From an uncultured Victivallales bacterium (GTDB lineage Bacteria; Verrucomicrobiota; Lentisphaeria; Victivallales; UBA1829), in contig CALXRI010000006.1 of the NCBI GenBank assembly GCA_944390795.1, positions 64,558 to 128,557 on the forward strand: DNA of 64,000 bases, read 5' to 3'. How positions within the stretch are numbered: position 1 is the first letter of the stretch; each line of letters begins with the position of its first letter. Positions 1 to 64,000 of the stretch are shown here, in pieces. A program made the translations under genes and the position numbers. The notes beneath the pieces are model-generated. The model was not told the DNA's origin. It saw only the letters and a program-made list of their open reading frames with translations, and searched no databases.

Positions 1-332
1 AGTTTCAGACAGTCCTCTTCGCAAGTCCACTGAATGTGGGGATAAGGATATGCGGTATAAGGACATTTCAGCGCAAGAAGGCGCTCAATGACTTCATCGG
101 TTCTGTCAACAATCGCAGCCGCGGAATCATGAGATGCGCAGCAGACAAGTCCCTCTCCGTCCAGAATGGAAAGAAGTTCCTTGTTGTCGACGGGGCCGAG
201 TCCGGAAATCTGTACGGCGTCATAACCGATCGCCTTGATCTTTTTCATGGATTCGGCAATGTCTTTCGGCGTTTTCGTGTATTCACGAATCGTGTAGAGC
301 TGTGCGGCGAGATTTTTCCTGCAAAGTTTCAT
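1..332 (-). CDS. Sugar phosphate isomerase/epimerase, N-terminal part (runs off window)
   Basis: The reverse strand is open from an ATG at 332 to the window edge, about 110 residues. The start is set by a strong AAGGAGG ribosome site directly upstream. The N-terminus (MKLCRKNLAAQLYTIREY, then a KKIKAIGYDAVQISGLG segment) is typical of the AP-endonuclease-2-like TIM-barrel family, in which the first strand is followed by a stretch like 'I..iGYdaVqisg'. Such proteins isomerise or epimerise small sugars or inositols in the cytosol. The gene is divergent from the GntR/LacI-type regulator at 697, which may control it. The substrate cannot be read from the sequence, and the catalytic glutamate/histidine part lies outside the window. 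Confidence 0.8.
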   Translation of the reverse strand, partial: MKLCRKNLAAQLYTIREYTKTPKDIAESMKKIKAIGYDAVQISGLGPVDNKELLSILDGEGLVCCASHDSAAAIVDRTDEVIERLLALKCPYTAYPYPHIQWTCEEDCLK

Positions 333-696
333 GATGGCAATCCTCCTTATGCAGAAGGTAATATAGACGTTTTTCCGATTTCTTCCAATGAAAAGCGTCT
401 TTTCCGGAAAACTTCTTCTTTTTTCCCCATCCTCCTCCATCCCGGGGAACCGGACTTCCCCAGTCCGGCAAGCCGGAGAGGTTCTTTCCGGAAAGCGACA
501 TATAATATACATATAATATAAATTCAATTCTTCTGCAATCCTGTAACAGGATATGATTTTTTCTGAAAAACTCGACAAATTAAACTCATTTATATTAAAT
601 TCCCTCTATTTTTTCAAAAAAACAAAAAATGAATCATTCCCCCTATTGACAAAAAAAATTATTAAGATATAATATAAACATAAAGAAGAGGACCCT
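333..696. promoter_or_regulatory. AT-rich divergent intergenic region
   Basis: This stretch lies between the divergent isomerase and regulator genes and holds no credible gene. The part from about 500 to 690 is very AT-rich and contains several TATAAT-like words on both strands, so promoters for both genes probably sit here. Only the one facing the regulator is well formed and is listed separately. Confidence 0.5.
646..673 (+). promoter_or_regulatory. Sigma-70-type promoter of the GntR/LacI-type regulator
   Basis: A perfect -35 box TTGACA (646-651) is followed after 16 bases by a perfect -10 box TATAAT (668-673). The regulator's ATG lies at 697, so the leader would be only about 15 to 20 bases long, with a GAGGA ribosome site inside it. 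Confidence 0.7.
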
Positions 697-1782
697 ATGA
701 GCCGGCAGCATCTATACAGCAGAATCTTTGACGACATCAAAGGAAAAATCGTCTCCGGAGAAATCCATGCCGGCGACTACATCCCCCCGATCAGCGCTCT
801 CCGGAACACATTCGGAGTCAGCCACATCACAGTCCTTCACGCACTGAAGGAACTGGCGGCCGAAGGGCTGATCGCCAAAGACCCCGGATGCGGCTATGTC
901 GCGGCGGAACTTCCGAATTCGAATATTTATGTCGGCTGTCTTCTGCGAAGCAACAGCGTATCCGGACGGGATCAGTATTTCAATGAAATCATCAGCGGAG
1001 TGCAGAACGCCGCGCTGACGGCGGGCGTCAACATGGTGTTCCCGTATTCCAGCGCGATGTTTCCCTCGTTTCCGAAGTTCCAGCAGGAAATCGTCAGAAC
1101 CGCCCTTCAGATGAAATCGCTGGTGAAAGGCTATCTGCTCGACGAATGGCTTTCCGACAACTCCATCAGTGAAATCGTAAAGGCGACCGGCCGTCCCGTG
1201 GTGCTGGTGAACCGCCCGACCCAGCTTCCGGTTCATGCGGTCTGTTCCGACGACCGGGGCGGCATCCGGAAAATGTTTCAGACACTGCGCTCCATGAAGT
1301 ATGAATGCTTCATTTACGCCGACAGCGGCTGGAAAACCCCCAGCCAGCTGGAACGGCGCGCGGCCTTCTCGGCATCCGCGGCTGATTCCGGAATGGGTGA
1401 AGACCGCGCAAAAATACTCTCCTCCGCTTCGCCGGGACTTCCGGACAGCGCTTATTTCAATGAACTACGCCGCCGGCTCCGGGATTTTTCCGGAAAAGGG
1501 CGGACCGTGATTATGGCATCTGCGGATGTCATAGCCAAAATGATCCTGGATGATCTGCAGGAAAACGGCTTCAGCATTCCGGGAGACGCCGGAGTGACCG
1601 GATTCGACGGCGTGGCGCTCGGACAGATGACGACACCGGCGCTGACCACGCTGAAGGTGGACACCGTCTCTCTGGGAGAAACCGCCATGCGCCTCCTCTG
1701 CAATCTCATCCGGGGCAATCTGACGGATTCCACTTTGAAACATCAGCAGATGCCGACTCTGATGTTCGGCGATACGATTTGA
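697..1782 (+). CDS. GntR-type winged-helix regulator with LacI-like sugar-binding domain
   Basis: Residues 7-65 form a GntR winged helix ('DIKGKIVSGEIHAGDYIP', 'FGVSHITVLHALKELAAEGLI'). Residues 73-360 resemble the periplasmic-binding-protein-like sensor of LacI regulators ('NIYVGCLLR', 'GVTGFDGVALGQMTTPALTT'). This GntR head with a LacI body is common in sugar regulators of Bacteroidetes and PVC bacteria. It probably binds a sugar or phosphosugar and controls the surrounding hydrolase and isomerase genes. It has its own strong promoter and faces away from the isomerase at 1-332. The effector is unknown. Confidence 0.88.
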   Translation: MSRQHLYSRIFDDIKGKIVSGEIHAGDYIPPISALRNTFGVSHITVLHALKELAAEGLIAKDPGCGYVAAELPNSNIYVGCLLRSNSVSGRDQYFNEIISGVQNAALTAGVNMVFPYSSAMFPSFPKFQQEIVRTALQMKSLVKGYLLDEWLSDNSISEIVKATGRPVVLVNRPTQLPVHAVCSDDRGGIRKMFQTLRSMKYECFIYADSGWKTPSQLERRAAFSASAADSGMGEDRAKILSSASPGLPDSAYFNELRRRLRDFSGKGRTVIMASADVIAKMILDDLQENGFSIPGDAGVTGFDGVALGQMTTPALTTLKVDTVSLGETAMRLLCNLIRGNLTDSTLKHQQMPTLMFGDTI

Positions 1783-1814
1783 AAAGGGAAACTTCCACTC
1801 CGGATAAATGCAAG

Positions 1815-1846
1815 AAGAATTTCACGGGAGAAGAATTTCACGGGAG
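1815..1846 (+). repeat. Two tandem copies of a 16-bp unit overlapping the ribosome site of the next gene
   Basis: The unit AAGAATTTCACGGGAG occurs at 1815-1830 and again, identically, at 1831-1846. It ends directly before AAGAAATG, so each copy carries a GGGAG ribosome-binding word. Only the second is at a useful distance from the ATG at 1852. It looks like a recent slippage or duplication event. Confidence 0.85.
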
Positions 1847-1851
1847 AAGAA

Positions 1852-3057
1852 ATGAAAGTGAGAATGAGAACGAAATCAATGTGGATCAGCATGCTTTCCT
1901 GCATCATGCTGTCTGGAAACGCCGCAGACATGCCGTTGAAGGATTTCGGAGCACTCAACTCCTGGCATGCATGGCGCGGAGGAAAAATCGCCGCCGGAAC
2001 GGAACAGTCCATTCTGCTGAATCTGCCGGGAACCATGGAACGGGTCTTTTCCTACACAAAACAGGAGGAAGCGCGCTTCGGAGACTTTCAGGGAATCTCC
2101 TTCCGCGCGAAAGGAGACGGAGGACGGCATACGATCTATCTCACCGTGCGCACAAAGCTCATGGATCGTACCGTGGCTTACACGGCGCCTTTTCTGATTG
2201 AAGGCAGGGAATGGCAGACCTGTCATGCCGCATGGAGCGACTTCATCAACGAATCCTGGGATGCGGACATGATCCTCAATGCGCCAGGCGGGATACCGGT
2301 TTCCGCCGTCTTATGGCGTTTCACGCTCGGCAATCACTGTCTGCTGACCCATGCGAATCAGCGTCTGCCCCGCTACAACGTGGAATTCGCCGATATGAAA
2401 CTGCTTCAGAAAGCGGAACCGCGCATTTTCCGGAACGATCCGCCGCCCTCTCTGAAAAGCGTTCTGGAAAAAATGAAACGCGGAGAAAAGGTGCTGATCT
2501 ACTGCCACGGGGATTCCATCACGGCAGGAACCGGCGTCGGGACAAAACGCTATCCCGTTCTTCTTGAAAAGATGCTTCAGGAACATTTAAAAAATAAGAA
2601 CATCTCCGTCAGGACCATCGCGGTCGGCGGCGCCAGAACCATCGATCTGCGCGTTTCCGCGGAAGCGGACTTCACCGGAAACGAAACTCCCGACCTCGTG
2701 ACGCTGATGCTCGGATTCAACGACAAGACCGCGGCCCGCCCCAAGGAATGGTTTCAGGCGTCGATGAACGATCTGATCGACCGGATCAGCCATTTTACAA
2801 AAGGGAAAACCTGCATCCTGCTGATGACCACAATCCCGGGCAGCGGCCCCCGTTTTGCCACACAGGACAACTATGCCGATACGGTGCGCACGCTTGCGGA
2901 AAAACGCGGACTGCCCTGCTTTGACATGGCGGCGATCTTCCGTCCTCTTGGTCAGGAAGGCGTCAAACCTTATTTCAAGGATATCGCTCACCCCAATATC
3001 AAAGGGCATGAACTTCTGGCATCGGGCCTGATGAAATATCTGCTCGGAAACCTTTGA
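1852..3057 (+). CDS. Secreted SGNH/GDSL hydrolase with N-terminal beta-rich domain
   Basis: 401 residues. A hydrophobic N-terminal stretch (residues 8-24, ending in NAADM) looks like a signal peptide. Residues 30-195 form a beta-rich domain like the CIA30/carbohydrate-binding type ('FGDFQGISFRAKGDG'). The SGNH catalytic domain follows: block I GDSITAG near residue 220, a block III-like GFND near 288, and a catalytic pair DIAHPN near 378. Such enzymes deacylate sugars, for example acetylated polysaccharides, in the periplasm or outside the cell. It sits directly behind the GntR/LacI-type regulator and ahead of a pseudopilin-like gene. The substrate is not known. Confidence 0.85.
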   Translation: MKVRMRTKSMWISMLSCIMLSGNAADMPLKDFGALNSWHAWRGGKIAAGTEQSILLNLPGTMERVFSYTKQEEARFGDFQGISFRAKGDGGRHTIYLTVRTKLMDRTVAYTAPFLIEGREWQTCHAAWSDFINESWDADMILNAPGGIPVSAVLWRFTLGNHCLLTHANQRLPRYNVEFADMKLLQKAEPRIFRNDPPPSLKSVLEKMKRGEKVLIYCHGDSITAGTGVGTKRYPVLLEKMLQEHLKNKNISVRTIAVGGARTIDLRVSAEADFTGNETPDLVTLMLGFNDKTAARPKEWFQASMNDLIDRISHFTKGKTCILLMTTIPGSGPRFATQDNYADTVRTLAEKRGLPCFDMAAIFRPLGQEGVKPYFKDIAHPNIKGHELLASGLMKYLLGNL

Positions 3058-3117
3058 CGGAACTGCAAAACCGGTCTTTCCAGTCATGAACAGCATGCAA
3101 CATGCAGGGAAACGCTT

Positions 3118-3882
3118 ATGAATCCTCATATCAGAGACATCCGCAGCTGCGGAACGGCCAAAAGGCGGCATTCATTCACCTTGATAGAATTGCTGATCGT
3201 CATCTCCATCGTTGCATTGCTCTCATCTCTGCTTCTTCCCGCCTTGAATCAGGCCAGAGGCAAAGCTCTGGAGATCAGCTGCACCTCCCTGCTGAAACAG
3301 CAGATCACCGGATGGATCGCCTACGCGGATGACAACAAGGACTTCTGCCCGTTCGCGGCGGCGCCCTCCGGCGATGCCGGACACACAAAACATCTGGCAC
3401 GGGAGGGCAGTGTCTGGGTGGGGCTCGGACTGCTGTACTGCAACGGGTATGTGAAGCAGAAAAAGTCGTTTTACTGTCCGTCGGATTATGAAATGGCGGG
3501 TCGCCTCCCCTCACAGCTCAGGAGCTACTACCTGCAGAAACATCCCGAATACTGGGAGGACGGAAATCCCAACGATCTCATCATACTTTACAATATGAGA
3601 GGATCAAGCGGCCGGAGCGGATATCTGAAGGACAATATCAGGAACGGTATGGTTTCCTGTCCCTTTGCCATCAAGATAGGACTTGCCGGAGGGGACAACA
3701 GGGCATGGAGCCTTCATCGGCTCCAATATCCTGTCGCCTATGGAGACGGCAGCGTGCACAGCTGGAGAATCCGGAATGCCGCTGACACCAGAATCATCGA
3801 ATCCTATCTTCCCGGCGCCGTCACCTACGGAAATCTTGCAGTCACCAACGCCTTCTGGAGTTATTTCGACAAATGTTATTAA
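3118..3882 (+). CDS. Prepilin-type N-terminal cleavage/methylation protein (pseudopilin-like)
   Basis: 254 residues. The N-terminus carries a type II/IV prepilin signal: a short basic leader ending RRHS, then [18 protein letters not shown] with the conserved glutamate at +5. A soluble domain with aromatic and cysteine residues follows. Near the C-terminus '[12 protein letters not shown]' matches the 'DGSVH' tail of the large families of such proteins found in Lentisphaerota and Planctomycetes. Those occur beside secreted carbohydrate enzymes and are thought to be surface or secretion-linked rather than true pilus subunits. No type II secretion genes adjoin it. The ribosome site is weak (CAGGGAAAC), so the exact start is moderately sure. 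Confidence 0.85.
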
Positions 3883-3905
3883 GTAAAAATAACGGAAAGG
3901 AAAAC

Positions 3906-6413
3906 ATGAAATCAACGTCAGGAAACCTGCTGGCCGCCATTCTCGCTCTGCTCTGCGCGGGAGCGGCGGGTGCGGATAACAAGCCCGGAGAGTTCGCTCT
4001 TGTGGAAAATGGAAAGGCAATGGCGGAAATTGTCCTGCCGGAAAAAGCCGATGCAGTCTCTTCGTTCGCTGCGGAGGAACTCGCCGCATTTACCGGAAAA
4101 ATCACAGGGACAGCGCTGCCGATCGTGAAAATCGCGGGAAAGAGGAATGCAATCCGGTTTCTCTCCGCATCCGCCCCGGAAGTGACCAATGATCCCGCGC
4201 TGGCGGCAGCGGCGGCAAAGCTTGCGGATGACGGATATGTGATTGCGGTAAAAGGAAACTCCCTGCGAATTGTCAGCAGATACAGACGCGGCTATCTGTA
4301 CGGAGTCTACGAGCTTCTGAAGAAATACGGCGGCATGGTCTGGCTGCATCCCGGACAGGAGGGGGAAATCTGTCCGAAGAAATCCTCTTTCCGCGTTCCG
4401 GAACAGCTGACTGTCCGCAATCCGGCGTTCCGTCTGCGGCAGTTCCGGATTCACGCCAGTCCCGGCTGGGTTCCGGACTCCTATCTCTGGCTGATGAGAA
4501 ACGGTCTTCAGGTCATCACCTGGAAGGGTCAGTTCCGGAAAAAGGCCCAGCTCGACTTCATCGAAAAACTGGATCCCGTCTACATGGAAGGCGGCCACAG
4601 CCTCACCCGTTCAATGGTGGGCTTCTATCCCTCCGGAAAACAGGAAAAAGATGTCAGGGAAAAGCTTTTCCGGGAACATCCGGAATATTTCGGTCTGCGC
4701 AACGGGAAGCGGGTTCCCTCCTACAACCGCAGCGGCGACTATTCCCACATCTGCACGACCAATCCCGACGTGCTTGACCGCATTGCCGCCAATCTGAAGC
4801 AGCGCGTGGCTCTGTACGGCAGTCAGGAAGTGATCCGCTCCTTCTGCAACGACGATCACAACTACTGGTGCGAATGCGAGACCTGCCGCAGACTGGATCC
4901 TCCGGAAGAGGCGAAACAGAAACTGGTCTCCACACGCTGGTGGACTTTCATCAATCAGATGGCGGACAGGCTTCTGACACCGGAAAATCCGAATCTGACT
5001 CTGGATGTCTCCCTTTACATGAATTTCCGCAATCCTCCGGCTGGTTGCAGGCCGGATCCGCGCGTCATGGTCACGCTCTGCCCGCACGGACGCTGTTACA
5101 TTCACTCCCTGACAGATGAAAAATGTCCGATCAACAAACGTTTCCGCAACATGTTCGAAGCATGGCACCGCCTGAATCTGCGGGCTCATACGTTTGAATA
5201 CAGCAACTGCGGACCGGTGCCGCTTTCCTACGAACTGAACGAAAAACCGTGGATTGACGATCTGAAATTCTATCATTCGCTGAACATGATGGGGTTCGGA
5301 CTGGTCACCCGGGTCCCGGACGGCAATTACAAAGGGCGGAAAACCCGCTACCGTGATGAAAACTACTGGTTCGCCAACTGGCAGCTTCACTACCTCTCCG
5401 GCGTTTTCTCATGGGATGTCAATGCCGATTTCGAAACGGAATCGGAACGGGCGAACTCCCTCTACTACGGCGATGCGTGGAAATACATGAAGCCCTACCG
5501 CGCCCTGCTGCAGAAGGCGATCGCAAAAAACGGCGGCTGCATGGGATACGGCGTCGCGACCGGGTTTGACATCGGAGCGTGTTACGATGATCCTGAGCTG
5601 CAGAAGGAAACGGACCGTCTGCTGAAAGAAGCGGCGAAAGCGGTCTCCGGCAGCCCGCTTTATGCAAAACGGGTTGCGCGCGACCGGGATTATCTGGCCT
5701 ATGAATGGGAAACGGCATACCGCTCCTACGTCCTGACGAAAAATCCCATCCCCCTGCCCAAGGTGCACAGGGAGAAAATCAGGATCGACGGCGTTCTGGA
5801 TGAAAAAGTCTGGTCCGTCGCGCCGGAGATCACCGGATTCCGCTGTGCCGGAACGCCTCCCGTAAAGGCGCAGATCCCGACCGTTCTGAAAGTCGCCGAC
5901 GACGGCGCCAGCCTTTATTTCGGAATTCTGGCGATGAAGGATAAAAGCGGAAAAGTGGCGGACACCGCGTCCGGCGACGGTCTGCGCTCGCTGACCGGAA
6001 GCCACTTCGAAATCTTCGTCATGCCGCCCTGGTACAAAATGCGGAAATATTATCACATCGGATTCACGCACAACGGGAAAAGCTATCAGGCGCTCACGAC
6101 TTCCCCGACGGACCGGGATATGAGCATCCGCGTCGATTTTGAATTCGCGGTGAAGGATTATCCGGATCACTGGACTGCTGAGGTGCGCTTCCCGGTCCGG
6201 AAGCTGGGAGGTTGCCTGTCGCCACGGGAACTCTGGAGAATCAATGTCGCGCGCATGGCGCTGCGGGACACGGGAAAGCTGGAATGGAGCAGCATCAGCG
6301 GGGGAATTTTCCACGAGGTCCCGTATTACCGGACCTTCCGCGTCTCTCCCTGGCCGGGGAAAATCCCCGCCGGACAGCAGTATCCCTATCCGGAAAAGCT
6401 CAAGTTCGACTGA
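3906..6413 (+). CDS. Secreted DUF4838 protein with C-terminal CBM9-like domain
   Basis: 835 residues from the ATG at 3906, preferred over an in-frame ATG at 3873 because it has a GGAAAGG ribosome site and begins a clear signal peptide (hydrophobic residues 8-20, cleavage near AGAAGADN). Residues 25-130 resemble the small alpha/beta domain that precedes GH20/GH67 barrels. Residues 190-560 fit DUF4838, with a CECETC cysteine motif and many aromatic residues. From about 620 a CBM9-like sandwich begins ('KIRIDGVLDEKVWSVAPEI'). Proteins of this build are secreted glycan-acting enzymes of unproven specificity. The gene lies between the pseudopilin and a sugar isomerase gene and probably belongs to the same catabolic unit. 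Confidence 0.82.
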   Translation: MKSTSGNLLAAILALLCAGAAGADNKPGEFALVENGKAMAEIVLPEKADAVSSFAAEELAAFTGKITGTALPIVKIAGKRNAIRFLSASAPEVTNDPALAAAAAKLADDGYVIAVKGNSLRIVSRYRRGYLYGVYELLKKYGGMVWLHPGQEGEICPKKSSFRVPEQLTVRNPAFRLRQFRIHASPGWVPDSYLWLMRNGLQVITWKGQFRKKAQLDFIEKLDPVYMEGGHSLTRSMVGFYPSGKQEKDVREKLFREHPEYFGLRNGKRVPSYNRSGDYSHICTTNPDVLDRIAANLKQRVALYGSQEVIRSFCNDDHNYWCECETCRRLDPPEEAKQKLVSTRWWTFINQMADRLLTPENPNLTLDVSLYMNFRNPPAGCRPDPRVMVTLCPHGRCYIHSLTDEKCPINKRFRNMFEAWHRLNLRAHTFEYSNCGPVPLSYELNEKPWIDDLKFYHSLNMMGFGLVTRVPDGNYKGRKTRYRDENYWFANWQLHYLSGVFSWDVNADFETESERANSLYYGDAWKYMKPYRALLQKAIAKNGGCMGYGVATGFDIGACYDDPELQKETDRLLKEAAKAVSGSPLYAKRVARDRDYLAYEWETAYRSYVLTKNPIPLPKVHREKIRIDGVLDEKVWSVAPEITGFRCAGTPPVKAQIPTVLKVADDGASLYFGILAMKDKSGKVADTASGDGLRSLTGSHFEIFVMPPWYKMRKYYHIGFTHNGKSYQALTTSPTDRDMSIRVDFEFAVKDYPDHWTAEVRFPVRKLGGCLSPRELWRINVARMALRDTGKLEWSSISGGIFHEVPYYRTFRVSPWPGKIPAGQQYPYPEKLKFD

Positions 6414-6426
6414 TTCCCCGCCTCCG

Positions 6427-6462
6427 TTCCGGCATGCGTCTCTCCTTCTCCGCGTGCCGGAA
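6427..6462 (+). terminator. Strong hairpin after the DUF4838 gene
   Basis: An inverted repeat TTCCGGCATGCG (6427-6438) pairs with CGCGTGCCGGAA (6451-6462) around a pyrimidine-rich loop, 14 bases past the stop codon. Only a weak T-rich tail follows, so it may terminate, attenuate or protect the transcript end. Confidence 0.5.
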
Positions 6463-6590
6463 TGCACTTTCTTTGAAAATAAGGGAAAAGACGGGTTGAA
6501 ATACGGAAAAAGTGCGGCATTTTATATCTTGAACGGCTTTAGTAAGCAGAACAGGGAAAATTCTCTGAACGCAAAAACAGGAGAGAAATC

Positions 6591-7457
6591 ATGTTGAAGG
6601 TGGGGTTGAGCTCTTACAGCCTGTCAAGAGCGATCAGCAATGGAGAAATGGACATTTTCGGAGCCATCAAGTTCACCGCCGAGCGCGGCGGAAAACACAT
6701 TGAGATTGTTCCCGGAAACTCCTACGTTGTCACGGGAAACGACCAGCTTGCCGCTGATATTGTGAAGGCGGTCAAGGCGGCGGGCATGGAGATCTCAAGT
6801 TACACGATCGGCGCGAATTTCATGCTTCCCACCGCGGAGGAAATCAAAAAGGAAATCGCCCGCGTCAAGAAGGAGGTTGACACCGCGGCCAAGCTCGGCG
6901 TCACGAGAATGCGTCACGATGCCGGATGGCGGCCCGTTCCGGAAACAACCTGTGAACAGTTCGAAAAGGATCTGGTCATCGCCGTTGACGCCTGCGGAGA
7001 AATCGCCGATTATGCAAAGCAGTACGGGATCACGACCAGCGTGGAAAACCACGGTTTCCATTTCCAGGGCAGCGAACGCATTCAGCGGCTCGTGCTTGGT
7101 GTGAACCGGGATAATTTCCGCACTACGATGGATGTCGGAAACTTCCTCTGCGTCGACGAGGATCCGGAGGTTGCCGCCATGAACAACATCCGCTTCGCCT
7201 CCATGGTGCATTTCAAGGACTTCCACATCCGCCGGAATCCGCCCTGCAAGGATGGATATATCCCCACCGCGCATGGGCGCTTCATCCGCGGCGCAATCAC
7301 CGGGGACGGCGACGTCAATCTCGCAGCCATTGTCAAGATCATCAAGAATGCCGATTATGACGGCTTCCTCTCCATTGAGTATGAAGGCTGGGAGGAATGC
7401 AAGAGCGCCTGCGACAGAGCAATGAAAAACGTTCTGGCTCTTGTCGAAAACAACTGA
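6591..7457 (+). CDS. Sugar phosphate isomerase/epimerase (TIM barrel)
   Basis: 288 residues, the normal length for the AP-endonuclease-2-like isomerase family. Visible marks are the first strand 'KVGLSSYSLSRAI', a catalytic-type glutamate in 'TTSVENHGFHFQG', the DVGN metal-site segment near residue 180, 'MVHFKDFH' and the final 'GFLSIEYEGWEE' with the second metal-type glutamate. It probably interconverts keto and aldo sugars in the cytosol, downstream of the secreted enzymes encoded just before. GGAGAG precedes the ATG. A hairpin closes the preceding gene, so it may have its own promoter; a weak TTGAAA lies at 6496. Confidence 0.87.
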   Translation: MLKVGLSSYSLSRAISNGEMDIFGAIKFTAERGGKHIEIVPGNSYVVTGNDQLAADIVKAVKAAGMEISSYTIGANFMLPTAEEIKKEIARVKKEVDTAAKLGVTRMRHDAGWRPVPETTCEQFEKDLVIAVDACGEIADYAKQYGITTSVENHGFHFQGSERIQRLVLGVNRDNFRTTMDVGNFLCVDEDPEVAAMNNIRFASMVHFKDFHIRRNPPCKDGYIPTAHGRFIRGAITGDGDVNLAAIVKIIKNADYDGFLSIEYEGWEECKSACDRAMKNVLALVENN

Positions 7458-7472
7458 GCCTTCCGTTCCGAC

Positions 7473-7518
7473 GGAACACCCCCTCCGCTCCTCCGGAACG
7501 GCGGGGGTTCATTTTTGG
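7473..7518 (+). terminator. Probable intrinsic terminator after the isomerase
   Basis: GGAACACCCCCTCCG pairs imperfectly with CGGCGGGGGTTC and is followed by ATTTTT, about 15 bases after the stop codon at 7457. Confidence 0.55.
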
Positions 7519-7699
7519 AACACGAGCCGCGGCAACGGCGGTAAAAGCCGCCATTCCGCAGGGATTTCCGCTCCGGCATGATGAAATCGGGGAACAGAAA
7601 ACAGGTTTTTTCAGAAAATACTTCGGAAACGGGCTTGCCTATTCGCATTCCCGGGTTAAGTTGTCTTCCGAATCCCAACCGGAAAAGGAGAGTGCCGCA

Positions 7700-8194
7700 A
7701 TGTCCCGACTGATCTGTCTTGTTTCCTTTGTGCCCGCAATCCTGCTTCTGACCTCATGCGCGGGATGGTTGGAAAGCGGTCCCGAACCCGTGACTCCGCC
7801 CTTCCGGGAAAAACTCGCGACGCAGTCCGTGAACATCGGAGCGAAACCTGTGAAGGACACCGATGCGATCAACATGATGATCACCTCGCTTGCAATGACG
7901 CTGGTCTCGCGCGGGAACAGGCCCATTGCCTTTGCCATCACGGGGGAATCCAATGCGAAGAAACTTGCATTCCGGGTGATGCAGAAAATGGTCGAGCTGA
8001 ACCTGGCGGGATATGCGGCATCCGGACCGGAATATATTGTCGGATCCTTTGTAAACGAAAATCTGGAATGGACGCTGCGCATTGTCGAAGCGGATTCCGG
8101 AAAACGGATCTTCTCCAAAATGATTCCGCTTCAGGCCAAGGAGAATTTCGGAAAAAACGCACCGGCGGAAGGGGGAAATCCGGAAAAGCTGTAA
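7700..8194 (+). CDS. Small lipoprotein of unknown role
   Basis: 164 residues from an ATG preceded by AAAAGGAGAG. The upstream in-frame extension has no protein-like character. The N-terminus is a lipoprotein signal: a hydrophobic stretch, then LLLTSC with the lipid-bearing cysteine near residue 20. The mature part is an alpha/beta domain ('DTDAINMMITSLAMTLVSRG', 'EYIVGSFVNENLEWTLRIVEADSGKRIFSKMIPL') that recalls the FlgO/LpoB kind of small envelope lipoproteins, but I cannot place it. It stands alone between a terminator and a gene-poor region. Confidence 0.72.
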   Translation: MSRLICLVSFVPAILLLTSCAGWLESGPEPVTPPFREKLATQSVNIGAKPVKDTDAINMMITSLAMTLVSRGNRPIAFAITGESNAKKLAFRVMQKMVELNLAGYAASGPEYIVGSFVNENLEWTLRIVEADSGKRIFSKMIPLQAKENFGKNAPAEGGNPEKL

Positions 8195-8229
8195 TTCAGG
8201 ATGCAGCAGACTCTGATTGTCAAAGGTCA

Positions 8230-8451
8230 TCACACCTGTCTTTTAAGGTGAAGCCTTCGGCGACCAGCCTGCGCAGCCGGACCGCCGCAGCCCTGAAAGA
8301 AGGCGGCGAAGCAATTTTCGCGATACGGGGGGCATCGCGCCATCAGCCTGATTTTCTTAGTCAGTCCCGGAAAGACGATGTCGGGCCTGGCTTTGATGCT
8401 CTCCTTCCTGTTGCAGCTCTTCCAGGAGACGTTGAAGAACTCCATTTTCAC
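8230..8451 (-). pseudogene. Possible remnant of a Vsr-type endonuclease gene
   Basis: The reverse strand encodes a short stretch with 'KARPDIVFPGLTKKIRL'. The PDIVFP word followed by basic and hydrophobic residues is characteristic of the Vsr mismatch endonuclease core, but the following 'VHGCFWH' part is missing or scrambled and no upstream half is recognisable. This is a weak motif-based suggestion. Confidence 0.2.
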
Positions 8452-9049
8452 ACCGGCGATTCATGCGAACAGAAACGATATGCCCAATTCCATAATTTTC
8501 CGGCAGCCCCCTCCATTCACAGGAGTTTTCTGTGACATGGGGAAGCGCATTCGCCAATTGGAGATTGCCCCTGCATTCCCCCCTGCCGGCGGGGCAAGTG
8601 TCCGGTGATTTTCTTATATTGTTTCCGCGTAATCTTCCTGCGGGTGATATAGCATCAATGCTGAAAAGGTCAATGGTTTGACAGAATCCAGGAACGCGCT
8701 TATGAAACAAGAGGGGAATTTTTCGCGGCATCCTCACGGGAAACGGAAACATGGATGCTAACAAAGCAACATTTGTCATATTGAAAAAGCACGAATCCAG
8801 TATACATTATCTCCCGTATTCCAGCCTCCTGGAATTCCAAGTTCTGCGTGCAGGAAAAGCGTGAAATCCGGAAAGCAGTCTACCTGTCTTCACCGGACGG
8901 GAAACCATGCGATGACATCCTTATCCTTATATGGAAAAGCTGTGCAGGAATATCTTCGGAGTCTTGTGCCGGCGAATTTCAAGCGGCGGCAACAGCGTCC
9001 GGAGTCCCTGCGGCCCCGGAGAAATCCGGAACGGTATGCGGGTGATGTC

Positions 9050-9200
9050 CGAGCAGAAAATCGAAGACTTTTCCCGCTCCCTGCGCATGAGACGGGAGGG
9101 TGTGATGCCGAGACATTTGTCATACGGCATCTGACTGATGAAAGCCGTCCGGACTGTCCGGAACTCTTGCGGAAGCGGATCTTCCCGGGCGTTGGAAAGC
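9050..9200 (-). pseudogene. Possible remnant of an AraC-family regulator C-terminus
   Basis: One reverse frame reads 'FRTVRTAFISQMPYDKCLGITPSRLMRRERE', cut here to its key words: FRTVRTAF followed by KCLGITPSRLMRR. The last helix-turn-helix of AraC proteins has the form 'GF.d.syFsr.FKk..G.TPS.yR'. The spacing is off by a few residues and the upstream part is in other frames, so if real it is decayed. Confidence 0.25.
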
Positions 9201-9341
9201 GGCGGGAAAACACTGATCTCCGCATGAACCCCCGTTTTTCTCATGACGCACGGAACAGTTCCGCGCTGCAGAAAACAGAGCGGAAGATTGCGGGAATTTC
9301 ATGATTGATTGCTCATATTATGATAACAAGGTGGAAGTTCA

Positions 9342-12185
9342 ATGTTTGAAACAGGAAAGACGATGGAGCTCAACGGAATCTGGGATTTCTATTATGATCC
9401 CCGCAAATTCATTCCGGGTTCGACGGCGCTTCCGGAGGAGGCGCTTTTCACCGGACGGATGGCGGTCCCGGGATACTGGGACGATCATTACGACCTTTTC
9501 GACGAGGAGGATTTCTTTTCGCTGCACGCCCGTTTCAATCCGGACTACCGGAAAATGCATTTCCCGATGGGGCACACCCAGCTGCCCCATGCCAGCAGCT
9601 CGTTTCTGATCGGAAGCGGATACTACCGCAGGAGTCTTGCCGTCCGTTTTCCCGAAGGATCCCATGCCGTCCTGCATGTCGGGCCCGCCATGTGGGGCTG
9701 TTCCGTCTACTGCAACCGGAAGCCCGCCGGCGTGCAGACCGGATACAGCACGGGAACGGATTTTGATCTGACCGGTCTGCTGCGCTCCGGCGAAGAGAAC
9801 GAACTTCTCATCGTCGTCTGCAATGTCCGCGACGACGGCGGCGCCTGCTGCCGCCTGGACGGATCTCATGACGGCGAGGATTTCGGCACGCGGCCCGGGC
9901 AGCACCGCGGACTTGCCGCCCAGGGATATCAGGCGGAGCGGGCCGGGATCTGCGAAGGGGTCGCGCTCCGTCTGACCGGCCCCGGGGTTATTTCGGACTG
10001 TTTCGTGTATGCCGATGCCGGATGTCCCCGCTGGAAGGCGGAGCTGAAGAATGGAGGGGGGAAGACTTTGCTCTGGCGTGTTTCCGACGGGGAAAGGATT
10101 GTGGATTCGGGTTCTTTCGCCTGCCGTTCGGACGAGGCGGATTTCCGGACGGCTCCTCTGCCGGAACCCTGGTCGGACCGGACGCCGAAACTGTATGACT
10201 TCACGCTGGAGCTTTTCGACGGGGAAACCCTCTCCGACCGCAGAACATGGAAATGGGGGTTCCGCCATGTCGTCTGTGACGGGCTGCGCATTCTGCTGAA
10301 CGGGAAACCGACGTATTTCCGCGGCGTCACCGAACACTGCTATTTCCCGGAAACCTGCAACCCCCATTCCGACAGAAAAAAGTATCTGCACGATCTGGGC
10401 ATGCTGCGCAAGGCGGGATTCAATTTCATCCGCTGCCATACCTGGTGTCCGCCGGAGGCATTCTACGAGGCCTGCGATGAACTTGGTTTTCTGGTTCAGA
10501 CGGAACAGCCTTCCGTGTATTCCCTTGCCGAAACGGAATCGATCCTCCGCATGATCCGGCGCCATGCCTGTTCCGTGATCTTCTGCGAAGGCAATGAAAA
10601 GAAGATTTCAGACAGGGTTTTCGAGCGTCTGCGGCAGGTCGCCTCAATGGTGCGGAGACTCGCCCCCGGCATGCTGTTCAATCCGCAGGAGGCCATGCGC
10701 GGCGTGGAATACGATTTCATCGAAGGGCGGAACATCGAACGGAATCCGATTCCCCACGATGCGGAACGCCTTGCGCAGATCGCGGAGTTCTCCGATCTTT
10801 ACGGCTCACTGAGCGGCGGCTATTTCAGCTATCTGCATGATGCCTTTCCGGGAGTCGCGGAGGTGGAAAGGCAGCACTCCTTCTATCGGAAACCCTGTCT
10901 CAGCCATGAGATCGGCATTCTCGGCGGCTATCTCAATTTCGAGCTGGAAGCGCGTTACGCAGGCACGTTCATCGGGCAGGATCTCTTCCGCGCCGTCCGG
11001 GAGCATCTGCGGAAAAACAACGTCTATCAATATGCGGATCTTTATTACCGGAACAACTGCCGCTTCATCGCCTCGCTTCGCAAGCAGCTGATGGAAAACA
11101 TCCGTTCGTGTCCCTCCATCACGGGATATGACTTTCTGGGAGGCATCGACACCCACTGGCATTTCTGCGGTTATCCCTGCGGCGTTCTGAATGAATTCTA
11201 CGAGGAAAAATACGGGGAGACAATCCGGGACGTTCTCCGCTACAACGGGGAGAGCGTCCTGCTCTGCGGCGCCTCCAACCGGCGGAACCGTTTTGCCGGC
11301 ACGGAATTCCGTGAAAAACTCCTGCTCTCCTGGTTCGGCGCGGAACCGGAGGCGGAAGGCGAGCTGTTCTGGTCCTTCACCTCCGATGACGGGAATGTGA
11401 TCGCGGGGGGACGCCAGTCCTTTTCCGGCATTCCGGCGGGTTCCGTCCATGAGCTGGGGGAGATCGCGTTCCCCCTGCCGGAAAGCGCCTGCCCTTATTC
11501 CGGAGTTCTCCGGGTTTCGGCGGAATGCGGCGGGACGGCTCTGGAAAATTGCTGGACGTTCTGGGTGTTTCCCCGCAAAGAGGCCCCGCAGGGAGGCGGA
11601 GTCCGCTGCGCGGAGGCTTTGACCGACGAAGTGATCCGCTTTGCGGAAGACGGCGGTTCCGTGCTTCTGAGCGGCGGATTTCCGGCTGCCACCAGAACGG
11701 AGACATTCCGGCCCCATACTTCGGGGCGGCCCCTGGGACATGCCGGAATTCTCGTTCATGAACACCCTGTCCTGCGGGATTTTCCGCACGAGGGGTTCGG
11801 CGACTGGCAGTTTTTCCCCATGATGAGCGGCGCCGTGTCGCTGATTCATGACTCCGGCATGCCGGAATTCCGTCCGGTCATTGAGCTCATTCCCTCGTTC
11901 AAGCTGGTCCGGCGGAAATCCATGCTTTCCGAATTCCGCGTCGGAAAAGGCAGAATCCTGATGTGCGGCCTGGTCCTTTCCGGTTCCGATCCGGCGGGGA
12001 GATATCTCCGCGGCGCGCTTCTGGAATATCTGAACCGGAAAGTATGGGAGGAGGCTCCGGAATGGGAAGGAGCCTCCCTGCGGGAGAGGATCCGCCGGAA
12101 TCACGGGGAAAGATTCCGGGAGATCTGCCTCGACGAGGGCGGACGCATCCGCGAGAAGGCTCAGGCGGATCCGGAACAGAGGTGA
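9342..12185 (+). CDS. Glycoside hydrolase family 2 protein
   Basis: 947 residues, with the GH2 order: jelly-roll sugar-binding domain (about 5-200, 'MELNGIWDFYYDP', 'GSGYYRRSLAV'), Ig-like domain, then a TIM barrel from about 320. The acid/base glutamate is in 'VIFCEGNE' near residue 418 and a candidate nucleophile in 'CLSHEIGI' near 523. The usual aromatic-rich site 'GYDFLGGIDTHWHF' follows. GH2 enzymes remove beta-linked galactose, glucuronic acid, mannose or similar residues. No signal peptide is visible, so it probably acts in the cytosol. The start may instead be the ATG at 9363, which has an AGGAAAG site and begins right at the domain. An AraC gene follows after 6 bases. Confidence 0.85.
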   Translation: MFETGKTMELNGIWDFYYDPRKFIPGSTALPEEALFTGRMAVPGYWDDHYDLFDEEDFFSLHARFNPDYRKMHFPMGHTQLPHASSSFLIGSGYYRRSLAVRFPEGSHAVLHVGPAMWGCSVYCNRKPAGVQTGYSTGTDFDLTGLLRSGEENELLIVVCNVRDDGGACCRLDGSHDGEDFGTRPGQHRGLAAQGYQAERAGICEGVALRLTGPGVISDCFVYADAGCPRWKAELKNGGGKTLLWRVSDGERIVDSGSFACRSDEADFRTAPLPEPWSDRTPKLYDFTLELFDGETLSDRRTWKWGFRHVVCDGLRILLNGKPTYFRGVTEHCYFPETCNPHSDRKKYLHDLGMLRKAGFNFIRCHTWCPPEAFYEACDELGFLVQTEQPSVYSLAETESILRMIRRHACSVIFCEGNEKKISDRVFERLRQVASMVRRLAPGMLFNPQEAMRGVEYDFIEGRNIERNPIPHDAERLAQIAEFSDLYGSLSGGYFSYLHDAFPGVAEVERQHSFYRKPCLSHEIGILGGYLNFELEARYAGTFIGQDLFRAVREHLRKNNVYQYADLYYRNNCRFIASLRKQLMENIRSCPSITGYDFLGGIDTHWHFCGYPCGVLNEFYEEKYGETIRDVLRYNGESVLLCGASNRRNRFAGTEFREKLLLSWFGAEPEAEGELFWSFTSDDGNVIAGGRQSFSGIPAGSVHELGEIAFPLPESACPYSGVLRVSAECGGTALENCWTFWVFPRKEAPQGGGVRCAEALTDEVIRFAEDGGSVLLSGGFPAATRTETFRPHTSGRPLGHAGILVHEHPVLRDFPHEGFGDWQFFPMMSGAVSLIHDSGMPEFRPVIELIPSFKLVRRKSMLSEFRVGKGRILMCGLVLSGSDPAGRYLRGALLEYLNRKVWEEAPEWEGASLRERIRRNHGERFREICLDEGGRIREKAQADPEQR

Positions 12186-12191
12186 GATTCG

Positions 12192-12998
12192 ATGAAATCA
12201 CTGACATACATTGCGCAGGCATATCGGGTGGGCCCTTCCGGAGAACGTCCGGGTATCTGCCAGGTGCGGTCCTGCGGGCGCTACTGTGCGGAGAAAGGTT
12301 TTCAGGACCGGGTGGCGGTGAAAAATTTTCTGGAAATCTTCTGGTGTGCGAGGGGATGCGGATGTCTGGAGCGAGACGGGCGGGAATTCAGGCTGCCGCC
12401 CGGCGAAGTCTGCTGCTATTTCCCCGGAGAGCGTCACAATGTTCATACGGATGCACCCTTCTGGGATTATTACTGGGTGGGACTGGACGGACCCTATCTC
12501 AATGAACTGATTCAGGCGTTCCGTCTGAAGAACGAACCATGGCAGGCGGGCAAGTGTCCGGAGGAACTCTTTGAAAAGATCATGCGCGCGCTTTCGGATC
12601 TCAGCATTCACGGGCAGCATCAGGCATCCTGTTTCGCCTATGAGCTTCTGAGCCGGATTGCGAACGGTCCGTTTCATGCGGCAAACGACCAGATCGAACA
12701 GCTGAGGATGAAGATGGAGAAGGAATTCGGCAAAACAGATTTTTCCATTCTGAAGGAGGCGGGGAAGATCGGGATCCACCGCTCCACGCTTTACCGCCTG
12801 TTTGTCAGCCGGACCGGCATGTCCCCGCAGAATTATCTGATCGCATGCCGTCTGCGCGAGGCTCTTGCGCGCCTTCATGCCGGAGAGCCGCTCAAGACGA
12901 TTGCTTTTGAGTGCGGATTCTCCGATCAGAACTATTTTACCCGGATATTCCGGAAAAAGTACGGCATCCCGCCCGCACAGTTTCGGCGGAGATGCTGA
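12192..12998 (+). CDS. AraC-family transcriptional regulator
   Basis: 268 residues. The N-terminal 150 residues form a cupin-like sensor ('LPPGEVCCYFPGERHNVHTDAPFWDYYWVGLDGPY'; only the pattern PGE..YFPGERH matters). Residues 170-268 carry the paired helix-turn-helix, ending 'ECGFSDQNYFTRIFRKKYG' and 'PPAQFRRR', the classic AraC signature. It is 6 bases downstream of the GH2 gene and therefore co-transcribed with it, suggesting that it senses a product of that enzyme and switches the locus on. The ligand is unknown. Confidence 0.9.
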   Translation: MKSLTYIAQAYRVGPSGERPGICQVRSCGRYCAEKGFQDRVAVKNFLEIFWCARGCGCLERDGREFRLPPGEVCCYFPGERHNVHTDAPFWDYYWVGLDGPYLNELIQAFRLKNEPWQAGKCPEELFEKIMRALSDLSIHGQHQASCFAYELLSRIANGPFHAANDQIEQLRMKMEKEFGKTDFSILKEAGKIGIHRSTLYRLFVSRTGMSPQNYLIACRLREALARLHAGEPLKTIAFECGFSDQNYFTRIFRKKYGIPPAQFRRRC

Positions 12999-13027
12999 AA
13001 ACATGCCGTCCGCCGGGGATGCCGTGT

Positions 13028-13053
13028 CCGGAGGGCGCCTCCCCTCCCTCCGG
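13028..13053 (+). repeat. Hairpin between the AraC and dehydrogenase genes
   Basis: CCGGAGGG (13028-13035) pairs perfectly with CCCTCCGG (13046-13053) over a 10-base loop. No T-run follows, so it is more likely an attenuator or RNA-stability element than a terminator. Confidence 0.4.
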
Positions 13054-13198
13054 CATGAAATCACAGGGGAAACGCGGCTCCGCGATGCGATGGCATCCGC
13101 CGGGGATGACATCGGCTGCAAATCCGGGGCATGATGCCGTGTCAGCAGAAAAGAGAAAAAATGTTCAAAGCGGGAAATCGCAGAAAAGGAAAACTGCC

Positions 13199-14341
13199 GT
13201 GTTTGAAAAAAAAGATGTCCGGGTTGCCGTAATTGCCGCCGGCGGCCGTTCGCAGGGGGTTATGGAGCGTCTGCTTCATGATTCGGAGCGTCATGTGAGA
13301 ATTGTTTCCGTCTATGATCCGGATCCCGCAGTCGCGGACCGGGCGCTTGCACGCTGGGGGACGCCCGGCGCCGCACGCTGCGCCTCCATGAAGGAGGCGG
13401 TCGCCTTTCCGGGCGTGGAATGGGTGATGGTGTTTTCTCCCAACGCCTTTCACGGGGAGGCGATCCTGGAAGGGTTCCGGATGGGGAAAAACGTGTTTTC
13501 CGAGAAGCCGCTCGCCACGACGCTGGAGGACTGCCGCGCCGTCTATGACGCCTGGCGCGCTTCCGGAAAACTTTTCGCCACCGGTTTTGTGCTCCGATAT
13601 TCGCCGGTTTACCGGAAAGCGAAGGAACTCCTGGATTCCGGTTCGTTCGGACGCCTGCTTTCCGTGGACGCGACGGAGAATCTCGCTCCGGCGCACGGCG
13701 GTTATATCATGCAGAACTGGCGGCGGAAAAAGTCTCTCGCCGGCCCGCATCTTCTGGAGAAATGCTGCCATGACCTTGACATGCTCAACTATCTCATCGG
13801 CTCCCTTCCCTCGAAGACTGCCGGTTTTGGCGGACTCGACTGCTTCATCCCGGGAAACGAGCATCTCTTCCGGAAATATCCCGCCGGGACGTATGATTCC
13901 TGGGAGGATCCGCACCGGACAGAGGAATCGCCTTTTTCCTCCGACAAGGATATCCGGGACACCCAAGTGGCGCTGTTCCTTTACCGGAACGGCGTAAAGG
14001 TCCAGTTTCAGGCGACCTGCTGCAATATGATTCCGGAACGGCGAATGTACTTCTCCTGCACGGAAGGGACGATCGTTCTTGATCTTGTGCGCAGCGTCCT
14101 TTCCTGGCGGAGGATCGGAGAGGAGGCCGAAAGCGTGATCCGTTTCTCCGCGGACGGTCATGGCGGAGGCGACAATACCCAGACCATCGAGCTGTATGAA
14201 TGCATGTGCACCGGGAATCCGCCCCGCTCCGGCGGCTCCGAGGGGCTGGAAAGCGCGGTGGCAGCTCTTTCCGCGGATCTTGCCATGGAGCAACTGCGCG
14301 TGGTTGACCTGGAAGAGACATGGCGGGCGCTCGGACGCTGA
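13199..14341 (+). CDS. Gfo/Idh/MocA-family oxidoreductase
   Basis: 380 residues from a GTG at 13199 that has an AAAGGAAA ribosome site and starts right before the Rossmann strand 'VRVAVIAAGGRSQGV'. A longer in-frame upstream extension is of low quality. The NAD(P)-binding half ends with the signature 'FSEKPLATTLEDC' carrying the EKP motif. The C-terminal half has the sheet domain with 'HLLEKCCHDLDML', where a histidine and aspartate lie as in family active sites. Such enzymes oxidise or reduce sugars, inositols or sugar amines. It follows the GH2-AraC pair on the same strand and converges with the MFS gene. The substrate is not known. Confidence 0.87.
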   Translation: MFEKKDVRVAVIAAGGRSQGVMERLLHDSERHVRIVSVYDPDPAVADRALARWGTPGAARCASMKEAVAFPGVEWVMVFSPNAFHGEAILEGFRMGKNVFSEKPLATTLEDCRAVYDAWRASGKLFATGFVLRYSPVYRKAKELLDSGSFGRLLSVDATENLAPAHGGYIMQNWRRKKSLAGPHLLEKCCHDLDMLNYLIGSLPSKTAGFGGLDCFIPGNEHLFRKYPAGTYDSWEDPHRTEESPFSSDKDIRDTQVALFLYRNGVKVQFQATCCNMIPERRMYFSCTEGTIVLDLVRSVLSWRRIGEEAESVIRFSADGHGGGDNTQTIELYECMCTGNPPRSGGSEGLESAVAALSADLAMEQLRVVDLEETWRALGR

Positions 14342-14399
14342 GGGTAGAACCAGGCGGACTCGTCTTCCGGATCGGACTCTCAGATTGTTTTGAGGCGCT

Positions 14400-15647
14400 C
14401 TACTCTTCCGCAGATCCGGAGGAATTCCGCCGGATCAGTCTCATGGCATACATGACAAACGGGATCAGGATGACGAAACCGCATGCCGCGATGACGTAAA
14501 CGCTCCGTACTCCGAAGTGATAGATCATCGTTCCTCCGAACGGCGCGGCAAGCAGAAGTCCGCAGGTGCGGGAGGTCGAGCTCCAGCCGAAAATCTGCCC
14601 CCGCCGTTCCGGGGGCGATGCTTTCGAGAGCATTGTCAGAAAGACCGGTTCCAGCCCTCCCGCCGTGACGAACGTGAAAAAGCGCGAAATCCCCAGCACG
14701 GCAAGCGTCGGCGCGAACCCCTGGCCAAGCACGAACAGAGCCGACATCACGATTGCCGGGAAGGCCACTTTCCCGGGAGAGAAGCGATCGACCAGATAGC
14801 CGACGCACACTCCCGCCACAACACCGCCGCATGCCGCCAGCGCGCTGATCCAGCCGGTATGAAGCTCCGTGTTGACATGTCCCGCGATATTTTCAACCTG
14901 AAGCGCCAGATATGCCTCGTCGAACCGCCGCGCGAATGCCATCAGCAGAAAGAGGGAAAGGATCATCCAGACTGTTTTCCCGAAATCCGGCAGGTGGAGG
15001 CCGGGTTTCTTCCCGGATGCTTCCTCCTCCGTTTTCCTTACCGGGGCGATCGGATTTTCCCGCACGAAACAGAGGACAAGAATTCCCCCGACCAGATACA
15101 TCACGCCGCAGAAGAGAAATGCCGTCGTGTATCCGAAACAGTGCACGATCGTGGCGCCGGCGAGGTAGCCGAGCATGTTGCCGCTCCAGACTACCGAACT
15201 CAGGGACCCGAGCGCGAATCCGTGCTTTTCCTCCGGCGTCGTGGAGACGATCAGCGTCTGCGCGGCATTCACGGTTCCTGAACACATGCTGGTCAGGAAC
15301 CGTATGCCGATCAGTGTCCAGATGCCAGGCGCGAATGCCATGCAGGGCATCAGGAGCGCGGCGCCGAAGCTGGCCCGCAGCAGCATGAGCTTCCGCCCGT
15401 ACCGGTCTGCGAGCAGCCCCCAGATCGGAGTGAACACCGCGAAACTGGCCATGCCGAAGAAGTAGAACATAGACACATACCATCCGCGCAGGTTCGGGTC
15501 CTCGATCCCGAATTTCACGCGCATGTAGACTGGAATGAAAGGCATCGCCGCCGCAAATCCCGCAAGGGAAAGCAGCTGGGAAAGCCAGATGAAAAAGAGA
15601 TTCTTTTTCCAGTTGATCTCCTTGATTTCCCGTGCGGAACCGCTCAT
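14400..15647 (-). CDS. Major facilitator superfamily transporter
   Basis: 415 residues with about 12 hydrophobic segments, inner-membrane. The loop between segments 2 and 3 has the MFS A-motif form 'GLLADRYGRKLMLLRASFGAAL'; the core is G..aDr.GRk. A second copy, 'GYLVDRFSPGKV', lies in the C-terminal half. The start is the ATG at 15647, which overlaps the stop of the upstream dehydrogenase by four bases (ATGA), so the two are translationally coupled. It probably imports or exports the sugar handled by that dehydrogenase. An in-frame extension beyond 15647 is only the shadow of that gene. Confidence 0.88.
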   Translation of the reverse strand: MSGSAREIKEINWKKNLFFIWLSQLLSLAGFAAAMPFIPVYMRVKFGIEDPNLRGWYVSMFYFFGMASFAVFTPIWGLLADRYGRKLMLLRASFGAALLMPCMAFAPGIWTLIGIRFLTSMCSGTVNAAQTLIVSTTPEEKHGFALGSLSSVVWSGNMLGYLAGATIVHCFGYTTAFLFCGVMYLVGGILVLCFVRENPIAPVRKTEEEASGKKPGLHLPDFGKTVWMILSLFLLMAFARRFDEAYLALQVENIAGHVNTELHTGWISALAACGGVVAGVCVGYLVDRFSPGKVAFPAIVMSALFVLGQGFAPTLAVLGISRFFTFVTAGGLEPVFLTMLSKASPPERRGQIFGWSSTSRTCGLLLAAPFGGTMIYHFGVRSVYVIAACGFVILIPFVMYAMRLIRRNSSGSAEE

Positions 15648-16774
15648 AGTCCGACCCAGCTCCTTTTTTCCGCGGATTCCCTGACCTTTTCCAGAAGGTA
15701 TTGAAGGGAAACGCCGTCTTCCAGCGTGGGACCCAGAGGGGTTCCCCGGTATACCGATTCCAGAAATGTGTAGAGACAGTGGACATGTCCGCGCATCCAC
15801 CCCATCGGGGCTTTCGGCGTGGGGAAGCCGGCCGGTTTGTCATAGCGCTGCCCGCAGTCGACTGCCGTCCAGCCGCGGAGGCCGCCGAGGGGTGCGGATT
15901 CCGCGGCGCAGTCATAGTAGAACAGACGGTGAAGATCCATCGGCGCCATCCTGAGCGCGCCTTTGCTTCCATAGATTTCGAAGCTCAACTCATCCTCCGT
16001 GCCCGTGGCGATCTTGGAGGCGTTGATGTTGCCGCATGCGCCGTTTGGCAGACGTACAATGACAAGCATGTTGTCTTCCGCGTCGACCCGGACTGTTTTC
16101 GAGGGATCCTCCGCCGAGGGGCGTTCCGGATACGCGATATGCGTGACAGCGGCAAGTTCGCTGAAGCTCCCGAGCAGATGGCGCATGAGGTCGAGCACAT
16201 GGCTCCCGAGATCCGCGGCGACGCCGCCGCCCGATGCGCCGGAAAGCTTCCACTTGAGCGGCGTGTCCGGATCGGCGTTTCCCGAATGCAGATAAGACGC
16301 GCGGAACTCGAGAATTTCCCCGATTCTCCCTTCGTCGATCAGCTGTTTCGCCCGGAGCGTCACCGGAAAGAAGCGGTTCTGAAGCGTCATCTGCGAAATG
16401 CCCTTGTAATTCCGGAGCGCCTCCCGGATCCGCAGGGCCTCTTCCCAGGTCGCCGTGAGCGGCTTGTCGCAGTAGATGTGCTTGTTGTGGCGGATTGCCG
16501 ACAGGAGCGCTTCGAAGTGGAGATTGTTCGGCGTGCAGATGTCCACAATGTCGATGTCAGGGTTTTCCGTGATTTCCCGGTAGTCTGTGACCGCGTGCGC
16601 TGCGCCGATTTGGGAAGCTCCCTTTTCCGCGGTCGCCGCTTTCGAGGTGCAGACATGTGTGATCCGGCTTCCGAACTCCTGCTGATCGTAAAAAAGCGGA
16701 ATGTTCCGGTGCCCGTATGCGTGAACCTTTCCGATGAATCCGAATCCGATGATGCCGACTGTATAGATTTTCAT
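15644..16774 (-). CDS. Gfo/Idh/MocA-family oxidoreductase
   Basis: 376 residues from the ATG at 16774 (ribosome site GGAAGAGCGG). The N-terminus is a Rossmann fold 'YTVGIIGFGFIGKVHAYGH', with the family signature as 'IYCDKPLTATWEEA' (DKP in place of EKP). The C-terminal half includes 'VAADLGSHVLDLMRHLLG', with the usual G.H..D. It is the first gene of a two-gene operon with the MFS transporter. Divergent from the dehydrogenase at 17078. Probably a cytosolic sugar dehydrogenase of the same catabolic region; the substrate is unknown. Confidence 0.88.
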   Translation of the reverse strand: MKIYTVGIIGFGFIGKVHAYGHRNIPLFYDQQEFGSRITHVCTSKAATAEKGASQIGAAHAVTDYREITENPDIDIVDICTPNNLHFEALLSAIRHNKHIYCDKPLTATWEEALRIREALRNYKGISQMTLQNRFFPVTLRAKQLIDEGRIGEILEFRASYLHSGNADPDTPLKWKLSGASGGGVAADLGSHVLDLMRHLLGSFSELAAVTHIAYPERPSAEDPSKTVRVDAEDNMLVIVRLPNGACGNINASKIATGTEDELSFEIYGSKGALRMAPMDLHRLFYYDCAAESAPLGGLRGWTAVDCGQRYDKPAGFPTPKAPMGWMRGHVHCLYTFLESVYRGTPLGPTLEDGVSLQYLLEKVRESAEKRSWVGL

Positions 16775-17077
16775 CCGCTCTTCCCTTTTCCCGTGATTCC
16801 TTTTCAGGAATTTAAACCGGGATTTTGGTTTTTTCCAGACCATTTTGGAAATTTTCTTCTTTCCTTCTTGCCAATTCCGATGTCTGCCTCATATTGTCAG
16901 CTCTCCTGCCGGACAGACGCTGTCTCCATGCGGGAGGCGTTTCTCCATGCATCGGAGACGGCGCAAAAGCGCAGGAGGATTTCCCGTGAAGGGTTGACAT
17001 TTTCACACCAGAGGGTAAATTATGCATTGTGTCATGAGTTGTTTTATCCAAAATCACAAATAGGAGAGCGTTGCATC
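16775..17077. promoter_or_regulatory. Divergent intergenic region between two dehydrogenase genes
   Basis: About 300 bases with no gene. A good promoter faces the + strand gene (listed separately). I find no equally clear promoter toward the - strand operon. Confidence 0.45.
16994..17021 (+). promoter_or_regulatory. Promoter of the dehydrogenase gene at 17078
   Basis: TTGACA (16994-16999), a 16-base spacer and TAAATT (17016-17021). The -35 is perfect and the -10 matches four of six positions. The gene's ATG lies 57 bases downstream, after an AGGAGAG ribosome site. Confidence 0.5.
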
Positions 17078-18601
17078 ATGGCGGAAAAAGTCAGAAGGAG
17101 TACGGTGAAAGCACATGCGAAACCCGCGGCGAAGAAGGTTGTCAATCTGGCCTTCATCGGCTATGGAATTCAGGCGCGCACCGTGCTGGTGCCGAATTTC
17201 ATCAAGCAGGAGAACGTTGTCGTCAAGGCCGTTTGCGACTGCGACCGGGTGCGCCGGGAAGCGGGCGTGAAATATGTCAACGACTATTACAGGAAAAATA
17301 GGAAATCCCGTCTTGCCAGATGCGCGGCCGTCGCCGATTTCCGCGATATCGTCCGCGACAAGGGGATTGACGCGGTCTGCATTGCGACGCCGGATCACTG
17401 GCATGCCTACATCTCCTGCGCCGCGATGAAGGCCGGAAAGGACGTCTACTGCGAAAAACCGCTGACCTATTCCGTCGAGGAGGCGCTTCTTCTCGTTCAG
17501 GCCCAGAAAAAATTCAAGAGCGTCTTCCAGACCGGCGCCATGCAGCGTTCCTGGCGCGAATTCCGCACCGCCTGCATGATCGTCCGCAACGGTTTCATCG
17601 GCGACGTCAAGTATGTCGACTGCAACTACGGCAACGCGTCCGCCCAGAACAATACGGACATTGCCAACTTCCCCGCAAATCTTGGCGGTCCCTCTCATCC
17701 GCACCGCTTCTTCTGCCAGTGGAACGGACCGGAAAAGAAAGTTCAGGATATCGCCACGGAATCCGCGCCCAACAGGGATGTCGACTGGAACATGTGGCTC
17801 GGTCCGGCGCCATGGTCGCCCTATTCCGACCAGTGCGCGCCCCGCAAGGTCGCCAATTTCTATCCGATGTTCTGGCGTTTTGACGACAATTACGGAACCG
17901 GCTACAATGGAGACTGGGGCGCCCACCATCTTGACATCGCGCAGTGGGGACTGGATCTTGACAAGTCCGGTCCGGTGAAGGTGATCTGTTCCGACGAGCC
18001 CCATTCGACCAATCCGCTGCATGGCGGACGCCGTCAGTTCGGCATGAAATTCGTTCTCGCCAACGGGTGCGTGATCCAGCACAATCCGTTCAGCACCTGG
18101 GGAACGGTTTTCTACGGGACCAGGGGAATTGTCGCAGTCAATCGCGGCCGCATCGCCGTATGGACGGGCAGAGGCGTCAAACCCACGCCTGAAATCCGCA
18201 AGGCTCTGGAGGACGCCTCGTTCAGCAAAATGAAGAAGATTGCCGCATCCGTCGGGGAAGATTACGGTTTTGATCCCACCCAGAAGAAAGACAACCGCCT
18301 TGCGGCATGTCTGGACACGCTGGACAGCTATTTCAAGCTGGCCGACGCCAAGGTTCAGCTTTACCGGAGTCCGCTTCAGGAGCAGAACTTCATTGAATGC
18401 TGCATTTCCCGCAAGCCCACGATTTCCACCGTGGAGACCGGAGCCCGCGCCGCGATTCTCTGTCTGCTCTGCAATCTGAGTTATGTCTATGACACGGGCT
18501 TTGACTGGGATCCGGTCAAGTGCACGTTTGCCAACGGAACCGGTGATCCGGCCTGGCTCAGACGTCCTGTCAACCGCAACGGCTGGGATATCAGGCTCTG
18601 A
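17078..18601 (+). CDS. Gfo/Idh/MocA-family oxidoreductase, long form
   Basis: 507 residues from the ATG at 17078 (ribosome site AGGAGAG). After a lysine- and alanine-rich lead of about 20 residues comes the Rossmann strand 'VNLAFIGYGIQARTVLV', the DHWH segment 'ATPDHWHAYISC' and the signature 'VYCEKPLTYSVEEA'. The 'GDWGAHHLDIAQWGLDLD' segment near residue 280 is typical of the long secreted-type glucose/fructose-oxidoreductase-like group of PVC bacteria. Here there is no twin-arginine signal, so a cytosolic place is likely. It is monocistronic with its own promoter and a strong terminator. Substrate unknown. Confidence 0.87.
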   Translation: MAEKVRRSTVKAHAKPAAKKVVNLAFIGYGIQARTVLVPNFIKQENVVVKAVCDCDRVRREAGVKYVNDYYRKNRKSRLARCAAVADFRDIVRDKGIDAVCIATPDHWHAYISCAAMKAGKDVYCEKPLTYSVEEALLLVQAQKKFKSVFQTGAMQRSWREFRTACMIVRNGFIGDVKYVDCNYGNASAQNNTDIANFPANLGGPSHPHRFFCQWNGPEKKVQDIATESAPNRDVDWNMWLGPAPWSPYSDQCAPRKVANFYPMFWRFDDNYGTGYNGDWGAHHLDIAQWGLDLDKSGPVKVICSDEPHSTNPLHGGRRQFGMKFVLANGCVIQHNPFSTWGTVFYGTRGIVAVNRGRIAVWTGRGVKPTPEIRKALEDASFSKMKKIAASVGEDYGFDPTQKKDNRLAACLDTLDSYFKLADAKVQLYRSPLQEQNFIECCISRKPTISTVETGARAAILCLLCNLSYVYDTGFDWDPVKCTFANGTGDPAWLRRPVNRNGWDIRL

Positions 18602-18652
18602 GTTCTGCCCGATGAAAAGATTTCCGCGCGAAACGGAGCGCGGAGGTTCAGA

Positions 18653-18699
18653 AGAGAGTGCTGTTCCGGGAATCCCCGCGGCAGACACTCTCTTTTTTT
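18653..18699 (+). terminator. Intrinsic terminator
   Basis: AGAGAGTGCTG pairs with CAGACACTCTCT with one bulge around a GC-rich loop, and is followed by a run of eight T. It closes the dehydrogenase gene. Confidence 0.85.
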
Positions 18700-18856
18700 G
18701 ACGGCTCAGTTCCGTTTCCCGCTGAACGGACTGTGCCTGTCTGATGTTCCGGAGCAGCCGTTCCCTTTCTTGCGGTGTGCTTCCGTCAGTATTCCGGAGT
18801 CTGTCTGAAAATTGCGATTGATTCCCGATTTTATCAAAGTATTCACCCCCATCTGC

Positions 18857-18883
18857 TTGACTTTCCGGAAAAACGAGTATAAT
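18857..18883 (+). promoter_or_regulatory. Promoter of the Flp pilin operon
   Basis: TTGACT (18857-18862) and a perfect TATAAT (18878-18883), 15 bases apart. The first pilin ATG is at 18930 behind GGGAGG. The region 18700-18856 upstream holds nothing I recognise. Confidence 0.6.
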
Positions 18884-18929
18884 GTATGGCATCGTGCAGT
18901 TATCATATCAACCCGGGAGGATTTTTGAA

Positions 18930-19181
18930 ATGAGAATCATGCGTAAAAAACATGCCGTGATGATGGAATATGTCATCATCGCCGTCCTGATCGCCGCAGC
19001 GGTCGTAGTCGCCGTCATCATGTTCGGAAAGAACGTCTCGAAGGAGATGAATGTCGCGACGCAGGCAATGAGCGATGCCAAAGGCGCGGAGACATCCCAG
19101 AAAGCCGTGGAAACGGGAACGGCAAGTGACATCAAGAAGGCCAACGAGCACGAAAAGGCCATGCACAATTACGATAAATAA
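18930..19181 (+). CDS. flp: Flp-type pilin subunit 1
   Basis: 83 residues. A short basic leader (MRIMRKKH) is followed by AVMMEY and a hydrophobic helix (VIIAVLIAAAVVVAVIMF), the layout of Flp/Tad pilins, where E+5 and Y+6 follow the cut. The residue before the expected cut is histidine, not the usual glycine. The C-terminal 40 residues are charged and polar, ending ANEHEKAMHNYDK. It should be an inner-membrane prepilin assembled into the Tad pilus after cleavage by the peptidase at 19538. A near-identical paralogue follows after 24 bases. Start chosen on a GGGAGG site; a longer upstream in-frame start lacks one. Confidence 0.85.
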   Translation: MRIMRKKHAVMMEYVIIAVLIAAAVVVAVIMFGKNVSKEMNVATQAMSDAKGAETSQKAVETGTASDIKKANEHEKAMHNYDK

Positions 19182-19205
19182 GACTCGCAGCCGGGGAACA
19201 TCAGA

Positions 19206-19457
19206 ATGAGAACAGTTGTCAGAAAACACGCCGTGATGATGGAGTATGTCATTATTGCCGTTCTGATTGCCGCGGCAGTTGTCGTCGCCGTCATTATGTT
19301 CGGAAAGAATGTCTCCCATGAAATGAACGTGGCGACAAAGGCCATGAGCGACGCCAAGGGCGCGGAAAACTATCAGGGCGAACTCAAGAAAAACGCGGCC
19401 GAGGACGTCAAGAAAGCCAACGAACACGAAAAGGCCATGCACAATTACGACAAGTGA
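19206..19457 (+). CDS. flp: Flp-type pilin subunit 2
   Basis: 83 residues, same length as its upstream neighbour and nearly identical through the leader boundary and helix (KHAVMMEYVIIAVLIAA) and the last 13 residues. The two differ mainly in the middle of the polar tail. It arose by tandem duplication. One copy could be the major subunit and the other minor, or they could mix in one filament; the sequence does not tell. A terminator follows, so the two pilins may be made in excess over the downstream assembly genes. Confidence 0.85.
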   Translation: MRTVVRKHAVMMEYVIIAVLIAAAVVVAVIMFGKNVSHEMNVATKAMSDAKGAENYQGELKKNAAEDVKKANEHEKAMHNYDK

Positions 19458-19481
19458 ATCATGTCCCGGCTGAAAACTTGA

Positions 19482-19516
19482 AACGGATGCTCGTCTGGCG
19501 GGGATCCGTTTTTTTT
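19482..19516 (+). terminator. Intrinsic terminator after the pilin pair
   Basis: AACGGAT (19482-19488) pairs with ATCCGTT (19504-19510) and runs into eight T. It lies between pilin 2 and the peptidase gene, so partial read-through would set a high ratio of pilin to assembly proteins. Confidence 0.8.
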
Positions 19517-19537
19517 ATGATATGAAATGGAGTGCGG

Positions 19538-20086
19538 ATGGATTACCTGACTCTCGGAAAACTCATTCTCGCCACGCCGTGGCTGATTTATCTGTCGATC
19601 CGCGACTTCCGCACCCACGAACTGCCGAACGCATGGGTGTTCGGCGGCGTACTTGTGATGTTTGCCGTGGCGCTTGGCGTCGGAATGCCTTATGCGCTGG
19701 CGTCTCTGCTGACGGCGTTTTTTTCCTCGCTTTTCCTGCTGCTTCCTTTTTTCCTCCGGGCGGCGGGCGCAGGCGATGTGAAAATGCTGTTTGCCGCCGG
19801 ACTGATCGCGGGTCCCGGGAACACGCTGAACCTGATTCTGCTGGTCTCGCTGGCGGGGCTCGTGCTTGCCGTGCTGATGCTGGCCTTCCGGAAGGTGAAC
19901 GCCGCGAGAGTGAAGCACTACTGCCGCTGTCTGTTTGATTTCCGCTATGACCGGAAGAAAGGAAGGGAAACCTTGCCGCCTCCCGATGCGGAAAGCTGCC
20001 GTGTGCCGTTCGGCGCGGCGATTGCGGCGGGACTTTTTCTGAATCTTCTGATGCAGCTGGTCTATTCTCTGGAGGGGGCCGGATGA
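19538..20086 (+). CDS. Prepilin peptidase, A24 family (TadV/CpaA type)
   Basis: 182 residues with about five membrane segments. The two catalytic aspartates of the aspartic prepilin peptidase family are visible: one in 'SIRDFRTHELPN' near residue 21 and one in 'GAGDVKML' near residue 80. It lacks the N-methylase domain, as usual for the short Tad-type enzymes. It should remove the leader of Flp pilins and TadE/TadG-like pseudopilins at the inner membrane. Start: ATG at 19538 with an ATGGAG site; a GTG two codons earlier is also possible. It overlaps the next gene by ATGA. Confidence 0.88.
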   Translation: MDYLTLGKLILATPWLIYLSIRDFRTHELPNAWVFGGVLVMFAVALGVGMPYALASLLTAFFSSLFLLLPFFLRAAGAGDVKMLFAAGLIAGPGNTLNLILLVSLAGLVLAVLMLAFRKVNAARVKHYCRCLFDFRYDRKKGRETLPPPDAESCRVPFGAAIAAGLFLNLLMQLVYSLEGAG

Positions 20087-20763
20087 GGCGGAAAAAAGAA
20101 ACTTTTCTGAAATCCCGGAAAGGAGCTGCTCTTCTGGAGTTCGTCTTCTGCTTTCCGATTCTGTTCGTTCTGTTTCTGTTTGCCGTCCAGTTCGCATACA
20201 TCATGATTACCTGGCAGGTCGTGCACTACTCCGCATACATGGGGGCGCGTTCGGCCATGACGGTCAACAATCTCCAGAGGAAAAGCCGCGCGGAAACCGT
20301 GGCGAAACGGATTCTTGCGGTCGTGTCCGGCTCCCCGGCGGATTCGAAGGAAGCAAAGGACCGCGCCGACGATAAATACATCCGGCTTGACGGCTGGGGC
20401 AGACTCCCGAATACGAAATACCTGGATCAGCAGGTCGAAGTGGACATTCCCATGATCGACATCGACCCGCGCGGACTCAAATGCACGGTCAAGTTCAAGA
20501 TGTTCCTGCTGGTTCCGGTCGCCGGGCGGATCATCAGCTTCTTCGCAAAGGACAAAAAGAGCGAAGAGGAAAAGAAGTGGGAAAAAAAGCTCGACGAGCA
20601 GTCCTATGCGCTCAATCCCGCGCTGCTGGCTCAATACGCCAATGAACTGGAGGTAAAGGGCGCCGACAAGAAAGAGAAGCTCAAGTATCCGTATATCACG
20701 CTTTCCTCCACCAGTGTGATTGCCATTCCCTATGCGACAAAATTCTATCCGGTGGCGAAATGA
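20083..20763 (+). CDS. tadE: TadE-like pseudopilin
   Basis: 226 residues. The N-terminus 'KSRKGAALLEFVFCFPILFVLF' has the pseudopilin cut site (glycine, then AALLEF with E at +5), followed by the membrane helix. Its motif positions match TadE. The rest is a periplasmic domain with a highly charged stretch (KDKKSEEEKKWEKK) near residue 150. TadE pseudopilins are needed for Tad pilus assembly. It overlaps the genes on both sides by four bases, so translation is coupled within one operon. Confidence 0.82.
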   Translation: MRRKKETFLKSRKGAALLEFVFCFPILFVLFLFAVQFAYIMITWQVVHYSAYMGARSAMTVNNLQRKSRAETVAKRILAVVSGSPADSKEAKDRADDKYIRLDGWGRLPNTKYLDQQVEVDIPMIDIDPRGLKCTVKFKMFLLVPVAGRIISFFAKDKKSEEEKKWEKKLDEQSYALNPALLAQYANELEVKGADKKEKLKYPYITLSSTSVIAIPYATKFYPVAK

Positions 20764-22469
20764 ATCAGACTTATCCGACCGTCTTCACCGTATTTTCGGG
20801 AAAGTGCCGCGAGCTGGCTTCCGACAGCAGAGGCGCGGCGCTTGCGATAACGCTTGCCTTCGTCATGCCGATCTATCTTCTGGTGATCGGGATCTACGGA
20901 ATCGGGGAAGTGGTGCGCAGCAAGATCGAGCTCCAGAACGCGGCGGACGCGGCCGCCTATTCCGCCTCGGTGGTGCAGGCGGACTATCTCAGCCGGATCG
21001 CGACTGTCAACAAAGCAATGGCATGGACGTATGTGGATCTTCAGAAGCGCTCCCTCGATCTGGCGATGGATGTCTTCTGCAAATACGTTTTCATCCAGTT
21101 CCAGAAGGATCTGAACATGGCGCGTCAGAACAACACCCCGTGCCACATGCATGTTCCAGGTCTGCATTACAACTGCGGAACGGATGTACTGGTCGATTCC
21201 ACGGCACTGGAGATTCTGGGCACCGGCCTGGGGATACCGGAACTGGCCAGAAAATTTAACGGACAGAATGCTCTTGACCGCTTCCTGCTGGCGCAGCTGG
21301 TGTATACGACAGAGGCGGAATTCAAGGGAAAAGGGTCTATTGCGAACACACCGAAAGTTTACGAATACAGTTATGCCATTACGAAAATGATGGCGAAACT
21401 CAACTCCCTGCGCAAGGAGTTTCCGGACAAAGTCCGGCAGACCGCGCAGCAGGTCGCCGCAGCCAACATGATGGAGTGCAGGGACGATTACATGATCAAT
21501 GTCACGCTCGGCGACATGACCGGCGCGTTTCTCACGATGCTGCCCACCGAGGAGAATGAAAAAACGTTCATTTCCTTTGCGGATCCCACGCTGAAGGATT
21601 TTTCCCCGAAGAAGGTGTTCGGCCCCGGAACCGACGACTGGATCGTAAGGAAGGGAATTGCAGGTTTCTGGCGCGTTTACAAACAGACGAAAACTCATCT
21701 CTACGCGGAATGGGACTGGTTCTGGACACGCTGGGTGCATGTCAATCTGGAAATCATCCAGCTGCATCTTCCGCCGATATTTGGAGGCGCTTCCAAACGG
21801 GGGCATCCGAAATACCACGGGTATGACAGCTTCTTCCCGATGATCAAGAAAGATCTGCCGATCGGTCTCCTGGTGCCGCCGGCGATTCCGCTTACGCTGA
21901 CGCCGCTGTTCTTCGGCAAGGCGGGTTCGATCACGGTTGCGATCGCGCGCAAAACGAGCAATCCGTTTTCCGTTTTCAGCTGGAGCGGGCGTTCCCTGAC
22001 GGCGCCGTCGATTCTCTCCGCGTTCAATCCAAGCGTTGCGGGAGGGAACCGTCCGGAATACATGTGCGCCATCGCCTCCGCCCGCGCCGGATACAAGCCC
22101 TATGACAAGGACAAGGAGAAAAAGCGCAAGAGCGCCGACTACAATCTCGGCTACACCCTCTCCAGCGGAGAGAAGGAATGGAATCTGGTGGAAACCGACT
22201 GGGACGGCGTAATGCTTCCCGTGAAGAACGCCTGGGATCTCTGCGCAGGCGTGGGAGAGGCGCAGGCCTTCACCGTCGGAAGCGGCAACATTCTCAAGGA
22301 GATCATGCTCGACAAAAAGAACTGGGTCGACGCGAAGGGAAAGAAGATCGACGAAAAGAAACTGCCCGACTGGGAGAAGCTCAAACCGCCCGCCGGACTT
22401 GTCACGGACAAAGGCGACAAGGACGGCAAACTGCAATGGGATAAACTCCGGGATTATCTGGGACACTGA
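20760..22469 (+). CDS. tadG: TadG-like pilus assembly protein
   Basis: 569 residues. N-terminal membrane anchor 'RGAALAITLAFVMPIYLLVIGIYGI' followed by 'KIELQNAADAAAYSAS', the typical start of TadG/TadE-related proteins, in which the anchor is followed by the 'qnAaDAAAlaaA' helix. The long remainder is periplasmic and not recognisable in detail; no von Willebrand MIDAS motif is obvious. It probably helps anchor or assemble the Tad pilus in the envelope. It overlaps TadE by ATGA. Confidence 0.75.
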   Translation: MNQTYPTVFTVFSGKCRELASDSRGAALAITLAFVMPIYLLVIGIYGIGEVVRSKIELQNAADAAAYSASVVQADYLSRIATVNKAMAWTYVDLQKRSLDLAMDVFCKYVFIQFQKDLNMARQNNTPCHMHVPGLHYNCGTDVLVDSTALEILGTGLGIPELARKFNGQNALDRFLLAQLVYTTEAEFKGKGSIANTPKVYEYSYAITKMMAKLNSLRKEFPDKVRQTAQQVAAANMMECRDDYMINVTLGDMTGAFLTMLPTEENEKTFISFADPTLKDFSPKKVFGPGTDDWIVRKGIAGFWRVYKQTKTHLYAEWDWFWTRWVHVNLEIIQLHLPPIFGGASKRGHPKYHGYDSFFPMIKKDLPIGLLVPPAIPLTLTPLFFGKAGSITVAIARKTSNPFSVFSWSGRSLTAPSILSAFNPSVAGGNRPEYMCAIASARAGYKPYDKDKEKKRKSADYNLGYTLSSGEKEWNLVETDWDGVMLPVKNAWDLCAGVGEAQAFTVGSGNILKEIMLDKKNWVDAKGKKIDEKKLPDWEKLKPPAGLVTDKGDKDGKLQWDKLRDYLGH

Positions 22470-22472
22470 AAC

Positions 22473-23162
22473 ATGAGAAAAATATTCGACAATCTGTTCC
22501 GTTCCCGCCGCGGCTCCGTGCTGATGGAGTTCGTGCTGGTGCTGCCCGTCTATATGGCGACGATCGGCGGCATTCTGTGGCTCGGCATGAAATCCCTTGA
22601 CGCGATCAATCTCAGGTCGGCGGATCACTGGGGCGTCTGGATGGCGGGCAACCGTTTCTCCGTGCGGACACCGGCGCTTATGGCCCTGCAGGAGATGTTT
22701 CCGCGCACATCGCTCATCACGACCAGCCAGAAGCGGGCGCTGAATGCCGAACGTTCCTACCTCCAGTTCATCGGTTCCAAAACCACGCTCTACGAGACGC
22801 GCCCAGGTTTCCTCGACAACTGGATCAACATGCCATATACGGTCTCCGGAGAGGACAAGCCCTTTTCCATTCCGGAGTTCCAGATCACCTCCTCGCGCTA
22901 CGGGAACAAATACACGCAGTGCATCATCATGCGTTCCAAGGGATCCGACACGGCGAAACGGCACTGGGATCCCAGTCTTGTCGCCAAAAACAAGGTCTGG
23001 CAGTTCGATTCCAAGGACGACGAATATCCGAAGGAGTGGAAGCTTGAACTGCTGGATGACCCGAAATATACCGACGATACGAAAGAGCAGGAAAAAGAGC
23101 CGGAAAAGATCAAATTCTATGAGCGTTTCGGCAAGTATGAACAGTGGAGCAAGGCGAAGTGA
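22473..23162 (+). CDS. Second TadE-like pseudopilin
   Basis: 229 residues. Leader and cut site 'FRSRRGSVLMEFVLVLPVYMATIGG' (glycine, then SVLMEF, E at +5) mark a TadE/TadF-type pseudopilin with one membrane helix. The periplasmic part is polar and its C-terminal 40 residues are rich in lysine and glutamate. Together with the TadE at 20083 it gives two minor pseudopilins, as Tad loci usually have. It is 3 bases after TadG and overlaps the next gene (GTGA). Confidence 0.8.
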   Translation: MRKIFDNLFRSRRGSVLMEFVLVLPVYMATIGGILWLGMKSLDAINLRSADHWGVWMAGNRFSVRTPALMALQEMFPRTSLITTSQKRALNAERSYLQFIGSKTTLYETRPGFLDNWINMPYTVSGEDKPFSIPEFQITSSRYGNKYTQCIIMRSKGSDTAKRHWDPSLVAKNKVWQFDSKDDEYPKEWKLELLDDPKYTDDTKEQEKEPEKIKFYERFGKYEQWSKAK

Positions 23163-23620
23163 AAACGTTCCCGCTTTCGACAGCCGTTTTTCTCCTGGTG
23201 TTTCTTGGCGGGCTGGGGATGATTCTGCTGCTGCATGCGCCCGCCCGGGAAGAAAGGAGCGCGGCGTCATCGCCCGTTTCCGGCGTTCCGGCGGACGCTC
23301 CGCGCGGACTTCCGGCGCTTGTCCTGCCGCCGGGGATCACGGCACGGCCCTGCCCGGAAGACAGCTGGGAGTATACCGGCGAGATCCATTCGAATTTTGT
23401 TTCCGCACGCGGGCGCCTGAGTTCCTGGTTCCAGAAATCCTCCTGGCGTCCGGAAAAACGGATCACGCTGGATGCCAGTTTGAAACCGCAGGTGATTCTG
23501 ACATTTTCCAACCGTGAGTATGAACTGACCCTGCTGCTCTGGAAGATTAAAACCGATCTGACCGGCTTTTCCTATCGAAGGGACAGAAAACCGGACTGGA
23601 AGGGGGAAATCATCCAATGA
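23159..23620 (+). CDS. Single-span membrane protein of unknown role in the Tad operon
   Basis: 153 residues from a GTG at 23159 that overlaps the stop of the pseudopilin gene (GTGA) and has a GGAGCAAGG site; an ATG at 23144 is the alternative. One N-terminal membrane segment (residues 6-24, 'TAVFLLVFLGGLGMILLL'), then a proline- and arginine-rich linker and a small soluble domain of about 90 residues outside the membrane. No known family is apparent. Its place between pseudopilin and kinase genes suggests an envelope role in pilus assembly or sensing. Confidence 0.7.
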   Translation: MKTFPLSTAVFLLVFLGGLGMILLLHAPAREERSAASSPVSGVPADAPRGLPALVLPPGITARPCPEDSWEYTGEIHSNFVSARGRLSSWFQKSSWRPEKRITLDASLKPQVILTFSNREYELTLLLWKIKTDLTGFSYRRDRKPDWKGEIIQ

Positions 23621-24492
23621 CTGCCGGAATCCCCGTGAAAAAAGAAGCCGCGGAGCATCTTCCGTTCTTTTTTGCAGGGGAACGGATTGCCTCTTTTCAG
23701 CTGGTCCGGTGTCTGCGCGTCCGGCCTCTTTCCGAATGCTGGCTTGCAGTGAGACTGGATACGGGGCTTTCCGCCGCAGTCAAGTTCCTCCGGAAGGAGC
23801 ACCCGCGGATCCCGCAGTTTTACGACACGGCGGAATTTCTGCGGACCTGCACGAATCCCTTCCTGATCCGGGTGTTCGAGTATGGGGAAACCGCGCAGGA
23901 CATGCCTTACGCGGTGATGGAATACGCCGACGGGGGATCCCTTCGAAAGCGTCTGACCAAAGGCGGCGCGCTTCCGCTTCCCGACGGGGTTGCCCTTCTG
24001 CGCGGAACGCTTCTTGCGCTGCGGGAGCTGCATGAACACGGCATTGTTCACCGGGATGTCAAACCGGACAACATCTGGTATCTGTCCGACGGGACTTTCC
24101 GCCTGGGCGACCTCGGCACGGCAAAGCTGCCCGGTTTCGCGGAAGAGCCCGGCGCAGTGTTCGGCACAGCCTCTTACCTGTCGCCGGAACAGGCGCGCGA
24201 TTCGACCGCCGTCGATGCGCGGAGCGATCTCTACAGCCTTGCACTGGTGCTCTTTGAAGCCCTGACGGGAAAACGGCGCCGTCCGAGGATTGACAATTTC
24301 GCCGAAGCGCTCAGGAATGTTCTGGCTGACCATTCGGCGCCTCCTGTTGAAGAGATGCGCCCCTTTGCAACCGGGAAGCTGGCATCCCTGCTGGGGCGGA
24401 TGATGGAATATTCTCCTGCACTGCGCCCGTCAGATGCCGCCCATGCGCTTGCGGAACTGGACACAATGGAACTGCCGGCCGGAAATTCCTGA
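23617..24492 (+). CDS. Serine/threonine protein kinase (PknB/Hanks type)
   Basis: 291 residues, kinase domain only with no membrane span. Visible subdomains: ATP-binding lysine in 'AAVKFLRKE' near residue 53, catalytic loop 'HRDVKPDN' near 144-151, metal loop DLG (usual DFG) near 164, 'GTASYLSPEQA' activation/P+1 loop, and 'DARSDLYSLALVLFEALTG'. All catalytic residues are present, so it should be active in the cytosol. It ends the forward Tad operon, overlapping its neighbour by ATGA. The opposite operon encodes four FHA domains, which bind phosphothreonine. The inferred role is phospho-control of pilus assembly or motor activity. No PP2C phosphatase is seen nearby. Confidence 0.9.
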   Translation: MTAGIPVKKEAAEHLPFFFAGERIASFQLVRCLRVRPLSECWLAVRLDTGLSAAVKFLRKEHPRIPQFYDTAEFLRTCTNPFLIRVFEYGETAQDMPYAVMEYADGGSLRKRLTKGGALPLPDGVALLRGTLLALRELHEHGIVHRDVKPDNIWYLSDGTFRLGDLGTAKLPGFAEEPGAVFGTASYLSPEQARDSTAVDARSDLYSLALVLFEALTGKRRRPRIDNFAEALRNVLADHSAPPVEEMRPFATGKLASLLGRMMEYSPALRPSDAAHALAELDTMELPAGNS

Positions 24493-24496
24493 ATCT

Positions 24497-24532
24497 CCCG
24501 GCCGTGCGCCGGGAACACTCCTTCAGTTCCCT
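24497..24532. terminator. Hairpins between the convergent Tad operons
   Basis: Only 30 bases separate the two stop codons. CCCGGC (24497-24502) pairs with GCCGGG (24508-24513), and GGGAAC (24511-24516) can pair with GTTCCC (24526-24531). Neither has a T-run, so termination by these alone is uncertain. Confidence 0.35.
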
Positions 24533-25392
24533 TCCGGAAGACGGAATTTTTCCAGAAGCATCTTCCAGCGGGCGGAAGTCTCTTTTTTCGCCATGATCTC
24601 TCCGGGCGCAAGGGCGGCGATTTCAAAAATTTCCCGGTCGGACAGCCGCAGCAGGAGGGGAAGCGCGGCAAATCCCGCTTTGCGCAGATGCTTCGCCGCC
24701 CGGGCGAGCCGGCGCCGCAGAGCGAATTCCCGCAGAACGACGGCAGCGGGAAGAAGAAGCGGAAGAAACCACCATGAGACTCCGATGACGGCAAGGACGG
24801 GAGCTGCCGCAAGTCCGCCGGAAAACAGGGCGGGCAGCTCCCATCGCCGAAACAGGTTTCCGGCCATGCGCCGGAATGCGGACGCGTTCACCTGGCAGGC
24901 GAAATATTCCTCGTAGACGGAGGAGGGAAATGCCGTTCTTGCCGCGTGAACCATCTCATGTGCAAGAGTTTCCGAGGCGTCATAGCCCATTCGTTCCTCC
25001 CTGTCGGCAAAGGCGCCATGCAGAAAGACGAGAGGGAGCAGACGGTCGATTTCCAGCAGGATTCCGGCGGAAAGAAAACCAGTCTGTTTCGAGGAACAGC
25101 GCACGGGAACCCAGTCCGCGCGGAAACGATAGGTTTCCCAGGTCAGGGCGGCGGATTTCCGGTATACTGCCGGAAGAGGGAAAGGCGTCCGGCCGATCAG
25201 TTTCCGGAGATCGGAAGCGCCGTTCCGAAGAGCTTCCAGTTCTTCGTCCAGTTTTTTCAGACGTCCGGCAAACTGCTCCGCCGTTTCGCCTGGAACCGGA
25301 AACAATCCGGCGGAATCGAATTCCGCCAGCAGCGCGGAGAGCTCGCCGGGCGGATATTCGCGGAGTTTTTTCCAGGAGGACGGCGTTGTCAT
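24523..25392 (-). CDS. HExxH-motif membrane protein, putative metallopeptidase
   Basis: 289 residues from the ATG at 25392. Near residue 145 lies 'SETLAHEMVHAARTAF', an HExxH zinc-peptidase signature in a proper helix context, with 'EEYFACQVNASAF' about 20 residues on, which supplies a possible third ligand glutamate. Two adjacent hydrophobic segments follow near 185-220 ('APVLAVIGVSWWFLPLLLPAAVVL'; two spans), then a basic cytosol-like tail. This recalls M48-like membrane peptidases but I cannot fix the family. It is the last gene of the reverse Tad operon, so it may process pilus proteins. Confidence 0.65.
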   Translation of the reverse strand: MTTPSSWKKLREYPPGELSALLAEFDSAGLFPVPGETAEQFAGRLKKLDEELEALRNGASDLRKLIGRTPFPLPAVYRKSAALTWETYRFRADWVPVRCSSKQTGFLSAGILLEIDRLLPLVFLHGAFADREERMGYDASETLAHEMVHAARTAFPSSVYEEYFACQVNASAFRRMAGNLFRRWELPALFSGGLAAAPVLAVIGVSWWFLPLLLPAAVVLREFALRRRLARAAKHLRKAGFAALPLLLRLSDREIFEIAALAPGEIMAKKETSARWKMLLEKFRLPEGN

Positions 25393-25393
25393 A

Positions 25394-25603
25394 TCATGGA
25401 ATCGGCAGGGATATGACGGTGATGATCCGCTGATAGAGAGCGACGATGCCTTTCCCGATCGGCCCGAATGAACCTCCTCCGAATCCGGAGAGCGAATAGA
25501 TGGATGCCGAAGCGGCAAAAACCAGCGGCAGAATTGAACAGAGCAGGATCGTGTATTCCAGTAAAACACTCCGTTTCCGCACAATGTTCCGTTTCCCCGT
25601 CAT
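25394..25603 (-). CDS. Small pilin-like membrane protein
   Basis: 69 residues. Basic leader MTGKRNIVRKR, then SVLLEYTILLCSILPLVFAA: the E/Y pair sits at +5/+6 exactly as in the two Flp pilins at the other end of the locus, and a hydrophobic helix follows. The tail has a glycine-rich stretch (GFGGGSFGPIG). It may be a third, divergent Flp-type prepilin or a minor subunit. It overlaps the upstream FHA gene by ATGA and ends one base before the metallopeptidase-like gene starts. Confidence 0.65.
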   Translation of the reverse strand: MTGKRNIVRKRSVLLEYTILLCSILPLVFAASASIYSLSGFGGGSFGPIGKGIVALYQRIITVISLPIP

Positions 25604-27957
25604 TTCTGACTCCAGACCCAGTTGACCACGGGGTCGCCCGGAATGCCGTTTGCCAGAATGGACTCCCCGATCTTTCCGGCTGTCTGCGCCTTCAGCGGGT
25701 CGTATCCTTCCAGAAACATCTGCTGTTTTGCCCGGAATGCCTTCCATGCCGTGGCGTAGCGGCGCATCGCTTCGCGAGAGATTGTCGAGGCCGGGGAGAA
25801 GTAGAAAAACGCCGCTTTCGCTGCGAAATAGGTGCGAGTGCCGGGTGCTTCCTCCGCTATTTTGTCGAGGGTGGAAAGCATGGCGGCGCGGCACTGAAGC
25901 AGAGTTTCACAGCGGCGCTTGAGCGTCTTCGTGGCTCCGTTCAGCATCCACTGATTCTCGGGAAGCGCCAGCCAGAGATCGGTCTCCTCCACCGCGCGGT
26001 AAAGTGCGGCGAGCGCGATGCAGTCCGGCTGGAAATCCAGTCCCGAAATGAGATCGGTGGAATAAAGGTTAGTCGGCTGGAGAGAGGACTGCAGAATGAT
26101 TTCGTAGAAAAAGCGGATGCCGAACATCCGGTCATAAATCCCGGACGGCGCTTTTCTGCGGGGATTGGGCATTTTCTCTTTCAGACAGTCGAAACGGAAC
26201 GCTTCCTCCAGAGTTTTCCGGGAATTGAAACGCTCCACGATTTCCGGGGTCCCGCCTTTTTTGTCCAGTCCGTTGTTTTTAAGCTTTGCAAGCAGGTATT
26301 TCAGATTTTCCATCTTGCGCAGGAGCGCCGCCTGGCGTTCGGCAAGCTGATTGCGCTTTTTCAGGATCCGGGAGCTGATGATGCATTCGTCGGGGGATAC
26401 GAACGGCACATCGCGTATGATGGCATCGAAACGCATGGCGGTCACCGCGGTCTGGTTGGCCGCGACGTCATTCTGGTTTCTCCCCAGACGTTTCAGGATG
26501 TCGGCGAGATCCTGCGCCCGGACACGGACGCTTCCGGAAGCCGCCGTTCCCAGGCGTTTCAGCTCTGCCGCAAGAGCCTTGAAATCCGTATCTTCCGTAT
26601 TCAGACGATCCAGCGCGGCCGTCATTTTATCCAGAATCGCGCAGTTGTTTTTCAGTTCCGCCAGCAGATTGTCGATTTCCCCGCGGAGAGGGAGAAGCCA
26701 TTCCGGTTCCAGCTCTTTTTTCCGCTTGAGAAGGGGATCTTTCTCCAGTTCCGCCAGCAGATTCTTCTGAGTTGCCGGATCGGAATCCATCGAAGAAAGG
26801 ATGTCACGCAGTTTGAACTGCACGTCCAGCAGGGATTTTGCATGGTGCACCAGCGCCATGCGTTCATCCACGGAGGCGTCCTCCCAGTTCCAGGCGAAAC
26901 GGTTGCCCGCCTCCATGCGGCCGAAACACTTTGCGGCATCCTGCCATTCGGAATCCTTCAGAAGACGTTTGAATTCATTCCATGCGGCAAGCGTCTTTCC
27001 GTAGCGCGCAATGTTTTTCAGATGCTCCTGATGATATTTCTCATATTTCTGAAAATTCCGCGATCCGGGCATGCGGTCAAGCAAGCGCCGGGCCGCGGCG
27101 AAGTCCGCGCGGCGGATGTAGTATTCCGTGGCGGCCAGAACCTGGGAGGCCTCGGGTGTTGCGGCGTAGAAAAGACCGAAGACGCAGAGAATGACGACCA
27201 CGGTAATTCCCATGATCAGAAATTTGCGCCCGAGCTGCGAACGGGTGTGCGGAACATTGCGGTCGAGAAACATGAGATCGAAAAAGGCCACGGAGATTTC
27301 ATCGGAATCCATCAGCATGCGTTCCTGGCGCCCCAGTTTCGCGCCGTTGACAAAGGTGCCGTTCAGACTGGAAAGGTCCCGGATCCAGGACTCCCCGTTT
27401 TCCGCGATGCGGATTTCCGCATGGAAACGCGAAACGACATCATCCCTTATGACAATGTCGTTTTCCGGCGCGGATCCGATCCTGATGAGATTTTTTTCAA
27501 GGCGTACGAGTTCTCCACCGCGCGGTCCGTTCAGAAATTCCAGACGGTGCACGTCACAGGGCCGGGAATCACGCAGTTCCGCAGGCTTGACGAACAGCTC
27601 GCAGTCGCCGACGGCGACCCGGTCATTCGGTTTCAGAACATATGAGGACAGTGTTCTGCCATGGACATGCAGAATGTTTTTCCCGCAGGCCTGGATCCGG
27701 ATTTCCCGCGGAAGAAGGCGCAGTTCCGCCTGATAATCGGAGGATACGCGGTCCTGTTCCGGGACGATCCAGTCATTGTCCGCGGCACGCCCGATCTTCA
27801 CGATTTCACCAAGTGCGTCGGTTTTTACCGAAACAATCAGACGCCCCCGGCAGCGGAGTTCCAGGATGCGCACATAGGTGCGTTTCCGCTCTTTCTCTCC
27901 GGAGGATTGTTCCGCACCGTCTTTCCTCTTGTCATGTTTTCGAAACAGTTTTCTCAT
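25600..27957 (-). CDS. Large protein with two FHA domains and one membrane span
   Basis: 785 residues. FHA domain 1 at about 54-115 ('VKIGRAADNDWIV', degenerate SxxH) and FHA domain 2 at about 158-230 with all hallmarks ('IRIGSAPENDIVI', 'VVSRFHAEI', 'SLNGTFVNGAKL'). A membrane span follows at 246-264, then about 500 mainly helical, lysine/leucine-rich residues that probably lie in the periplasm. FHA domains bind phosphothreonine, so the cytosolic head could read marks made by the kinase at 23617, and the outer part could touch the pilus machine. The function of the large domain is unknown. ATGA overlaps at both ends show tight coupling. Confidence 0.8.
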   Translation of the reverse strand: MRKLFRKHDKRKDGAEQSSGEKERKRTYVRILELRCRGRLIVSVKTDALGEIVKIGRAADNDWIVPEQDRVSSDYQAELRLLPREIRIQACGKNILHVHGRTLSSYVLKPNDRVAVGDCELFVKPAELRDSRPCDVHRLEFLNGPRGGELVRLEKNLIRIGSAPENDIVIRDDVVSRFHAEIRIAENGESWIRDLSSLNGTFVNGAKLGRQERMLMDSDEISVAFFDLMFLDRNVPHTRSQLGRKFLIMGITVVVILCVFGLFYAATPEASQVLAATEYYIRRADFAAARRLLDRMPGSRNFQKYEKYHQEHLKNIARYGKTLAAWNEFKRLLKDSEWQDAAKCFGRMEAGNRFAWNWEDASVDERMALVHHAKSLLDVQFKLRDILSSMDSDPATQKNLLAELEKDPLLKRKKELEPEWLLPLRGEIDNLLAELKNNCAILDKMTAALDRLNTEDTDFKALAAELKRLGTAASGSVRVRAQDLADILKRLGRNQNDVAANQTAVTAMRFDAIIRDVPFVSPDECIISSRILKKRNQLAERQAALLRKMENLKYLLAKLKNNGLDKKGGTPEIVERFNSRKTLEEAFRFDCLKEKMPNPRRKAPSGIYDRMFGIRFFYEIILQSSLQPTNLYSTDLISGLDFQPDCIALAALYRAVEETDLWLALPENQWMLNGATKTLKRRCETLLQCRAAMLSTLDKIAEEAPGTRTYFAAKAAFFYFSPASTISREAMRRYATAWKAFRAKQQMFLEGYDPLKAQTAGKIGESILANGIPGDPVVNWVWSQK

Positions 27958-29435
27958 TCTTCAATCGTCCAGATGTTTTTCATGATCTTCACATGTCTGT
28001 GATCGTCCGGTGACGGAAAGCGCCGCAGGCATTCGCTGACAATCCGATTCATGCCCTCGGTATTCTCAGCCGTCTGATAGGTCTGATATGCCAGACAGCA
28101 TTGCGAGTACCATACCTGCTGCTTCTCCTTGAATTCCAGCCAGAGAGGCAGCACCGCGGCGGTCAGCACCTCGTCGCGGCTTTCATACGCGCGGCAGAGC
28201 AGCGTCCTCAGCATTGCATCCAGTTCGTCCCAGACGGCGATAGCGATATTTTTCCGCAGTTCCTGCGAAGCCCGCTGGAGCAGACGCGTCGAGTCCCCCT
28301 CCATTTGTTTTTCCGGGATCTCCCAGTAACGGTCCGCCATCGCCGGGGAGACGACGAACGCGCCGAACCTCTGCAGAACCCGGTCGGACCGCCAGAAATG
28401 GCCGACCGGAACCTCCCGCAGCAGAACGAGCTCCTTGTCGTGATAGCGCATGTAGCTGGCGTATCCCTGCCAGCGGAAATTTTTGTCCTGCCTGCTGTAG
28501 GAGAGGCGGTAATACGGGAAGCCGCCTTCCGCAGGCCGGTAAAAATCCTGTTTCGGGTCCTCGAGAAATGCAAAGCCCTGCTGTTCGGAAACCCGTTTCC
28601 GCCAGTTGTCAAAGCTTTTCCTGCGCGTCGTCCGGAATCCGTCCGGCACGGTGCTTACCGTGAATACGATGTGGAACGGCACATCGAAGTTTTTGCCGAG
28701 CGCGGTCATGATCTCGCAGTTGTTTCCATCGCTTTTCACCACCGTTGCGGACATTTTCGGGAAATAGACAAGGCATTTCCCGCCAGGGGCAATTTCCGTC
28801 CGGACCTCTCCGTCGTTGTAGTTCCCGGAAACCTCGCCCGGCCATGTGACCGGATTTTCCAGCCGGAGTTCGGAAAGGATGTAGGAGCCTCCCAGAATCA
28901 GAATGAATATCAGAATCCCTGCCACGATGACAATCTGTTTCCGGCGTTTCTGGCTGCGGTTGAATTTCCGCAGATCGTCAAGTTCCGCCGCGGAGGCATA
29001 GCGTGTGCTGTCTCCTTCCGGAGGACGATTCTCCTCCGTACCCTCCCCGGTCAGTTCCTCGGTGGGCTCCTCGGTGTCTCCGCTGCCGGAAGCGGCGGCG
29101 GAAACGGGCGGCGGCGAGTCGTCGCTTTCAAGCATGAAGGTGAGTTCCTTTCCGATCCGGACGTCCGCCCCCGGAAGCAGCCGGCGGTCCTCTCCTCCCG
29201 GAACCTCCTCGCCGTTCACCAGCGCGGATGCGTTCTCAAACACATGCAGCAGAACGCCGGTGTCAGACTGCGGCATCAGCGTGACATGTTCCGGCGCGAT
29301 GTCCGTTCCGCCGGGGCGGATGTCCGCATCGCGGCTCCGTCCGATCACGGTTCCGGAATTCAGAATTGCAAATGTGCGTCCGGCTAATTCGCCGGAGAGA
29401 AACTTTATTTTGTAACTGGATGACGCTTTTTCCAT
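27954..29435 (-). CDS. FHA-domain protein with one membrane span
   Basis: 493 residues. A divergent FHA domain at about 20-105 ('TVIGRSRDADIRP', 'DIAPEHVTL', 'ALVNGEEV'), an acidic proline/glutamate linker (110-145), a membrane span at about 166-190 (VIVAGILIFILILGGSYIL), then about 300 residues that should be periplasmic. Same overall plan as its downstream neighbour, with which it overlaps by four bases. Probably a phosphothreonine-responsive regulator or structural partner of the Tad machine; the C-terminal domain is not recognised. Confidence 0.75.
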   Translation of the reverse strand: MEKASSSYKIKFLSGELAGRTFAILNSGTVIGRSRDADIRPGGTDIAPEHVTLMPQSDTGVLLHVFENASALVNGEEVPGGEDRRLLPGADVRIGKELTFMLESDDSPPPVSAAASGSGDTEEPTEELTGEGTEENRPPEGDSTRYASAAELDDLRKFNRSQKRRKQIVIVAGILIFILILGGSYILSELRLENPVTWPGEVSGNYNDGEVRTEIAPGGKCLVYFPKMSATVVKSDGNNCEIMTALGKNFDVPFHIVFTVSTVPDGFRTTRRKSFDNWRKRVSEQQGFAFLEDPKQDFYRPAEGGFPYYRLSYSRQDKNFRWQGYASYMRYHDKELVLLREVPVGHFWRSDRVLQRFGAFVVSPAMADRYWEIPEKQMEGDSTRLLQRASQELRKNIAIAVWDELDAMLRTLLCRAYESRDEVLTAAVLPLWLEFKEKQQVWYSQCCLAYQTYQTAENTEGMNRIVSECLRRFPSPDDHRHVKIMKNIWTIEE

Positions 29436-29445
29436 GAACTCCTCC

Positions 29446-30342
29446 TCAGAACAGCGGCACGCCGGCTTCCTTCATCTTCAGGAAAACCGGTGTCAGAATG
29501 ATGATGAAAACGGCGGGCAGAATGAACAGAGCCATCGGAAGAAGCATCAGCGAAGGAGCACGCTGGGCTTTGCATTCGGCAAGCGCGAAACGGACTTTGC
29601 GCATTTCCTCGCCCTGAATCTCCATCGTTTCCGTCAGCGGCGCGCCCAGTTCGGTTCCCAGTGCGATCGCGGCGGCGAACGAGGTGAATTCCTTGATCTG
29701 AATCCGGTCCGCCATGTTCTGCAGCGCGACGGTCCGGATCACGCCGAGTTCCATCTCCCGAAGCATCTGGGAGTATTCGTCCGTCAGCGGTCCCGAAATC
29801 CCGAGCTTGACATAAAAGCGGATCGCCGCGGAAAAATCCAGGCCGCCACGCATGGCCGAGGCGATCAGATCAATGGAATAGGGGATCGCCTTCAGGATTT
29901 CCATCCGGCGCTTCTGCGCAAGGTTGCCGATCATGACGCCAGGCATGCTGCCGCCGACGAAAGCGGCGATCAGAGCGGCGATCGGAATGGAAATGCGGTT
30001 CTCCCGGTCCACCAGCAGGGCCGTGACGAATCCGGCCGCCAGCGCAAGAGCGCCTCCAAGAACCAGCTGGGTGCAGTAGACTGCTCCCGGAGTGAGTTTC
30101 AAGCCCGCAAAAGTCAGCTTCTTCTGCAGTGCGGACGCATGTCCCCGGAAGGCGATCCGGAACAAAGTCCCTATGCCTGCGCTTTCAAGGATATCCGCCA
30201 GAGGTTTGACCATACGGAAGAGCAGCGGGGTGTTTTCCGGCTTTTCCGCTTTCCTTTCCCGCTTCTCACCCAGAACGACGAAAAAAAGCGTCGGAAGCAG
30301 AACCGCCATGAAAGTCAGTGCATAAATAAAAATCTGTTTCAT
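29446..30342 (-). CDS. tadC: TadC inner-membrane platform protein
   Basis: 298 residues from the ATG at 30342. Four or five hydrophobic segments flank a cytosolic GspF/T2SSF-type domain ('AIPYSIDLIASAMRGGLDFSAAIRFY', with the PxxxDLIAxAxxGG core). TadC pairs with TadB to form the inner-membrane platform on which the CpaF/TadA ATPase acts. It lies 4 bases downstream of TadB. The upstream extension beyond 30342 is in TadB coding sequence and not needed. Confidence 0.85.
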   Translation of the reverse strand: MKQIFIYALTFMAVLLPTLFFVVLGEKRERKAEKPENTPLLFRMVKPLADILESAGIGTLFRIAFRGHASALQKKLTFAGLKLTPGAVYCTQLVLGGALALAAGFVTALLVDRENRISIPIAALIAAFVGGSMPGVMIGNLAQKRRMEILKAIPYSIDLIASAMRGGLDFSAAIRFYVKLGISGPLTDEYSQMLREMELGVIRTVALQNMADRIQIKEFTSFAAAIALGTELGAPLTETMEIQGEEMRKVRFALAECKAQRAPSLMLLPMALFILPAVFIIILTPVFLKMKEAGVPLF

Positions 30343-30346
30343 TGCG

Positions 30347-31246
30347 TTATACCTTGATGTCCACAATCGCCCGAATTGCAAAATAACCGATCACTTCCAA
30401 TGTCAGCATCACACCGATGGCACACCATCCGATCAGAGTCTGCACCATCGGCAGCATCAGCTCATTGTTGATGAAGAAAAGCAGCAGGAATGCCGCAAGA
30501 GGCGCCAGCGACATCGCCAGCGCTTCAAAGCGCCCCTGTGCGGTCAGCGCCCGGAGTTTCTGCTGGAATTCCGTTCTTCCCCGGATCATCCATGTGATTT
30601 TTTCCAGAACGTCGACCATGCTTCCGCCTGACTGCGTCGTCAGACGGATTGAAATGATAAGCAGCTGGAGATCCTCGCAGGGAATCCGGTTGTACATGCG
30701 CTGGAGCGCCTCCGCCAGTTCCAGCCCGAGGCGGTATTCCCGGATCACGATCATCAATTCCTCCTTCAGCGGACCCTCGCAGCGCCGGGAGAACACTTCC
30801 AGCGCCTGCGGCAGCGCCTGCCCCGCGCGCAGTCCGCTTGTCAGCCCGAGCGCAAGGTCCAGGATGCTGTTTTCAAAACGCTCCGCGCGCCTGCGCACCT
30901 TGGCGGAGAAATAAAACCAGGGAGCCGCCATGCCCAGAGCGAAAACAAGCGCGCCCGCCGGCACGATGATCAGCGGTTCGTAAATCTGGCAGAACACAAG
31001 CGTCGCAACCAGAACGCCGGACAGCAGAACTCCTGCGGAAAGCTGAATCTGCTGCAATGTGGTGCGGTCGATGAAATAGTAGACATTGTTCGCCATTCCT
31101 TCGGAACGATTCTCCTTGATCCTGCGGTCGGTCTGTTCCAGGCTGAACGACTGGATCAGGGAGATGAGAATGTAAATCAGAAGGGCGACGGCAAAGAGCA
31201 CCAGAAGATAGACTCCATAGCGTTCCAGAACCGATACTGAATTCAT
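30347..31246 (-). CDS. tadB: TadB inner-membrane platform protein
   Basis: 299 residues. N-terminal membrane span (residues 11-27), a central hydrophobic pair, and the T2SSF-type domain 'FENSILDLALGLTSGLRAGQALPQAL' typical of TadB, followed by two C-terminal spans. It forms the platform complex with TadC and is driven by the CpaF/TadA motor encoded just upstream, after a 13-base gap. Confidence 0.87.
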   Translation of the reverse strand: MNSVSVLERYGVYLLVLFAVALLIYILISLIQSFSLEQTDRRIKENRSEGMANNVYYFIDRTTLQQIQLSAGVLLSGVLVATLVFCQIYEPLIIVPAGALVFALGMAAPWFYFSAKVRRRAERFENSILDLALGLTSGLRAGQALPQALEVFSRRCEGPLKEELMIVIREYRLGLELAEALQRMYNRIPCEDLQLLIISIRLTTQSGGSMVDVLEKITWMIRGRTEFQQKLRALTAQGRFEALAMSLAPLAAFLLLFFINNELMLPMVQTLIGWCAIGVMLTLEVIGYFAIRAIVDIKV

Positions 31247-31259
31247 TCCATGCTCCTTT

Positions 31260-32951
31260 CTAGCCTTCTGGCACGAAGACGGACATGTCCAGCTCCAGAT
31301 CGCCGGCCTGGCGCAGTTCGTCGATGAATTTCGGGATGTTGCCCGTGGGCGTATGGCGCCCGATCACGTGGAACTTCTCGTCAAACCCCTCCTGTTCGAA
31401 CGTGAAGATGTCCTGCAGAAGAATCGTGCTGCCCTCCCGTCCGGTCACTTCGGAGATTTTGACAATCTTCCTGGAACCGTCCGGAAGCCGGGTCTGCTGA
31501 ACGATCAGGTGAATCGCCGATGCGATCTGTTCCCGGATTGCCGAAGAGGGCAGTTCAAATCCCGCCATCATGACCATGTTCTCCAGACGGGACAGCGCGT
31601 CGCGCGGATTGTTCGCATGACAGGTTGTCATGGAACCGTCATGCCCGGTGTTCATCGCCTGAAGCATGTCAAGCGCCTCAGCGCCGCGGCATTCCCCGAC
31701 AATGATCCGGTCCGGGCGCATGCGCAGCGTGTTGATGACCAGGTCGCGGATTGTGATGCGCCCCTGTCCCTCGACGTTGGCCGGACGAGCCTCCAGACGG
31801 CAGAGATTTTCATGACTCAGTTTCAGTTCCGCCGAATCCTCCACCGTGATGATGCGCTCCTTCTCCGGAATGAACTGCGAGAGAATGTTCAGAAGCGTTG
31901 TTTTGCCGGATCCGGTTCCCCCGGAAACCAGAATGTTGCGCCGCGCACGCACCGCCTCCCGGAGAAAGAGCGCCATCGGACGGGTCAGGCTTCCATATCC
32001 GATCAGGTCTTCGTCCGTGAGTTTTCTGGACGGGAATTTGCGGATTGTCACCAGGGAGCCGTCGAGCGCCAGCGGGGGGATGACCGCATTGACGCGCGAC
32101 CCGTCCTCCAGGCGGGCGTCCACCATCGGAGACGCCGCGTCAATGTGACGGCCCAGAGGCTCCACGATGCGCTGAATGATGGACTGCAGATGGGTTTCCC
32201 CGTTGAATTTCGCTGCGGAACGGTAAAGCAGCCCCCTGCTTTCCACAAAGATGTTTTCCGGGCCGTTGATCATGATTTCCGAGATGTTCGTGTCGCGCAG
32301 GAGCGGCGACAGCGGCCCGAGCCCGATCAGGTCGTCAAGCAGAATTCTCCGGAACTGCTCCAGATTGACGTCCGCAGGAATCTCATGGCGGATTTCGCGC
32401 AGAATCCGCTCAACAGTCTCCTCCACTCGCGGACGCATTTCGCTGCTGGTCATCTCCTTCGAATTGCCGATATTCAGAAGCTCAAGGACGCGGGTCTGCA
32501 CCTGTCTCGCAAGGCGGATCATCACATCACTGTAAAGGGCGACCAGGGAGGTCTGTGCGGCATAGACCGGCAGTTTGTGCTCCTGAGCGTCCGTTTTTTC
32601 CGGCGTCGAAGCGGTCGGTCCGGACGGGCGCGGCGGCGCGGACGGCGCTGGCGCGGATTCGCTTTTTTCCAGAATCAGCTCCGTTTCGCCGATCTGGATT
32701 GTGTCGCCGGGAGCAAGCCCGGTCCGGCCGGAGATGGGTTTCCCGTTTACGCGTGTTCCGGTCCGGCTTGCCAGATCTTCGATGAACAGATTGCCGTCGT
32801 TCGCGGTGATTTCCGCGTGGCGGCGGGACACTTTCCTATCCGCAACGCAGAGCCCCGCGCCATCGGAGCGCCCGATCGTCATCGGGCATTTGCCCTCCAG
32901 TGAGACGGTTTGCTCTTTCCCGTCAGCGGCTTTGATTTTCAGCAGCATCAT
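31260..32951 (-). CDS. cpaF: CpaF/TadA pilus motor ATPase fused to an N-terminal FHA domain
   Basis: 563 residues. Residues 20-95 are a well-formed FHA domain ('MTIGRSDGAGLCV', 'KVSRRHAEI', 'SRTGTRVNGKPI'). A proline/alanine linker follows (about 105-130), then the secretion ATPase: N-terminal helical region, Walker A 'GGTGSGKTTLL' near 343, an acidic Asp box, and 'MRPDRIIVGECRGAEALDMLQAMNTGHDGSMTTCHANN', of which the RPDRIIVGE Walker B and TCHANN His box are diagnostic. It powers assembly and possibly retraction of the Tad pilus at the inner membrane. The FHA fusion puts a phosphothreonine reader directly on the motor, in the same locus as a kinase. Confidence 0.9.
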   Translation of the reverse strand: MMLLKIKAADGKEQTVSLEGKCPMTIGRSDGAGLCVADRKVSRRHAEITANDGNLFIEDLASRTGTRVNGKPISGRTGLAPGDTIQIGETELILEKSESAPAPSAPPRPSGPTASTPEKTDAQEHKLPVYAAQTSLVALYSDVMIRLARQVQTRVLELLNIGNSKEMTSSEMRPRVEETVERILREIRHEIPADVNLEQFRRILLDDLIGLGPLSPLLRDTNISEIMINGPENIFVESRGLLYRSAAKFNGETHLQSIIQRIVEPLGRHIDAASPMVDARLEDGSRVNAVIPPLALDGSLVTIRKFPSRKLTDEDLIGYGSLTRPMALFLREAVRARRNILVSGGTGSGKTTLLNILSQFIPEKERIITVEDSAELKLSHENLCRLEARPANVEGQGRITIRDLVINTLRMRPDRIIVGECRGAEALDMLQAMNTGHDGSMTTCHANNPRDALSRLENMVMMAGFELPSSAIREQIASAIHLIVQQTRLPDGSRKIVKISEVTGREGSTILLQDIFTFEQEGFDEKFHVIGRHTPTGNIPKFIDELRQAGDLELDMSVFVPEG

Positions 32952-32960
32952 AAATCGTCT

Positions 32961-34553
32961 TCACCATGTGAACATTTTCAGGAACCAGTTCCGCTCTTCC
33001 CGGTCATGCGTTTTCCGGCTTTTATCCCGGACCGATTCGGAAATGGTTTTTTCCGCATCCGCCGTATCCGCGGAGGGAATGCTTGTCATCTGCACCTTGC
33101 GTTCCGCGATTGTGGGACATGCCAGAATCAGCAGAACCATCTCCTCCCCCTGTTTTTCCTCGGAGGCCATGAACCAGCTGACGACCGGAATATGGCGCAG
33201 AAACGCGTATCCGCCCGGTCCGCTCTCGGAGTAGGTCAGCTCCTTCTGTCCCGCGATGACGGCCGTCTTGTTGAGCGGACAGAAGATTTCCGCCGTGGTC
33301 TTTGTGGACCGCTGGAAATAATCCTCCTCCTGCTTGATGGGGGCAAGGCTTTTTTCCAGATCGAATTCCAGTCGGACCATATCGGCCCGGACCAGTCCGC
33401 CGCGGACCTTCATCTTCAGCCCGAAATTGATCGGCTGCAGATTTGCCGCATCCTGGCTGTAAACTTTGACATTCAAGGTCCCGCCGTTTTCATATACGGC
33501 ATAATTCTTACTGTTGTTTGTGAGCGTAAGATGACCCGCGTCCCGGAAATCGGAGATGCCGTTATTGCCGAAGAACACGAGCGAGCCCTTCAGATCGGTA
33601 TTGAACTGGGAATAAAGACCTTTCCCGTCCGTCGGCCCCGTAAGTCCTTCCGGTGCGCCTCCGGCCAGCGCCCGGAACCAGGCGATCAGATTCCAGGAGA
33701 GAACCGTTCCGTCGGCGGACGAGTTGCCGAGACGCTCCAGCTGCGTTCTTGTCACGCCGACGAACACGACACCCACATCCAGCTGAGTATCCGCAATGTT
33801 CAGTTCCGTCACAACCTTCAGGGCGTCTCCGTTCCATTCCGGGGAAAGCCATGTCTGGGCGGCGAGAATCCGTTTGACCGCGGCAATGTCATTTTCGCAG
33901 AGCAGATAGCCGGAAACCGTCAGAAGGCCGTTCGACACCTCGAATTTGAGCTGTCCGGGCGTATCCGGGGAAATCGTGTCGGCAACCTTGAATCCGGCGT
34001 TTTCCAGACGCTTTTTCAGATCCGTGAAGAGCGCCGGCCCCGGCCGGAAGGTCACATAGTTGTGACAGCGGTCCTCATAACGCTTCACAACCCGCCGGAA
34101 ATATTCCCAGTGTCCCGGCCTTGTGATTTCTCCGCGCAGAGTCAGAACATTGTCGGAAAGTTCGATTCCGACTTCCGGCAGATCGCCCAGTTCCCGGCTC
34201 AGTTCACGGTAAACCTGCATGACGGAGCTGGACACAGTTACGCGGAATTCCTTTTTCATCCCGTTTGCCGAGGCTGTCACCACGGCGTTTCCGACCGAGA
34301 CTCCCTCCAGTTCGAAGGAGCGTCCCTCAATCCGGCCGACCCTGACATTGTCCGTGCTTGATTTGCAGTGCCCAATCTGGAAGGGAACCTCGAATTTCCG
34401 GGATTCTCCGGTGGAGATGGTGACACTTTCCGGGGGAAGACTCACTCCCGTCCCATTCCATTGGAGAGAGGCGCCTTCCGCCGCGGGTTCGGCGCCCGGC
34501 AACGGGAGAAGGATCCATGCAAGCAGGACCGACAGGCAGAAAAAAATTCTCAT
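32961..34553 (-). CDS. cpaC: Secretin of the Tad pilus (RcpA/CpaC type)
   Basis: 530 residues with a signal peptide (MRIFFCLSVLLAWILLPLPG, then AEPAAEG). The N-terminal part is the pilus/BON-like domain of CpaC ('GESRKFEVPFQIGHC', 'VGRIEGRSFELEGVSVGNAVVTA'), and the C-terminal half is the secretin ring region with 'VGVVFVGVTRTQLERLG' and the closing 'PGGYAFLRHIPVVSWFM'. It should form the outer-membrane channel for the pilus. It lies between CpaB and the motor ATPase, the usual order. No lipid anchor is visible. Confidence 0.87.
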   Translation of the reverse strand: MRIFFCLSVLLAWILLPLPGAEPAAEGASLQWNGTGVSLPPESVTISTGESRKFEVPFQIGHCKSSTDNVRVGRIEGRSFELEGVSVGNAVVTASANGMKKEFRVTVSSSVMQVYRELSRELGDLPEVGIELSDNVLTLRGEITRPGHWEYFRRVVKRYEDRCHNYVTFRPGPALFTDLKKRLENAGFKVADTISPDTPGQLKFEVSNGLLTVSGYLLCENDIAAVKRILAAQTWLSPEWNGDALKVVTELNIADTQLDVGVVFVGVTRTQLERLGNSSADGTVLSWNLIAWFRALAGGAPEGLTGPTDGKGLYSQFNTDLKGSLVFFGNNGISDFRDAGHLTLTNNSKNYAVYENGGTLNVKVYSQDAANLQPINFGLKMKVRGGLVRADMVRLEFDLEKSLAPIKQEEDYFQRSTKTTAEIFCPLNKTAVIAGQKELTYSESGPGGYAFLRHIPVVSWFMASEEKQGEEMVLLILACPTIAERKVQMTSIPSADTADAEKTISESVRDKSRKTHDREERNWFLKMFTW

Positions 34554-34565
34554 ATTCCTGATTCC

Positions 34566-35366
34566 TTATCTATGATCTTTATTGGGCACTTCGGGCAGTT
34601 CCGCCGGGACAAGGCCTTTGCGGATTTTCGCGAAGGTGTCGGCGTTGACGACTCCGCTGTCCTTCCTGTTCAGGGCCGCCGAATCGTTCCGTTTCCGCAG
34701 AACCGGATAAAGTTCGGATTCCCGCTGGGCCGCAATCAGGATCATGGCCTGCTGCGGCGGAAGAGAAACGAAAATCGTTCCGCTGGAACTGCCGCCTTCC
34801 CGGAAGGAGCCCTGTTCATTGGCAATGCCGATCACACGCACGCACGGCAGAAGGACGGAAGTTTCCCGCGACTCGGTCATCTTCACGCCGGAACCGTCGC
34901 CTGCCGTCATGTTTTTATCGACGGTGACGCCAGGAGATACATAGGTGGAAATGATGGCGATCTCGTCGTCGGGCATCAGCATCTTGACGAGGGCAGGATC
35001 TGAGAAAGTCACGGGAACGGTCCATTCCCCCTGCCGGGCGCAGTCGCTGAGCGTCGTCTGAATGCGTATGTCGGTCATCAGAATGTAATCGTCCTGGGAA
35101 ACCGCATGCGGCAGCTGCTGTCCGTATGCCAGACTCACATTTTCCCAGAGGAGCGCGTTTTTCGGAACCGCAGACTGCGGGATGTCCTTGTAGGTGAGCG
35201 ATCCCTGCGTCAGTTCGTCATGGGCATCCAGCGCCCGGGCCGCGACGACAACCGAAACCTTGTTTTCCGTGTCGTTTTCCTCTTTTTCAAACAGCAGTTT
35301 GCTGACGATGTAAACCGCCGCCAGTCCCAGAACAACCGATACCACCAGGGGAATAATATTTTTCAT
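34566..35366 (-). CDS. cpaB: Flp pilus assembly protein CpaB/RcpC
   Basis: 266 residues from the ATG at 35366, which begins a single N-terminal membrane anchor (KNIIPLVVSVVLGLAAVYIV). Then comes a SAF-type beta-clip domain ('SVVVAARALDAHDELTQGSL', 'VPVTFSDPALVKMLMPDDEIAI') that is characteristic of CpaB. It works in the periplasm, linking secretin and inner-membrane platform. It is the first gene of the reverse Tad operon; a promoter lies about 55-80 bases upstream. Confidence 0.87.
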   Translation of the reverse strand: MKNIIPLVVSVVLGLAAVYIVSKLLFEKEENDTENKVSVVVAARALDAHDELTQGSLTYKDIPQSAVPKNALLWENVSLAYGQQLPHAVSQDDYILMTDIRIQTTLSDCARQGEWTVPVTFSDPALVKMLMPDDEIAIISTYVSPGVTVDKNMTAGDGSGVKMTESRETSVLLPCVRVIGIANEQGSFREGGSSSGTIFVSLPPQQAMILIAAQRESELYPVLRKRNDSAALNRKDSGVVNADTFAKIRKGLVPAELPEVPNKDHR

Positions 35367-35419
35367 CTCTTGCGCCTCATCAGTGAAAAATTGCATGCCT
35401 CCAAACTTCCGGACACCTT

Positions 35420-35448
35420 AATCTATCGCGCGCAGATCACTTTTTCAA
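35420..35448 (-). promoter_or_regulatory. Promoter of the reverse Tad operon
   Basis: On the - strand TTGAAA (35448-35443), a 17-base spacer and TAGATT (35425-35420). The CpaB ATG is at 35366. The rest of the 35367-35749 region, between CpaB and the MarR gene, holds no gene that I can support. Confidence 0.55.
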
Positions 35449-35685
35449 GGTTTTTCCAACGATTTTTCCTGAGGTGGAACCCGGAACTGCTTCCGGCTTG
35501 TTCACGGGGAGGATGCGGAGACGGGAAAACGGAAATTGCACCTCCCCCGCGTTCCGAATATGATTCGAATGTCTTCCCCCCCGGCTTTCATTCTGTCTTT
35601 TCAGCTGAAAACCGGATTTTCGGAATCCCTCCCGGAAAATCGTTTCCGTTTCGAACTTTTTTCAGGATTTTTTTTCCCCCCGGAC

Positions 35686-35723
35686 TTGAAAAAATAGACA
35701 GACGCGTTAGTTTAGGCGCTAAA
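35686..35723 (+). promoter_or_regulatory. Promoter with palindromic operator of the marR-RND operon
   Basis: TTGAAA (35686-35691) and a TAGTTT-like -10 (35708-35713) overlap a perfect palindrome TTTAGGCGCTAAA (35711-35723). MarR regulators bind such inverted repeats over their own promoters, so this is a likely autoregulatory operator controlling the efflux pump. The ATG follows at 35750 after TAGGAG. Confidence 0.65.
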
Positions 35724-35749
35724 ATATTTAGGAGTTCGAATTTTTTACT

Positions 35750-36253
35750 ATGATTCATGCAGAAACAAAACGAGAAAAGCCGGAAGCGGTAAAAATCCGT
35801 CCGCGCCGCAACTGGGAACTTCTGTTCCGCAACACGGATCTTCTGCGCGATCTGTTTGACAGGCATTATCCGCTCAAATCGAAAGACCAGATCACCATTG
35901 CCCAGATCAAAATGCTGATCTGCGTGATGCGGCACGAACCGGAAGGCGTCATGCTCAAAGAGATTGCCGGCGAGCTGGACCTGACGCCGGGGGCTGTCTC
36001 CCAGATGGTCGAACATCTGGTCCGCATGGAACTGCTGGAGCGCTGCGCATCGGAAAGCGACCGGCGCGCGGTGTGCATCAAACTGAGCGGAAAAGGCAAG
36101 GATATCCGTGCGGTTCACGAGGATTTTTTCAACCGGGTCATCAATGAATTCATGGAAACGGTTCCCGAGGAGAAACGGGAAGTTTTCAGTGAAGTTCTGC
36201 GATCCATGCACGATTATCTTGAAAACGAAAAAATGAAACAGACAGGAGCCTGA
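35750..36253 (+). CDS. MarR-family transcriptional regulator
   Basis: 167 residues with the winged helix at about 60-130: 'LKEIAGELDLTPGAVSQMVEHLVRMELLERCASESDRRAVCIKLSGKG', of which the LTPGAVSQMVEHL recognition helix and ESDRRAVCIKLS wing are diagnostic. It is the first gene of an operon with an RND adaptor and pump, 4 bases ahead of the adaptor. It probably represses this operon through the palindrome just upstream and releases it on binding a toxic ligand. Confidence 0.9.
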   Translation: MIHAETKREKPEAVKIRPRRNWELLFRNTDLLRDLFDRHYPLKSKDQITIAQIKMLICVMRHEPEGVMLKEIAGELDLTPGAVSQMVEHLVRMELLERCASESDRRAVCIKLSGKGKDIRAVHEDFFNRVINEFMETVPEEKREVFSEVLRSMHDYLENEKMKQTGA

Positions 36254-36257
36254 TTCC

Positions 36258-37370
36258 ATGAAAAAACTCATTCTCATTCTTGCAGCGTTCTCTCTTCTCG
36301 CGCCCGTTTATGCACAGAGAGGCGGACCGGCCGTCAAACAGAAAGTGAAAGTCGGAAAAGTGTTTGAAACGCAGAATATCGAAACGCGCCGTGTGGTCGG
36401 ATTCGTCACGACTGTTTCGCGCGTGGAGCTCACGACGCGCATTTCCGCCGACCTTGAAAAGGTGGGATTCAAGGATGGCGACCACGTGAAGGCGGGGCAG
36501 ATGCTCTATCAGTTCGATGACATCCGCTATGCCGCAGCGGTCAAGAACGCCGAGGCGAAGCTTGCCGAAGTCAAGGCCCGTCTGATCTATGCCGAAAAGA
36601 ACTACGCCCGCACCAACGAACTTTACAAGAAGGACGCCGCGTCCAAGGATGCGATGGAGACGACGCTGAGCACGCTTGCCGCCTGCCGTGCGGAACTGCT
36701 CGCCGCCGAGGCGAATCTGGTCACCGCGCAGGACGATCTCAAGCATACGCGGATTTACGCTCCGATCAGCGGGCGCATCGGCGCGACCAACTATACGGTC
36801 GGCAACTACCTGACTCCCTCCTCCGGCGTACTTGCCACGATTATCCAGAGCCAGCCCATCCGCGTGGTCTTCTCCATGAGCAACCGCGATTATGCCAACA
36901 TGTTCGGCGGGCGTGAGGATAATCTCAAGAAGGAGGCGAGAATCCGGATCCGCCTTGCGAACGGCAGCTACTTCGACGAGGACGGCACCGTCGAGTTCAT
37001 CAACAACGAAGCGAACCAGAGAACCGACACCATTCAGATCTACAGCCGCTTCGCAAACAAGGCCGGACGCCTGATTCCGAACAATGCCGTGACCGTGGAG
37101 CTTTCCCACAAGATCGGCAAGCTGATTCCGGCGGTTCTTCCGTCCGCCGTCATGCATGATGCGGAGAGCGCCTATGTGTATGTCGTCAAAAACAACAAAA
37201 TCGAACGGCGCAATGTGGAACTGGGACGCTCCACCGCGGATGCCCAGCTGATTCTCCACGGCCTGGAAAAGGGGGAACTTGTCGTGACCGACGGTACCCA
37301 CAAGGTTCTGCCCGGCACGGAGATCATCCCCGAATATGACGCAGGCGCCGGAAAAGACGGAGTGAAGTAA
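36258..37370 (+). CDS. RND efflux periplasmic adaptor (HlyD/AcrA family)
   Basis: 370 residues with a signal peptide (KKLILILAAFSLLAPVYAQ). Order: barrel-sandwich half 'TRISADLEKVGFKDGDHVKAGQMLYQFD', a coiled-coil hairpin (about 95-150, AEAKLAEVKARLIYAEKNYA type), the second half 'IYAPISGRIGATNYTVGNYL', then beta-barrel and membrane-proximal domains. It links the pump encoded 1 base downstream to an outer-membrane channel; no TolC-like gene is in the window. Confidence 0.92.
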   Translation: MKKLILILAAFSLLAPVYAQRGGPAVKQKVKVGKVFETQNIETRRVVGFVTTVSRVELTTRISADLEKVGFKDGDHVKAGQMLYQFDDIRYAAAVKNAEAKLAEVKARLIYAEKNYARTNELYKKDAASKDAMETTLSTLAACRAELLAAEANLVTAQDDLKHTRIYAPISGRIGATNYTVGNYLTPSSGVLATIIQSQPIRVVFSMSNRDYANMFGGREDNLKKEARIRIRLANGSYFDEDGTVEFINNEANQRTDTIQIYSRFANKAGRLIPNNAVTVELSHKIGKLIPAVLPSAVMHDAESAYVYVVKNNKIERRNVELGRSTADAQLILHGLEKGELVVTDGTHKVLPGTEIIPEYDAGAGKDGVK

Positions 37371-37371
37371 G

Positions 37372-40300
37372 ATGTTCTCGCGGATTTTCATTGAAAGGCC
37401 CCGTTTCGCCATCGTGATCAGCATTGTGATGGTGCTTGCGGGTATTCTCAGTGTGAGGCAGCTTCCGGTCGCCGAATACCCGGAAATCGCGCCGCCGTCC
37501 ATTTATGTGAGCGCAACTTATACCGGAGCCAGCGCACAGGTCGTTGCCGACACGGTCGCGCTTCCGCTGGAAGACCAGATCAACGGCGTCGAGGATCTTC
37601 TCTACTACTCCTCCACCTGCGACAACAGCGGAAACTACGGATGCACCATCACCTTCAAGACCGGCATTGATTCGGATATTGCGATGGTCAACGTGCAGAA
37701 CGCGATCAAGCGCGCCGAACCGAAGCTGCCCGAAGACGTGACGAAGGTCGGCATCACCGTAGAGAAACGTTCCAGCGATATTCTTCTGTTCGTCGCCTTT
37801 CTCACAGACGGGAAGGAAATGGACATTCTCGGGCTCAACACCTATATCAAGACGACCGTCGTCGACCCTTTGAGCCGCATTGACGGCGTCGCGAGCGCCG
37901 AGCTGATGGCCGCCAAGGAATATTCGATGCGCATCTGGCTGGACCCGCTGCGCATGTCCGCGCTCGGCATCTCGACGACCGATATCGCCAATGCCGTGGC
38001 GGGCCAGAATATCCAGGCAGCCGCCGGAACCATCGGCTCGGAAAACAGCAACCAGTTCATCCAGTACAAAATCAATGTTCAGGGGCGTCTGAAAACGGTT
38101 GACGAATTCAATGAAATCGTGGTCCGCAACACCGGAAACGGCGACATCGTGACGCTGGCGGACGTTGCGCGCGTGGAACTCGGTTCAAAGGAATACGCCG
38201 GAACCGCGACCTTCAACGGCGAGGAATCCGTCGCGCTGACGGTTTACCGCAATACCGATTCCAACGCCCTGGCGACCGTGAAGGGCGTCAAGGCGAAGAT
38301 CGAGGAGATCGCCAAACGCTTTCCGGCAGGCGTCACCTATCAGATTGCCTACGATCCGACCGAATTCATCAGCGTGACGCTGGAGGAGATCGTGGTGACG
38401 CTCATTGTGGCGCTGCTTCTGGTCGTCCTGATCACCTACCTCTTCCTTCAGGACTGGCGCGCGACTCTTATTCCGTCTGTGGCGATTCCCATCGCCCTGA
38501 TGGGAACGTTCCCGTTCATGATGGCGATCGACTACAGCATCAATGTGCTGACGATGTTCGGACTGATTCTGGTGGTCGGATCGCTCTGCGACGACGCCAT
38601 TGTCGTTGTGGAGAACTGTCAGGCGCTGATGGAGCGCGAAAAACTTTCTCCGAAGGAGGCCGCGCTCAAGTCGATGCAGCAGATCACCGGCGCGATCATC
38701 GCGACGACGCTGGTTACAGTCGCCTGCTATGCGCCGCTGGCCTTCTACGGCGGCATGGTAGGAAACATCTACATGCAGTTTGCCGTGACAATGTGCATTT
38801 CGCTCTGCCTTTCCGCCGTGGTGGCAATGACGCTGAGCCCCGCGCTCTGCGCATGCATTCTGCGCAAGCCGGCCGAGCATCCGCCGCTTGCCTTCAAGCC
38901 TTTCAACGTCACGCTTGACGCTTCCCGCAAAATCTATCTGTTCTGTGTCAGACTGCTTGTCCGCAGGGCGCTTCTCACGATTCTCATTTTCGCGGGTGCG
39001 ATGACGGCCGCGTATTTCCTCTATAAGGACCTGCCGAGCTCCTTCCTCCCGACCGAGGACAAGGGTGCGTTCATGTGCAACATTGAACTTCCGCCGGGAG
39101 CGACGCTCGCCCGCACGGAAAGCGTGCTTGCCGAATTCCGTGAACGTCTGAAGGGCGTCAAGGGAATCAAGAGTCACATCATGGTTTCCGGATTCAGTTT
39201 CATGAACGGAAACGGGGAAAACTTCGGACTGGCCATTATCAAGCTGGACCCGTGGGATCAGCGCAAAACTCCGGAGCTTCAGCTGGAGTCGATTCAGACG
39301 GAAGTCCAGAAGCGTGCCAACGAGATTGCCGCCGCGCGGATCATGTGTTTCACACCCCCCGCGATCATGGGGCTCGGCGTGACCGGCGGCGCCACCTTCA
39401 TGCTGAGCGGTGACGGCGAAGTCGATCCGGCGGAACTCTCCCGGACCGCGAAGCAGTTTGCGCTTGATCTTTCCGCCAAGCCCGAGACGCTGTATGCAAT
39501 GTCCACTTACAACGCCGATACGCCGCAGCTCTATCTGGACATCGACCGGAAGAAGGCGGAAACCCTCGGCGTTTCAACCGGAACGATCTACTCGACGCTT
39601 CAGAGCAAACTTGCCTCCTTCTACATCAACGACTTCAACATCATGGGCAACACCTTCTACGTCAAGATGCAGTCCACCAACGAGCACCGCGTCTCCCAGG
39701 ACAACATTCTTGACATTCAGGTCCCGAACAGTTCCGGGGAGATGGTGCCGCTGAGTTCGCTTGCGACCCTCCGCTATATTGTCGGACCGCAGCGCATCCA
39801 GCGGTTCAACAAGTACACCTCCGCGGAGATGAACGCGCAGGCCGCAAAGGGAGTCAGCAGCAGCGTGCTGATGAATGTGATTGAAAATATGAAGCTTCCG
39901 TCGAAATACCACATCGAGTGGACCGGAATGAGTTATCAGGAACGCCTGAACCAGGGGCAGATCGTCTTTCTGATGGCCACGGCGATGCTGTTCGCCTATC
40001 TGTTTCTCGTGGCGCAGTATGAGAGCTGGACGATTCCGGTTCCCGTGATGCTCTCGGTCGGCTTTGCCGTGCTCGGCGCGCTGCTCGGACTGACGATCAT
40101 GAAGGAGAGCCTGAGCATTTACGCACAGCTCGGCATGGTCATGCTGATCGGACTTGCCGCCAAGAACGCAATCCTGATGGTCGAGTTCTCCAAACAGCAG
40201 CGCGAAAGCGGGCTTTCCGTCACGGAATCCGCGATGAACGGCGCGAACCTGCGCTACCGCGCGGTTCTGATGACGGCATGGAGCTTCCTCTTCGGCGTAT

Positions 40301-40482
40301 TTCCGCTGGTGATCGCTTCCGGCGCGGGAGCGGGAAGCCGGAAGGCCATCGGCATCACGACTTTTTCGGGAATGCTGCTGGCGACGCTGATCGGCATTAT
40401 CTTCACTCCGGCCCTGTACGCGGTCTGCCAGCGTCTGCGCGAATGGGTGAAGGCGAAAATCCACTGGAAAAAGGCTGAATGA
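37372..40482 (+). CDS. RND multidrug efflux transporter (AcrB/HAE1 family)
   Basis: 1036 residues, the normal length. Starts 'MFSRIFIERPRFAIVISIVMV', typical of HAE1 pumps. Twelve membrane spans with two large periplasmic loops; the proton-relay aspartates are in 'VGSLCDDAIVVVENC' near residue 407 and the matching lysine in 'LIGLAAKNAILMVEF' near 932. It exports hydrophobic toxins from the inner membrane or periplasm using the proton gradient, together with the adaptor encoded 1 base upstream, under the MarR regulator. Confidence 0.95.
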   Translation: MFSRIFIERPRFAIVISIVMVLAGILSVRQLPVAEYPEIAPPSIYVSATYTGASAQVVADTVALPLEDQINGVEDLLYYSSTCDNSGNYGCTITFKTGIDSDIAMVNVQNAIKRAEPKLPEDVTKVGITVEKRSSDILLFVAFLTDGKEMDILGLNTYIKTTVVDPLSRIDGVASAELMAAKEYSMRIWLDPLRMSALGISTTDIANAVAGQNIQAAAGTIGSENSNQFIQYKINVQGRLKTVDEFNEIVVRNTGNGDIVTLADVARVELGSKEYAGTATFNGEESVALTVYRNTDSNALATVKGVKAKIEEIAKRFPAGVTYQIAYDPTEFISVTLEEIVVTLIVALLLVVLITYLFLQDWRATLIPSVAIPIALMGTFPFMMAIDYSINVLTMFGLILVVGSLCDDAIVVVENCQALMEREKLSPKEAALKSMQQITGAIIATTLVTVACYAPLAFYGGMVGNIYMQFAVTMCISLCLSAVVAMTLSPALCACILRKPAEHPPLAFKPFNVTLDASRKIYLFCVRLLVRRALLTILIFAGAMTAAYFLYKDLPSSFLPTEDKGAFMCNIELPPGATLARTESVLAEFRERLKGVKGIKSHIMVSGFSFMNGNGENFGLAIIKLDPWDQRKTPELQLESIQTEVQKRANEIAAARIMCFTPPAIMGLGVTGGATFMLSGDGEVDPAELSRTAKQFALDLSAKPETLYAMSTYNADTPQLYLDIDRKKAETLGVSTGTIYSTLQSKLASFYINDFNIMGNTFYVKMQSTNEHRVSQDNILDIQVPNSSGEMVPLSSLATLRYIVGPQRIQRFNKYTSAEMNAQAAKGVSSSVLMNVIENMKLPSKYHIEWTGMSYQERLNQGQIVFLMATAMLFAYLFLVAQYESWTIPVPVMLSVGFAVLGALLGLTIMKESLSIYAQLGMVMLIGLAAKNAILMVEFSKQQRESGLSVTESAMNGANLRYRAVLMTAWSFLFGVFPLVIASGAGAGSRKAIGITTFSGMLLATLIGIIFTPALYAVCQRLREWVKAKIHWKKAE

Positions 40483-40545
40483 ACGGGCAGGAGCCGCTCT
40501 GTTCCGATTCCGGGCATGTTTTCCCGGAGAAGGGTTGAACCGGCA

Positions 40546-41265
40546 ATGGAGGAGAGTCCGGATGCCCGCCGCAGCCGTGCGGTCTTTCTCTGTTCCATGG
40601 GAGCGATCGCCCTGTTTCTCGGCTTTGTGCCGGTGCTTCTGGGACATGTTTCCGGAGCGCCTGCGCAGTGGCCCCCATGGCTGGGAATTCTCATCCGGAC
40701 CGTTCCGCTTCAGATTGCCTATTTCTGCGCTGTTCTTCTTCCTTCACTGAGCATATGTCCGGAGGTTCCGCTGACGGAACAGCTGAATCTGGTCCTCCCG
40801 CGGAACGCCTTCAGGACATTCGGACTGGTGCTCTGCGGGGTCCTGCTTCTGTATCCGCTTCTGGGGGCGGTGACTTTTCTGACGGGAAACATTCTGACGC
40901 TGCTTCATATCCCGGCGGAACCTCAGGCGCTGGCGCTTCTCCTCCGGAATGGAGATTCCGCCTCGATTCTTGTGATTGCCGCAACGGGGATTCTGCTGGC
41001 TCCCGCAGGAGAGGAGCTGGTGTTCCGGCATGGAATTTACAAGCATTTCCGGCGTTTCGCCTCCCCATGTGCGGCGGCCTGCGTCAGTGCCTTTCTGTTT
41101 GCCGCCGTTCATTTCAACATTTTGAATTTTCCGGCGCTTTTTCTGCTGGCGCTTTTCCTGCAGTTCGTCTGCTGCCGGACGGGATCGCTTCTGTGCGCCA
41201 TTTGCGCGCACGCCCTGTACAACGCGCTTTCCGTGTGTCTGCTGCTCTTTTGCTTCCGGAGCTGA
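40546..41265 (+). CDS. CPBP-family intramembrane metalloprotease
   Basis: 239 residues with about seven membrane spans. The CPBP (Abi/CAAX-protease) motifs are present in order: EExxxR in 'APAGEELVFRHGIY' near 157, the histidine in 'AAVHFNILNF', and 'AICAHALYN' with His and Asn near the end. Such enzymes cleave within the membrane; their bacterial roles range from prenyl-protein processing to bacteriocin immunity. It follows the RND pump by about 60 bases but has no obvious link to it. Start: ATG at 40546 with a GAAGGG site at some distance; an ATG at 40516 is less likely. Confidence 0.82.
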   Translation: MEESPDARRSRAVFLCSMGAIALFLGFVPVLLGHVSGAPAQWPPWLGILIRTVPLQIAYFCAVLLPSLSICPEVPLTEQLNLVLPRNAFRTFGLVLCGVLLLYPLLGAVTFLTGNILTLLHIPAEPQALALLLRNGDSASILVIAATGILLAPAGEELVFRHGIYKHFRRFASPCAAACVSAFLFAAVHFNILNFPALFLLALFLQFVCCRTGSLLCAICAHALYNALSVCLLLFCFRS

Positions 41266-41344
41266 AAAAAAGAAGAGGCAGGTGGAATTCACTCCTGCCG
41301 CATGAGATGTTTTCCAACGCCTGGGAAAAAGGGTGGTCCGTGCA

Positions 41345-42919
41345 TCATTCCAGCAGAAAGACTGCGCCATCCTTCGACTCGTATACGGTTTTCCAGTCGT
41401 TGCGTTTCAGGAGATTGACGAAGTTCTCCCGCTTTGCCAGCAGAACGGCGTATTTGGCATGGGTCAGGCGTCCGAGCAGCTTGTCGCTGTTCCGGACGCG
41501 TTCGATGTTCAGCAGGAGTTTTTCCACTTTCTTTGCATGCCTGCCGTCAAGTGCGAACGAGAAAACCGGATCCATTCCCCAGAGATAATAGTTGCGGTCG
41601 TTGGCATGGAAAATTGTGGGGAAGTCGCCCCAGTTCAGGTTTACGACCGTGGTTTCCGGCGGGATGTTCTCCCGCATCCATTTCCCGATTCCGTCCGCCG
41701 GATGCACCATGGCGGGCGTGAGCATCAGGTTCAGTCCGGACGAAACGATGCCGAGAAGGATTGCCGCAAGCGTTCCCGTCAGGAGCATTCTCCAGGGTTT
41801 TGCACGGAGCGGAAGCAGAAGATCGGCGCGGAAGGCGTCCTGGAAGACAAGGGCCGCGAACAGCACTGTGAACGGCACCGCGTATTCCACGGTCCGGAGC
41901 GCGGCAAACATCCCGCAGGTGAAAAGCACGGCGAGAAATCCGACCGCCTTGATCCGGGGTTCCAGCGCGGACCAGCCGCGCAGAATCGCCAGACGGCAGA
42001 AGCACAGGAGCGTCAGATAGGCGAGGATGTAGAACGGGAGCATGGATTTATGCCAGCGGAATTTCGGCGCAAGCATTTCCATCGGAAGCAGTTCCGAACT
42101 GACTTTGTGGAGATTGTCCGTGAAGAGCGGTCCGAAGAGCGCGTCGAAGGACTGGACTTTCCAGATGACGAACGAGTTCGGGAACTGCGGATGGATCAGC
42201 AGTCCCAGCATAACGCCGGCGAACGCCGCCGCCGGAATCCAGAACACTTTTGCCGAATCCCGCCGGAAATACGCGAGCGCGAATACGAACGCGGGAATCA
42301 CGATGAACTGCGGGTTGGAGTAGGTCCATGCATACAGGAAGGAGAGGCCTCCCGCGCATGCGATCCGGAAACGGACCGTCCCTTCCGAAAGCAGGGCGCA
42401 TGTCACCAGAAGGAAGGCGATGGACAGCACATGCGGGCGCATCATCATCAGACGGAACATGAAATTTGCCGCGATGAACGGCATCAGAATGGAAAAAAGC
42501 AGGATGAAAGGCGGGGAAACCCCCATGCGCCGCATTGCGAAAATGAATGCCAGAAGTACGCATGCGATCAGCAGGAGCGACTGCAGGTGAAACGGCGCGC
42601 CGGTCGGCAGGCGCAGCAGTTTCTGCACCTCATGAACAACACAGAGCGCTCCGTGGAACAGCAGTTCCTTGTCTGCGAAGCGGTCGTTCCAGACGGACAT
42701 GGTGAGCCAGGGAAATTTTTTCGCGCAGAAAACGGACGGCCCCAGCTCCGCCATTTTCATATGATAATACGCGTCGCTGTCCGTCTCGCCTCCGTCCATG
42801 ACGAGCGGACGCAGAACGCACAGCCATGCGAACGGAATCGCAAAGGCTAGAAACAGAAAAAGCCGCGTATGGCATTTCCCCGGCTTGTCAAAAAGTTCCC
42901 TGCTGAAAGGTTTGTTCAT
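41345..42919 (-). CDS. Polytopic membrane protein, glycosyltransferase-like
   Basis: 524 residues with about 10-12 hydrophobic segments. The first periplasmic loop contains 'PLVMDGGETDSDAYYHMKMAELG', where the D..D.YYH pattern resembles the catalytic first loop of GT-C fold enzymes and oligosaccharyltransferase-like proteins. The C-terminal domain is soluble and mixed alpha/beta ('VVNLNWGDFPTIFHANDRNYY'). I infer a membrane glycosyltransferase-like protein with a lipid-linked donor; this is not proven. It is 6 bases downstream of mtnP. Confidence 0.65.
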   Translation of the reverse strand: MNKPFSRELFDKPGKCHTRLFLFLAFAIPFAWLCVLRPLVMDGGETDSDAYYHMKMAELGPSVFCAKKFPWLTMSVWNDRFADKELLFHGALCVVHEVQKLLRLPTGAPFHLQSLLLIACVLLAFIFAMRRMGVSPPFILLFSILMPFIAANFMFRLMMMRPHVLSIAFLLVTCALLSEGTVRFRIACAGGLSFLYAWTYSNPQFIVIPAFVFALAYFRRDSAKVFWIPAAAFAGVMLGLLIHPQFPNSFVIWKVQSFDALFGPLFTDNLHKVSSELLPMEMLAPKFRWHKSMLPFYILAYLTLLCFCRLAILRGWSALEPRIKAVGFLAVLFTCGMFAALRTVEYAVPFTVLFAALVFQDAFRADLLLPLRAKPWRMLLTGTLAAILLGIVSSGLNLMLTPAMVHPADGIGKWMRENIPPETTVVNLNWGDFPTIFHANDRNYYLWGMDPVFSFALDGRHAKKVEKLLLNIERVRNSDKLLGRLTHAKYAVLLAKRENFVNLLKRNDWKTVYESKDGAVFLLE

Positions 42920-42925
42920 GGCGCT

Positions 42926-43813
42926 TCACTTGATATATTTGCCGATGAGCGGGGCGAGCCGTTTCCGCAGATGCGGCGCAATGGCTTCCCTGCGCGTGAT
43001 GACGGCGCCGTCCAGGGCGCTGGCGCAGTCGCATTTCCGCTCCATCGCATGGAATTCCTCTGCCGCGTGCCGGATGATCCGGGCGGCGAGCGCGAGATTG
43101 GCCTCGAAGTTCTCCTCGATCATTCCGACCGTCACGAAATCGTTGTGCGGGCGCCACGAATCGTAGTCGGTGACCATTGCCACTGTGCTGTAGCAGATTT
43201 CCGCCTCGCGTGCGAGTTTCGCTTCGCCGAGATTGGTCATGCCGATGACGTCGAAACCCAGCTGATGATAGATGCGCGACTCCGCCGCGGTGGAAAAGGC
43301 GGGCCCCTCGATGTTCACATAGACACCGCCGCGGTGAACAGTCGGGCGTTTCCCCGTATCAAGCAGTTCGGCAACAGCCTTTTCCGCAATTTTCGCGGCA
43401 AACGCCGCCAGTTCCGGACAGACCGGTTTTGCAAACGGAACATGCGCGACGATTCCGTCTCCGAAGAAGGTGTGCGCGGCGCCCTGTTTTGTCCGGTCGT
43501 AAAACTGGTCGATCACGACGATGTCGCGCGGCGCATACCGTTCCTGGAGGCTTCCGACCGCGGAAAGGCTGAGGATATGCGTCACTCCGAGATTTTTCAG
43601 CGCATAGATGTTCGCCCGGTGGTTGATTTCCGACGGCGCGACGACATGTCCCTGTCCGTGCCGTGAAAGGAATACCAGGGAGGTCTCTCCGACCGTACCT
43701 TCCACAATCTGGTCGGACGGTCTTCCGAACGGCGTGTCCTGCATATGCGCATGGAGGTTTTCCAGTCCGTCGATGGTTTCCAGGCCGCTGCCTCCGATGA
43801 TTCCAAGCTTCAT
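42926..43813 (-). CDS. mtnP: S-methyl-5'-thioadenosine phosphorylase
   Basis: 295 residues from the ATG at 43813 with an ideal AAGGAGG site. The nucleoside phosphorylase motifs are clear: 'KLGIIGGSGL' at the N-terminus, 'FLSRHGQGH' phosphate site, 'INHRANIYALKNLGV', 'SAVGSLQE', 'YVNIEGPAFSTAAES' and 'IGMTNLGEAKLAREAE', with 'TDYDSW' for base recognition. It splits methylthioadenosine from polyamine synthesis into adenine and methylthioribose-1-phosphate in the cytosol, feeding methionine salvage. It is first in an operon with a membrane protein, with its own promoter. Confidence 0.93.
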   Translation of the reverse strand: MKLGIIGGSGLETIDGLENLHAHMQDTPFGRPSDQIVEGTVGETSLVFLSRHGQGHVVAPSEINHRANIYALKNLGVTHILSLSAVGSLQERYAPRDIVVIDQFYDRTKQGAAHTFFGDGIVAHVPFAKPVCPELAAFAAKIAEKAVAELLDTGKRPTVHRGGVYVNIEGPAFSTAAESRIYHQLGFDVIGMTNLGEAKLAREAEICYSTVAMVTDYDSWRPHNDFVTVGMIEENFEANLALAARIIRHAAEEFHAMERKCDCASALDGAVITRREAIAPHLRKRLAPLIGKYIK

Positions 43814-43838
43814 AAGTGCCTCCTTCGTTGGTATTCGA

Positions 43839-43867
43839 AAAATAACATGGCCGGAAGTGTTTTTCAA
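43839..43867 (-). promoter_or_regulatory. Promoter of mtnP
   Basis: On the - strand TTGAAA (43867-43862), 17 bases, TATTTT (43844-43839). The mtnP ATG at 43813 lies 25 bases further on. Confidence 0.55.
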
Positions 43868-43919
43868 ATCCCGGAACGGACTGTTTCCAAGGAAAATGAA
43901 AAGTTGATGTTTCCCGGGA

Positions 43920-43947
43920 TTGCAAAAGCGGAAAAACGCATTAATGT
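43920..43947 (+). promoter_or_regulatory. Promoter of the secreted-protein gene at 44028
   Basis: TTGCAA (43920-43925), a 16-base spacer and TAATGT (43942-43947), divergent from the mtnP promoter. The gene starts 80 bases downstream behind AGAGGAAG. Confidence 0.5.
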
Positions 43948-44027
43948 AATCGTCGTGCGGGTATCCGTCCGCCTTGTCGTCTCCCCGTATCGCCGGGGTG
44001 CTGAAACACAGAAACAGAGAGGAAGCC

Positions 44028-45269
44028 ATGCGGAGAGTCCATTCGGCGCTTTTGCTTTTTGCAGTATGTCTGTTTTCCATCGCCCGTGCGGACGACTTCG
44101 AGGATTTTGAACAGGCGGTCGCAACCGTCGCGACAAACTACAACCGTGCGGTGGACTCCCGCGGAACGCGTTTCGAGAAGAGCTACAAACAGCATGTGAG
44201 CGCCATGTGCGAACTGGCGAAGAAAGTGCAGAATGCCATCGACAGCCTGAAACTCGGCGCGGATCTGGATATGGTCTGGATCACGGAAGAGATCCGCCAG
44301 GTTTACAATGAAAACAACAAGGATTTCAAGTCCGGTCAGAACCGGATGAAACGCATGGTCGGGCGTTCGCAGGATCCCGCCACGCTTTTCAAAATCATCG
44401 CCGCGGACATCAAGACTCTGAAAACCATGCGCTTCACCACGGAAAACGGCGGCGCCGTGAAGGATTCACTGATGGCCAAACGCAGACTGCTGGCATACAA
44501 CCGCATACTCAGGTTTTTCATGAAATATCAGTCTTCCTACCGGCGCAGAAAGGACGACGACTCCTTCCGGAAGCTCTTCGAACGCCGGATGGCCGTGCTG
44601 GAAAATCTCGCAGGCTCTCTTGATTCCGATCTCCGGAGAAAAAATCCGAATGCGGGATTCCAGGTGAAACTGGCCGAGGAAACTTCGATCATGCTCAAAA
44701 ATTTCGAAGACCTTTACAAGTCCCAGCTGAAAAAGAAAACCTACACCGTGAAACGGGCGGGTGAAACCACCACGGTCAATGCGCTGAACTCCGAAATGCA
44801 TTTCGCGCTTCAGAATATCCGCAAGTTCCTGATCGAACTCGATAATGCGGGGATTGAAACCGACCCTGCCGGAAAGGTTGACGCGGAGTCCGCCGAAGAG
44901 AAGGAATCCGCCTCCCCGGAGAATCGATATGAAAAGATGTCGCCGGAGGAACTGAATGCGGAACTGAGCCGGCGGCGCAGGGAGATTTACCGCTCGAACA
45001 CCTCCATGGACGGATTCGACCGCGATGTGCTTGCCGAGTATCTTGCCTCCCTTTCGCGTGAACAGCGCAAGGAGTATAATAAATATCTGCGGGAATACCG
45101 CGATTCCGGACTGAAGAACAATCAGGCGGTCCGTTCGGCGATTCTGCGGCTCCATACCGGGCTGATCAGCGGAAAAAATGCAATGACAGCCGGGGAGATG
45201 ACCGATGCGCTGCTGCGTCTGGACAAACTGAAAAAGAAGGAACTCAAGGAACTTGATGTCCTGGACTGA
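44028..45269 (+). CDS. Secreted helical protein of unknown function
   Basis: 413 residues from the ATG at 44028 (AGAGGAAG site). Signal peptide RRVHSALLLFAVCLFSIARA, cut before DDFEDF. The mature protein is charged, almost all helical, with long lysine/glutamate-rich stretches and probable coiled coils. An acidic linker lies near 285-300 and the C-terminal part has 'EYLASLSREQRKEYNKYLREYR'. No domain is recognised and no cysteine pair or catalytic motif stands out. It overlaps the start of the AraC gene by 14 bases, so the regulator may govern it. Confidence 0.75.
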   Translation: MRRVHSALLLFAVCLFSIARADDFEDFEQAVATVATNYNRAVDSRGTRFEKSYKQHVSAMCELAKKVQNAIDSLKLGADLDMVWITEEIRQVYNENNKDFKSGQNRMKRMVGRSQDPATLFKIIAADIKTLKTMRFTTENGGAVKDSLMAKRRLLAYNRILRFFMKYQSSYRRRKDDDSFRKLFERRMAVLENLAGSLDSDLRRKNPNAGFQVKLAEETSIMLKNFEDLYKSQLKKKTYTVKRAGETTTVNALNSEMHFALQNIRKFLIELDNAGIETDPAGKVDAESAEEKESASPENRYEKMSPEELNAELSRRRREIYRSNTSMDGFDRDVLAEYLASLSREQRKEYNKYLREYRDSGLKNNQAVRSAILRLHTGLISGKNAMTAGEMTDALLRLDKLKKKELKELDVLD

Positions 45270-46212
45270 ACTGCACGGCCCGGCCGGAACCGGAGGCGGG
45301 GAGAAACCGCGTCCGATGGAAATTGATCCGGAGCTGAGGAAAAGCATTTTTGAAACGGATGAGAGATGGGCCGCCCCCGGACTGCTTTTCGCATCCCGGA
45401 AACCGCATCTGCATTCCATGCTTGCCGGCTGCGGATACGAGACAAGACGTTCCACAACATATGATTTCAGCGGACTTTCCCGAGGATCCGCCGAATTCGC
45501 GATTTTCCAGTATACCGTAGCCGGAGAAGGATCTCTGGATTATGAAGGACGCGCCTTCAAGATGCGGGCGGGGGATGCGATGCTCCTGCATGTTCCCCAC
45601 GATCACCGCTATTATCTGGCTCCGGATTCCGGATACTGGCGTCTGCTGTTTTTCACCATCTTCGGAATGGAGGCCGTCCGGCTGATGCGCGAGGCCGAGA
45701 CGGCATACGGGCCTGTCATCCGCCTTGAGCCGGAGTCTCCGCTGCTTCTCTATATCCTTTCCGTTTTTTCCGAACTGAAACGTTCCGGCATGCGTTCCCA
45801 GTTTCGCGCGTCGGCGATGGCATACCGGTTTGTCATGACGCTTCATGAATGCTTTTCCTATGCGTCCGCGGGAGGAGCGCAGCGGGATCCCGCCTTTCTC
45901 CGGACCGTTCTGGATTTCTGCACCCGGCATCTGGCGGATGACATCAGCGTGGACGACATCGCCCGTGCTGCGGGATACAGCCGTTATCATTTTTCCCGGA
46001 TTTTTCATCAGGTCTACGGGATGCCCCCTTCGAAATTTCTTGCCGAACTGCGCCTGAAATCCGCGGTCCGTATTTTGCAGATGGAGTGCTGCACGATCAA
46101 GGAGACCGCCGCAAGATGCGGATTCAAGGATGAAAGCTATTTCTGCAAGGTGTTCCGCAAAGCGCACGGCGTCTCTCCGGATGCGTTCCGGAAAGTTCCT
46201 GCGGAACAGTAA
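45256..46212 (+). CDS. AraC-family transcriptional regulator
   Basis: 318 residues from the ATG at 45256 (AAGGA site inside the upstream gene). The N-terminal half is a cupin sensor ('GSLDYEGRAFKMRAGDAMLLHVPHDHRYYL'; note MRAGDAMLL and HDHRY). Residues 205-310 form two helix-turn-helix units, 'SVDDIARAAGYSRYHFSRIFHQVYGMPPSKFL' and 'ETAARCGFKDESYFCKVFRKAHGVSPDAFRK', both complete. It probably senses a sugar. Its targets are unknown; its coding start lies within the end of the secreted-protein gene. Confidence 0.9.
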   Translation: MSWTELHGPAGTGGGEKPRPMEIDPELRKSIFETDERWAAPGLLFASRKPHLHSMLAGCGYETRRSTTYDFSGLSRGSAEFAIFQYTVAGEGSLDYEGRAFKMRAGDAMLLHVPHDHRYYLAPDSGYWRLLFFTIFGMEAVRLMREAETAYGPVIRLEPESPLLLYILSVFSELKRSGMRSQFRASAMAYRFVMTLHECFSYASAGGAQRDPAFLRTVLDFCTRHLADDISVDDIARAAGYSRYHFSRIFHQVYGMPPSKFLAELRLKSAVRILQMECCTIKETAARCGFKDESYFCKVFRKAHGVSPDAFRKVPAEQ

Positions 46213-46252
46213 AGGCAATTCCGTCCGATCCGGTTGCCGCATGCGGGAAAAA

Positions 46253-46326
46253 TGGAGCGGGTGAAGGGAATCGAACCCTCATACTCAGCTTGGGAAGCTG
46301 GTGCACTGCCACTGTGCTACACCCGC
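46253..46326 (-). tRNA. tRNA-Gly (anticodon CCC)
   Basis: A 74-nt cloverleaf with CCA encoded. The acceptor stem GCGGGTG pairs with CACCCGC; the T arm contains GGTTCGATTCC; the anticodon loop is TTCCCAA, giving CCC. The base of the anticodon stem has one C-A mismatch. Confidence 0.93.
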
Positions 46327-46341
46327 GAACGATAATGTGGT

Positions 46342-46369
46342 AAGATACTCTGCTTTTTGTTTCAGTCAA
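46342..46369 (-). promoter_or_regulatory. Promoter of tRNA-Gly
   Basis: On the - strand TTGACT (46369-46364), 16 bases, TATCTT (46347-46342), about 16 bases before the tRNA 5' end. Confidence 0.55.
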
Positions 46370-46388
46370 GAGCAATTTGAAAGGAAAA

Positions 46389-46423
46389 ACAAAAAAAACC
46401 GGAACCTGTCGCCGGGTTCCGGT
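46389..46423 (-). terminator. Intrinsic terminator of the ferredoxin gene
   Basis: A perfect 10-bp stem: AACCGGAACC (46396-46405) with GGTTCCGGTT (46414-46423) and an 8-base loop. On the - strand it is followed by a run of T. It lies 20 bases past the ferredoxin stop. Confidence 0.88.
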
Positions 46424-46442
46424 TTCCCGAGTCGGAATGCGG

Positions 46443-46613
46443 TTACTGGGAGATCGCTTCCGCAGGGCATTCGCCGACGCAGGCGCCGCAGTCAATGCAC
46501 TTGCCGTCATCCACGTGCGCTTTTCCGTCGACCATGGAAATCGCCTCAACCGGGCAGGCGCCTGTGCAGGCTTCGCATCCGACGCATTTCGTTTCGTCAA
46601 CTTTGGCCGCCAT
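46443..46613 (-). CDS. 2[4Fe-4S] ferredoxin
   Basis: 56 residues with two classical CxxCxxCxxxCP clusters: CVGCEACTGACP near 10-21 and CIDCGACVGECP near 39-50, the exact size of clostridial-type ferredoxins. It carries electrons in the cytosol between low-potential oxidoreductases, which suggests an anaerobic or fermentative life. The start has an ideal AGGAGG site. It is monocistronic with its own promoter and terminator. The gene is shorter than most ORF cut-offs, so it is easily missed. Confidence 0.95.
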   Translation of the reverse strand: MAAKVDETKCVGCEACTGACPVEAISMVDGKAHVDDGKCIDCGACVGECPAEAISQ

Positions 46614-46666
46614 AATAAAAACCTCCTGTTTTGGATTTGTTGAAAAAGATAAAACCGAAGTCCCGT

Positions 46667-46695
46667 AAAATAACGCCGCATTCCGGATTCGTCAA
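46667..46695 (-). promoter_or_regulatory. Promoter of the ferredoxin gene
   Basis: On the - strand TTGACG (46695-46690), a 17-base spacer and TATTTT (46672-46667), 54 bases before the ATG. Confidence 0.65.
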
Positions 46696-46772
46696 GCGCC
46701 GTCCGCGGTTTTTTATGAGATTTCCCGTCTTGCGCTTCCTTGTCCGGGGGGGGAACGGATCTTCGCGCGACT

Positions 46773-47414
46773 CTACTGCAGCAGTGGCGCCGCAGCCTTG
46801 AGCCAGGCGTCGGCGATCAGCTGATGTCCGGCGGGCATCGGATGCACGCCGTCCGCCAGCCAGTGTTCCTGCGGCGCCACGTTCAAAGCATTGTTCAGGA
46901 CGCTTTGCAGGGGGACAAAAACGGCATGGTAGTCATTCGCGATTCTGCGGACAACTTCACCGCGCTGCGCGATCTCGTCCAGCCAGTCCTCCCCGACCGC
47001 CCCGAAGGGGAGAACAAACGGTTCGAGAAGGACAATGCCGATATCCGGAAGCTCCTTCAGCGTCCAGTCCATCAGCATGCGGTAGAACTGTTCATAACGA
47101 GGCACTTCGACGCCGTTGCGTCTCGCCTTTTCATGCCAGGTGTCGTTTACGCCGATCAGGATGCTCAGGATATCGGGGCGCAGATTGATGCAGTCGGCTT
47201 TCCAGCGGGCATAGAGATCGACGATCCTGTTTCCGCTGATTCCGAAGTTGTAAAACTGAAAATCCCTGCCTCTGTCGCAGAGAAGGCGGGCTGCAATGAG
47301 ATAGGGATACCCCGGTCCGAGCCCGGTGCGGGAATACCCCGGATCCGTGATTTCAAGACGTGCGCGGCCGCAATCCGTAATGGAATCGCCCTGGAAAAGA
47401 ATTGTCTTTGTCAT
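46773..47414 (-). CDS. SGNH/GDSL-family hydrolase
   Basis: 213 residues, a compact single-domain enzyme. Block I 'LFQGDSITDCGR' holds the serine nucleophile, block II-like 'YNFGISGNRIVDLYARW' the glycine, block III 'SILIGVNDTW' the asparagine, and block V 'LADGVHPMPAGH' the Asp/His pair. There is no signal peptide, so it acts in the cytosol, probably as an esterase or acetylhydrolase on sugars or lipids. It is last in an apparent operon with dapF and dapA, 24 bases behind dapA, without an obvious link to lysine synthesis. Confidence 0.88.
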   Translation of the reverse strand: MTKTILFQGDSITDCGRARLEITDPGYSRTGLGPGYPYLIAARLLCDRGRDFQFYNFGISGNRIVDLYARWKADCINLRPDILSILIGVNDTWHEKARRNGVEVPRYEQFYRMLMDWTLKELPDIGIVLLEPFVLPFGAVGEDWLDEIAQRGEVVRRIANDYHAVFVPLQSVLNNALNVAPQEHWLADGVHPMPAGHQLIADAWLKAAAPLLQ

Positions 47415-47438
47415 TTTTTCTGAACTTGCCGTGGAAGA

Positions 47439-48311
47439 TTATACATTTCGGATACAGGCGGAAATCGTTTTCCGGAGTTTTTCCCGGTTTGCGTCGGAAA
47501 GCGGGCAGAGCGGAAGACGGTATTCCTCTTCGATCATGCCGAGCATTGCCATGGCGGCTTTGACCGGAATCGGATTCGACTCAATGAAGAGATCCTTGAA
47601 GAGGCGCCAGTATTTTCTGTGAAGAGCAGCCGCCTCGGTGAAATTGCCGGCGGCACATGCGTCGGTCATTTTCTTGAGCTCGGCGGGAATGATGTTGGAC
47701 GCCACGCTGATGACGCCTTTGGCGCCGAGCAGCATCATGGGAACGGTCAGGCTGTCGTCGCCGCACATGATGGACGTTTCACAGAGGCTGAGAATCTCGG
47801 AGACCCGCTCCACGGATCCCGCGGCTTCCTTCACGCCGAGCACGTTGGTGTTTTTCACCAGACGTGCCACGGTTTCCGCCGCGATTCCGACTCCGGTCCG
47901 ACCGGGGACGTTGTAAAGCACGATCGGAATGCCGCAGGTGTCGGCGATTGTCGAAAAATGGCGGTAGATCCCTTCCTGCGTGGGTTTGTTGTAATAGGGC
48001 GTGACCTGGAGCGAACAGTCGGCGCCGACGCTTTTGGCATGTTTTGTCAGGATGATGGCTTCCGCCGTGGAATTCGCGCCGGTTCCGGCCATGATTTTGC
48101 ATCGTCCGGCCGCTGCGGCGATTGTTTCCTCAATGACCTTCATGTGCTCTTCCGTATCCAGAGTCGGTGATTCCCCGGTCGTTCCGACGGGCACAATGCC
48201 GTCGACTCCGCCCTGAATCTGCATTTCCACAATTTCCCGCAGTTTTCCGTAATCCACAGCGCCTTTTGAAAGCGGTGTGACCATCGCGGTGTATACGCCC
48301 TTGAGTTCCAT
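47439..48311 (-). CDS. dapA: 4-hydroxy-tetrahydrodipicolinate synthase
   Basis: 290 residues, the standard DapA length. Visible: 'GVYTAMVTPLSKGAVDY', the pyruvate-site 'VPVGTTGESPTLDTEEH', the catalytic tyrosine in 'IVLYNVPGRTGVGI', and the Schiff-base lysine in 'VLGVKEAAG' near residue 161. It condenses pyruvate with aspartate semialdehyde in the diaminopimelate/lysine pathway. It lies downstream of dapF, so both serve peptidoglycan and lysine synthesis. Confidence 0.95.
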   Translation of the reverse strand: MELKGVYTAMVTPLSKGAVDYGKLREIVEMQIQGGVDGIVPVGTTGESPTLDTEEHMKVIEETIAAAAGRCKIMAGTGANSTAEAIILTKHAKSVGADCSLQVTPYYNKPTQEGIYRHFSTIADTCGIPIVLYNVPGRTGVGIAAETVARLVKNTNVLGVKEAAGSVERVSEILSLCETSIMCGDDSLTVPMMLLGAKGVISVASNIIPAELKKMTDACAAGNFTEAAALHRKYWRLFKDLFIESNPIPVKAAMAMLGMIEEEYRLPLCPLSDANREKLRKTISACIRNV

Positions 48312-48326
48312 AACAAAGTCCTTGCT

Positions 48327-49160
48327 TTATATTGAATAATCCTGATTCCGTTCACAAAGTTCCCCGTCGAAGACCGTTACAGCGGGTCCGGTCAGAAAAA
48401 CTCCTTTTAAAATATTACATTCTTTGATTATTTCAATCTCCAGAACGTCTCCCCCCCGGGAAAGTATCGAGAGTTTTTCCGGGAAACCGAAAAACTGATG
48501 CAGAACCGCCCCGGTCGAGGCGCAGCCGGTGCCGCAGGCGAGAGTTTCGTCTTCCACGCCGCGTTCGTAAGTCCGCACGGCTGCCGGACGGTTCCGGTCG
48601 GAAAAGGAAACGAAGTCCACGTTGGCCCCTTCCGGCAGAAAACGCGGATGGCAGCGAAGTCTGCGTCCTTCCGCTGGGACATCAAGCGCTTCCAGGTCCG
48701 GCACGACTTTAATCAGATGGGGCACTCCTGATGCGCCCTTGTAGACGGTTTCGGCGTTTTCCAGTTCATATTTCTGAAAGGGTTCGGTGACAGGCAGTTC
48801 AATTTTCACGGATTCGCCGGAATCATCCATGATTGCCGTCCCGAGAAGATTTCCGCCGGCGAGGAAAACCATATTTTTTCTGCCTCTGCCCAGCCCTTTC
48901 CGATAAGCGAAAGCGGCTGAGCAGCGCAGTCCGTTTCCGCAGACCGCGGCCGCGGATCCGTCGCTGTTGAAATAGTCCATCCGGATGATGTTCTCATCTG
49001 CTGTCTTCTGCAGATAGATGACTCCATCCGCTCCGACGCCCAGATGCCGGTTGCAGAGATGAGCGATGAAGCTCGGGGAACGGTTTGCCTCGGATGCGGA
49101 ATCGTCGACAAGAATGAAATCATTTCCCGCACCGTGCATTTTTGAAAACCGCATTTTCAT
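48327..49160 (-). CDS. dapF: Diaminopimelate epimerase
   Basis: 277 residues. N-terminal 'FSKMHGAGNDFILVDD'; the first catalytic cysteine in 'AAVCGNGLRCSAAF' near 72 and the second in 'LACGTGCASTGAV' near 220; 'GVEDETLACG' carries the substrate-binding ER/E region. It interconverts LL- and meso-diaminopimelate for peptidoglycan. First gene of the dapF-dapA-SGNH operon. The start could also be the ATG two codons later (49154). Confidence 0.95.
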   Translation of the reverse strand: MKMRFSKMHGAGNDFILVDDSASEANRSPSFIAHLCNRHLGVGADGVIYLQKTADENIIRMDYFNSDGSAAAVCGNGLRCSAAFAYRKGLGRGRKNMVFLAGGNLLGTAIMDDSGESVKIELPVTEPFQKYELENAETVYKGASGVPHLIKVVPDLEALDVPAEGRRLRCHPRFLPEGANVDFVSFSDRNRPAAVRTYERGVEDETLACGTGCASTGAVLHQFFGFPEKLSILSRGGDVLEIEIIKECNILKGVFLTGPAVTVFDGELCERNQDYSI

Positions 49161-49184
49161 TTTTCATCTCCCTGTCGGTGAGAA

Positions 49185-49212
49185 AAAATATCATTGGAAA
49201 GGGAATATGCAA
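49185..49212 (-). promoter_or_regulatory. Promoter of the dapF operon
   Basis: On the - strand TTGCAT (49212-49207), 16 bases, TATTTT (49190-49185), 25 bases before the ATG at 49160. Confidence 0.5.
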
Positions 49213-49242
49213 ATTATCTTATAAAAAACTTTGCTTTAATTG

Positions 49243-49270
49243 TTGATTTTTTCGAGTTCTGAGCTAATGT
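49243..49270 (+). promoter_or_regulatory. Promoter of tRNA-Arg
   Basis: TTGATT (49243-49248), a 16-base spacer and TAATGT (49265-49270), 18 bases before the mature tRNA 5' end. Confidence 0.5.
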
Positions 49271-49288
49271 ACAGGACTTCTGCATGAT

Positions 49289-49364
<76 letters not shown>

Positions 49365-49676
49365 TTCATTATCAAGCACTTACAAAGAAAAATACGATCC
49401 CTGATTTTTCCATTTTGTTGCTTTTTTGTTGCCGAAAATATCCCGTTTGGATGCAATGGCATTCAGCGGGATTTTCTTTTATACGCCAGATCGCTTCTCT
49501 GATTTACTGACACACAAAGAGTCTCTTTCGATGCGGATTCAACCAGGCACAGGTTAACAGAAGTTACATCTTGGATTTTCTGTTTTGGTTCGGAAAAATG
49601 AGGCTGTTTCAGCCTTTTTTCCGTTTTTTTTTCGCCCAATGATTCTATAAAAACTTCTTTTTTTCTGGAGTCTGAT
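49365..49676. other. Junction region between tRNA-Arg and the first phage gene
   Basis: About 310 AT-rich bases. It includes TTTTGTTGCTTTTTTGTTGC, a direct repeat of TTTTGTTGC at 49414-49433, and one intrinsic terminator (listed). No gene is supported here. The open reverse frame over part of it has no protein-like composition. Confidence 0.5.
49603..49625 (+). terminator. Intrinsic terminator upstream of the phage gene block
   Basis: AGGCTG (49603-49608) and CAGCCT (49612-49617) pair over a TTT loop and run into TTTT. It would stop transcription coming from the tRNA side, isolating the phage operon. Confidence 0.7.
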
Positions 49677-49877
49677 ATGGATTTGAAACTCAAGGAAATT
49701 CTTGACTTGATCCGGAAGGAACGCGAAAATGCCGTATCCGAACTGCTCAAGGCGCCGCGTGTCGCACCCGGTATCGGCGATTTCAGGTATCAGATCGGTT
49801 TTGCCGCAGGACTCGATCAGGCGGCCGATATAATCAACTCAATTCTTAACGAAGGAGACGCTGATGAGCGCGAATGA
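49677..49877 (+). CDS. Small phage protein of unknown function
   Basis: 66 residues, behind a GGAG site. It is amphipathic and helical: 'LKLKEILDLIRKERENAVSELLKAPRV', then 'YQIGFAAGLDQAADIINSIL'. The second part looks like the small conserved 'G...G...a...i' helix proteins found in phage head modules. It overlaps the scaffold-like gene by 14 bases, so the two are coupled. No function can be assigned. Confidence 0.65.
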   Translation: MDLKLKEILDLIRKERENAVSELLKAPRVAPGIGDFRYQIGFAAGLDQAADIINSILNEGDADERE

Positions 49878-50835
49878 AGAAATCGTAAGTCCTGACAATC
49901 ACGCTGAGGAAGCCGGAAACACCGAATTCGATCAGGCATGGAACGATGTCGAAGAAGTGCCGTCCGGAAGCACCGGCGGAGACGAATCCGAAGAAAAAAA
50001 CAAGCCCGCAGAATCCGGAAAAACGGACCAGGACGACAGCATCAAGCCCGACGACGCGGAAAAGAGTCCCGGAAAAAATGATCCGGCGGACAGTTCGACA
50101 AAAGAAAGTGAAGACTCCGAAAAGCCCGATTACAGTTTCCTCGACAAGATCGATCAGGAAAACGGCGCGCCGGACAGCAGCGGCAAAACACCGACGGAAA
50201 AGAAGGAGGACGAACAGGAAAACACGGAGACCGCCGGGAAAACCGAAGAAAAGCCGAAGGAATCTGAAAATCCGCCGGACAGCGGCTCTTTCGATGTGGA
50301 CGCGTTTATCGCCGGACTCCCGGACGATATGAAGGAATTTGCTTCCGACTATCCCGAAGAGGCAAAATTCAATATCCGATGCATGGAAATCATGTTCCGG
50401 AAACTGCGCGGAACATCCGGAGCTTCCGAACTGGAAAACCGTCTCGCAGGAATGGAGGAATATCTTGGAAATGTTCTCCGATTCGAAGAACAGGCCAGAG
50501 AACAGGCGCGGCAGATCGAATTCCAGAACGAAGTGCTCAAGGTGCATCCCGACGCGGAGGAAATCCTTACGAAAAAACGCGACTTCTCCGAATGGCTCAA
50601 GGCGCAGCCCCGGTATCTCCAGCAGGCCGTCCGCCGGATCAATGATCCCGCAGACGCAATCGACATCCTCAACAAATACAAGGCCGACAGGGGAATCCTG
50701 GAAAAAAAGCAGAATCGGAAGAACGAGCTCTACCGCGGACTCTCCGCATCCTCCGGACGGGCCGGAAAAACGGGAAATGAAAACGCCTCATTCGATGAGG
50801 CATGGGACGAAATCGATGATGAACAGGTGAAATGA
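49864..50835 (+). CDS. Acidic scaffold-like phage protein
   Basis: 323 residues behind AAGGAG. The first 140 residues are strongly acidic and low in complexity (many Glu, Asp, Lys, Ser, Pro). From about 140 the protein is helical with coiled-coil character ('ELENRLAGMEEYLGNVLRFEEQAREQARQIEF', heptad-like). Size, acidity and the position directly ahead of the capsid gene fit a capsid scaffolding protein, which guides procapsid assembly and then leaves. The motif FDxAWxx[VI] occurs at both ends: EFDQAWNDV near residue 20 and SFDEAWDEI near 311. Confidence 0.65.
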   Translation: MSANEEIVSPDNHAEEAGNTEFDQAWNDVEEVPSGSTGGDESEEKNKPAESGKTDQDDSIKPDDAEKSPGKNDPADSSTKESEDSEKPDYSFLDKIDQENGAPDSSGKTPTEKKEDEQENTETAGKTEEKPKESENPPDSGSFDVDAFIAGLPDDMKEFASDYPEEAKFNIRCMEIMFRKLRGTSGASELENRLAGMEEYLGNVLRFEEQAREQARQIEFQNEVLKVHPDAEEILTKKRDFSEWLKAQPRYLQQAVRRINDPADAIDILNKYKADRGILEKKQNRKNELYRGLSASSGRAGKTGNENASFDEAWDEIDDEQVK

Positions 50836-50836
50836 C

Positions 50837-51016
50837 ATGCTGAAAACACCGGAAAAAGATTTTGCAAAGGCGCTGGACAGAAAGGAAATCCGCTGTCCGG
50901 CATGTGGGAAACTTCTCATGAAGGCAGTTCTCCCGCGCGGAAGCAAACTCTTTCTCCGGTGTCGCGGAACAAAGTGCATCTATCACAAACGGGATTTGAC
51001 GATTCAGTTTCTGTAA
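50837..51016 (+). CDS. Small zinc-ribbon protein
   Basis: 59 residues, starting one base after the scaffold-like gene. Two cysteine pairs, CPAC near residues 20-23 and C..TKC near 43-48, with basic residues between (KAVLPRGSKLFLRCRG), fit a zinc ribbon of the Com/Ogr-like type found in phages, where such proteins act as translational or transcriptional regulators. The position between scaffold and capsid genes suggests control of late gene expression, but this is inferred. Confidence 0.65.
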   Translation: MLKTPEKDFAKALDRKEIRCPACGKLLMKAVLPRGSKLFLRCRGTKCIYHKRDLTIQFL

Positions 51017-51087
51017 CCGGAATCCGAAAATCCCTTTTCAACAAAACAGAGGCTCGCCTGAAGCCCGAATAAAGAAAGGGCTTTATC

Positions 51088-52101
51088 ATGGCCAACGAAA
51101 CAAGTTATGGGGACATCTCCCCGAGAACCGCGGCGTATGCCGTGAAAAAACTCCTCAAACGGGGACAGGCGGAAACGGTTGTGGACAAGTTCGCGCAGAC
51201 CGTGCCTGTTCCGGCAAACAAATCAAAGAAAATCGTCTTCCGGCGCTACGAAACGCTCGGAAAAGCGTTGACGCCGCTGACCGAAGGCGTGACGCCGACC
51301 GCTCAGAAACTGACGAAAACGGACGTCGAAGCGACTCTTCAGCAGTACGGAGGACTCGCGGGGCTGACGGATGTCGTTCAGGACACCCATGAAGATCCCG
51401 TACTCAATGAAATGAGCGATCTGATCGGCGAGCAGGCCGGCGAAACGCTCGAGGCAATCAAAATCGGGATTCTCAACGCCTCGACGAACCGCTTCTACTG
51501 CGGCGGAACCGATACCGCAACAGTCGCCGCTCCCATCGATCTTTCCATGCTGCGAATGGTCAACCGCGAATTCCGGAGGTTCCGCGCACGGAAAATCACG
51601 CAGATCATCAAAGCGGGTCCGAATATCGCAACCGAACCGGTCGGCGCGTCGTTCATCCTGCTCGGACACAGCGATCTGGAGGCCGATATCCGCGAAATCA
51701 CCGGATTTGTTCCCGTCGAGAAATACTCCGGACTCAAGCCGGTTTCCGAATTCGAGGTTGGAAAAGTGGAAAATTTCCGCGTTATCCTTACCTCCATGTT
51801 CGAGCCCGAACTGCAGGCCGGTGCAAGTTCCGCGGACTATCTCTCCAACGGTGTGAAACCGTCCGCCGCGGCAAAGGCCGACGTATACACCATGATAGCC
51901 ATTGCAAGAGATTCCTACGCTTTCACGCCGTTTGCTGGGAAAAACGCTGCGACCATCAGCGTCCTCAATCCCGGCAGGATCAGCAAGAGCGATCCGCTCG
52001 GACAGCGCGGATATGTCGGCTGGAAGGCATGGATGGCCGGAGCCATTCTCCAGGATACCTGGCTGGCCAACATCGAATGCACGGCAACCGCTCAGTTCTG
52101 A
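51088..52101 (+). CDS. Major capsid protein, N4-gp56 family
   Basis: 337 residues. Hallmarks of the N4-gp56 capsid family: 'FAQTVPVPANKSKKIVFRRYETL', 'LTEGVTPTAQKLTKTDVEATLQQYGG', and 'LTDVVQDTHEDPVLNE' (only the LTEGVTP, QQYG and THEDPV words are needed). It has the HK97-like fold expected of tailed-phage shells and should form the icosahedral head. It follows the scaffold-like gene, the usual order. An AAAGGG site precedes the ATG. Confidence 0.88.
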   Translation: MANETSYGDISPRTAAYAVKKLLKRGQAETVVDKFAQTVPVPANKSKKIVFRRYETLGKALTPLTEGVTPTAQKLTKTDVEATLQQYGGLAGLTDVVQDTHEDPVLNEMSDLIGEQAGETLEAIKIGILNASTNRFYCGGTDTATVAAPIDLSMLRMVNREFRRFRARKITQIIKAGPNIATEPVGASFILLGHSDLEADIREITGFVPVEKYSGLKPVSEFEVGKVENFRVILTSMFEPELQAGASSADYLSNGVKPSAAAKADVYTMIAIARDSYAFTPFAGKNAATISVLNPGRISKSDPLGQRGYVGWKAWMAGAILQDTWLANIECTATAQF

Positions 52102-52164
52102 AGCAGAACAGGACGGGAGGTTTTCCCCTCCCGTCTTATCAACCAATAACAGGGAGACCATACA

Positions 52165-52647
52165 ATGGCAAGACAGAAAGCGAAGAACGGAACAACCGAC
52201 AATGAAGCCTGGGAAACCGCAATACCGGAGGAAAGCGAAGCGCCGGAGGAAACCGCCGAAGTGAACGAAACCGAAGAAACGGAAATTCCGGCGAAGAGCG
52301 CGGTAAAATATTTCAAGGTGCGTTTTCACGAGCGGACCAGCGAATCCGAAAGCGAAAACATCACGCTCGGCGTAAACGGAAACATCCTTGTGATCCGGCG
52401 CGGCGTGCCCGTAGTGATCCCGGAATCCTTTGTCAAAACCGCTCAGCGCGCGGTCATCCGATACCGCTACACCGACACGAAAAGCGGAAAGCCTGTCAGC
52501 AGAAAGCTGGCCCGGTGTTCCTTCGACATCCTCGGAGAAAGTTCCGAAGCGGAATTCCTCAAAATGAAGGAGGAGGGAACCAGAAAAACCATGAAGGCGC
52601 TGGAAGACGAAGCCGTGCAGGAAACGGACGACGCCGAAGAGGAGTAA
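52165..52647 (+). CDS. Phage head-module protein of unknown function
   Basis: 160 residues behind GGGAGA. Acidic N-terminal tail (residues 10-45, many Glu) and acidic C-terminus; between them a beta-rich core of about 85 residues ('YFKVRFHERTSESESENITLGVNGNILVIRRGVPVVIPESFV'; the 'G.IL.I.RG.PV.IPE.fV' part resembles head-decoration or neck proteins of N4-gp56-type phages). Its place between capsid and connector genes supports a head-associated role. Confidence 0.55.
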   Translation: MARQKAKNGTTDNEAWETAIPEESEAPEETAEVNETEETEIPAKSAVKYFKVRFHERTSESESENITLGVNGNILVIRRGVPVVIPESFVKTAQRAVIRYRYTDTKSGKPVSRKLARCSFDILGESSEAEFLKMKEEGTRKTMKALEDEAVQETDDAEEE

Positions 52648-52653
52648 GAGCTC

Positions 52654-53244
52654 ATGCCTTCCGGACACAGTCTAAGCGAACTTGCATTCAGCGTGGAAAT
52701 TGAACTTGCCTCCGCTGTCCCGAGAAGCAGTGTCATCCGGGCTCTCAGGGAAAGCGCGCGCGATTTCTGCATCCGGACGGAAAGCTGGATCGGAAGGTTC
52801 CATTACCTCGTGGAAAAGGATCTCGCCGGATATGACGCGGCGGGAATGCGCGACGCCGTCGTCCAGCGGATTCTCTCCGTCAGGCTCAGAAGGAAAAACG
52901 AACCGGAAGAACTCGCCTCGGAAACGAAATACCATCTCTGCAATGTCAACACCGTTTTGATTGATCCGCGTCTCAGAAAAGACTATGACGGAGGAACGAT
53001 CGATATCGTCAGCGTTCTGGTCCCGTCCGTCTCCGGAGGAAATCCGCCGCCGGAAATCATCGAACGATACCGGGATGGTATCGTTTACGGCGCCTGTGCG
53101 CGGCTGGCCAGACAGAAAGGGCGGCCGTGGTTCGATCCGCAGCTCGCGGCACACTATGCCGACCTCTGCAATGAGGACATCACGCGCGCGATCGCGGAGA
53201 CCATCGACGACAACGAAACGGAAAGCCCCGGATTCTCCGGATAG
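52654..53244 (+). CDS. Probable phage head-tail connector (adaptor) protein
   Basis: 196 residues, 6 bases after the previous gene. The N-terminal helix region 'ELASAVPRSSVIRALRESARDFCIRTESW' is of the kind seen in adaptor proteins that sit under the portal, where 'i..alr.sa..Fc..s..w' lines up. A beta-rich middle follows, and the C-terminal helix region 'YRDGIVYGACARLARQKGRPWFDPQLAAHYADL' is typical of phage connector proteins. I infer head completion; the family is not certain. Confidence 0.55.
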   Translation: MPSGHSLSELAFSVEIELASAVPRSSVIRALRESARDFCIRTESWIGRFHYLVEKDLAGYDAAGMRDAVVQRILSVRLRRKNEPEELASETKYHLCNVNTVLIDPRLRKDYDGGTIDIVSVLVPSVSGGNPPPEIIERYRDGIVYGACARLARQKGRPWFDPQLAAHYADLCNEDITRAIAETIDDNETESPGFSG

Positions 53245-53258
53245 AATGAGGACGAAAC

Positions 53259-54530
53259 ATGCTGGTCAAAGAGTTCATCGAAGAAGTCAGGATTGAACTG
53301 GAGGATTCCGGGAAACCGGAGGGAATCTCCGGAACTTCCGGACTGATTGAAAGCATCCGGACCGCTCTGGACGATCACGGTTCCTCCGGGGTGATTCCTG
53401 ATGCGGAAACGAAACTGATTGCGTGTCTGAGAAGAAATCTGGACGATCCGGAAGATGTCGGCAAGGCCGTTTCCATGACGGACATCATGAACGATGTGTC
53501 GCAGGACGTCAATTACGCATACTGGAACGGCGGAAGCGCGGAACGCTATTATGCAGAAGGCGTCGCGGACATCATTGCCAAGCGGCCGGACGCGAAAGAC
53601 GCGGGAAGTGTCCGGAGCGCCTTCAAGGACGCATTGTCCGCTTACGTCCTGATGCGCGCTTTCGAGGGGGAAATCGAAACCAGTCCGGATGCCATGCGGT
53701 ATCAGTTGTTCCGGAAGAAGTATCAGGAGGAACTCGCTTCCGTCCCTTATCACTGGAATAATGACGATCTTCTGAAATGTCTTCAGCACGGGGCCGTTGA
53801 TCTTGTCTCCAAACGACCGGACGCGCTGTTTTCCGGTTCGGTTTCCGGAGTCGCCGGAATCAGGGAGGAATTCACGGATGCGCTGGAGGCATACGGAGCC
53901 GCCCGCGCTCTGGAACGACGGTTCGGACAGCAGGCCGCCGCGGATGCAAGATGGAAAGCCAATGCGGACCGATACCAGCAGGAACTCGCCGCCGTTCCGT
54001 ATCACTGGAATGACGATCTGCTGGAAGGATTCATTGCGGATGCGGTTGCGGAAATCTCTTCCGTCCGTACGGACGCTCTCATCGGAAGCGGAAACACCAT
54101 TGACTCCATCCGCGCCGAATACCGTCCGGCCATTGTCGCATACGCAGTCGCAAAAGCAAGGGAAACCAGAATCGGGAAAGACGCTTCCGGCGACACGCTA
54201 TGGAAAATCAACATGGAGAAGTTCCGGGCGGAATTGAAAACACAGCCATATCATTGGAGCGACGAAGAGCTTCTGATGTATCTCAACAATTCGATCGTGG
54301 ATATTGCCTTTCTGCGTCCGGACGCGAGAATGGACGAGGAGGGAGAGGAAATCGATCCGGAAACTGTCGGGCTCGACGACATGTTCCCGTTCCCGGGGAA
54401 CCTGAAAGCGGCGGCAAAGTCCTATGTGATCTTTTCCGCAGTCGAACGGCGTTTCGGTGCCGATGCACAGAAAAGCGAACTCTGGAAAATCAACACGGCG
54501 CGATATAAACAGGAAATTGGTGCAAGATGA
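53259..54530 (+). CDS. Tandem-repeat adaptor-like phage protein (four modules of about 84 residues)
   Basis: 423 residues. After a 65-residue lead the protein is built of four successive modules starting near residues 88, 165, 247 and 330. Each begins with a YHW.d-like word (YWNGG, YHWNND, YHWNDD, YHWSDE), continues 'LL..l...v.ei...RPDA' (RPDA, RPDA, RTDA, RPDA) and ends with an 'A..aY....A.E.RfG..A' helix and 'W..N..rY..EL'. Single modules of this type occur in adaptor-like proteins of N4-gp56 phages. A fused row of four is unusual. Its place between the connector and fibre genes suggests a ring or neck role. It overlaps the next gene by ATGA. Confidence 0.7.
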   Translation: MLVKEFIEEVRIELEDSGKPEGISGTSGLIESIRTALDDHGSSGVIPDAETKLIACLRRNLDDPEDVGKAVSMTDIMNDVSQDVNYAYWNGGSAERYYAEGVADIIAKRPDAKDAGSVRSAFKDALSAYVLMRAFEGEIETSPDAMRYQLFRKKYQEELASVPYHWNNDDLLKCLQHGAVDLVSKRPDALFSGSVSGVAGIREEFTDALEAYGAARALERRFGQQAAADARWKANADRYQQELAAVPYHWNDDLLEGFIADAVAEISSVRTDALIGSGNTIDSIRAEYRPAIVAYAVAKARETRIGKDASGDTLWKINMEKFRAELKTQPYHWSDEELLMYLNNSIVDIAFLRPDARMDEEGEEIDPETVGLDDMFPFPGNLKAAAKSYVIFSAVERRFGADAQKSELWKINTARYKQEIGAR

Positions 54531-56551
54531 ACGTCATAACCGTCGATTTGAAAAATGGAACCGTCCAAAGCACGGAGAAAATTTATCTGCATGACACCCT
54601 CCGCATTGTCGTTTCCGGACTCGATCAGCCAAACGGCGTCATCCTCCGCATTGCGGCAAATCATATCGCATTTGCGGAAATCCCGTCTTTTACCGCGGAT
54701 GCGGAAAACATCGTCTTCGAGTGTCTCCTCTACAACGAGGCATTCCGAAGGGGATTCCTCTTTGTGCATCGGCACGGGAGCAGGGTCTTCGATCTGGAGA
54801 TTGCAAGGAACACAGCGTCAGACGGAAAACTGTTTTCAGGGAAAATACGCATCTACAACCGGATTTTCAAACTGGACGGTTCCATGGAGGATGCGATTCA
54901 GGAGGCAATCGAACAGCATATCTCGGAATACAAGCATATCAGTGTTGACGGAACTCTGGCTCTTGCGCAGGGATGGGGAATCGTCGTTGAAGGACTCAAA
55001 GTCAGCGCGGATCGAAATCTCCTTGCAACGAAAGATGAACTCCCGAAAGATGTTGCCGATTTGACCGACAATTCCGGGAAATATGCGCCGGCGTCTCACA
55101 ATCACGATCAAGTGTATGCTTCCGTTTCCCATAAGCACACCGAGTATCTCAATGAAGAGGCGGCAGACACCCTGATCGGACAGAAAATCAAGGAGATCGA
55201 AATCCCTGCCGGGAAAAGCGCCTATGAAATCGCAGTGGATAACGGTTTTGTCGGAACGGAAGGCGACTGGCTGCAATCTCTGCACGGAAAAGACGGAGCC
55301 GACGGGAAAGACGGGCAGGACGGCGCGCCCGGGAAAGACGGGGTTGACGGAAAGGATGGAGAGCCGGGAAAAGACGGCACCGACGGACAGGACGGCGCGC
55401 CCGGGAAAGACGGGCAGGACGGCGCGCCCGGGAAAGACGGGGTTGACGGAAAGGATGGAGAGCCGGGAAAAGACGGCACCGACGGACAGGACGGGAAAAG
55501 TGCTTATGATATCGCTGTCTCTCAGGGGTATTCCGGAACGGTTGACGAATGGCTGCAGTCTCTTGTCGGGCCGTCCGGACAGGATTTGAAAATCGACGCT
55601 ACGGGGAAAAGTCTTTCCGACCGCGATCTTTATGCGGCGGCTTCCAAGGGTTTTTCCTTCGCATACTCGGAAATCGATGAAACTGAACGGAAGACGACGA
55701 TCCATATTTATGTCAAGAAAAGCAATGCGCTTGACGACTGGAGCGGTCCCATGGATGTCGTCTGGTTTTCCGGAGAAGACGGGGAAAATGTCAAGTTCAT
55801 TGCAAGAACAAGATTTGCATCCGAAGACAATGAAAATCCGCCTTCCGGAGCGGTCACCGCCGTGAACAACTGCATTGAATTTGAGTGCCCCCCATTTCCG
55901 GACAGCGCGATATCATCCGTTTCCATTGATACGGAGGACGGAGAATTTTTTCTCGGAACGTATGCGGAAAACGGAGTAACGCGGATCGTCAAAACAAATG
56001 ACGGGAAATACCGTGTTTATCTCGGAAACCTGCCGGAATGGAAAACGGGGTGGATTTATTACTCACAGGGAATGGCTGAAAAAACGCTCTGGATGCTCTA
56101 TCAGGAGAATGGCGGTAAATTCGAATACAGCGAATTCTGCAGAAAAATATTCGAACTTATCGATCAGGGAGCAACCAGTCCGGAGGAACCGGAAACACCC
56201 GGTAAAATCTATTACGGATGTATCAATGACGGTGAGACTTACAAAGTGTCGCAGATTACGGCGGACATGCTGGAAGGCGATACCGTGACGGAGGCGGACG
56301 CCGGGAGTTTTGAGACCACAATCAAGCAGACGGTTGGCGGCGTGCTGTTCGTCCTTGTGCCCGCGGATTCCGGGCTTGCCGTTAAAAAGGATGACGGCGT
56401 CGGCGGCAAAGTCCCGTTCGACGAGGACATCGGCGCGGCCGGGACAGGCGCAAACGGAATTGACATCACTCTCAATGGAACGGCATACAAGGCATACGGC
56501 GAATTCAGCCTGATTGACGCGGAAACTACAATTTATATCGAAGGGGAATAA
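54527..56551 (+). CDS. Phage tail fibre with collagen-like region
   Basis: 674 residues. The N-terminal 150 residues are beta-rich, as in baseplate or fibre upper proteins, followed by 'KYAPASHNHDQVYASVSHKHTEYL', the HNH/HKH shaft motif of fibres. Two copies of a short domain, 'GKSAYEIAVDNGFVGTEGDWLQSL' and 'GKSAYDIAVSQGYSGTVDEWLQSL', flank a collagen-like G-x-y stretch (about 245-325, mostly GKDG, GQDG, GEPG). The C-terminal 300 residues are beta-rich and probably bind the host. The gene overlaps the adaptor-like gene. The collagen coding DNA contains a long direct repeat (listed). Confidence 0.78.
   Translation: MNVITVDLKNGTVQSTEKIYLHDTLRIVVSGLDQPNGVILRIAANHIAFAEIPSFTADAENIVFECLLYNEAFRRGFLFVHRHGSRVFDLEIARNTASDGKLFSGKIRIYNRIFKLDGSMEDAIQEAIEQHISEYKHISVDGTLALAQGWGIVVEGLKVSADRNLLATKDELPKDVADLTDNSGKYAPASHNHDQVYASVSHKHTEYLNEEAADTLIGQKIKEIEIPAGKSAYEIAVDNGFVGTEGDWLQSLHGKDGADGKDGQDGAPGKDGVDGKDGEPGKDGTDGQDGAPGKDGQDGAPGKDGVDGKDGEPGKDGTDGQDGKSAYDIAVSQGYSGTVDEWLQSLVGPSGQDLKIDATGKSLSDRDLYAAASKGFSFAYSEIDETERKTTIHIYVKKSNALDDWSGPMDVVWFSGEDGENVKFIARTRFASEDNENPPSGAVTAVNNCIEFECPPFPDSAISSVSIDTEDGEFFLGTYAENGVTRIVKTNDGKYRVYLGNLPEWKTGWIYYSQGMAEKTLWMLYQENGGKFEYSEFCRKIFELIDQGATSPEEPETPGKIYYGCINDGETYKVSQITADMLEGDTVTEADAGSFETTIKQTVGGVLFVLVPADSGLAVKKDDGVGGKVPFDEDIGAAGTGANGIDITLNGTAYKAYGEFSLIDAETTIYIEGE
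55304..55494 (+). repeat. Direct repeat of about 92 bp, period 99, in the collagen-like region
   Basis: The segment 55304-55395 is repeated, as far as I can align it by eye without a mismatch, at 55403-55494. Both copies encode the same 30 residues of G-x-y triplets. The period of 99 bases keeps the frame, so gain or loss of a copy changes the shaft by 33 residues. Confidence 0.85.
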
Positions 56552-56555
56552 TACC

Positions 56556-58028
56556 ATGGCAACCAGCACAAAAGGAAATCTGCTGCCGAATACCGTCAAT
56601 ACGCCGCTTGACGCGCGGGCACGGGTGGCGACGCTCGCGGATGCGGCGAACATTCAGAACCCGGAGCTCGGCGGGATTTTCTACTGCGTCGAGACTGGGA
56701 AGCATTACAAGATCACGGCGTTAACCTCGAAGACAGTCGGCGCGCTTGAAGTGGAAAACGCTGCGGTCGGAAGCTATGAGGAATTCGGCATTTCGGATCA
56801 GCTCCCGGAAGGTTTTTCATCTGTGGCTGAAAACCTCGTTGACAACCACAGCCTCGAGCTCGGCTTCGACAACGTTCCGAAAACGGAAGAAGTCGAAGTT
56901 ACGGACGACGAGGGAAACACGGTATATGAAGAGGACGGAACAACGCCGAAGACTGAAACGGAACGGGCTTTCCAGTGCGTGGTATTCGGATCAACGAACA
57001 AATACGGCTCCTCCGTCATCATCCAGGGTGACAGCAACGAGAACGAGCTCGGATTCGTCCGTGTTTTCGGCTCAAACAACAAAACTTACCAGTTCCAGAA
57101 CATTTTCGGAGACCTGAACGAGTTCACCGCGTCCGTAAATATCACTGTTTTCGGCTCAACGAACAAGGACAACGGCCTAAACGCCAACGGCGCGTTCGTC
57201 TTCGGAAACATGAATGAAGTCACCGGGAAGAATACCTTCACGGTCGGCTGCCGTGTGAAGAACTTTGCAAAGGGCGCGCGGGCATTCGGGCGGTATTTCA
57301 CGCTGGAGGATACGCCTGAAAACGAATATGCCTTTGCGCTTGGTGACGGGGAGCTTGACGGAACAACTCCCGCAGGGGAAGTATCCTTTATTCATCGCGT
57401 GTTCAAGAAGGTTGAAAATCCGCTTTTTGATCCGGACGATCTTGCGGAAGGCTCCTCGCTTTCCGACCCGAATCCGAAGGACAGCAGCGGCGAACGTAAA
57501 TATGTTGCTGAGCGTGCGTATGAAACGGAATACAGGGGGCATTTCCTGCCGATTACGCAGACGGTTGCGGCGGCGGGAACGGTCACTCTGGACCACGACC
57601 GTTACGCCCGGTGGAATCTGACGGCGTCCGGGGCAATCTCGCTGGCATTGGCGAACTGGAAAGACGGAGATTCCGGGGAGCTCATCGTCGACACCACGAA
57701 GCAGACGGTCAGCATCCCTGCTGAATGGGTGACGCTCAGCGCGGACATCACCACAACGCCCGGTGTTTACGTTCTGGAAATCGCAAAGATCGGGAACACG
57801 GTCTTTTATGCGATCAAGTGGCCGAACAGCGGCGGGACCGTTACGAGCATCGGCGATCACATCCAGATCACGGGAGGGTACTGGTATATCGACGGAGTCA
57901 ATACAGGAGTTCCGGCGACAGGAGAGGATGGACACACACCGATTCGTGGAACAGACTACTGGACGGAGGCTGATATCGCGGCGATTCAGGGATATGTGGA
58001 CAATGCAATTCTGAACGGGACCTGGTGA
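56556..58028 (+). CDS. Phage fibre or tail protein with repeated FGS/FG-N motifs
   Basis: 490 residues from the ATG at 56556 (AAGGGGA site). The middle (about 135-240) has a repeat of beta strands ending in turns: VFGSTNKYG, VFGSNNKTY, IFGDLNEFT, VFGSTNKDN, VFGNMNEVT, spaced about 20-25 residues. That suggests a beta-helix or a trimeric fibre. The N-terminal 90 residues ('ELGGIFYCVETGKHYKITAL') resemble phage tail attachment regions. The last 170 residues are beta-rich. It probably acts in host attachment along with the collagen-like fibre before it. Confidence 0.65.
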   Translation: MATSTKGNLLPNTVNTPLDARARVATLADAANIQNPELGGIFYCVETGKHYKITALTSKTVGALEVENAAVGSYEEFGISDQLPEGFSSVAENLVDNHSLELGFDNVPKTEEVEVTDDEGNTVYEEDGTTPKTETERAFQCVVFGSTNKYGSSVIIQGDSNENELGFVRVFGSNNKTYQFQNIFGDLNEFTASVNITVFGSTNKDNGLNANGAFVFGNMNEVTGKNTFTVGCRVKNFAKGARAFGRYFTLEDTPENEYAFALGDGELDGTTPAGEVSFIHRVFKKVENPLFDPDDLAEGSSLSDPNPKDSSGERKYVAERAYETEYRGHFLPITQTVAAAGTVTLDHDRYARWNLTASGAISLALANWKDGDSGELIVDTTKQTVSIPAEWVTLSADITTTPGVYVLEIAKIGNTVFYAIKWPNSGGTVTSIGDHIQITGGYWYIDGVNTGVPATGEDGHTPIRGTDYWTEADIAAIQGYVDNAILNGTW

Positions 58029-58029
58029 C

Positions 58030-58752
58030 ATGATGAGCGAGCTTGACACAAGACTTACGGCTCTTGCAGATGCAATCCGTGCAAAAACTGGTGCGACAGG
58101 GAAATTATCTCTGGAAGATATGGCCAATGCCATCAGTACTTACAAAAAGCAACTTCCGCCGGACGACACTGGATTCATAAGCGGCGATATCGTGCATTTC
58201 CAGATTCCAGACGGTGTGACAAGCATCAAAAATTATGCGTTTCAGGGATGCAGTGCGATGGAGTCTATTATAATTCCCTCCAGCGTGACGAGCATCGGAA
58301 CAAACGTGTTCCAAGGATGCGATGCGCTGGAGTCTCTTACATTGGGAATGAAATCCATTGCCCAACCATTCCGGAATAACAAATCGCTTAAATATCTGAC
58401 GCTCCTTGACAGTGTGGAAACCATCGGAAACAATGCGTTCGCAGCTTGTAGCTCCCTTGCCTCCGTGACAATCGGAAGCAGAGTGACAAGCATCGGAAGC
58501 GGGGCGTTCTTTAATTGCATTCCCCTTACCTCCGTGACAATTCCAGACAGCGTGACAAGCATCGGAGACCAGGCGTTCGCATATTGCATTTCCCTTGCAT
58601 CTTTGACAATTGGAAGCGGGGTAAAAAATATTTCAAAAAACGTGTTCGCAAATTGCACTTCCCTTCGAGATATTTACTGCCGTTTCCCTCGTGGAACAGT
58701 AACAGGTGAGCCATGGGGGGCAACAGGTGCGGAAATTCATTATGATTCTTGA
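58030..58752 (+). CDS. BspA-type leucine-rich-repeat phage protein, short form
   Basis: 240 residues; the start is an ATGATG pair, so the first or second codon. The lead 'LDTRLTALADAIRAKTGATGKLSLEDMANAI' is typical of tail-attached proteins of gut phages. About six LRR units of 23 residues follow, with the pattern 'IP.sVTSIG..AF..C.sL.svT' (BspA/LRR_5 type), plus one 20-residue variant unit with SLTLGMKSI and KSLKYLTLL. A C-terminal cap ends 'GTVTGEPWGATGAEIHYDS'. BspA repeats bind host proteins or surfaces. It is followed after 15 bases by a long paralogue sharing the same cap. Confidence 0.8.
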   Translation: MMSELDTRLTALADAIRAKTGATGKLSLEDMANAISTYKKQLPPDDTGFISGDIVHFQIPDGVTSIKNYAFQGCSAMESIIIPSSVTSIGTNVFQGCDALESLTLGMKSIAQPFRNNKSLKYLTLLDSVETIGNNAFAACSSLASVTIGSRVTSIGSGAFFNCIPLTSVTIPDSVTSIGDQAFAYCISLASLTIGSGVKNISKNVFANCTSLRDIYCRFPRGTVTGEPWGATGAEIHYDS

Positions 58753-60790
58753 GGAGTTTAATAAATTATGAGCGTTCAATCCAGGCTGAAGGCAATTGCC
58801 GATGAAATACGAAGTGCAAGCGCAAATAATTCTGCAATGTCCATAGTGCAGATGATTTCGAATGTCCCTTCCATATATCAGATAGAAACTGTTGCAACAC
58901 ATGGTCTGATTGACGGAACGGTAACATCATTTGAGATTCCTGACGGGATAAACAGTATCAGAGACTATGTTTTTCTGAATTGCACTTCCCTTGTCTCTGT
59001 GACAATTCCAGACAGCGTGACAAGCATCGGAGCATATGCGTTCTCAGGTTGCAGCTCCCTTGCATCTTTGACAATCGGAAGAGGGGTAAAAAATATTTCA
59101 ACAAACGTGTTCCAAGGATGCGATGCGCTGGAGTCTCTTACACTGGGCATGACATCCATTGCCCAACTATTCCAGAATAGCAAATCGCTTAAATATCTGA
59201 CGCTCCTTGACAGCGTGATAAGCATCGGAGCATATGCGTTCAAAGGTTGCACTTCTCTTGTCTCCGTGACAATCGGAAGCAGAGTGACAAGCATCGGAGG
59301 CCAGGCGTTCTACAATTGCTCTTCCCTTTCCTCCGTGACGATTCCAGACAGCGTAACAAGCATCGGAGACGCGGCGTTCTCAGGTTGCACTTCCCTTGCA
59401 TCTTTGACAATCGGAAGCGGAGTAACAAATATTTCAACAAACGTGTTCCAAGGATGCGATGCGCTGGAGTCTCTTACACTGGGAATGAAATCTATTACCC
59501 AACTATTCCAGGGTAGAAAATCGCTTAAATATCTGACGCTCCTTGACAGTGTGACAAGCATCGGAACATATGCGTTCTCAAGTTGCATTTCCCTTACCTC
59601 CGTGACAATTCCAGACAGTGTGACCATCCTCGGAGGCGGGGCGTTCTTTAACTGCACTTCCCTTGCCTCCGTGACAATCGGAAGCAGCGTGACAAGCATC
59701 GGATACGAGACGTTCTCAGGTTGCACTTCTCTTGTCTCCGTGACAATTCCAGACAGCGTGACAAGCATCGGAGGCGATGCGTTCTACAATTGCACTTCCC
59801 TTGCCTCCGTGACAATCGGGAACGGAGTAAAAAGCATCGGAGCATATGCGTTCAAAGGTTGTGAATCCCTTACCTCAATCATAATTCCATACGGTGTGAC
59901 AAGCATCGAAATTCAGACGTTCATAGATTGCACTTCCCTTGCTTCCGTGACAATTCCAGACAGCGTTGAAACCATTGGAGCACAAGCTTTTCTTTCTTGT
60001 CATGCTCTTGCTTCCGTGACAATTCCAGACAGTGTAACAAGCATTGGAGACGCGGCGTTCTCAGGTTGCACTTCCCTTACCTCCGTGACAATTCCATCCA
60101 GCGTAAAAACCATCGGAGATTCCGCGTTCTACAATTGCACTTCCCTTGCATCTTTGACAATCAGGCACGGGGTAACGAGCATCGGAGACGCGGCGTTCTT
60201 AGGTTGTGAATCCCTTGCTTCCGTGACAATTCCCTCCAGTGTAACAAGCATCGGAGACAATGTGTTCTACAATTGCTTTTCCCTTGCCTCCGTAACAATT
60301 CCCCCCAGCATAAAAACCATCGGAGGCCAGGCGTTCTCCAATTGCTCTTCTCTTGTTTCCGTGACAATTCCATCCAGCGTAAAAACCATCGGAGACGGGG
60401 CGTTCTCAGGTTGCAGATCCCTTGCTTCCGTGACAATTCCCTCCAGTGTAACAAGCATCGGAGACGCGGCGTTCTCCAATTGCTCTTCTCTTGTCTCCGT
60501 GACGATTCCAGACAGCGTGACAAGCATCGGAGACGGGACGTTCGTAAGTTGTGGATATCTTGCTTCCGTGACAATTCCCTCCAGCGTAAAAACCATCGGA
60601 GAGTTTGCGTTCGCATATTGCACTTCCCTTTCCTCCGTGACGATTCCCTCCAGCGTAACAAGCATCGGAGACCAGGCGTTCGCAGGTTGCACTTCCCTTG
60701 CATCCGTGACAATTCCCTCCAGTGTAACAAGCATCGGAACAAACGCATTCAAAGGTTGCACTTCCCTTCGAGATATTTACTGCTGTTTTC
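58240..60790 (+). repeat. 69-bp coding repeats and shared blocks across the two LRR genes
   Basis: Both genes consist of 69-bp units with near-identical words such as GTGACAAGCATCGGAG and TTGCACTTCCCTT. A block of about 130 bp (ACGTGTTCCAAGGATGCGAT to CTGACGCTCCTTGACAG) occurs near 58300-58420, 59100-59220 and 59445-59560 with few differences. A 3' block of about 90 bp coding for the cap (near 58655-58745 and 60755-60848) is also shared. This gives ample sites for homologous exchange. Confidence 0.85.
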
Positions 60791-60861
60791 CACTTGGAAC
60801 AGTAACAGGTGAGCCATGGGGGGCAACAGGTGCGGAAATTCATTATGACTATAACGCATAA
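58768..60861 (+). CDS. BspA-type leucine-rich-repeat phage protein, long form
   Basis: 697 residues. The lead 'SVQSRLKAIADEIRSASANNSAMSIVQMI' is a variant of the attachment region seen in the short form. About 25 LRR units of 23 residues (69 bp) follow, e.g. 'IPSSVTSIGDAAFSGCTSLASVT', with two inserted 20-residue units. The C-terminal cap 'GTVTGEPWGATGAEIHYDY' is the same as in the short form. It is probably a tail or fibre tip that binds a host-surface ligand. Composition is more AT-rich than that of its neighbours. The 69-bp repeats keep all six frames open over long stretches, which makes false genes on both strands. Confidence 0.82.
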   Translation: MSVQSRLKAIADEIRSASANNSAMSIVQMISNVPSIYQIETVATHGLIDGTVTSFEIPDGINSIRDYVFLNCTSLVSVTIPDSVTSIGAYAFSGCSSLASLTIGRGVKNISTNVFQGCDALESLTLGMTSIAQLFQNSKSLKYLTLLDSVISIGAYAFKGCTSLVSVTIGSRVTSIGGQAFYNCSSLSSVTIPDSVTSIGDAAFSGCTSLASLTIGSGVTNISTNVFQGCDALESLTLGMKSITQLFQGRKSLKYLTLLDSVTSIGTYAFSSCISLTSVTIPDSVTILGGGAFFNCTSLASVTIGSSVTSIGYETFSGCTSLVSVTIPDSVTSIGGDAFYNCTSLASVTIGNGVKSIGAYAFKGCESLTSIIIPYGVTSIEIQTFIDCTSLASVTIPDSVETIGAQAFLSCHALASVTIPDSVTSIGDAAFSGCTSLTSVTIPSSVKTIGDSAFYNCTSLASLTIRHGVTSIGDAAFLGCESLASVTIPSSVTSIGDNVFYNCFSLASVTIPPSIKTIGGQAFSNCSSLVSVTIPSSVKTIGDGAFSGCRSLASVTIPSSVTSIGDAAFSNCSSLVSVTIPDSVTSIGDGTFVSCGYLASVTIPSSVKTIGEFAFAYCTSLSSVTIPSSVTSIGDQAFAGCTSLASVTIPSSVTSIGTNAFKGCTSLRDIYCCFPLGTVTGEPWGATGAEIHYDYNA

Positions 60862-60873
60862 GGAGAAAATACA

Positions 60874-61521
60874 ATGACAGAAGAGACCACCACACCGGAA
60901 ACCGTCGTCGAACTTGACACGGACATCGTGAAGGAAACGCTGATTGACAGCACACTCAACAACGCGGAGTATGACATCAAAACGCCGTATGTCACGCGGA
61001 CGGTAAACGTGCCGCAGCAGATGCGCATTCCGCTGTATGTCAACGGGAAACTCAAGAGCACGGAAGAACTCGCCGCGCTCGGGCTTTCAATCCGGAAATA
61101 CACGCGGCTGGAGGTGGATACGGCATATTATGCGGACCTCTACGCCCGTGATGCCGCAGGAGACGGCGCGCTGGCACTTCGTGTCCGGCAATACAAGGCA
61201 CAGCTCGACCAGCTCTGTCTCCCCTATGACTCCGGCCAGGATGTTGTCATGGAGGCGATTCAGGCCGCCCCGCTGACCGACGCTGAAAAAGCCGCCCTCG
61301 CGCTGACCATGAAGACGGTCTATGACGCGATAACGACCAATCTTGAGTTTTATGGCTCCACCCAGCCGCACATGGATACCTACAAACAGCTTGCAAAGCT
61401 GATCCGTTTTCTCCCCGAGCTCCCTGAAACGCCGGAGCAGGAAACTGATCCTGCGACAGAAGAGACGGAAACTCAGCCGGGAAGCGAAACACAGGCCGAA
61501 CAGACGGAAGGCGGTGAATGA
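60874..61521 (+). CDS. Phage protein of unknown function
   Basis: 215 residues behind AAGGAGAAAA. Acidic N-terminus (TEETTTPETVVELDTD), a central part with 'TRTVNVPQQMRIPLYVNGKLKS', then a helical region (about 75-185), and an acidic, threonine/glutamate-rich tail. No family is recognised. It overlaps the HExxH gene by ATGA, so it is part of the same late operon. Tail-assembly or chaperone roles for the fibre genes upstream are possible but unproven. Confidence 0.65.
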   Translation: MTEETTTPETVVELDTDIVKETLIDSTLNNAEYDIKTPYVTRTVNVPQQMRIPLYVNGKLKSTEELAALGLSIRKYTRLEVDTAYYADLYARDAAGDGALALRVRQYKAQLDQLCLPYDSGQDVVMEAIQAAPLTDAEKAALALTMKTVYDAITTNLEFYGSTQPHMDTYKQLAKLIRFLPELPETPEQETDPATEETETQPGSETQAEQTEGGE

Positions 61522-62057
61522 TGTTCAGTATTTTCAAACTCAAAGACTCAACGCCGCTGAATGACCGCGAGTCTGTGTATCTGATGAAGATGCTTCAGCG
61601 GTATTCCGTGACGCGGCAGGGGCTCTGGCTTCAGGAGCTGGATTACCGAAAATTTCAGTTCCTGTGGTGTGCCGGAATGCTTGATTCCGGCGGCGTGATG
61701 GGATGTTTTTCCCCGATTTTCCAGAGCTGTGTGTTTCTGCTTCCGTCCGGAGAGCCGGAAGTCCTGCCGCAAAAAAAATATGATGTCGGTCGGTGCTACT
61801 GGGTGGAACAGCTTTTCCCTACGATCATTCACGAGCTCCGCCACGCTTACCAGTGGGAAAAAAGCAAATTCGCTTACATCCTTTTCGCTCTTCCGGTTAT
61901 CAGGCAGTTCACGCTGGAATACGGCGCGAACAAGGCGCAGAAGGAGTGCGCCGATTTTCTGCGCAGATGGACCGCTGAATGGGATTACCGCGAGGCGGCG
62001 GCACGCGGGATGGCAGAGCAGATCATACTGGAAAAGGAGGAGAACTATGTCTCTTGA
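61518..62057 (+). CDS. Phage HExxH-motif protein, putative metallopeptidase
   Basis: 179 residues. 'FPTIIHELRHAYQWEKSKF' near residue 108 contains HELRH, a zinc-peptidase HExxH motif in a helix, with acidic residues further on ('LEYGANKAQKECADF') that could supply the third ligand. The rest is hydrophobic-helical. It may process virion proteins or the host wall; no peptidoglycan-binding domain is seen. It overlaps its neighbours on both sides (ATGA upstream, 11 bases downstream). Confidence 0.55.
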   Translation: MMFSIFKLKDSTPLNDRESVYLMKMLQRYSVTRQGLWLQELDYRKFQFLWCAGMLDSGGVMGCFSPIFQSCVFLLPSGEPEVLPQKKYDVGRCYWVEQLFPTIIHELRHAYQWEKSKFAYILFALPVIRQFTLEYGANKAQKECADFLRRWTAEWDYREAAARGMAEQIILEKEENYVS

Positions 62058-62463
62058 TACGTTGAAAGAACTCATTTTCAAGGCAAGGAACCTTCAGCTT
62101 GAACACGTCGAAATTCTGGACAAATACAGCATCACGCAGGTCGAAAGCATTTACAACGGCATCGGGCCGGACCGGTTCCCGGCAATTATCCGGAAGGCCC
62201 TGAACAAGCTCCATCCGACGCTTCAGGTTGTGGCCCTGATCCACGATCTTGAATATCACGAGGGTGGCACGCGCGAACAGTTCACGGAGTCGAATGATCG
62301 CTTCTACCGCAACGGAAAGACTGCGGCATTTGCCGCTTATTCGTGGTATGATCCGCGCAGGTATCTGGTATGGAACAAGGCGCGGCAGTTCCGGAACCTC
62401 TGCCAGCTTTTCGGCTGGAAGGGATGGACGAAAACCGAAGAACAGGAGGGCGCGGCAACATGA
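62047..62463 (+). CDS. Phage protein with HDxxYH motif
   Basis: 138 residues from the ATG at 62047 with AAGGAGGAG. 'LQVVALIHDLEYHEGGTREQFTESNDRFYRNG' near residues 65-92 holds HDLEYH and ND..FY, reminiscent of small phage proteins with a His-Asp core and, more loosely, of phospholipase A2-like 'HD..Y' sites. The C-terminus is basic and aromatic (WYDPRRYLVWNKARQF, LFGWKGW), which suggests contact with membrane or nucleic acid. I cannot assign a function. Overlaps the holin-like gene by ATGA. Confidence 0.55.
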   Translation: MSLDTLKELIFKARNLQLEHVEILDKYSITQVESIYNGIGPDRFPAIIRKALNKLHPTLQVVALIHDLEYHEGGTREQFTESNDRFYRNGKTAAFAAYSWYDPRRYLVWNKARQFRNLCQLFGWKGWTKTEEQEGAAT

Positions 62464-62720
62464 GCGAAGAGTGGGCAATCGCGCTTCTGTCTTTTGCGCT
62501 TACCGTGATGACAACGGTCCTCGGCTGGGTGGCAACGGAAATCCGGCTGCTTCACAAGGCGTTGTCGCAATACGTCCATCGGGAGGACTGCGCAAGCGAT
62601 ATGAGCGCGCATTGCGACCGGCTGGAGAAGCTGGAAAACAAGGTAAGCGAAAACAGCGAGAAGCTCGCCGCGATCGAGCAGTATCACACGATGATCAACG
62701 TCCCGATTCTGAAAAAATAA
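62460..62720 (+). CDS. Holin-like small membrane protein
   Basis: 86 residues from the ATG at 62460. One N-terminal hydrophobic span (EEWAIALLSFALTVMTTVLGWVA), then a charged part with HREDC and a short coiled coil (DRLEKLENKVSENSEKLAAIE). Single-span proteins of this size and shape next to lysis genes are often class III holins or their partners. The layout (span, then coiled coil in the cytosol) fits but is not proof. Confidence 0.55.
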   Translation: MSEEWAIALLSFALTVMTTVLGWVATEIRLLHKALSQYVHREDCASDMSAHCDRLEKLENKVSENSEKLAAIEQYHTMINVPILKK

Positions 62721-62750
62721 CAGGCGCAGTGCGCCGGAAAGGAAAACATT

Positions 62751-63215
62751 ATGGAAACCAAACTTTTCACCCTGCTTCTGCCGCTTCTGGCAGTCGCCCT
62801 GTTCCTGCTGACCGGATGCGCGGCGACCCGGAGCACAATCACGGAGTATGACGCGTCCGGGAACATCCTCAGGAAAACGGAAACATCGGAAAGCGTCATC
62901 TCCTCCGTGACGAAATCGACACAGAACAAGAGCGTCATCATCTGGGAGGACGGCTGGGCCGGATACATCAGCGTATCTTCCGGCACGCTCGACGACCCGA
63001 CACCGCACGGCAGAATCTTTGCAGGAAAGGTGAACAAGGGAGCTGTCAGCCTCCTGCCGAACCAGAGCGGACTTCCCGGAATCGCCAAGATCATTCAGGC
63101 GACGAAGAGTGATTTGTCCGTCGGTCTGGATGGCGCGGCTTCGGAAAGTTCGGAAATTACCGCAGGAAACGCAAAAACGGCGCAGGCGGGCGGAAATACG
63201 GAGAAAGCGCAGTGA
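62751..63215 (+). CDS. Phage lipoprotein
   Basis: 154 residues with a GGAAAGGAAA site. Signal peptide and lipobox LLTGC (cysteine near residue 23), then 'AATRSTITEYDASGNILRKTETSESVISSVTKSTQNKSVIIWEDGW', a short beta-hairpin-rich domain, and an alanine/glycine/threonine-rich tail. A lipoprotein right after a holin-like gene may act as an outer-membrane spanin or a superinfection-exclusion factor. It is not long enough or clear enough to choose. Confidence 0.6.
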   Translation: METKLFTLLLPLLAVALFLLTGCAATRSTITEYDASGNILRKTETSESVISSVTKSTQNKSVIIWEDGWAGYISVSSGTLDDPTPHGRIFAGKVNKGAVSLLPNQSGLPGIAKIIQATKSDLSVGLDGAASESSEITAGNAKTAQAGGNTEKAQ

Positions 63216-63499
63216 GCCACTGCGGGTATATCGGTGTGAGCGCCGATGTTTTCAAGTTCCTGAAAACGGAACAGGAAAAACGTATTTTCAAACAGGCAAA
63301 TCAATTGGGGTTTGCCTGTTATTCCTATGCGACGGAAGGAGTTTCCGGAAAAAATGAAGCCCTGAAAGCGGAAGAAATCGCAAATTCGGCGGCAGAATTG
63401 ATGCAGGAGGCTGTTCTCCTGCTGATAAAAAGAAAAGGGAAAAACAGATATGCCGGTTGTTCCGTCAAAACCGCAGAGCGGAAGATACTCGATTGCTGA
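63212..63499 (+). CDS. Small phage protein of unknown function
   Basis: 95 residues from a GTG that overlaps the lipoprotein stop (GTGA), with GGAGAAAG before it. Mixed helical protein ('SADVFKFLKTEQEKRIFKQANQLGFACYSY'), with no known motif. It overlaps the start of the next gene by 51 bases in another frame, which is long, so its 3' end or the next start could be mis-set. Confidence 0.5.
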   Translation: MSHCGYIGVSADVFKFLKTEQEKRIFKQANQLGFACYSYATEGVSGKNEALKAEEIANSAAELMQEAVLLLIKRKGKNRYAGCSVKTAERKILDC

Positions 63500-64000
63500 A
63501 TTGACCCGGATCATCAATGCCATCATCGATTATCTCAGAAACAGCAGACTGCGTCCCGGAAATGGAATCAAAATCAGCGAAACGGCAACTTCTGTCATCA
63601 TATCCGCGGAAACATCCGATTCGTCTTCCGGAAGCGCGGGAGGAGAGAATGTTCCGGCTTATGAAAACTACAGCGGACCGTTCGCAGTAACCATGACGGG
63701 AAATACGCTGCGTGTCAATTCCGGTTTCGCATTGTGCAACGGAACATTCCTTCCCGTTTCCGGAAAGACAATTTCGGCACAAGCAGGATATCTCTGTGTG
63801 GAAACGGAACTGCTGACGGATTCCGGGATCTGGAAACAGCCGGTCGTAAATTACGGGACGCCGGACAAATGCCATTTCCCGATCGCATACATAACCGCAG
63901 GAGAAGACGGATCTCTCTCCGTTCATTCCTGCCGGTGTCCGGTCGCGGTGTTCATTGAAACGGATGTCTGTCCGGTCGAAGAGGAATGGACAAGGGAACA
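63449..64000 (+). CDS. Phage structural protein, 5' part (runs off window)
   Basis: Open from the ATG at 63449 to the window end, 184 codons without a stop. The N-terminus 'SKPQSGRYSIAELTRIINAIIDYLRNSRLRPGNGIKISE' looks like the start of phage fibre or head proteins that open with a short helix and then 'rpG.GI.is'. The rest is beta-rich ('YSGPFAVTMTGNTLRVNSGFALCNGTFLPV'), as in tail-fibre tips. The real start may be later, because of the overlap with the gene before. Confidence 0.6.

Follow-up and report, generated by a model that had tools for sequence, protein, structure and literature searches.

The window, by which we mean the whole 64,000-nucleotide stretch of DNA from an uncultured gut bacterium of the Victivallales that was analysed, contains a complete Tad (type IVc) pilus locus that carries a Ser/Thr kinase together with three proteins that have four FHA domains between them. 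Dozens of loci share the gene order and the domains, which excludes chance as an explanation of this arrangement of kinase and FHA genes. Because the FHA domain of the motor ATPase, CpaF, keeps the residues that grip phosphate and because sister gene clusters carry a phosphatase, phosphorylation probably switches the motor. An earlier, sequence-only reading of this DNA had proposed phospho-control both of the pilus motor and of an envelope complex. Our analysis favors the first part of that proposal, on account of the conserved CpaF pocket and of the kinases and phosphatases linked to related loci, and disfavors the membrane FHA proteins as readers in the window's lineage, in which their pocket residues have been lost.

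Layout of the Tad locus

The source genome comprises 3.44 Mb in 66 contigs, and its nearest named relatives are uncultured Victivallales (Lentisphaeria), with a CpaF at 91% identity. The locus consists of two convergent operons. The forward operon (18927–24492, plus strand) is headed by the gene for a Flp-type pilin (18927–19181; Pfam Flp_Fap, E=6e-4), which is followed by a tandem near-copy (19206–19457; E=0.002) whose product has a near-identical N-terminus; both matches lie below the Pfam cut-off, yet the two proteins are pilin-like and in place. Next are genes for the TadV prepilin peptidase, with a GTG start (19532–20086; Peptidase_A24, E=1e-12), the minor pilin TadE (20083–20763; TadE, E=9e-10), TadG (20760–22469; PF13400, E=4e-6), a second TadE/TadF-like protein (22473–23162; TadE, E=3e-4, just below the cut-off), a 158-residue protein of no assigned function, p158 (23144–23620), that is conserved in the type A loci described below, and, as the last gene, a soluble Ser/Thr kinase of 291 residues (23617–24492).

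The reverse operon, which runs on the minus strand from 35396 down to 24523, encodes RcpC/CpaB (34566–35396; TIGR03177, 76.8 bits, over the cut-off), the secretin CpaC/RcpA (32961–34553; Secretin, E=7e-7), the CpaF/TadA motor ATPase with its N-terminal FHA domain (31260–32951; T2SSE, E=2e-62; FHA, E=2e-16), TadB (30347–31246; T2SSF, E=2e-13), TadC (29446–30381; T2SSF, E=6e-13), two FHA-containing membrane proteins of 493 residues (27954–29435) and 785 residues (25600–27957), and an HEMVH-containing membrane protein (24523–25392, from a presumed start codon). Of the components by which a Tad locus is recognized, the CpaF motor, the TadB/TadC platform, the secretin and RcpC/CpaB are present, as are Flp pilin, TadV peptidase and TadE/TadG. 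No Pfam match to the TadZ/CpaE localization ATPase was found among the genes of the two operons. The HEMVH protein, which is specific to type A loci, matched no Pfam or NCBIfam model; its motif is metalloprotease-like, and it is possibly a zinc protease. All four FHA domains scored over the Pfam cut-off, and the Pfam matches and structure models agree with the sequence-only reading in placing one of them on the motor ATPase and three on two single-span membrane proteins with large outer domains.

Some features of the surroundings should also be recorded. An RND-type efflux pair, consisting of a membrane fusion protein and a transporter (36258–40482), adjoins the Tad locus. In relatives a gene for a PilT-like ATPase separates p158 from the kinase (locus L023, 19314–20408); it is missing from the window, where the p158 and kinase genes meet in a single ATGA overlap (23617–23620), and PilT-like copies, 88% identical, lie on contigs C32 and C18 of the source genome. 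One close relative (L024) keeps the reverse operon and the HEMVH protein and has an unrelated gene in place of the kinase/pilin operon.

FHA pockets and a candidate phosphosite

For comparison we gathered 80 loci by CpaF similarity and an additional 40 from an even draw of 115 genomes of the phylum, 50 of which yielded a strong CpaF match. The relatives are mostly uncultured assemblies, and several flanks are short. The loci are of three types. Type A, that of the window, has a soluble kinase and the HEMVH protein; type B shares with type A the order RcpC–secretin–CpaF/FHA–TadB–TadC–FHA–FHA and has a membrane kinase or none; and type C has an FHA-CpaF and lacks the 785-residue protein. When the CpaF tree is built with the FHA portion left out, a branch with full support separates type C from the other loci.

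Each FHA domain was aligned across the related loci and its pocket residues were scored. The domain of CpaF (32688–32879) is fused at the N-terminus via a linker, which fits the definition of a class III CpaF, and in the window it has the canonical Arg28, Ser42, His45, Thr66 and Asn69. Its Arg and Ser are jointly present in 61 of 61 type A and type B loci (window included) as compared to 7 of 34 type C loci. The domain of the 493-residue protein (29151–29351) keeps Arg33 and has Ala47 at the Ser position, where Ser is found in none of 17 relatives of the window's lineage and in 41 of 42 loci outside it. FHA1 of the 785-residue protein (27607–27801) has both Arg57 and Ser73 in the window, but position 73 is Ala or Gly in 16 of 17 relatives, and the His is replaced by Gln. 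FHA2 (27289–27486) has Ser162 instead of Arg, as do 16 of the 16 lineage relatives with letters at this position and most other loci. Thus, within the window's lineage only the FHA domain of the motor is a conserved canonical reader. The membrane FHA proteins have lost pocket sites that their cousins kept, except at FHA2, which is without Arg almost everywhere. Loss of the phosphate-binding Arg and Ser, which the sequence-only reading had named as evidence against itself, is largely seen, by alignment, for the 493- and 785-residue proteins and not for CpaF. Phospho-reading by all four FHA domains was rejected for the window's lineage on the basis of these residues. In type C loci (L121–L153 and L105) the Arg of the CpaF domain is mostly Ser, Ala or Gln, and it is missing from 27 of 34; these loci hold another family of FHA motors, one whose pocket is degraded.

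The 493-residue protein is predicted to consist of its FHA domain, a 40-residue disordered linker (residues 107–147), a single membrane helix beginning at residue 149 and an outer domain of mixed alpha/beta structure, and the 785-residue protein of two FHA domains, one membrane helix and a long, all-helical outer domain. Neither outer domain had a solved-structure match among the top 50 matches listed. Just before the membrane helix of the 493-residue protein lies Thr144 (T144; codon at 29004–29006, minus strand), which is found in 40 of 40 sequences of one alignment (A2) and in 55 of the 58 with letters at this place in a larger set, within a linker whose other positions are poorly conserved; Thr125 is found in 36 of 40. 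Thr144 lies in the motif T-R-x-A-[ST]-x-x-E. Given that the helix starts at residue 149, [ST]-x-x-E may serve to cap it, but capping would leave Thr144 itself unexplained. In one locus (L037) the counterpart of the 493-residue protein is without its FHA domain and has Glu at the aligned place, and the motif was not found in the membrane FHA proteins of type C. Both T144 and the CpaF pocket are kept in types A and B, and T144 is the best candidate for a phosphosite read by the CpaF domain, albeit a tentative and somewhat doubtful one.

Kinases and phosphatases of the window and its relatives

The kinase of the window covers positions 13–257 of the 263 of the Pkinase profile (E=7e-32), has no predicted membrane span and is nearest by sequence, among solved structures, to PknB. 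Alignment of 16 kinases from type A loci shows the catalytic Lys, HRD, Asn and D(L/F)G (DLG in the window) to be invariant; none of the 16 has the glycine-rich loop, and about 10, as read by eye, retain the alphaC Glu. The enzyme had been described as a complete kinase ending the forward operon; it is indeed the last gene and retains its catalytic residues, but it is incomplete in respect of the glycine-rich loop. A dN/dS value of 0.23 relative to its nearest relative indicates purifying selection, and catalytic activity is plausible. No relatives of the kinase were found in viral contigs. The source genome contains 14 Pkinase matches, this kinase among them.

Linkage was counted in loci of 12 kb or more, with expected values taken from the gene density of the source genome alone; type C, however, shows the same kinase background as these values predict. 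A linked kinase is found in 15 of 16 type A loci (window not counted), which represent one event owing to the common origin of the type A loci. Among 44 type B loci, 16 carry linked kinases (22 genes, versus 3.3 expected) and 28 have no kinase nearby, some contigs being short; 10 of the 44 carry a PP2C phosphatase, versus 0.47 expected. No PP2C was found in type A or type C loci of at least 12 kb. The 34 type C loci contain 2 kinase genes, versus 2.6 expected, that is, no enrichment. The survey of Tad loci for co-occurrence of kinase and FHA-CpaF, as the sequence-only reading had proposed it, bears out the association for types A and B and not for type C. A general rule by which an FHA-CpaF entails a linked kinase was rejected because type C loci have the FHA-CpaF and kinases at background frequency. 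The contrast of types A and B with type C amounts to one split on the tree, and since type C is one clade a Fisher test of A plus B against C was not used as a probability. Kinase linkage requires 11 changes on the CpaF tree and occurs in several gene arrangements, although short contigs may account for some of the changes. On the whole, comparison across the 60 related type A and type B loci supports phospho-control.

Thr-Met motifs such as TEVTMVDAP and ERTMV recur in the N-terminal tails of the type B membrane kinases; these tails contain 32 Thr-Met pairs as compared to 5.8 in shuffled sequences (0 of 1000 shuffles), the repeats not being independent of each other. In three loci (L039, L042 and L045) the kinases, which are divergent from the Tad operon, have an N-terminal FHA domain of their own as well as repeated TMV motifs.

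The absence of a phosphatase nearby, also remarked upon in the sequence-only reading, holds for the window, in which we found no PP2C, but it does not hold for the family or for a paralogue in the same genome. Contig C32 carries a paralogous type B run of Tad genes in the order TadG, TadF-like protein, membrane kinase (1068 residues), RcpC, secretin, FHA-CpaF, TadB, TadC, FHA protein (530 residues), FHA-FHA protein (792 residues), PP2C (274 residues), weakly kinase-like protein (325 residues) and PilT-like ATPase. Kinase and PP2C are hence located upstream and downstream, respectively, in one gene run. This PP2C is one of two PP2C_2 matches in the whole genome, the other being on contig C7. 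The same gene run is present in four relatives (L117–L120), and PP2C is found in the paralogue and in nine other type B loci. The kinase-like protein beside PilT in this gene run (L104, 2152–3129) has HGD for HRD and DFS for DFG and is possibly a pseudokinase.

A putative phosphorylation switch and its alternatives

We propose, with about even confidence for and against, that the Tad pilus motor is switched by threonine phosphorylation. The kinase would phosphorylate a threonine within the inner-membrane assembly, T144 being the likeliest, and the FHA domain of CpaF would bind the phosphothreonine, such that the motor hexamer is docked or activated at the TadB/TadC platform. In the window's lineage the role of the FHA domains in the 493- and 785-residue proteins would be mostly structural, like that of the fold in the type III secretion protein YscD, and a phosphatase from elsewhere in the genome (C32 or C7) would reset the switch. 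Counting against the switch are the loop-less kinase with its partly conserved alphaC Glu, the lack of a type A phosphatase, the degraded pockets of two of the three FHA proteins in the lineage and the 28 type B loci without a kinase.

Some of these observations would suit a different reading, in which all four FHA domains are structural protein–protein modules of the YscD/SctD kind that read no phosphate, and the kinase is a neighbor by descent or has another target. In three of the four domains Arg or Ser is missing or the site is degenerate, the domain of the 493-residue protein is closest in fold to YscD and weakly matches an SctD model, and type C keeps an FHA-CpaF that is mostly Arg-less and has no linked kinase. 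We nonetheless consider this reading unlikely, as the Arg and Ser of CpaF persist in every type A and type B locus while pockets decay elsewhere, and as linked kinases and PP2C occur much more often than the background predicts. Alternatively, the type A kinase could serve as an allosteric partner, being either a pseudokinase or weakly active, with the CpaF domain reading the marks of other kinases of the genome, which has 14 Pkinase matches. The uniform loss of the glycine-rich loop and the variable alphaC Glu are consistent with this, but a pseudokinase usually lacks one of Lys, HRD, Asn and D(L/F)G, all of which are invariant here, and we think it quite unlikely. Finally, the kinase/FHA set might mainly control a function other than pilus dynamics, such as a contact-triggered device with the pilus genes as scaffold, similar to Kil of Myxococcus, an FHA-rich, Tad-like killing apparatus (PMC8460266). 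The large outer domains of the two membrane proteins would be in keeping with such a device; with a full Tad pilin set in the locus (two Flp pilins, TadV and TadE/G/F), it is very improbable.

The phosphorylation switch that we favor resembles that of type VI secretion, in which PpkA phosphorylates TssL at Thr14 and Fha binds the phosphorylated Thr14 (PMC3953482). As with PpkA, Fha and PppA, a kinase, an FHA reader and a PP2C (here in sister loci) lie within the locus of a secretion machine, and, as with TssL and Fha, the reader would dock on a phosphothreonine in the cytoplasmic portion of a protein of the inner membrane; here, however, the machine is a Tad pilus, and its motor ATPase itself has the reader fused to it. 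With the class III CpaF proteins (FHA-IDR-ATPase; PMC12019362) the motor shares an N-terminal FHA domain and a flexible linker. In the portion of that survey drawn on here, class III is mostly betaproteobacterial and its FHA domain is not tied to a kinase, whereas the present loci belong to the Lentisphaeria/Verrucomicrobiota group and are linked to a kinase and, in the sister loci, to PP2C as well. Kil of Myxococcus xanthus is alike, by its description, in having an FHA-fused CpaF (KilF) and several further FHA proteins; its authors propose a signaling cascade from the FHA domains, and the word kinase is absent from their main text (PMC8460266). The 493-residue protein has the architecture of YscD/SctD of type III secretion, with an FHA-like cytoplasmic domain, one membrane helix and an outer domain; YscD/SctD are the best fold matches of its FHA domain, and its score against the NCBIfam SctD model is 29.7 bits, below the cut-off of 86. 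The best fold matches of the 785-residue model are the FHA domains of OdhI/GarA, which are of the type of the FHA substrates of mycobacterial PknB; unlike PknB, to which it is nearest in sequence, the kinase of the window is soluble and has neither PASTA domains nor the glycine-rich loop. FHA-CpaF and FHA-rich Tad systems are, then, already known (PMC12019362, PMC8460266); in the open-licence literature that we searched, we found no kinase or phosphatase described together with FHA domains in a Tad locus beyond these two papers, and no report of a kinase/PP2C/FHA set in such a locus.

Viewed across the family, the loci might represent a Lentisphaeria Tad pilus with a self-contained threonine-phosphorylation switch, in which a kinase writes, the FHA domain fused to the motor reads a conserved threonine of a partner in the inner membrane and, in type B, a PP2C of the same operon erases. 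Type A would be a rewired form, its kinase soluble and loop-less and two of its readers retired, and the logic of type VI secretion would have been reinvented on a pilus motor; we hold this broader picture to be possible, with somewhat less than even confidence. FHA-fused Tad motors are known, but we know of no input to such motors. These loci supply candidates for three steps, namely a kinase, a reader and, in sister loci, a PP2C, together with one candidate site, T144, and type C, which shares the motor and has an FHA domain that is mostly degenerate and no linked kinase, provides a natural control.
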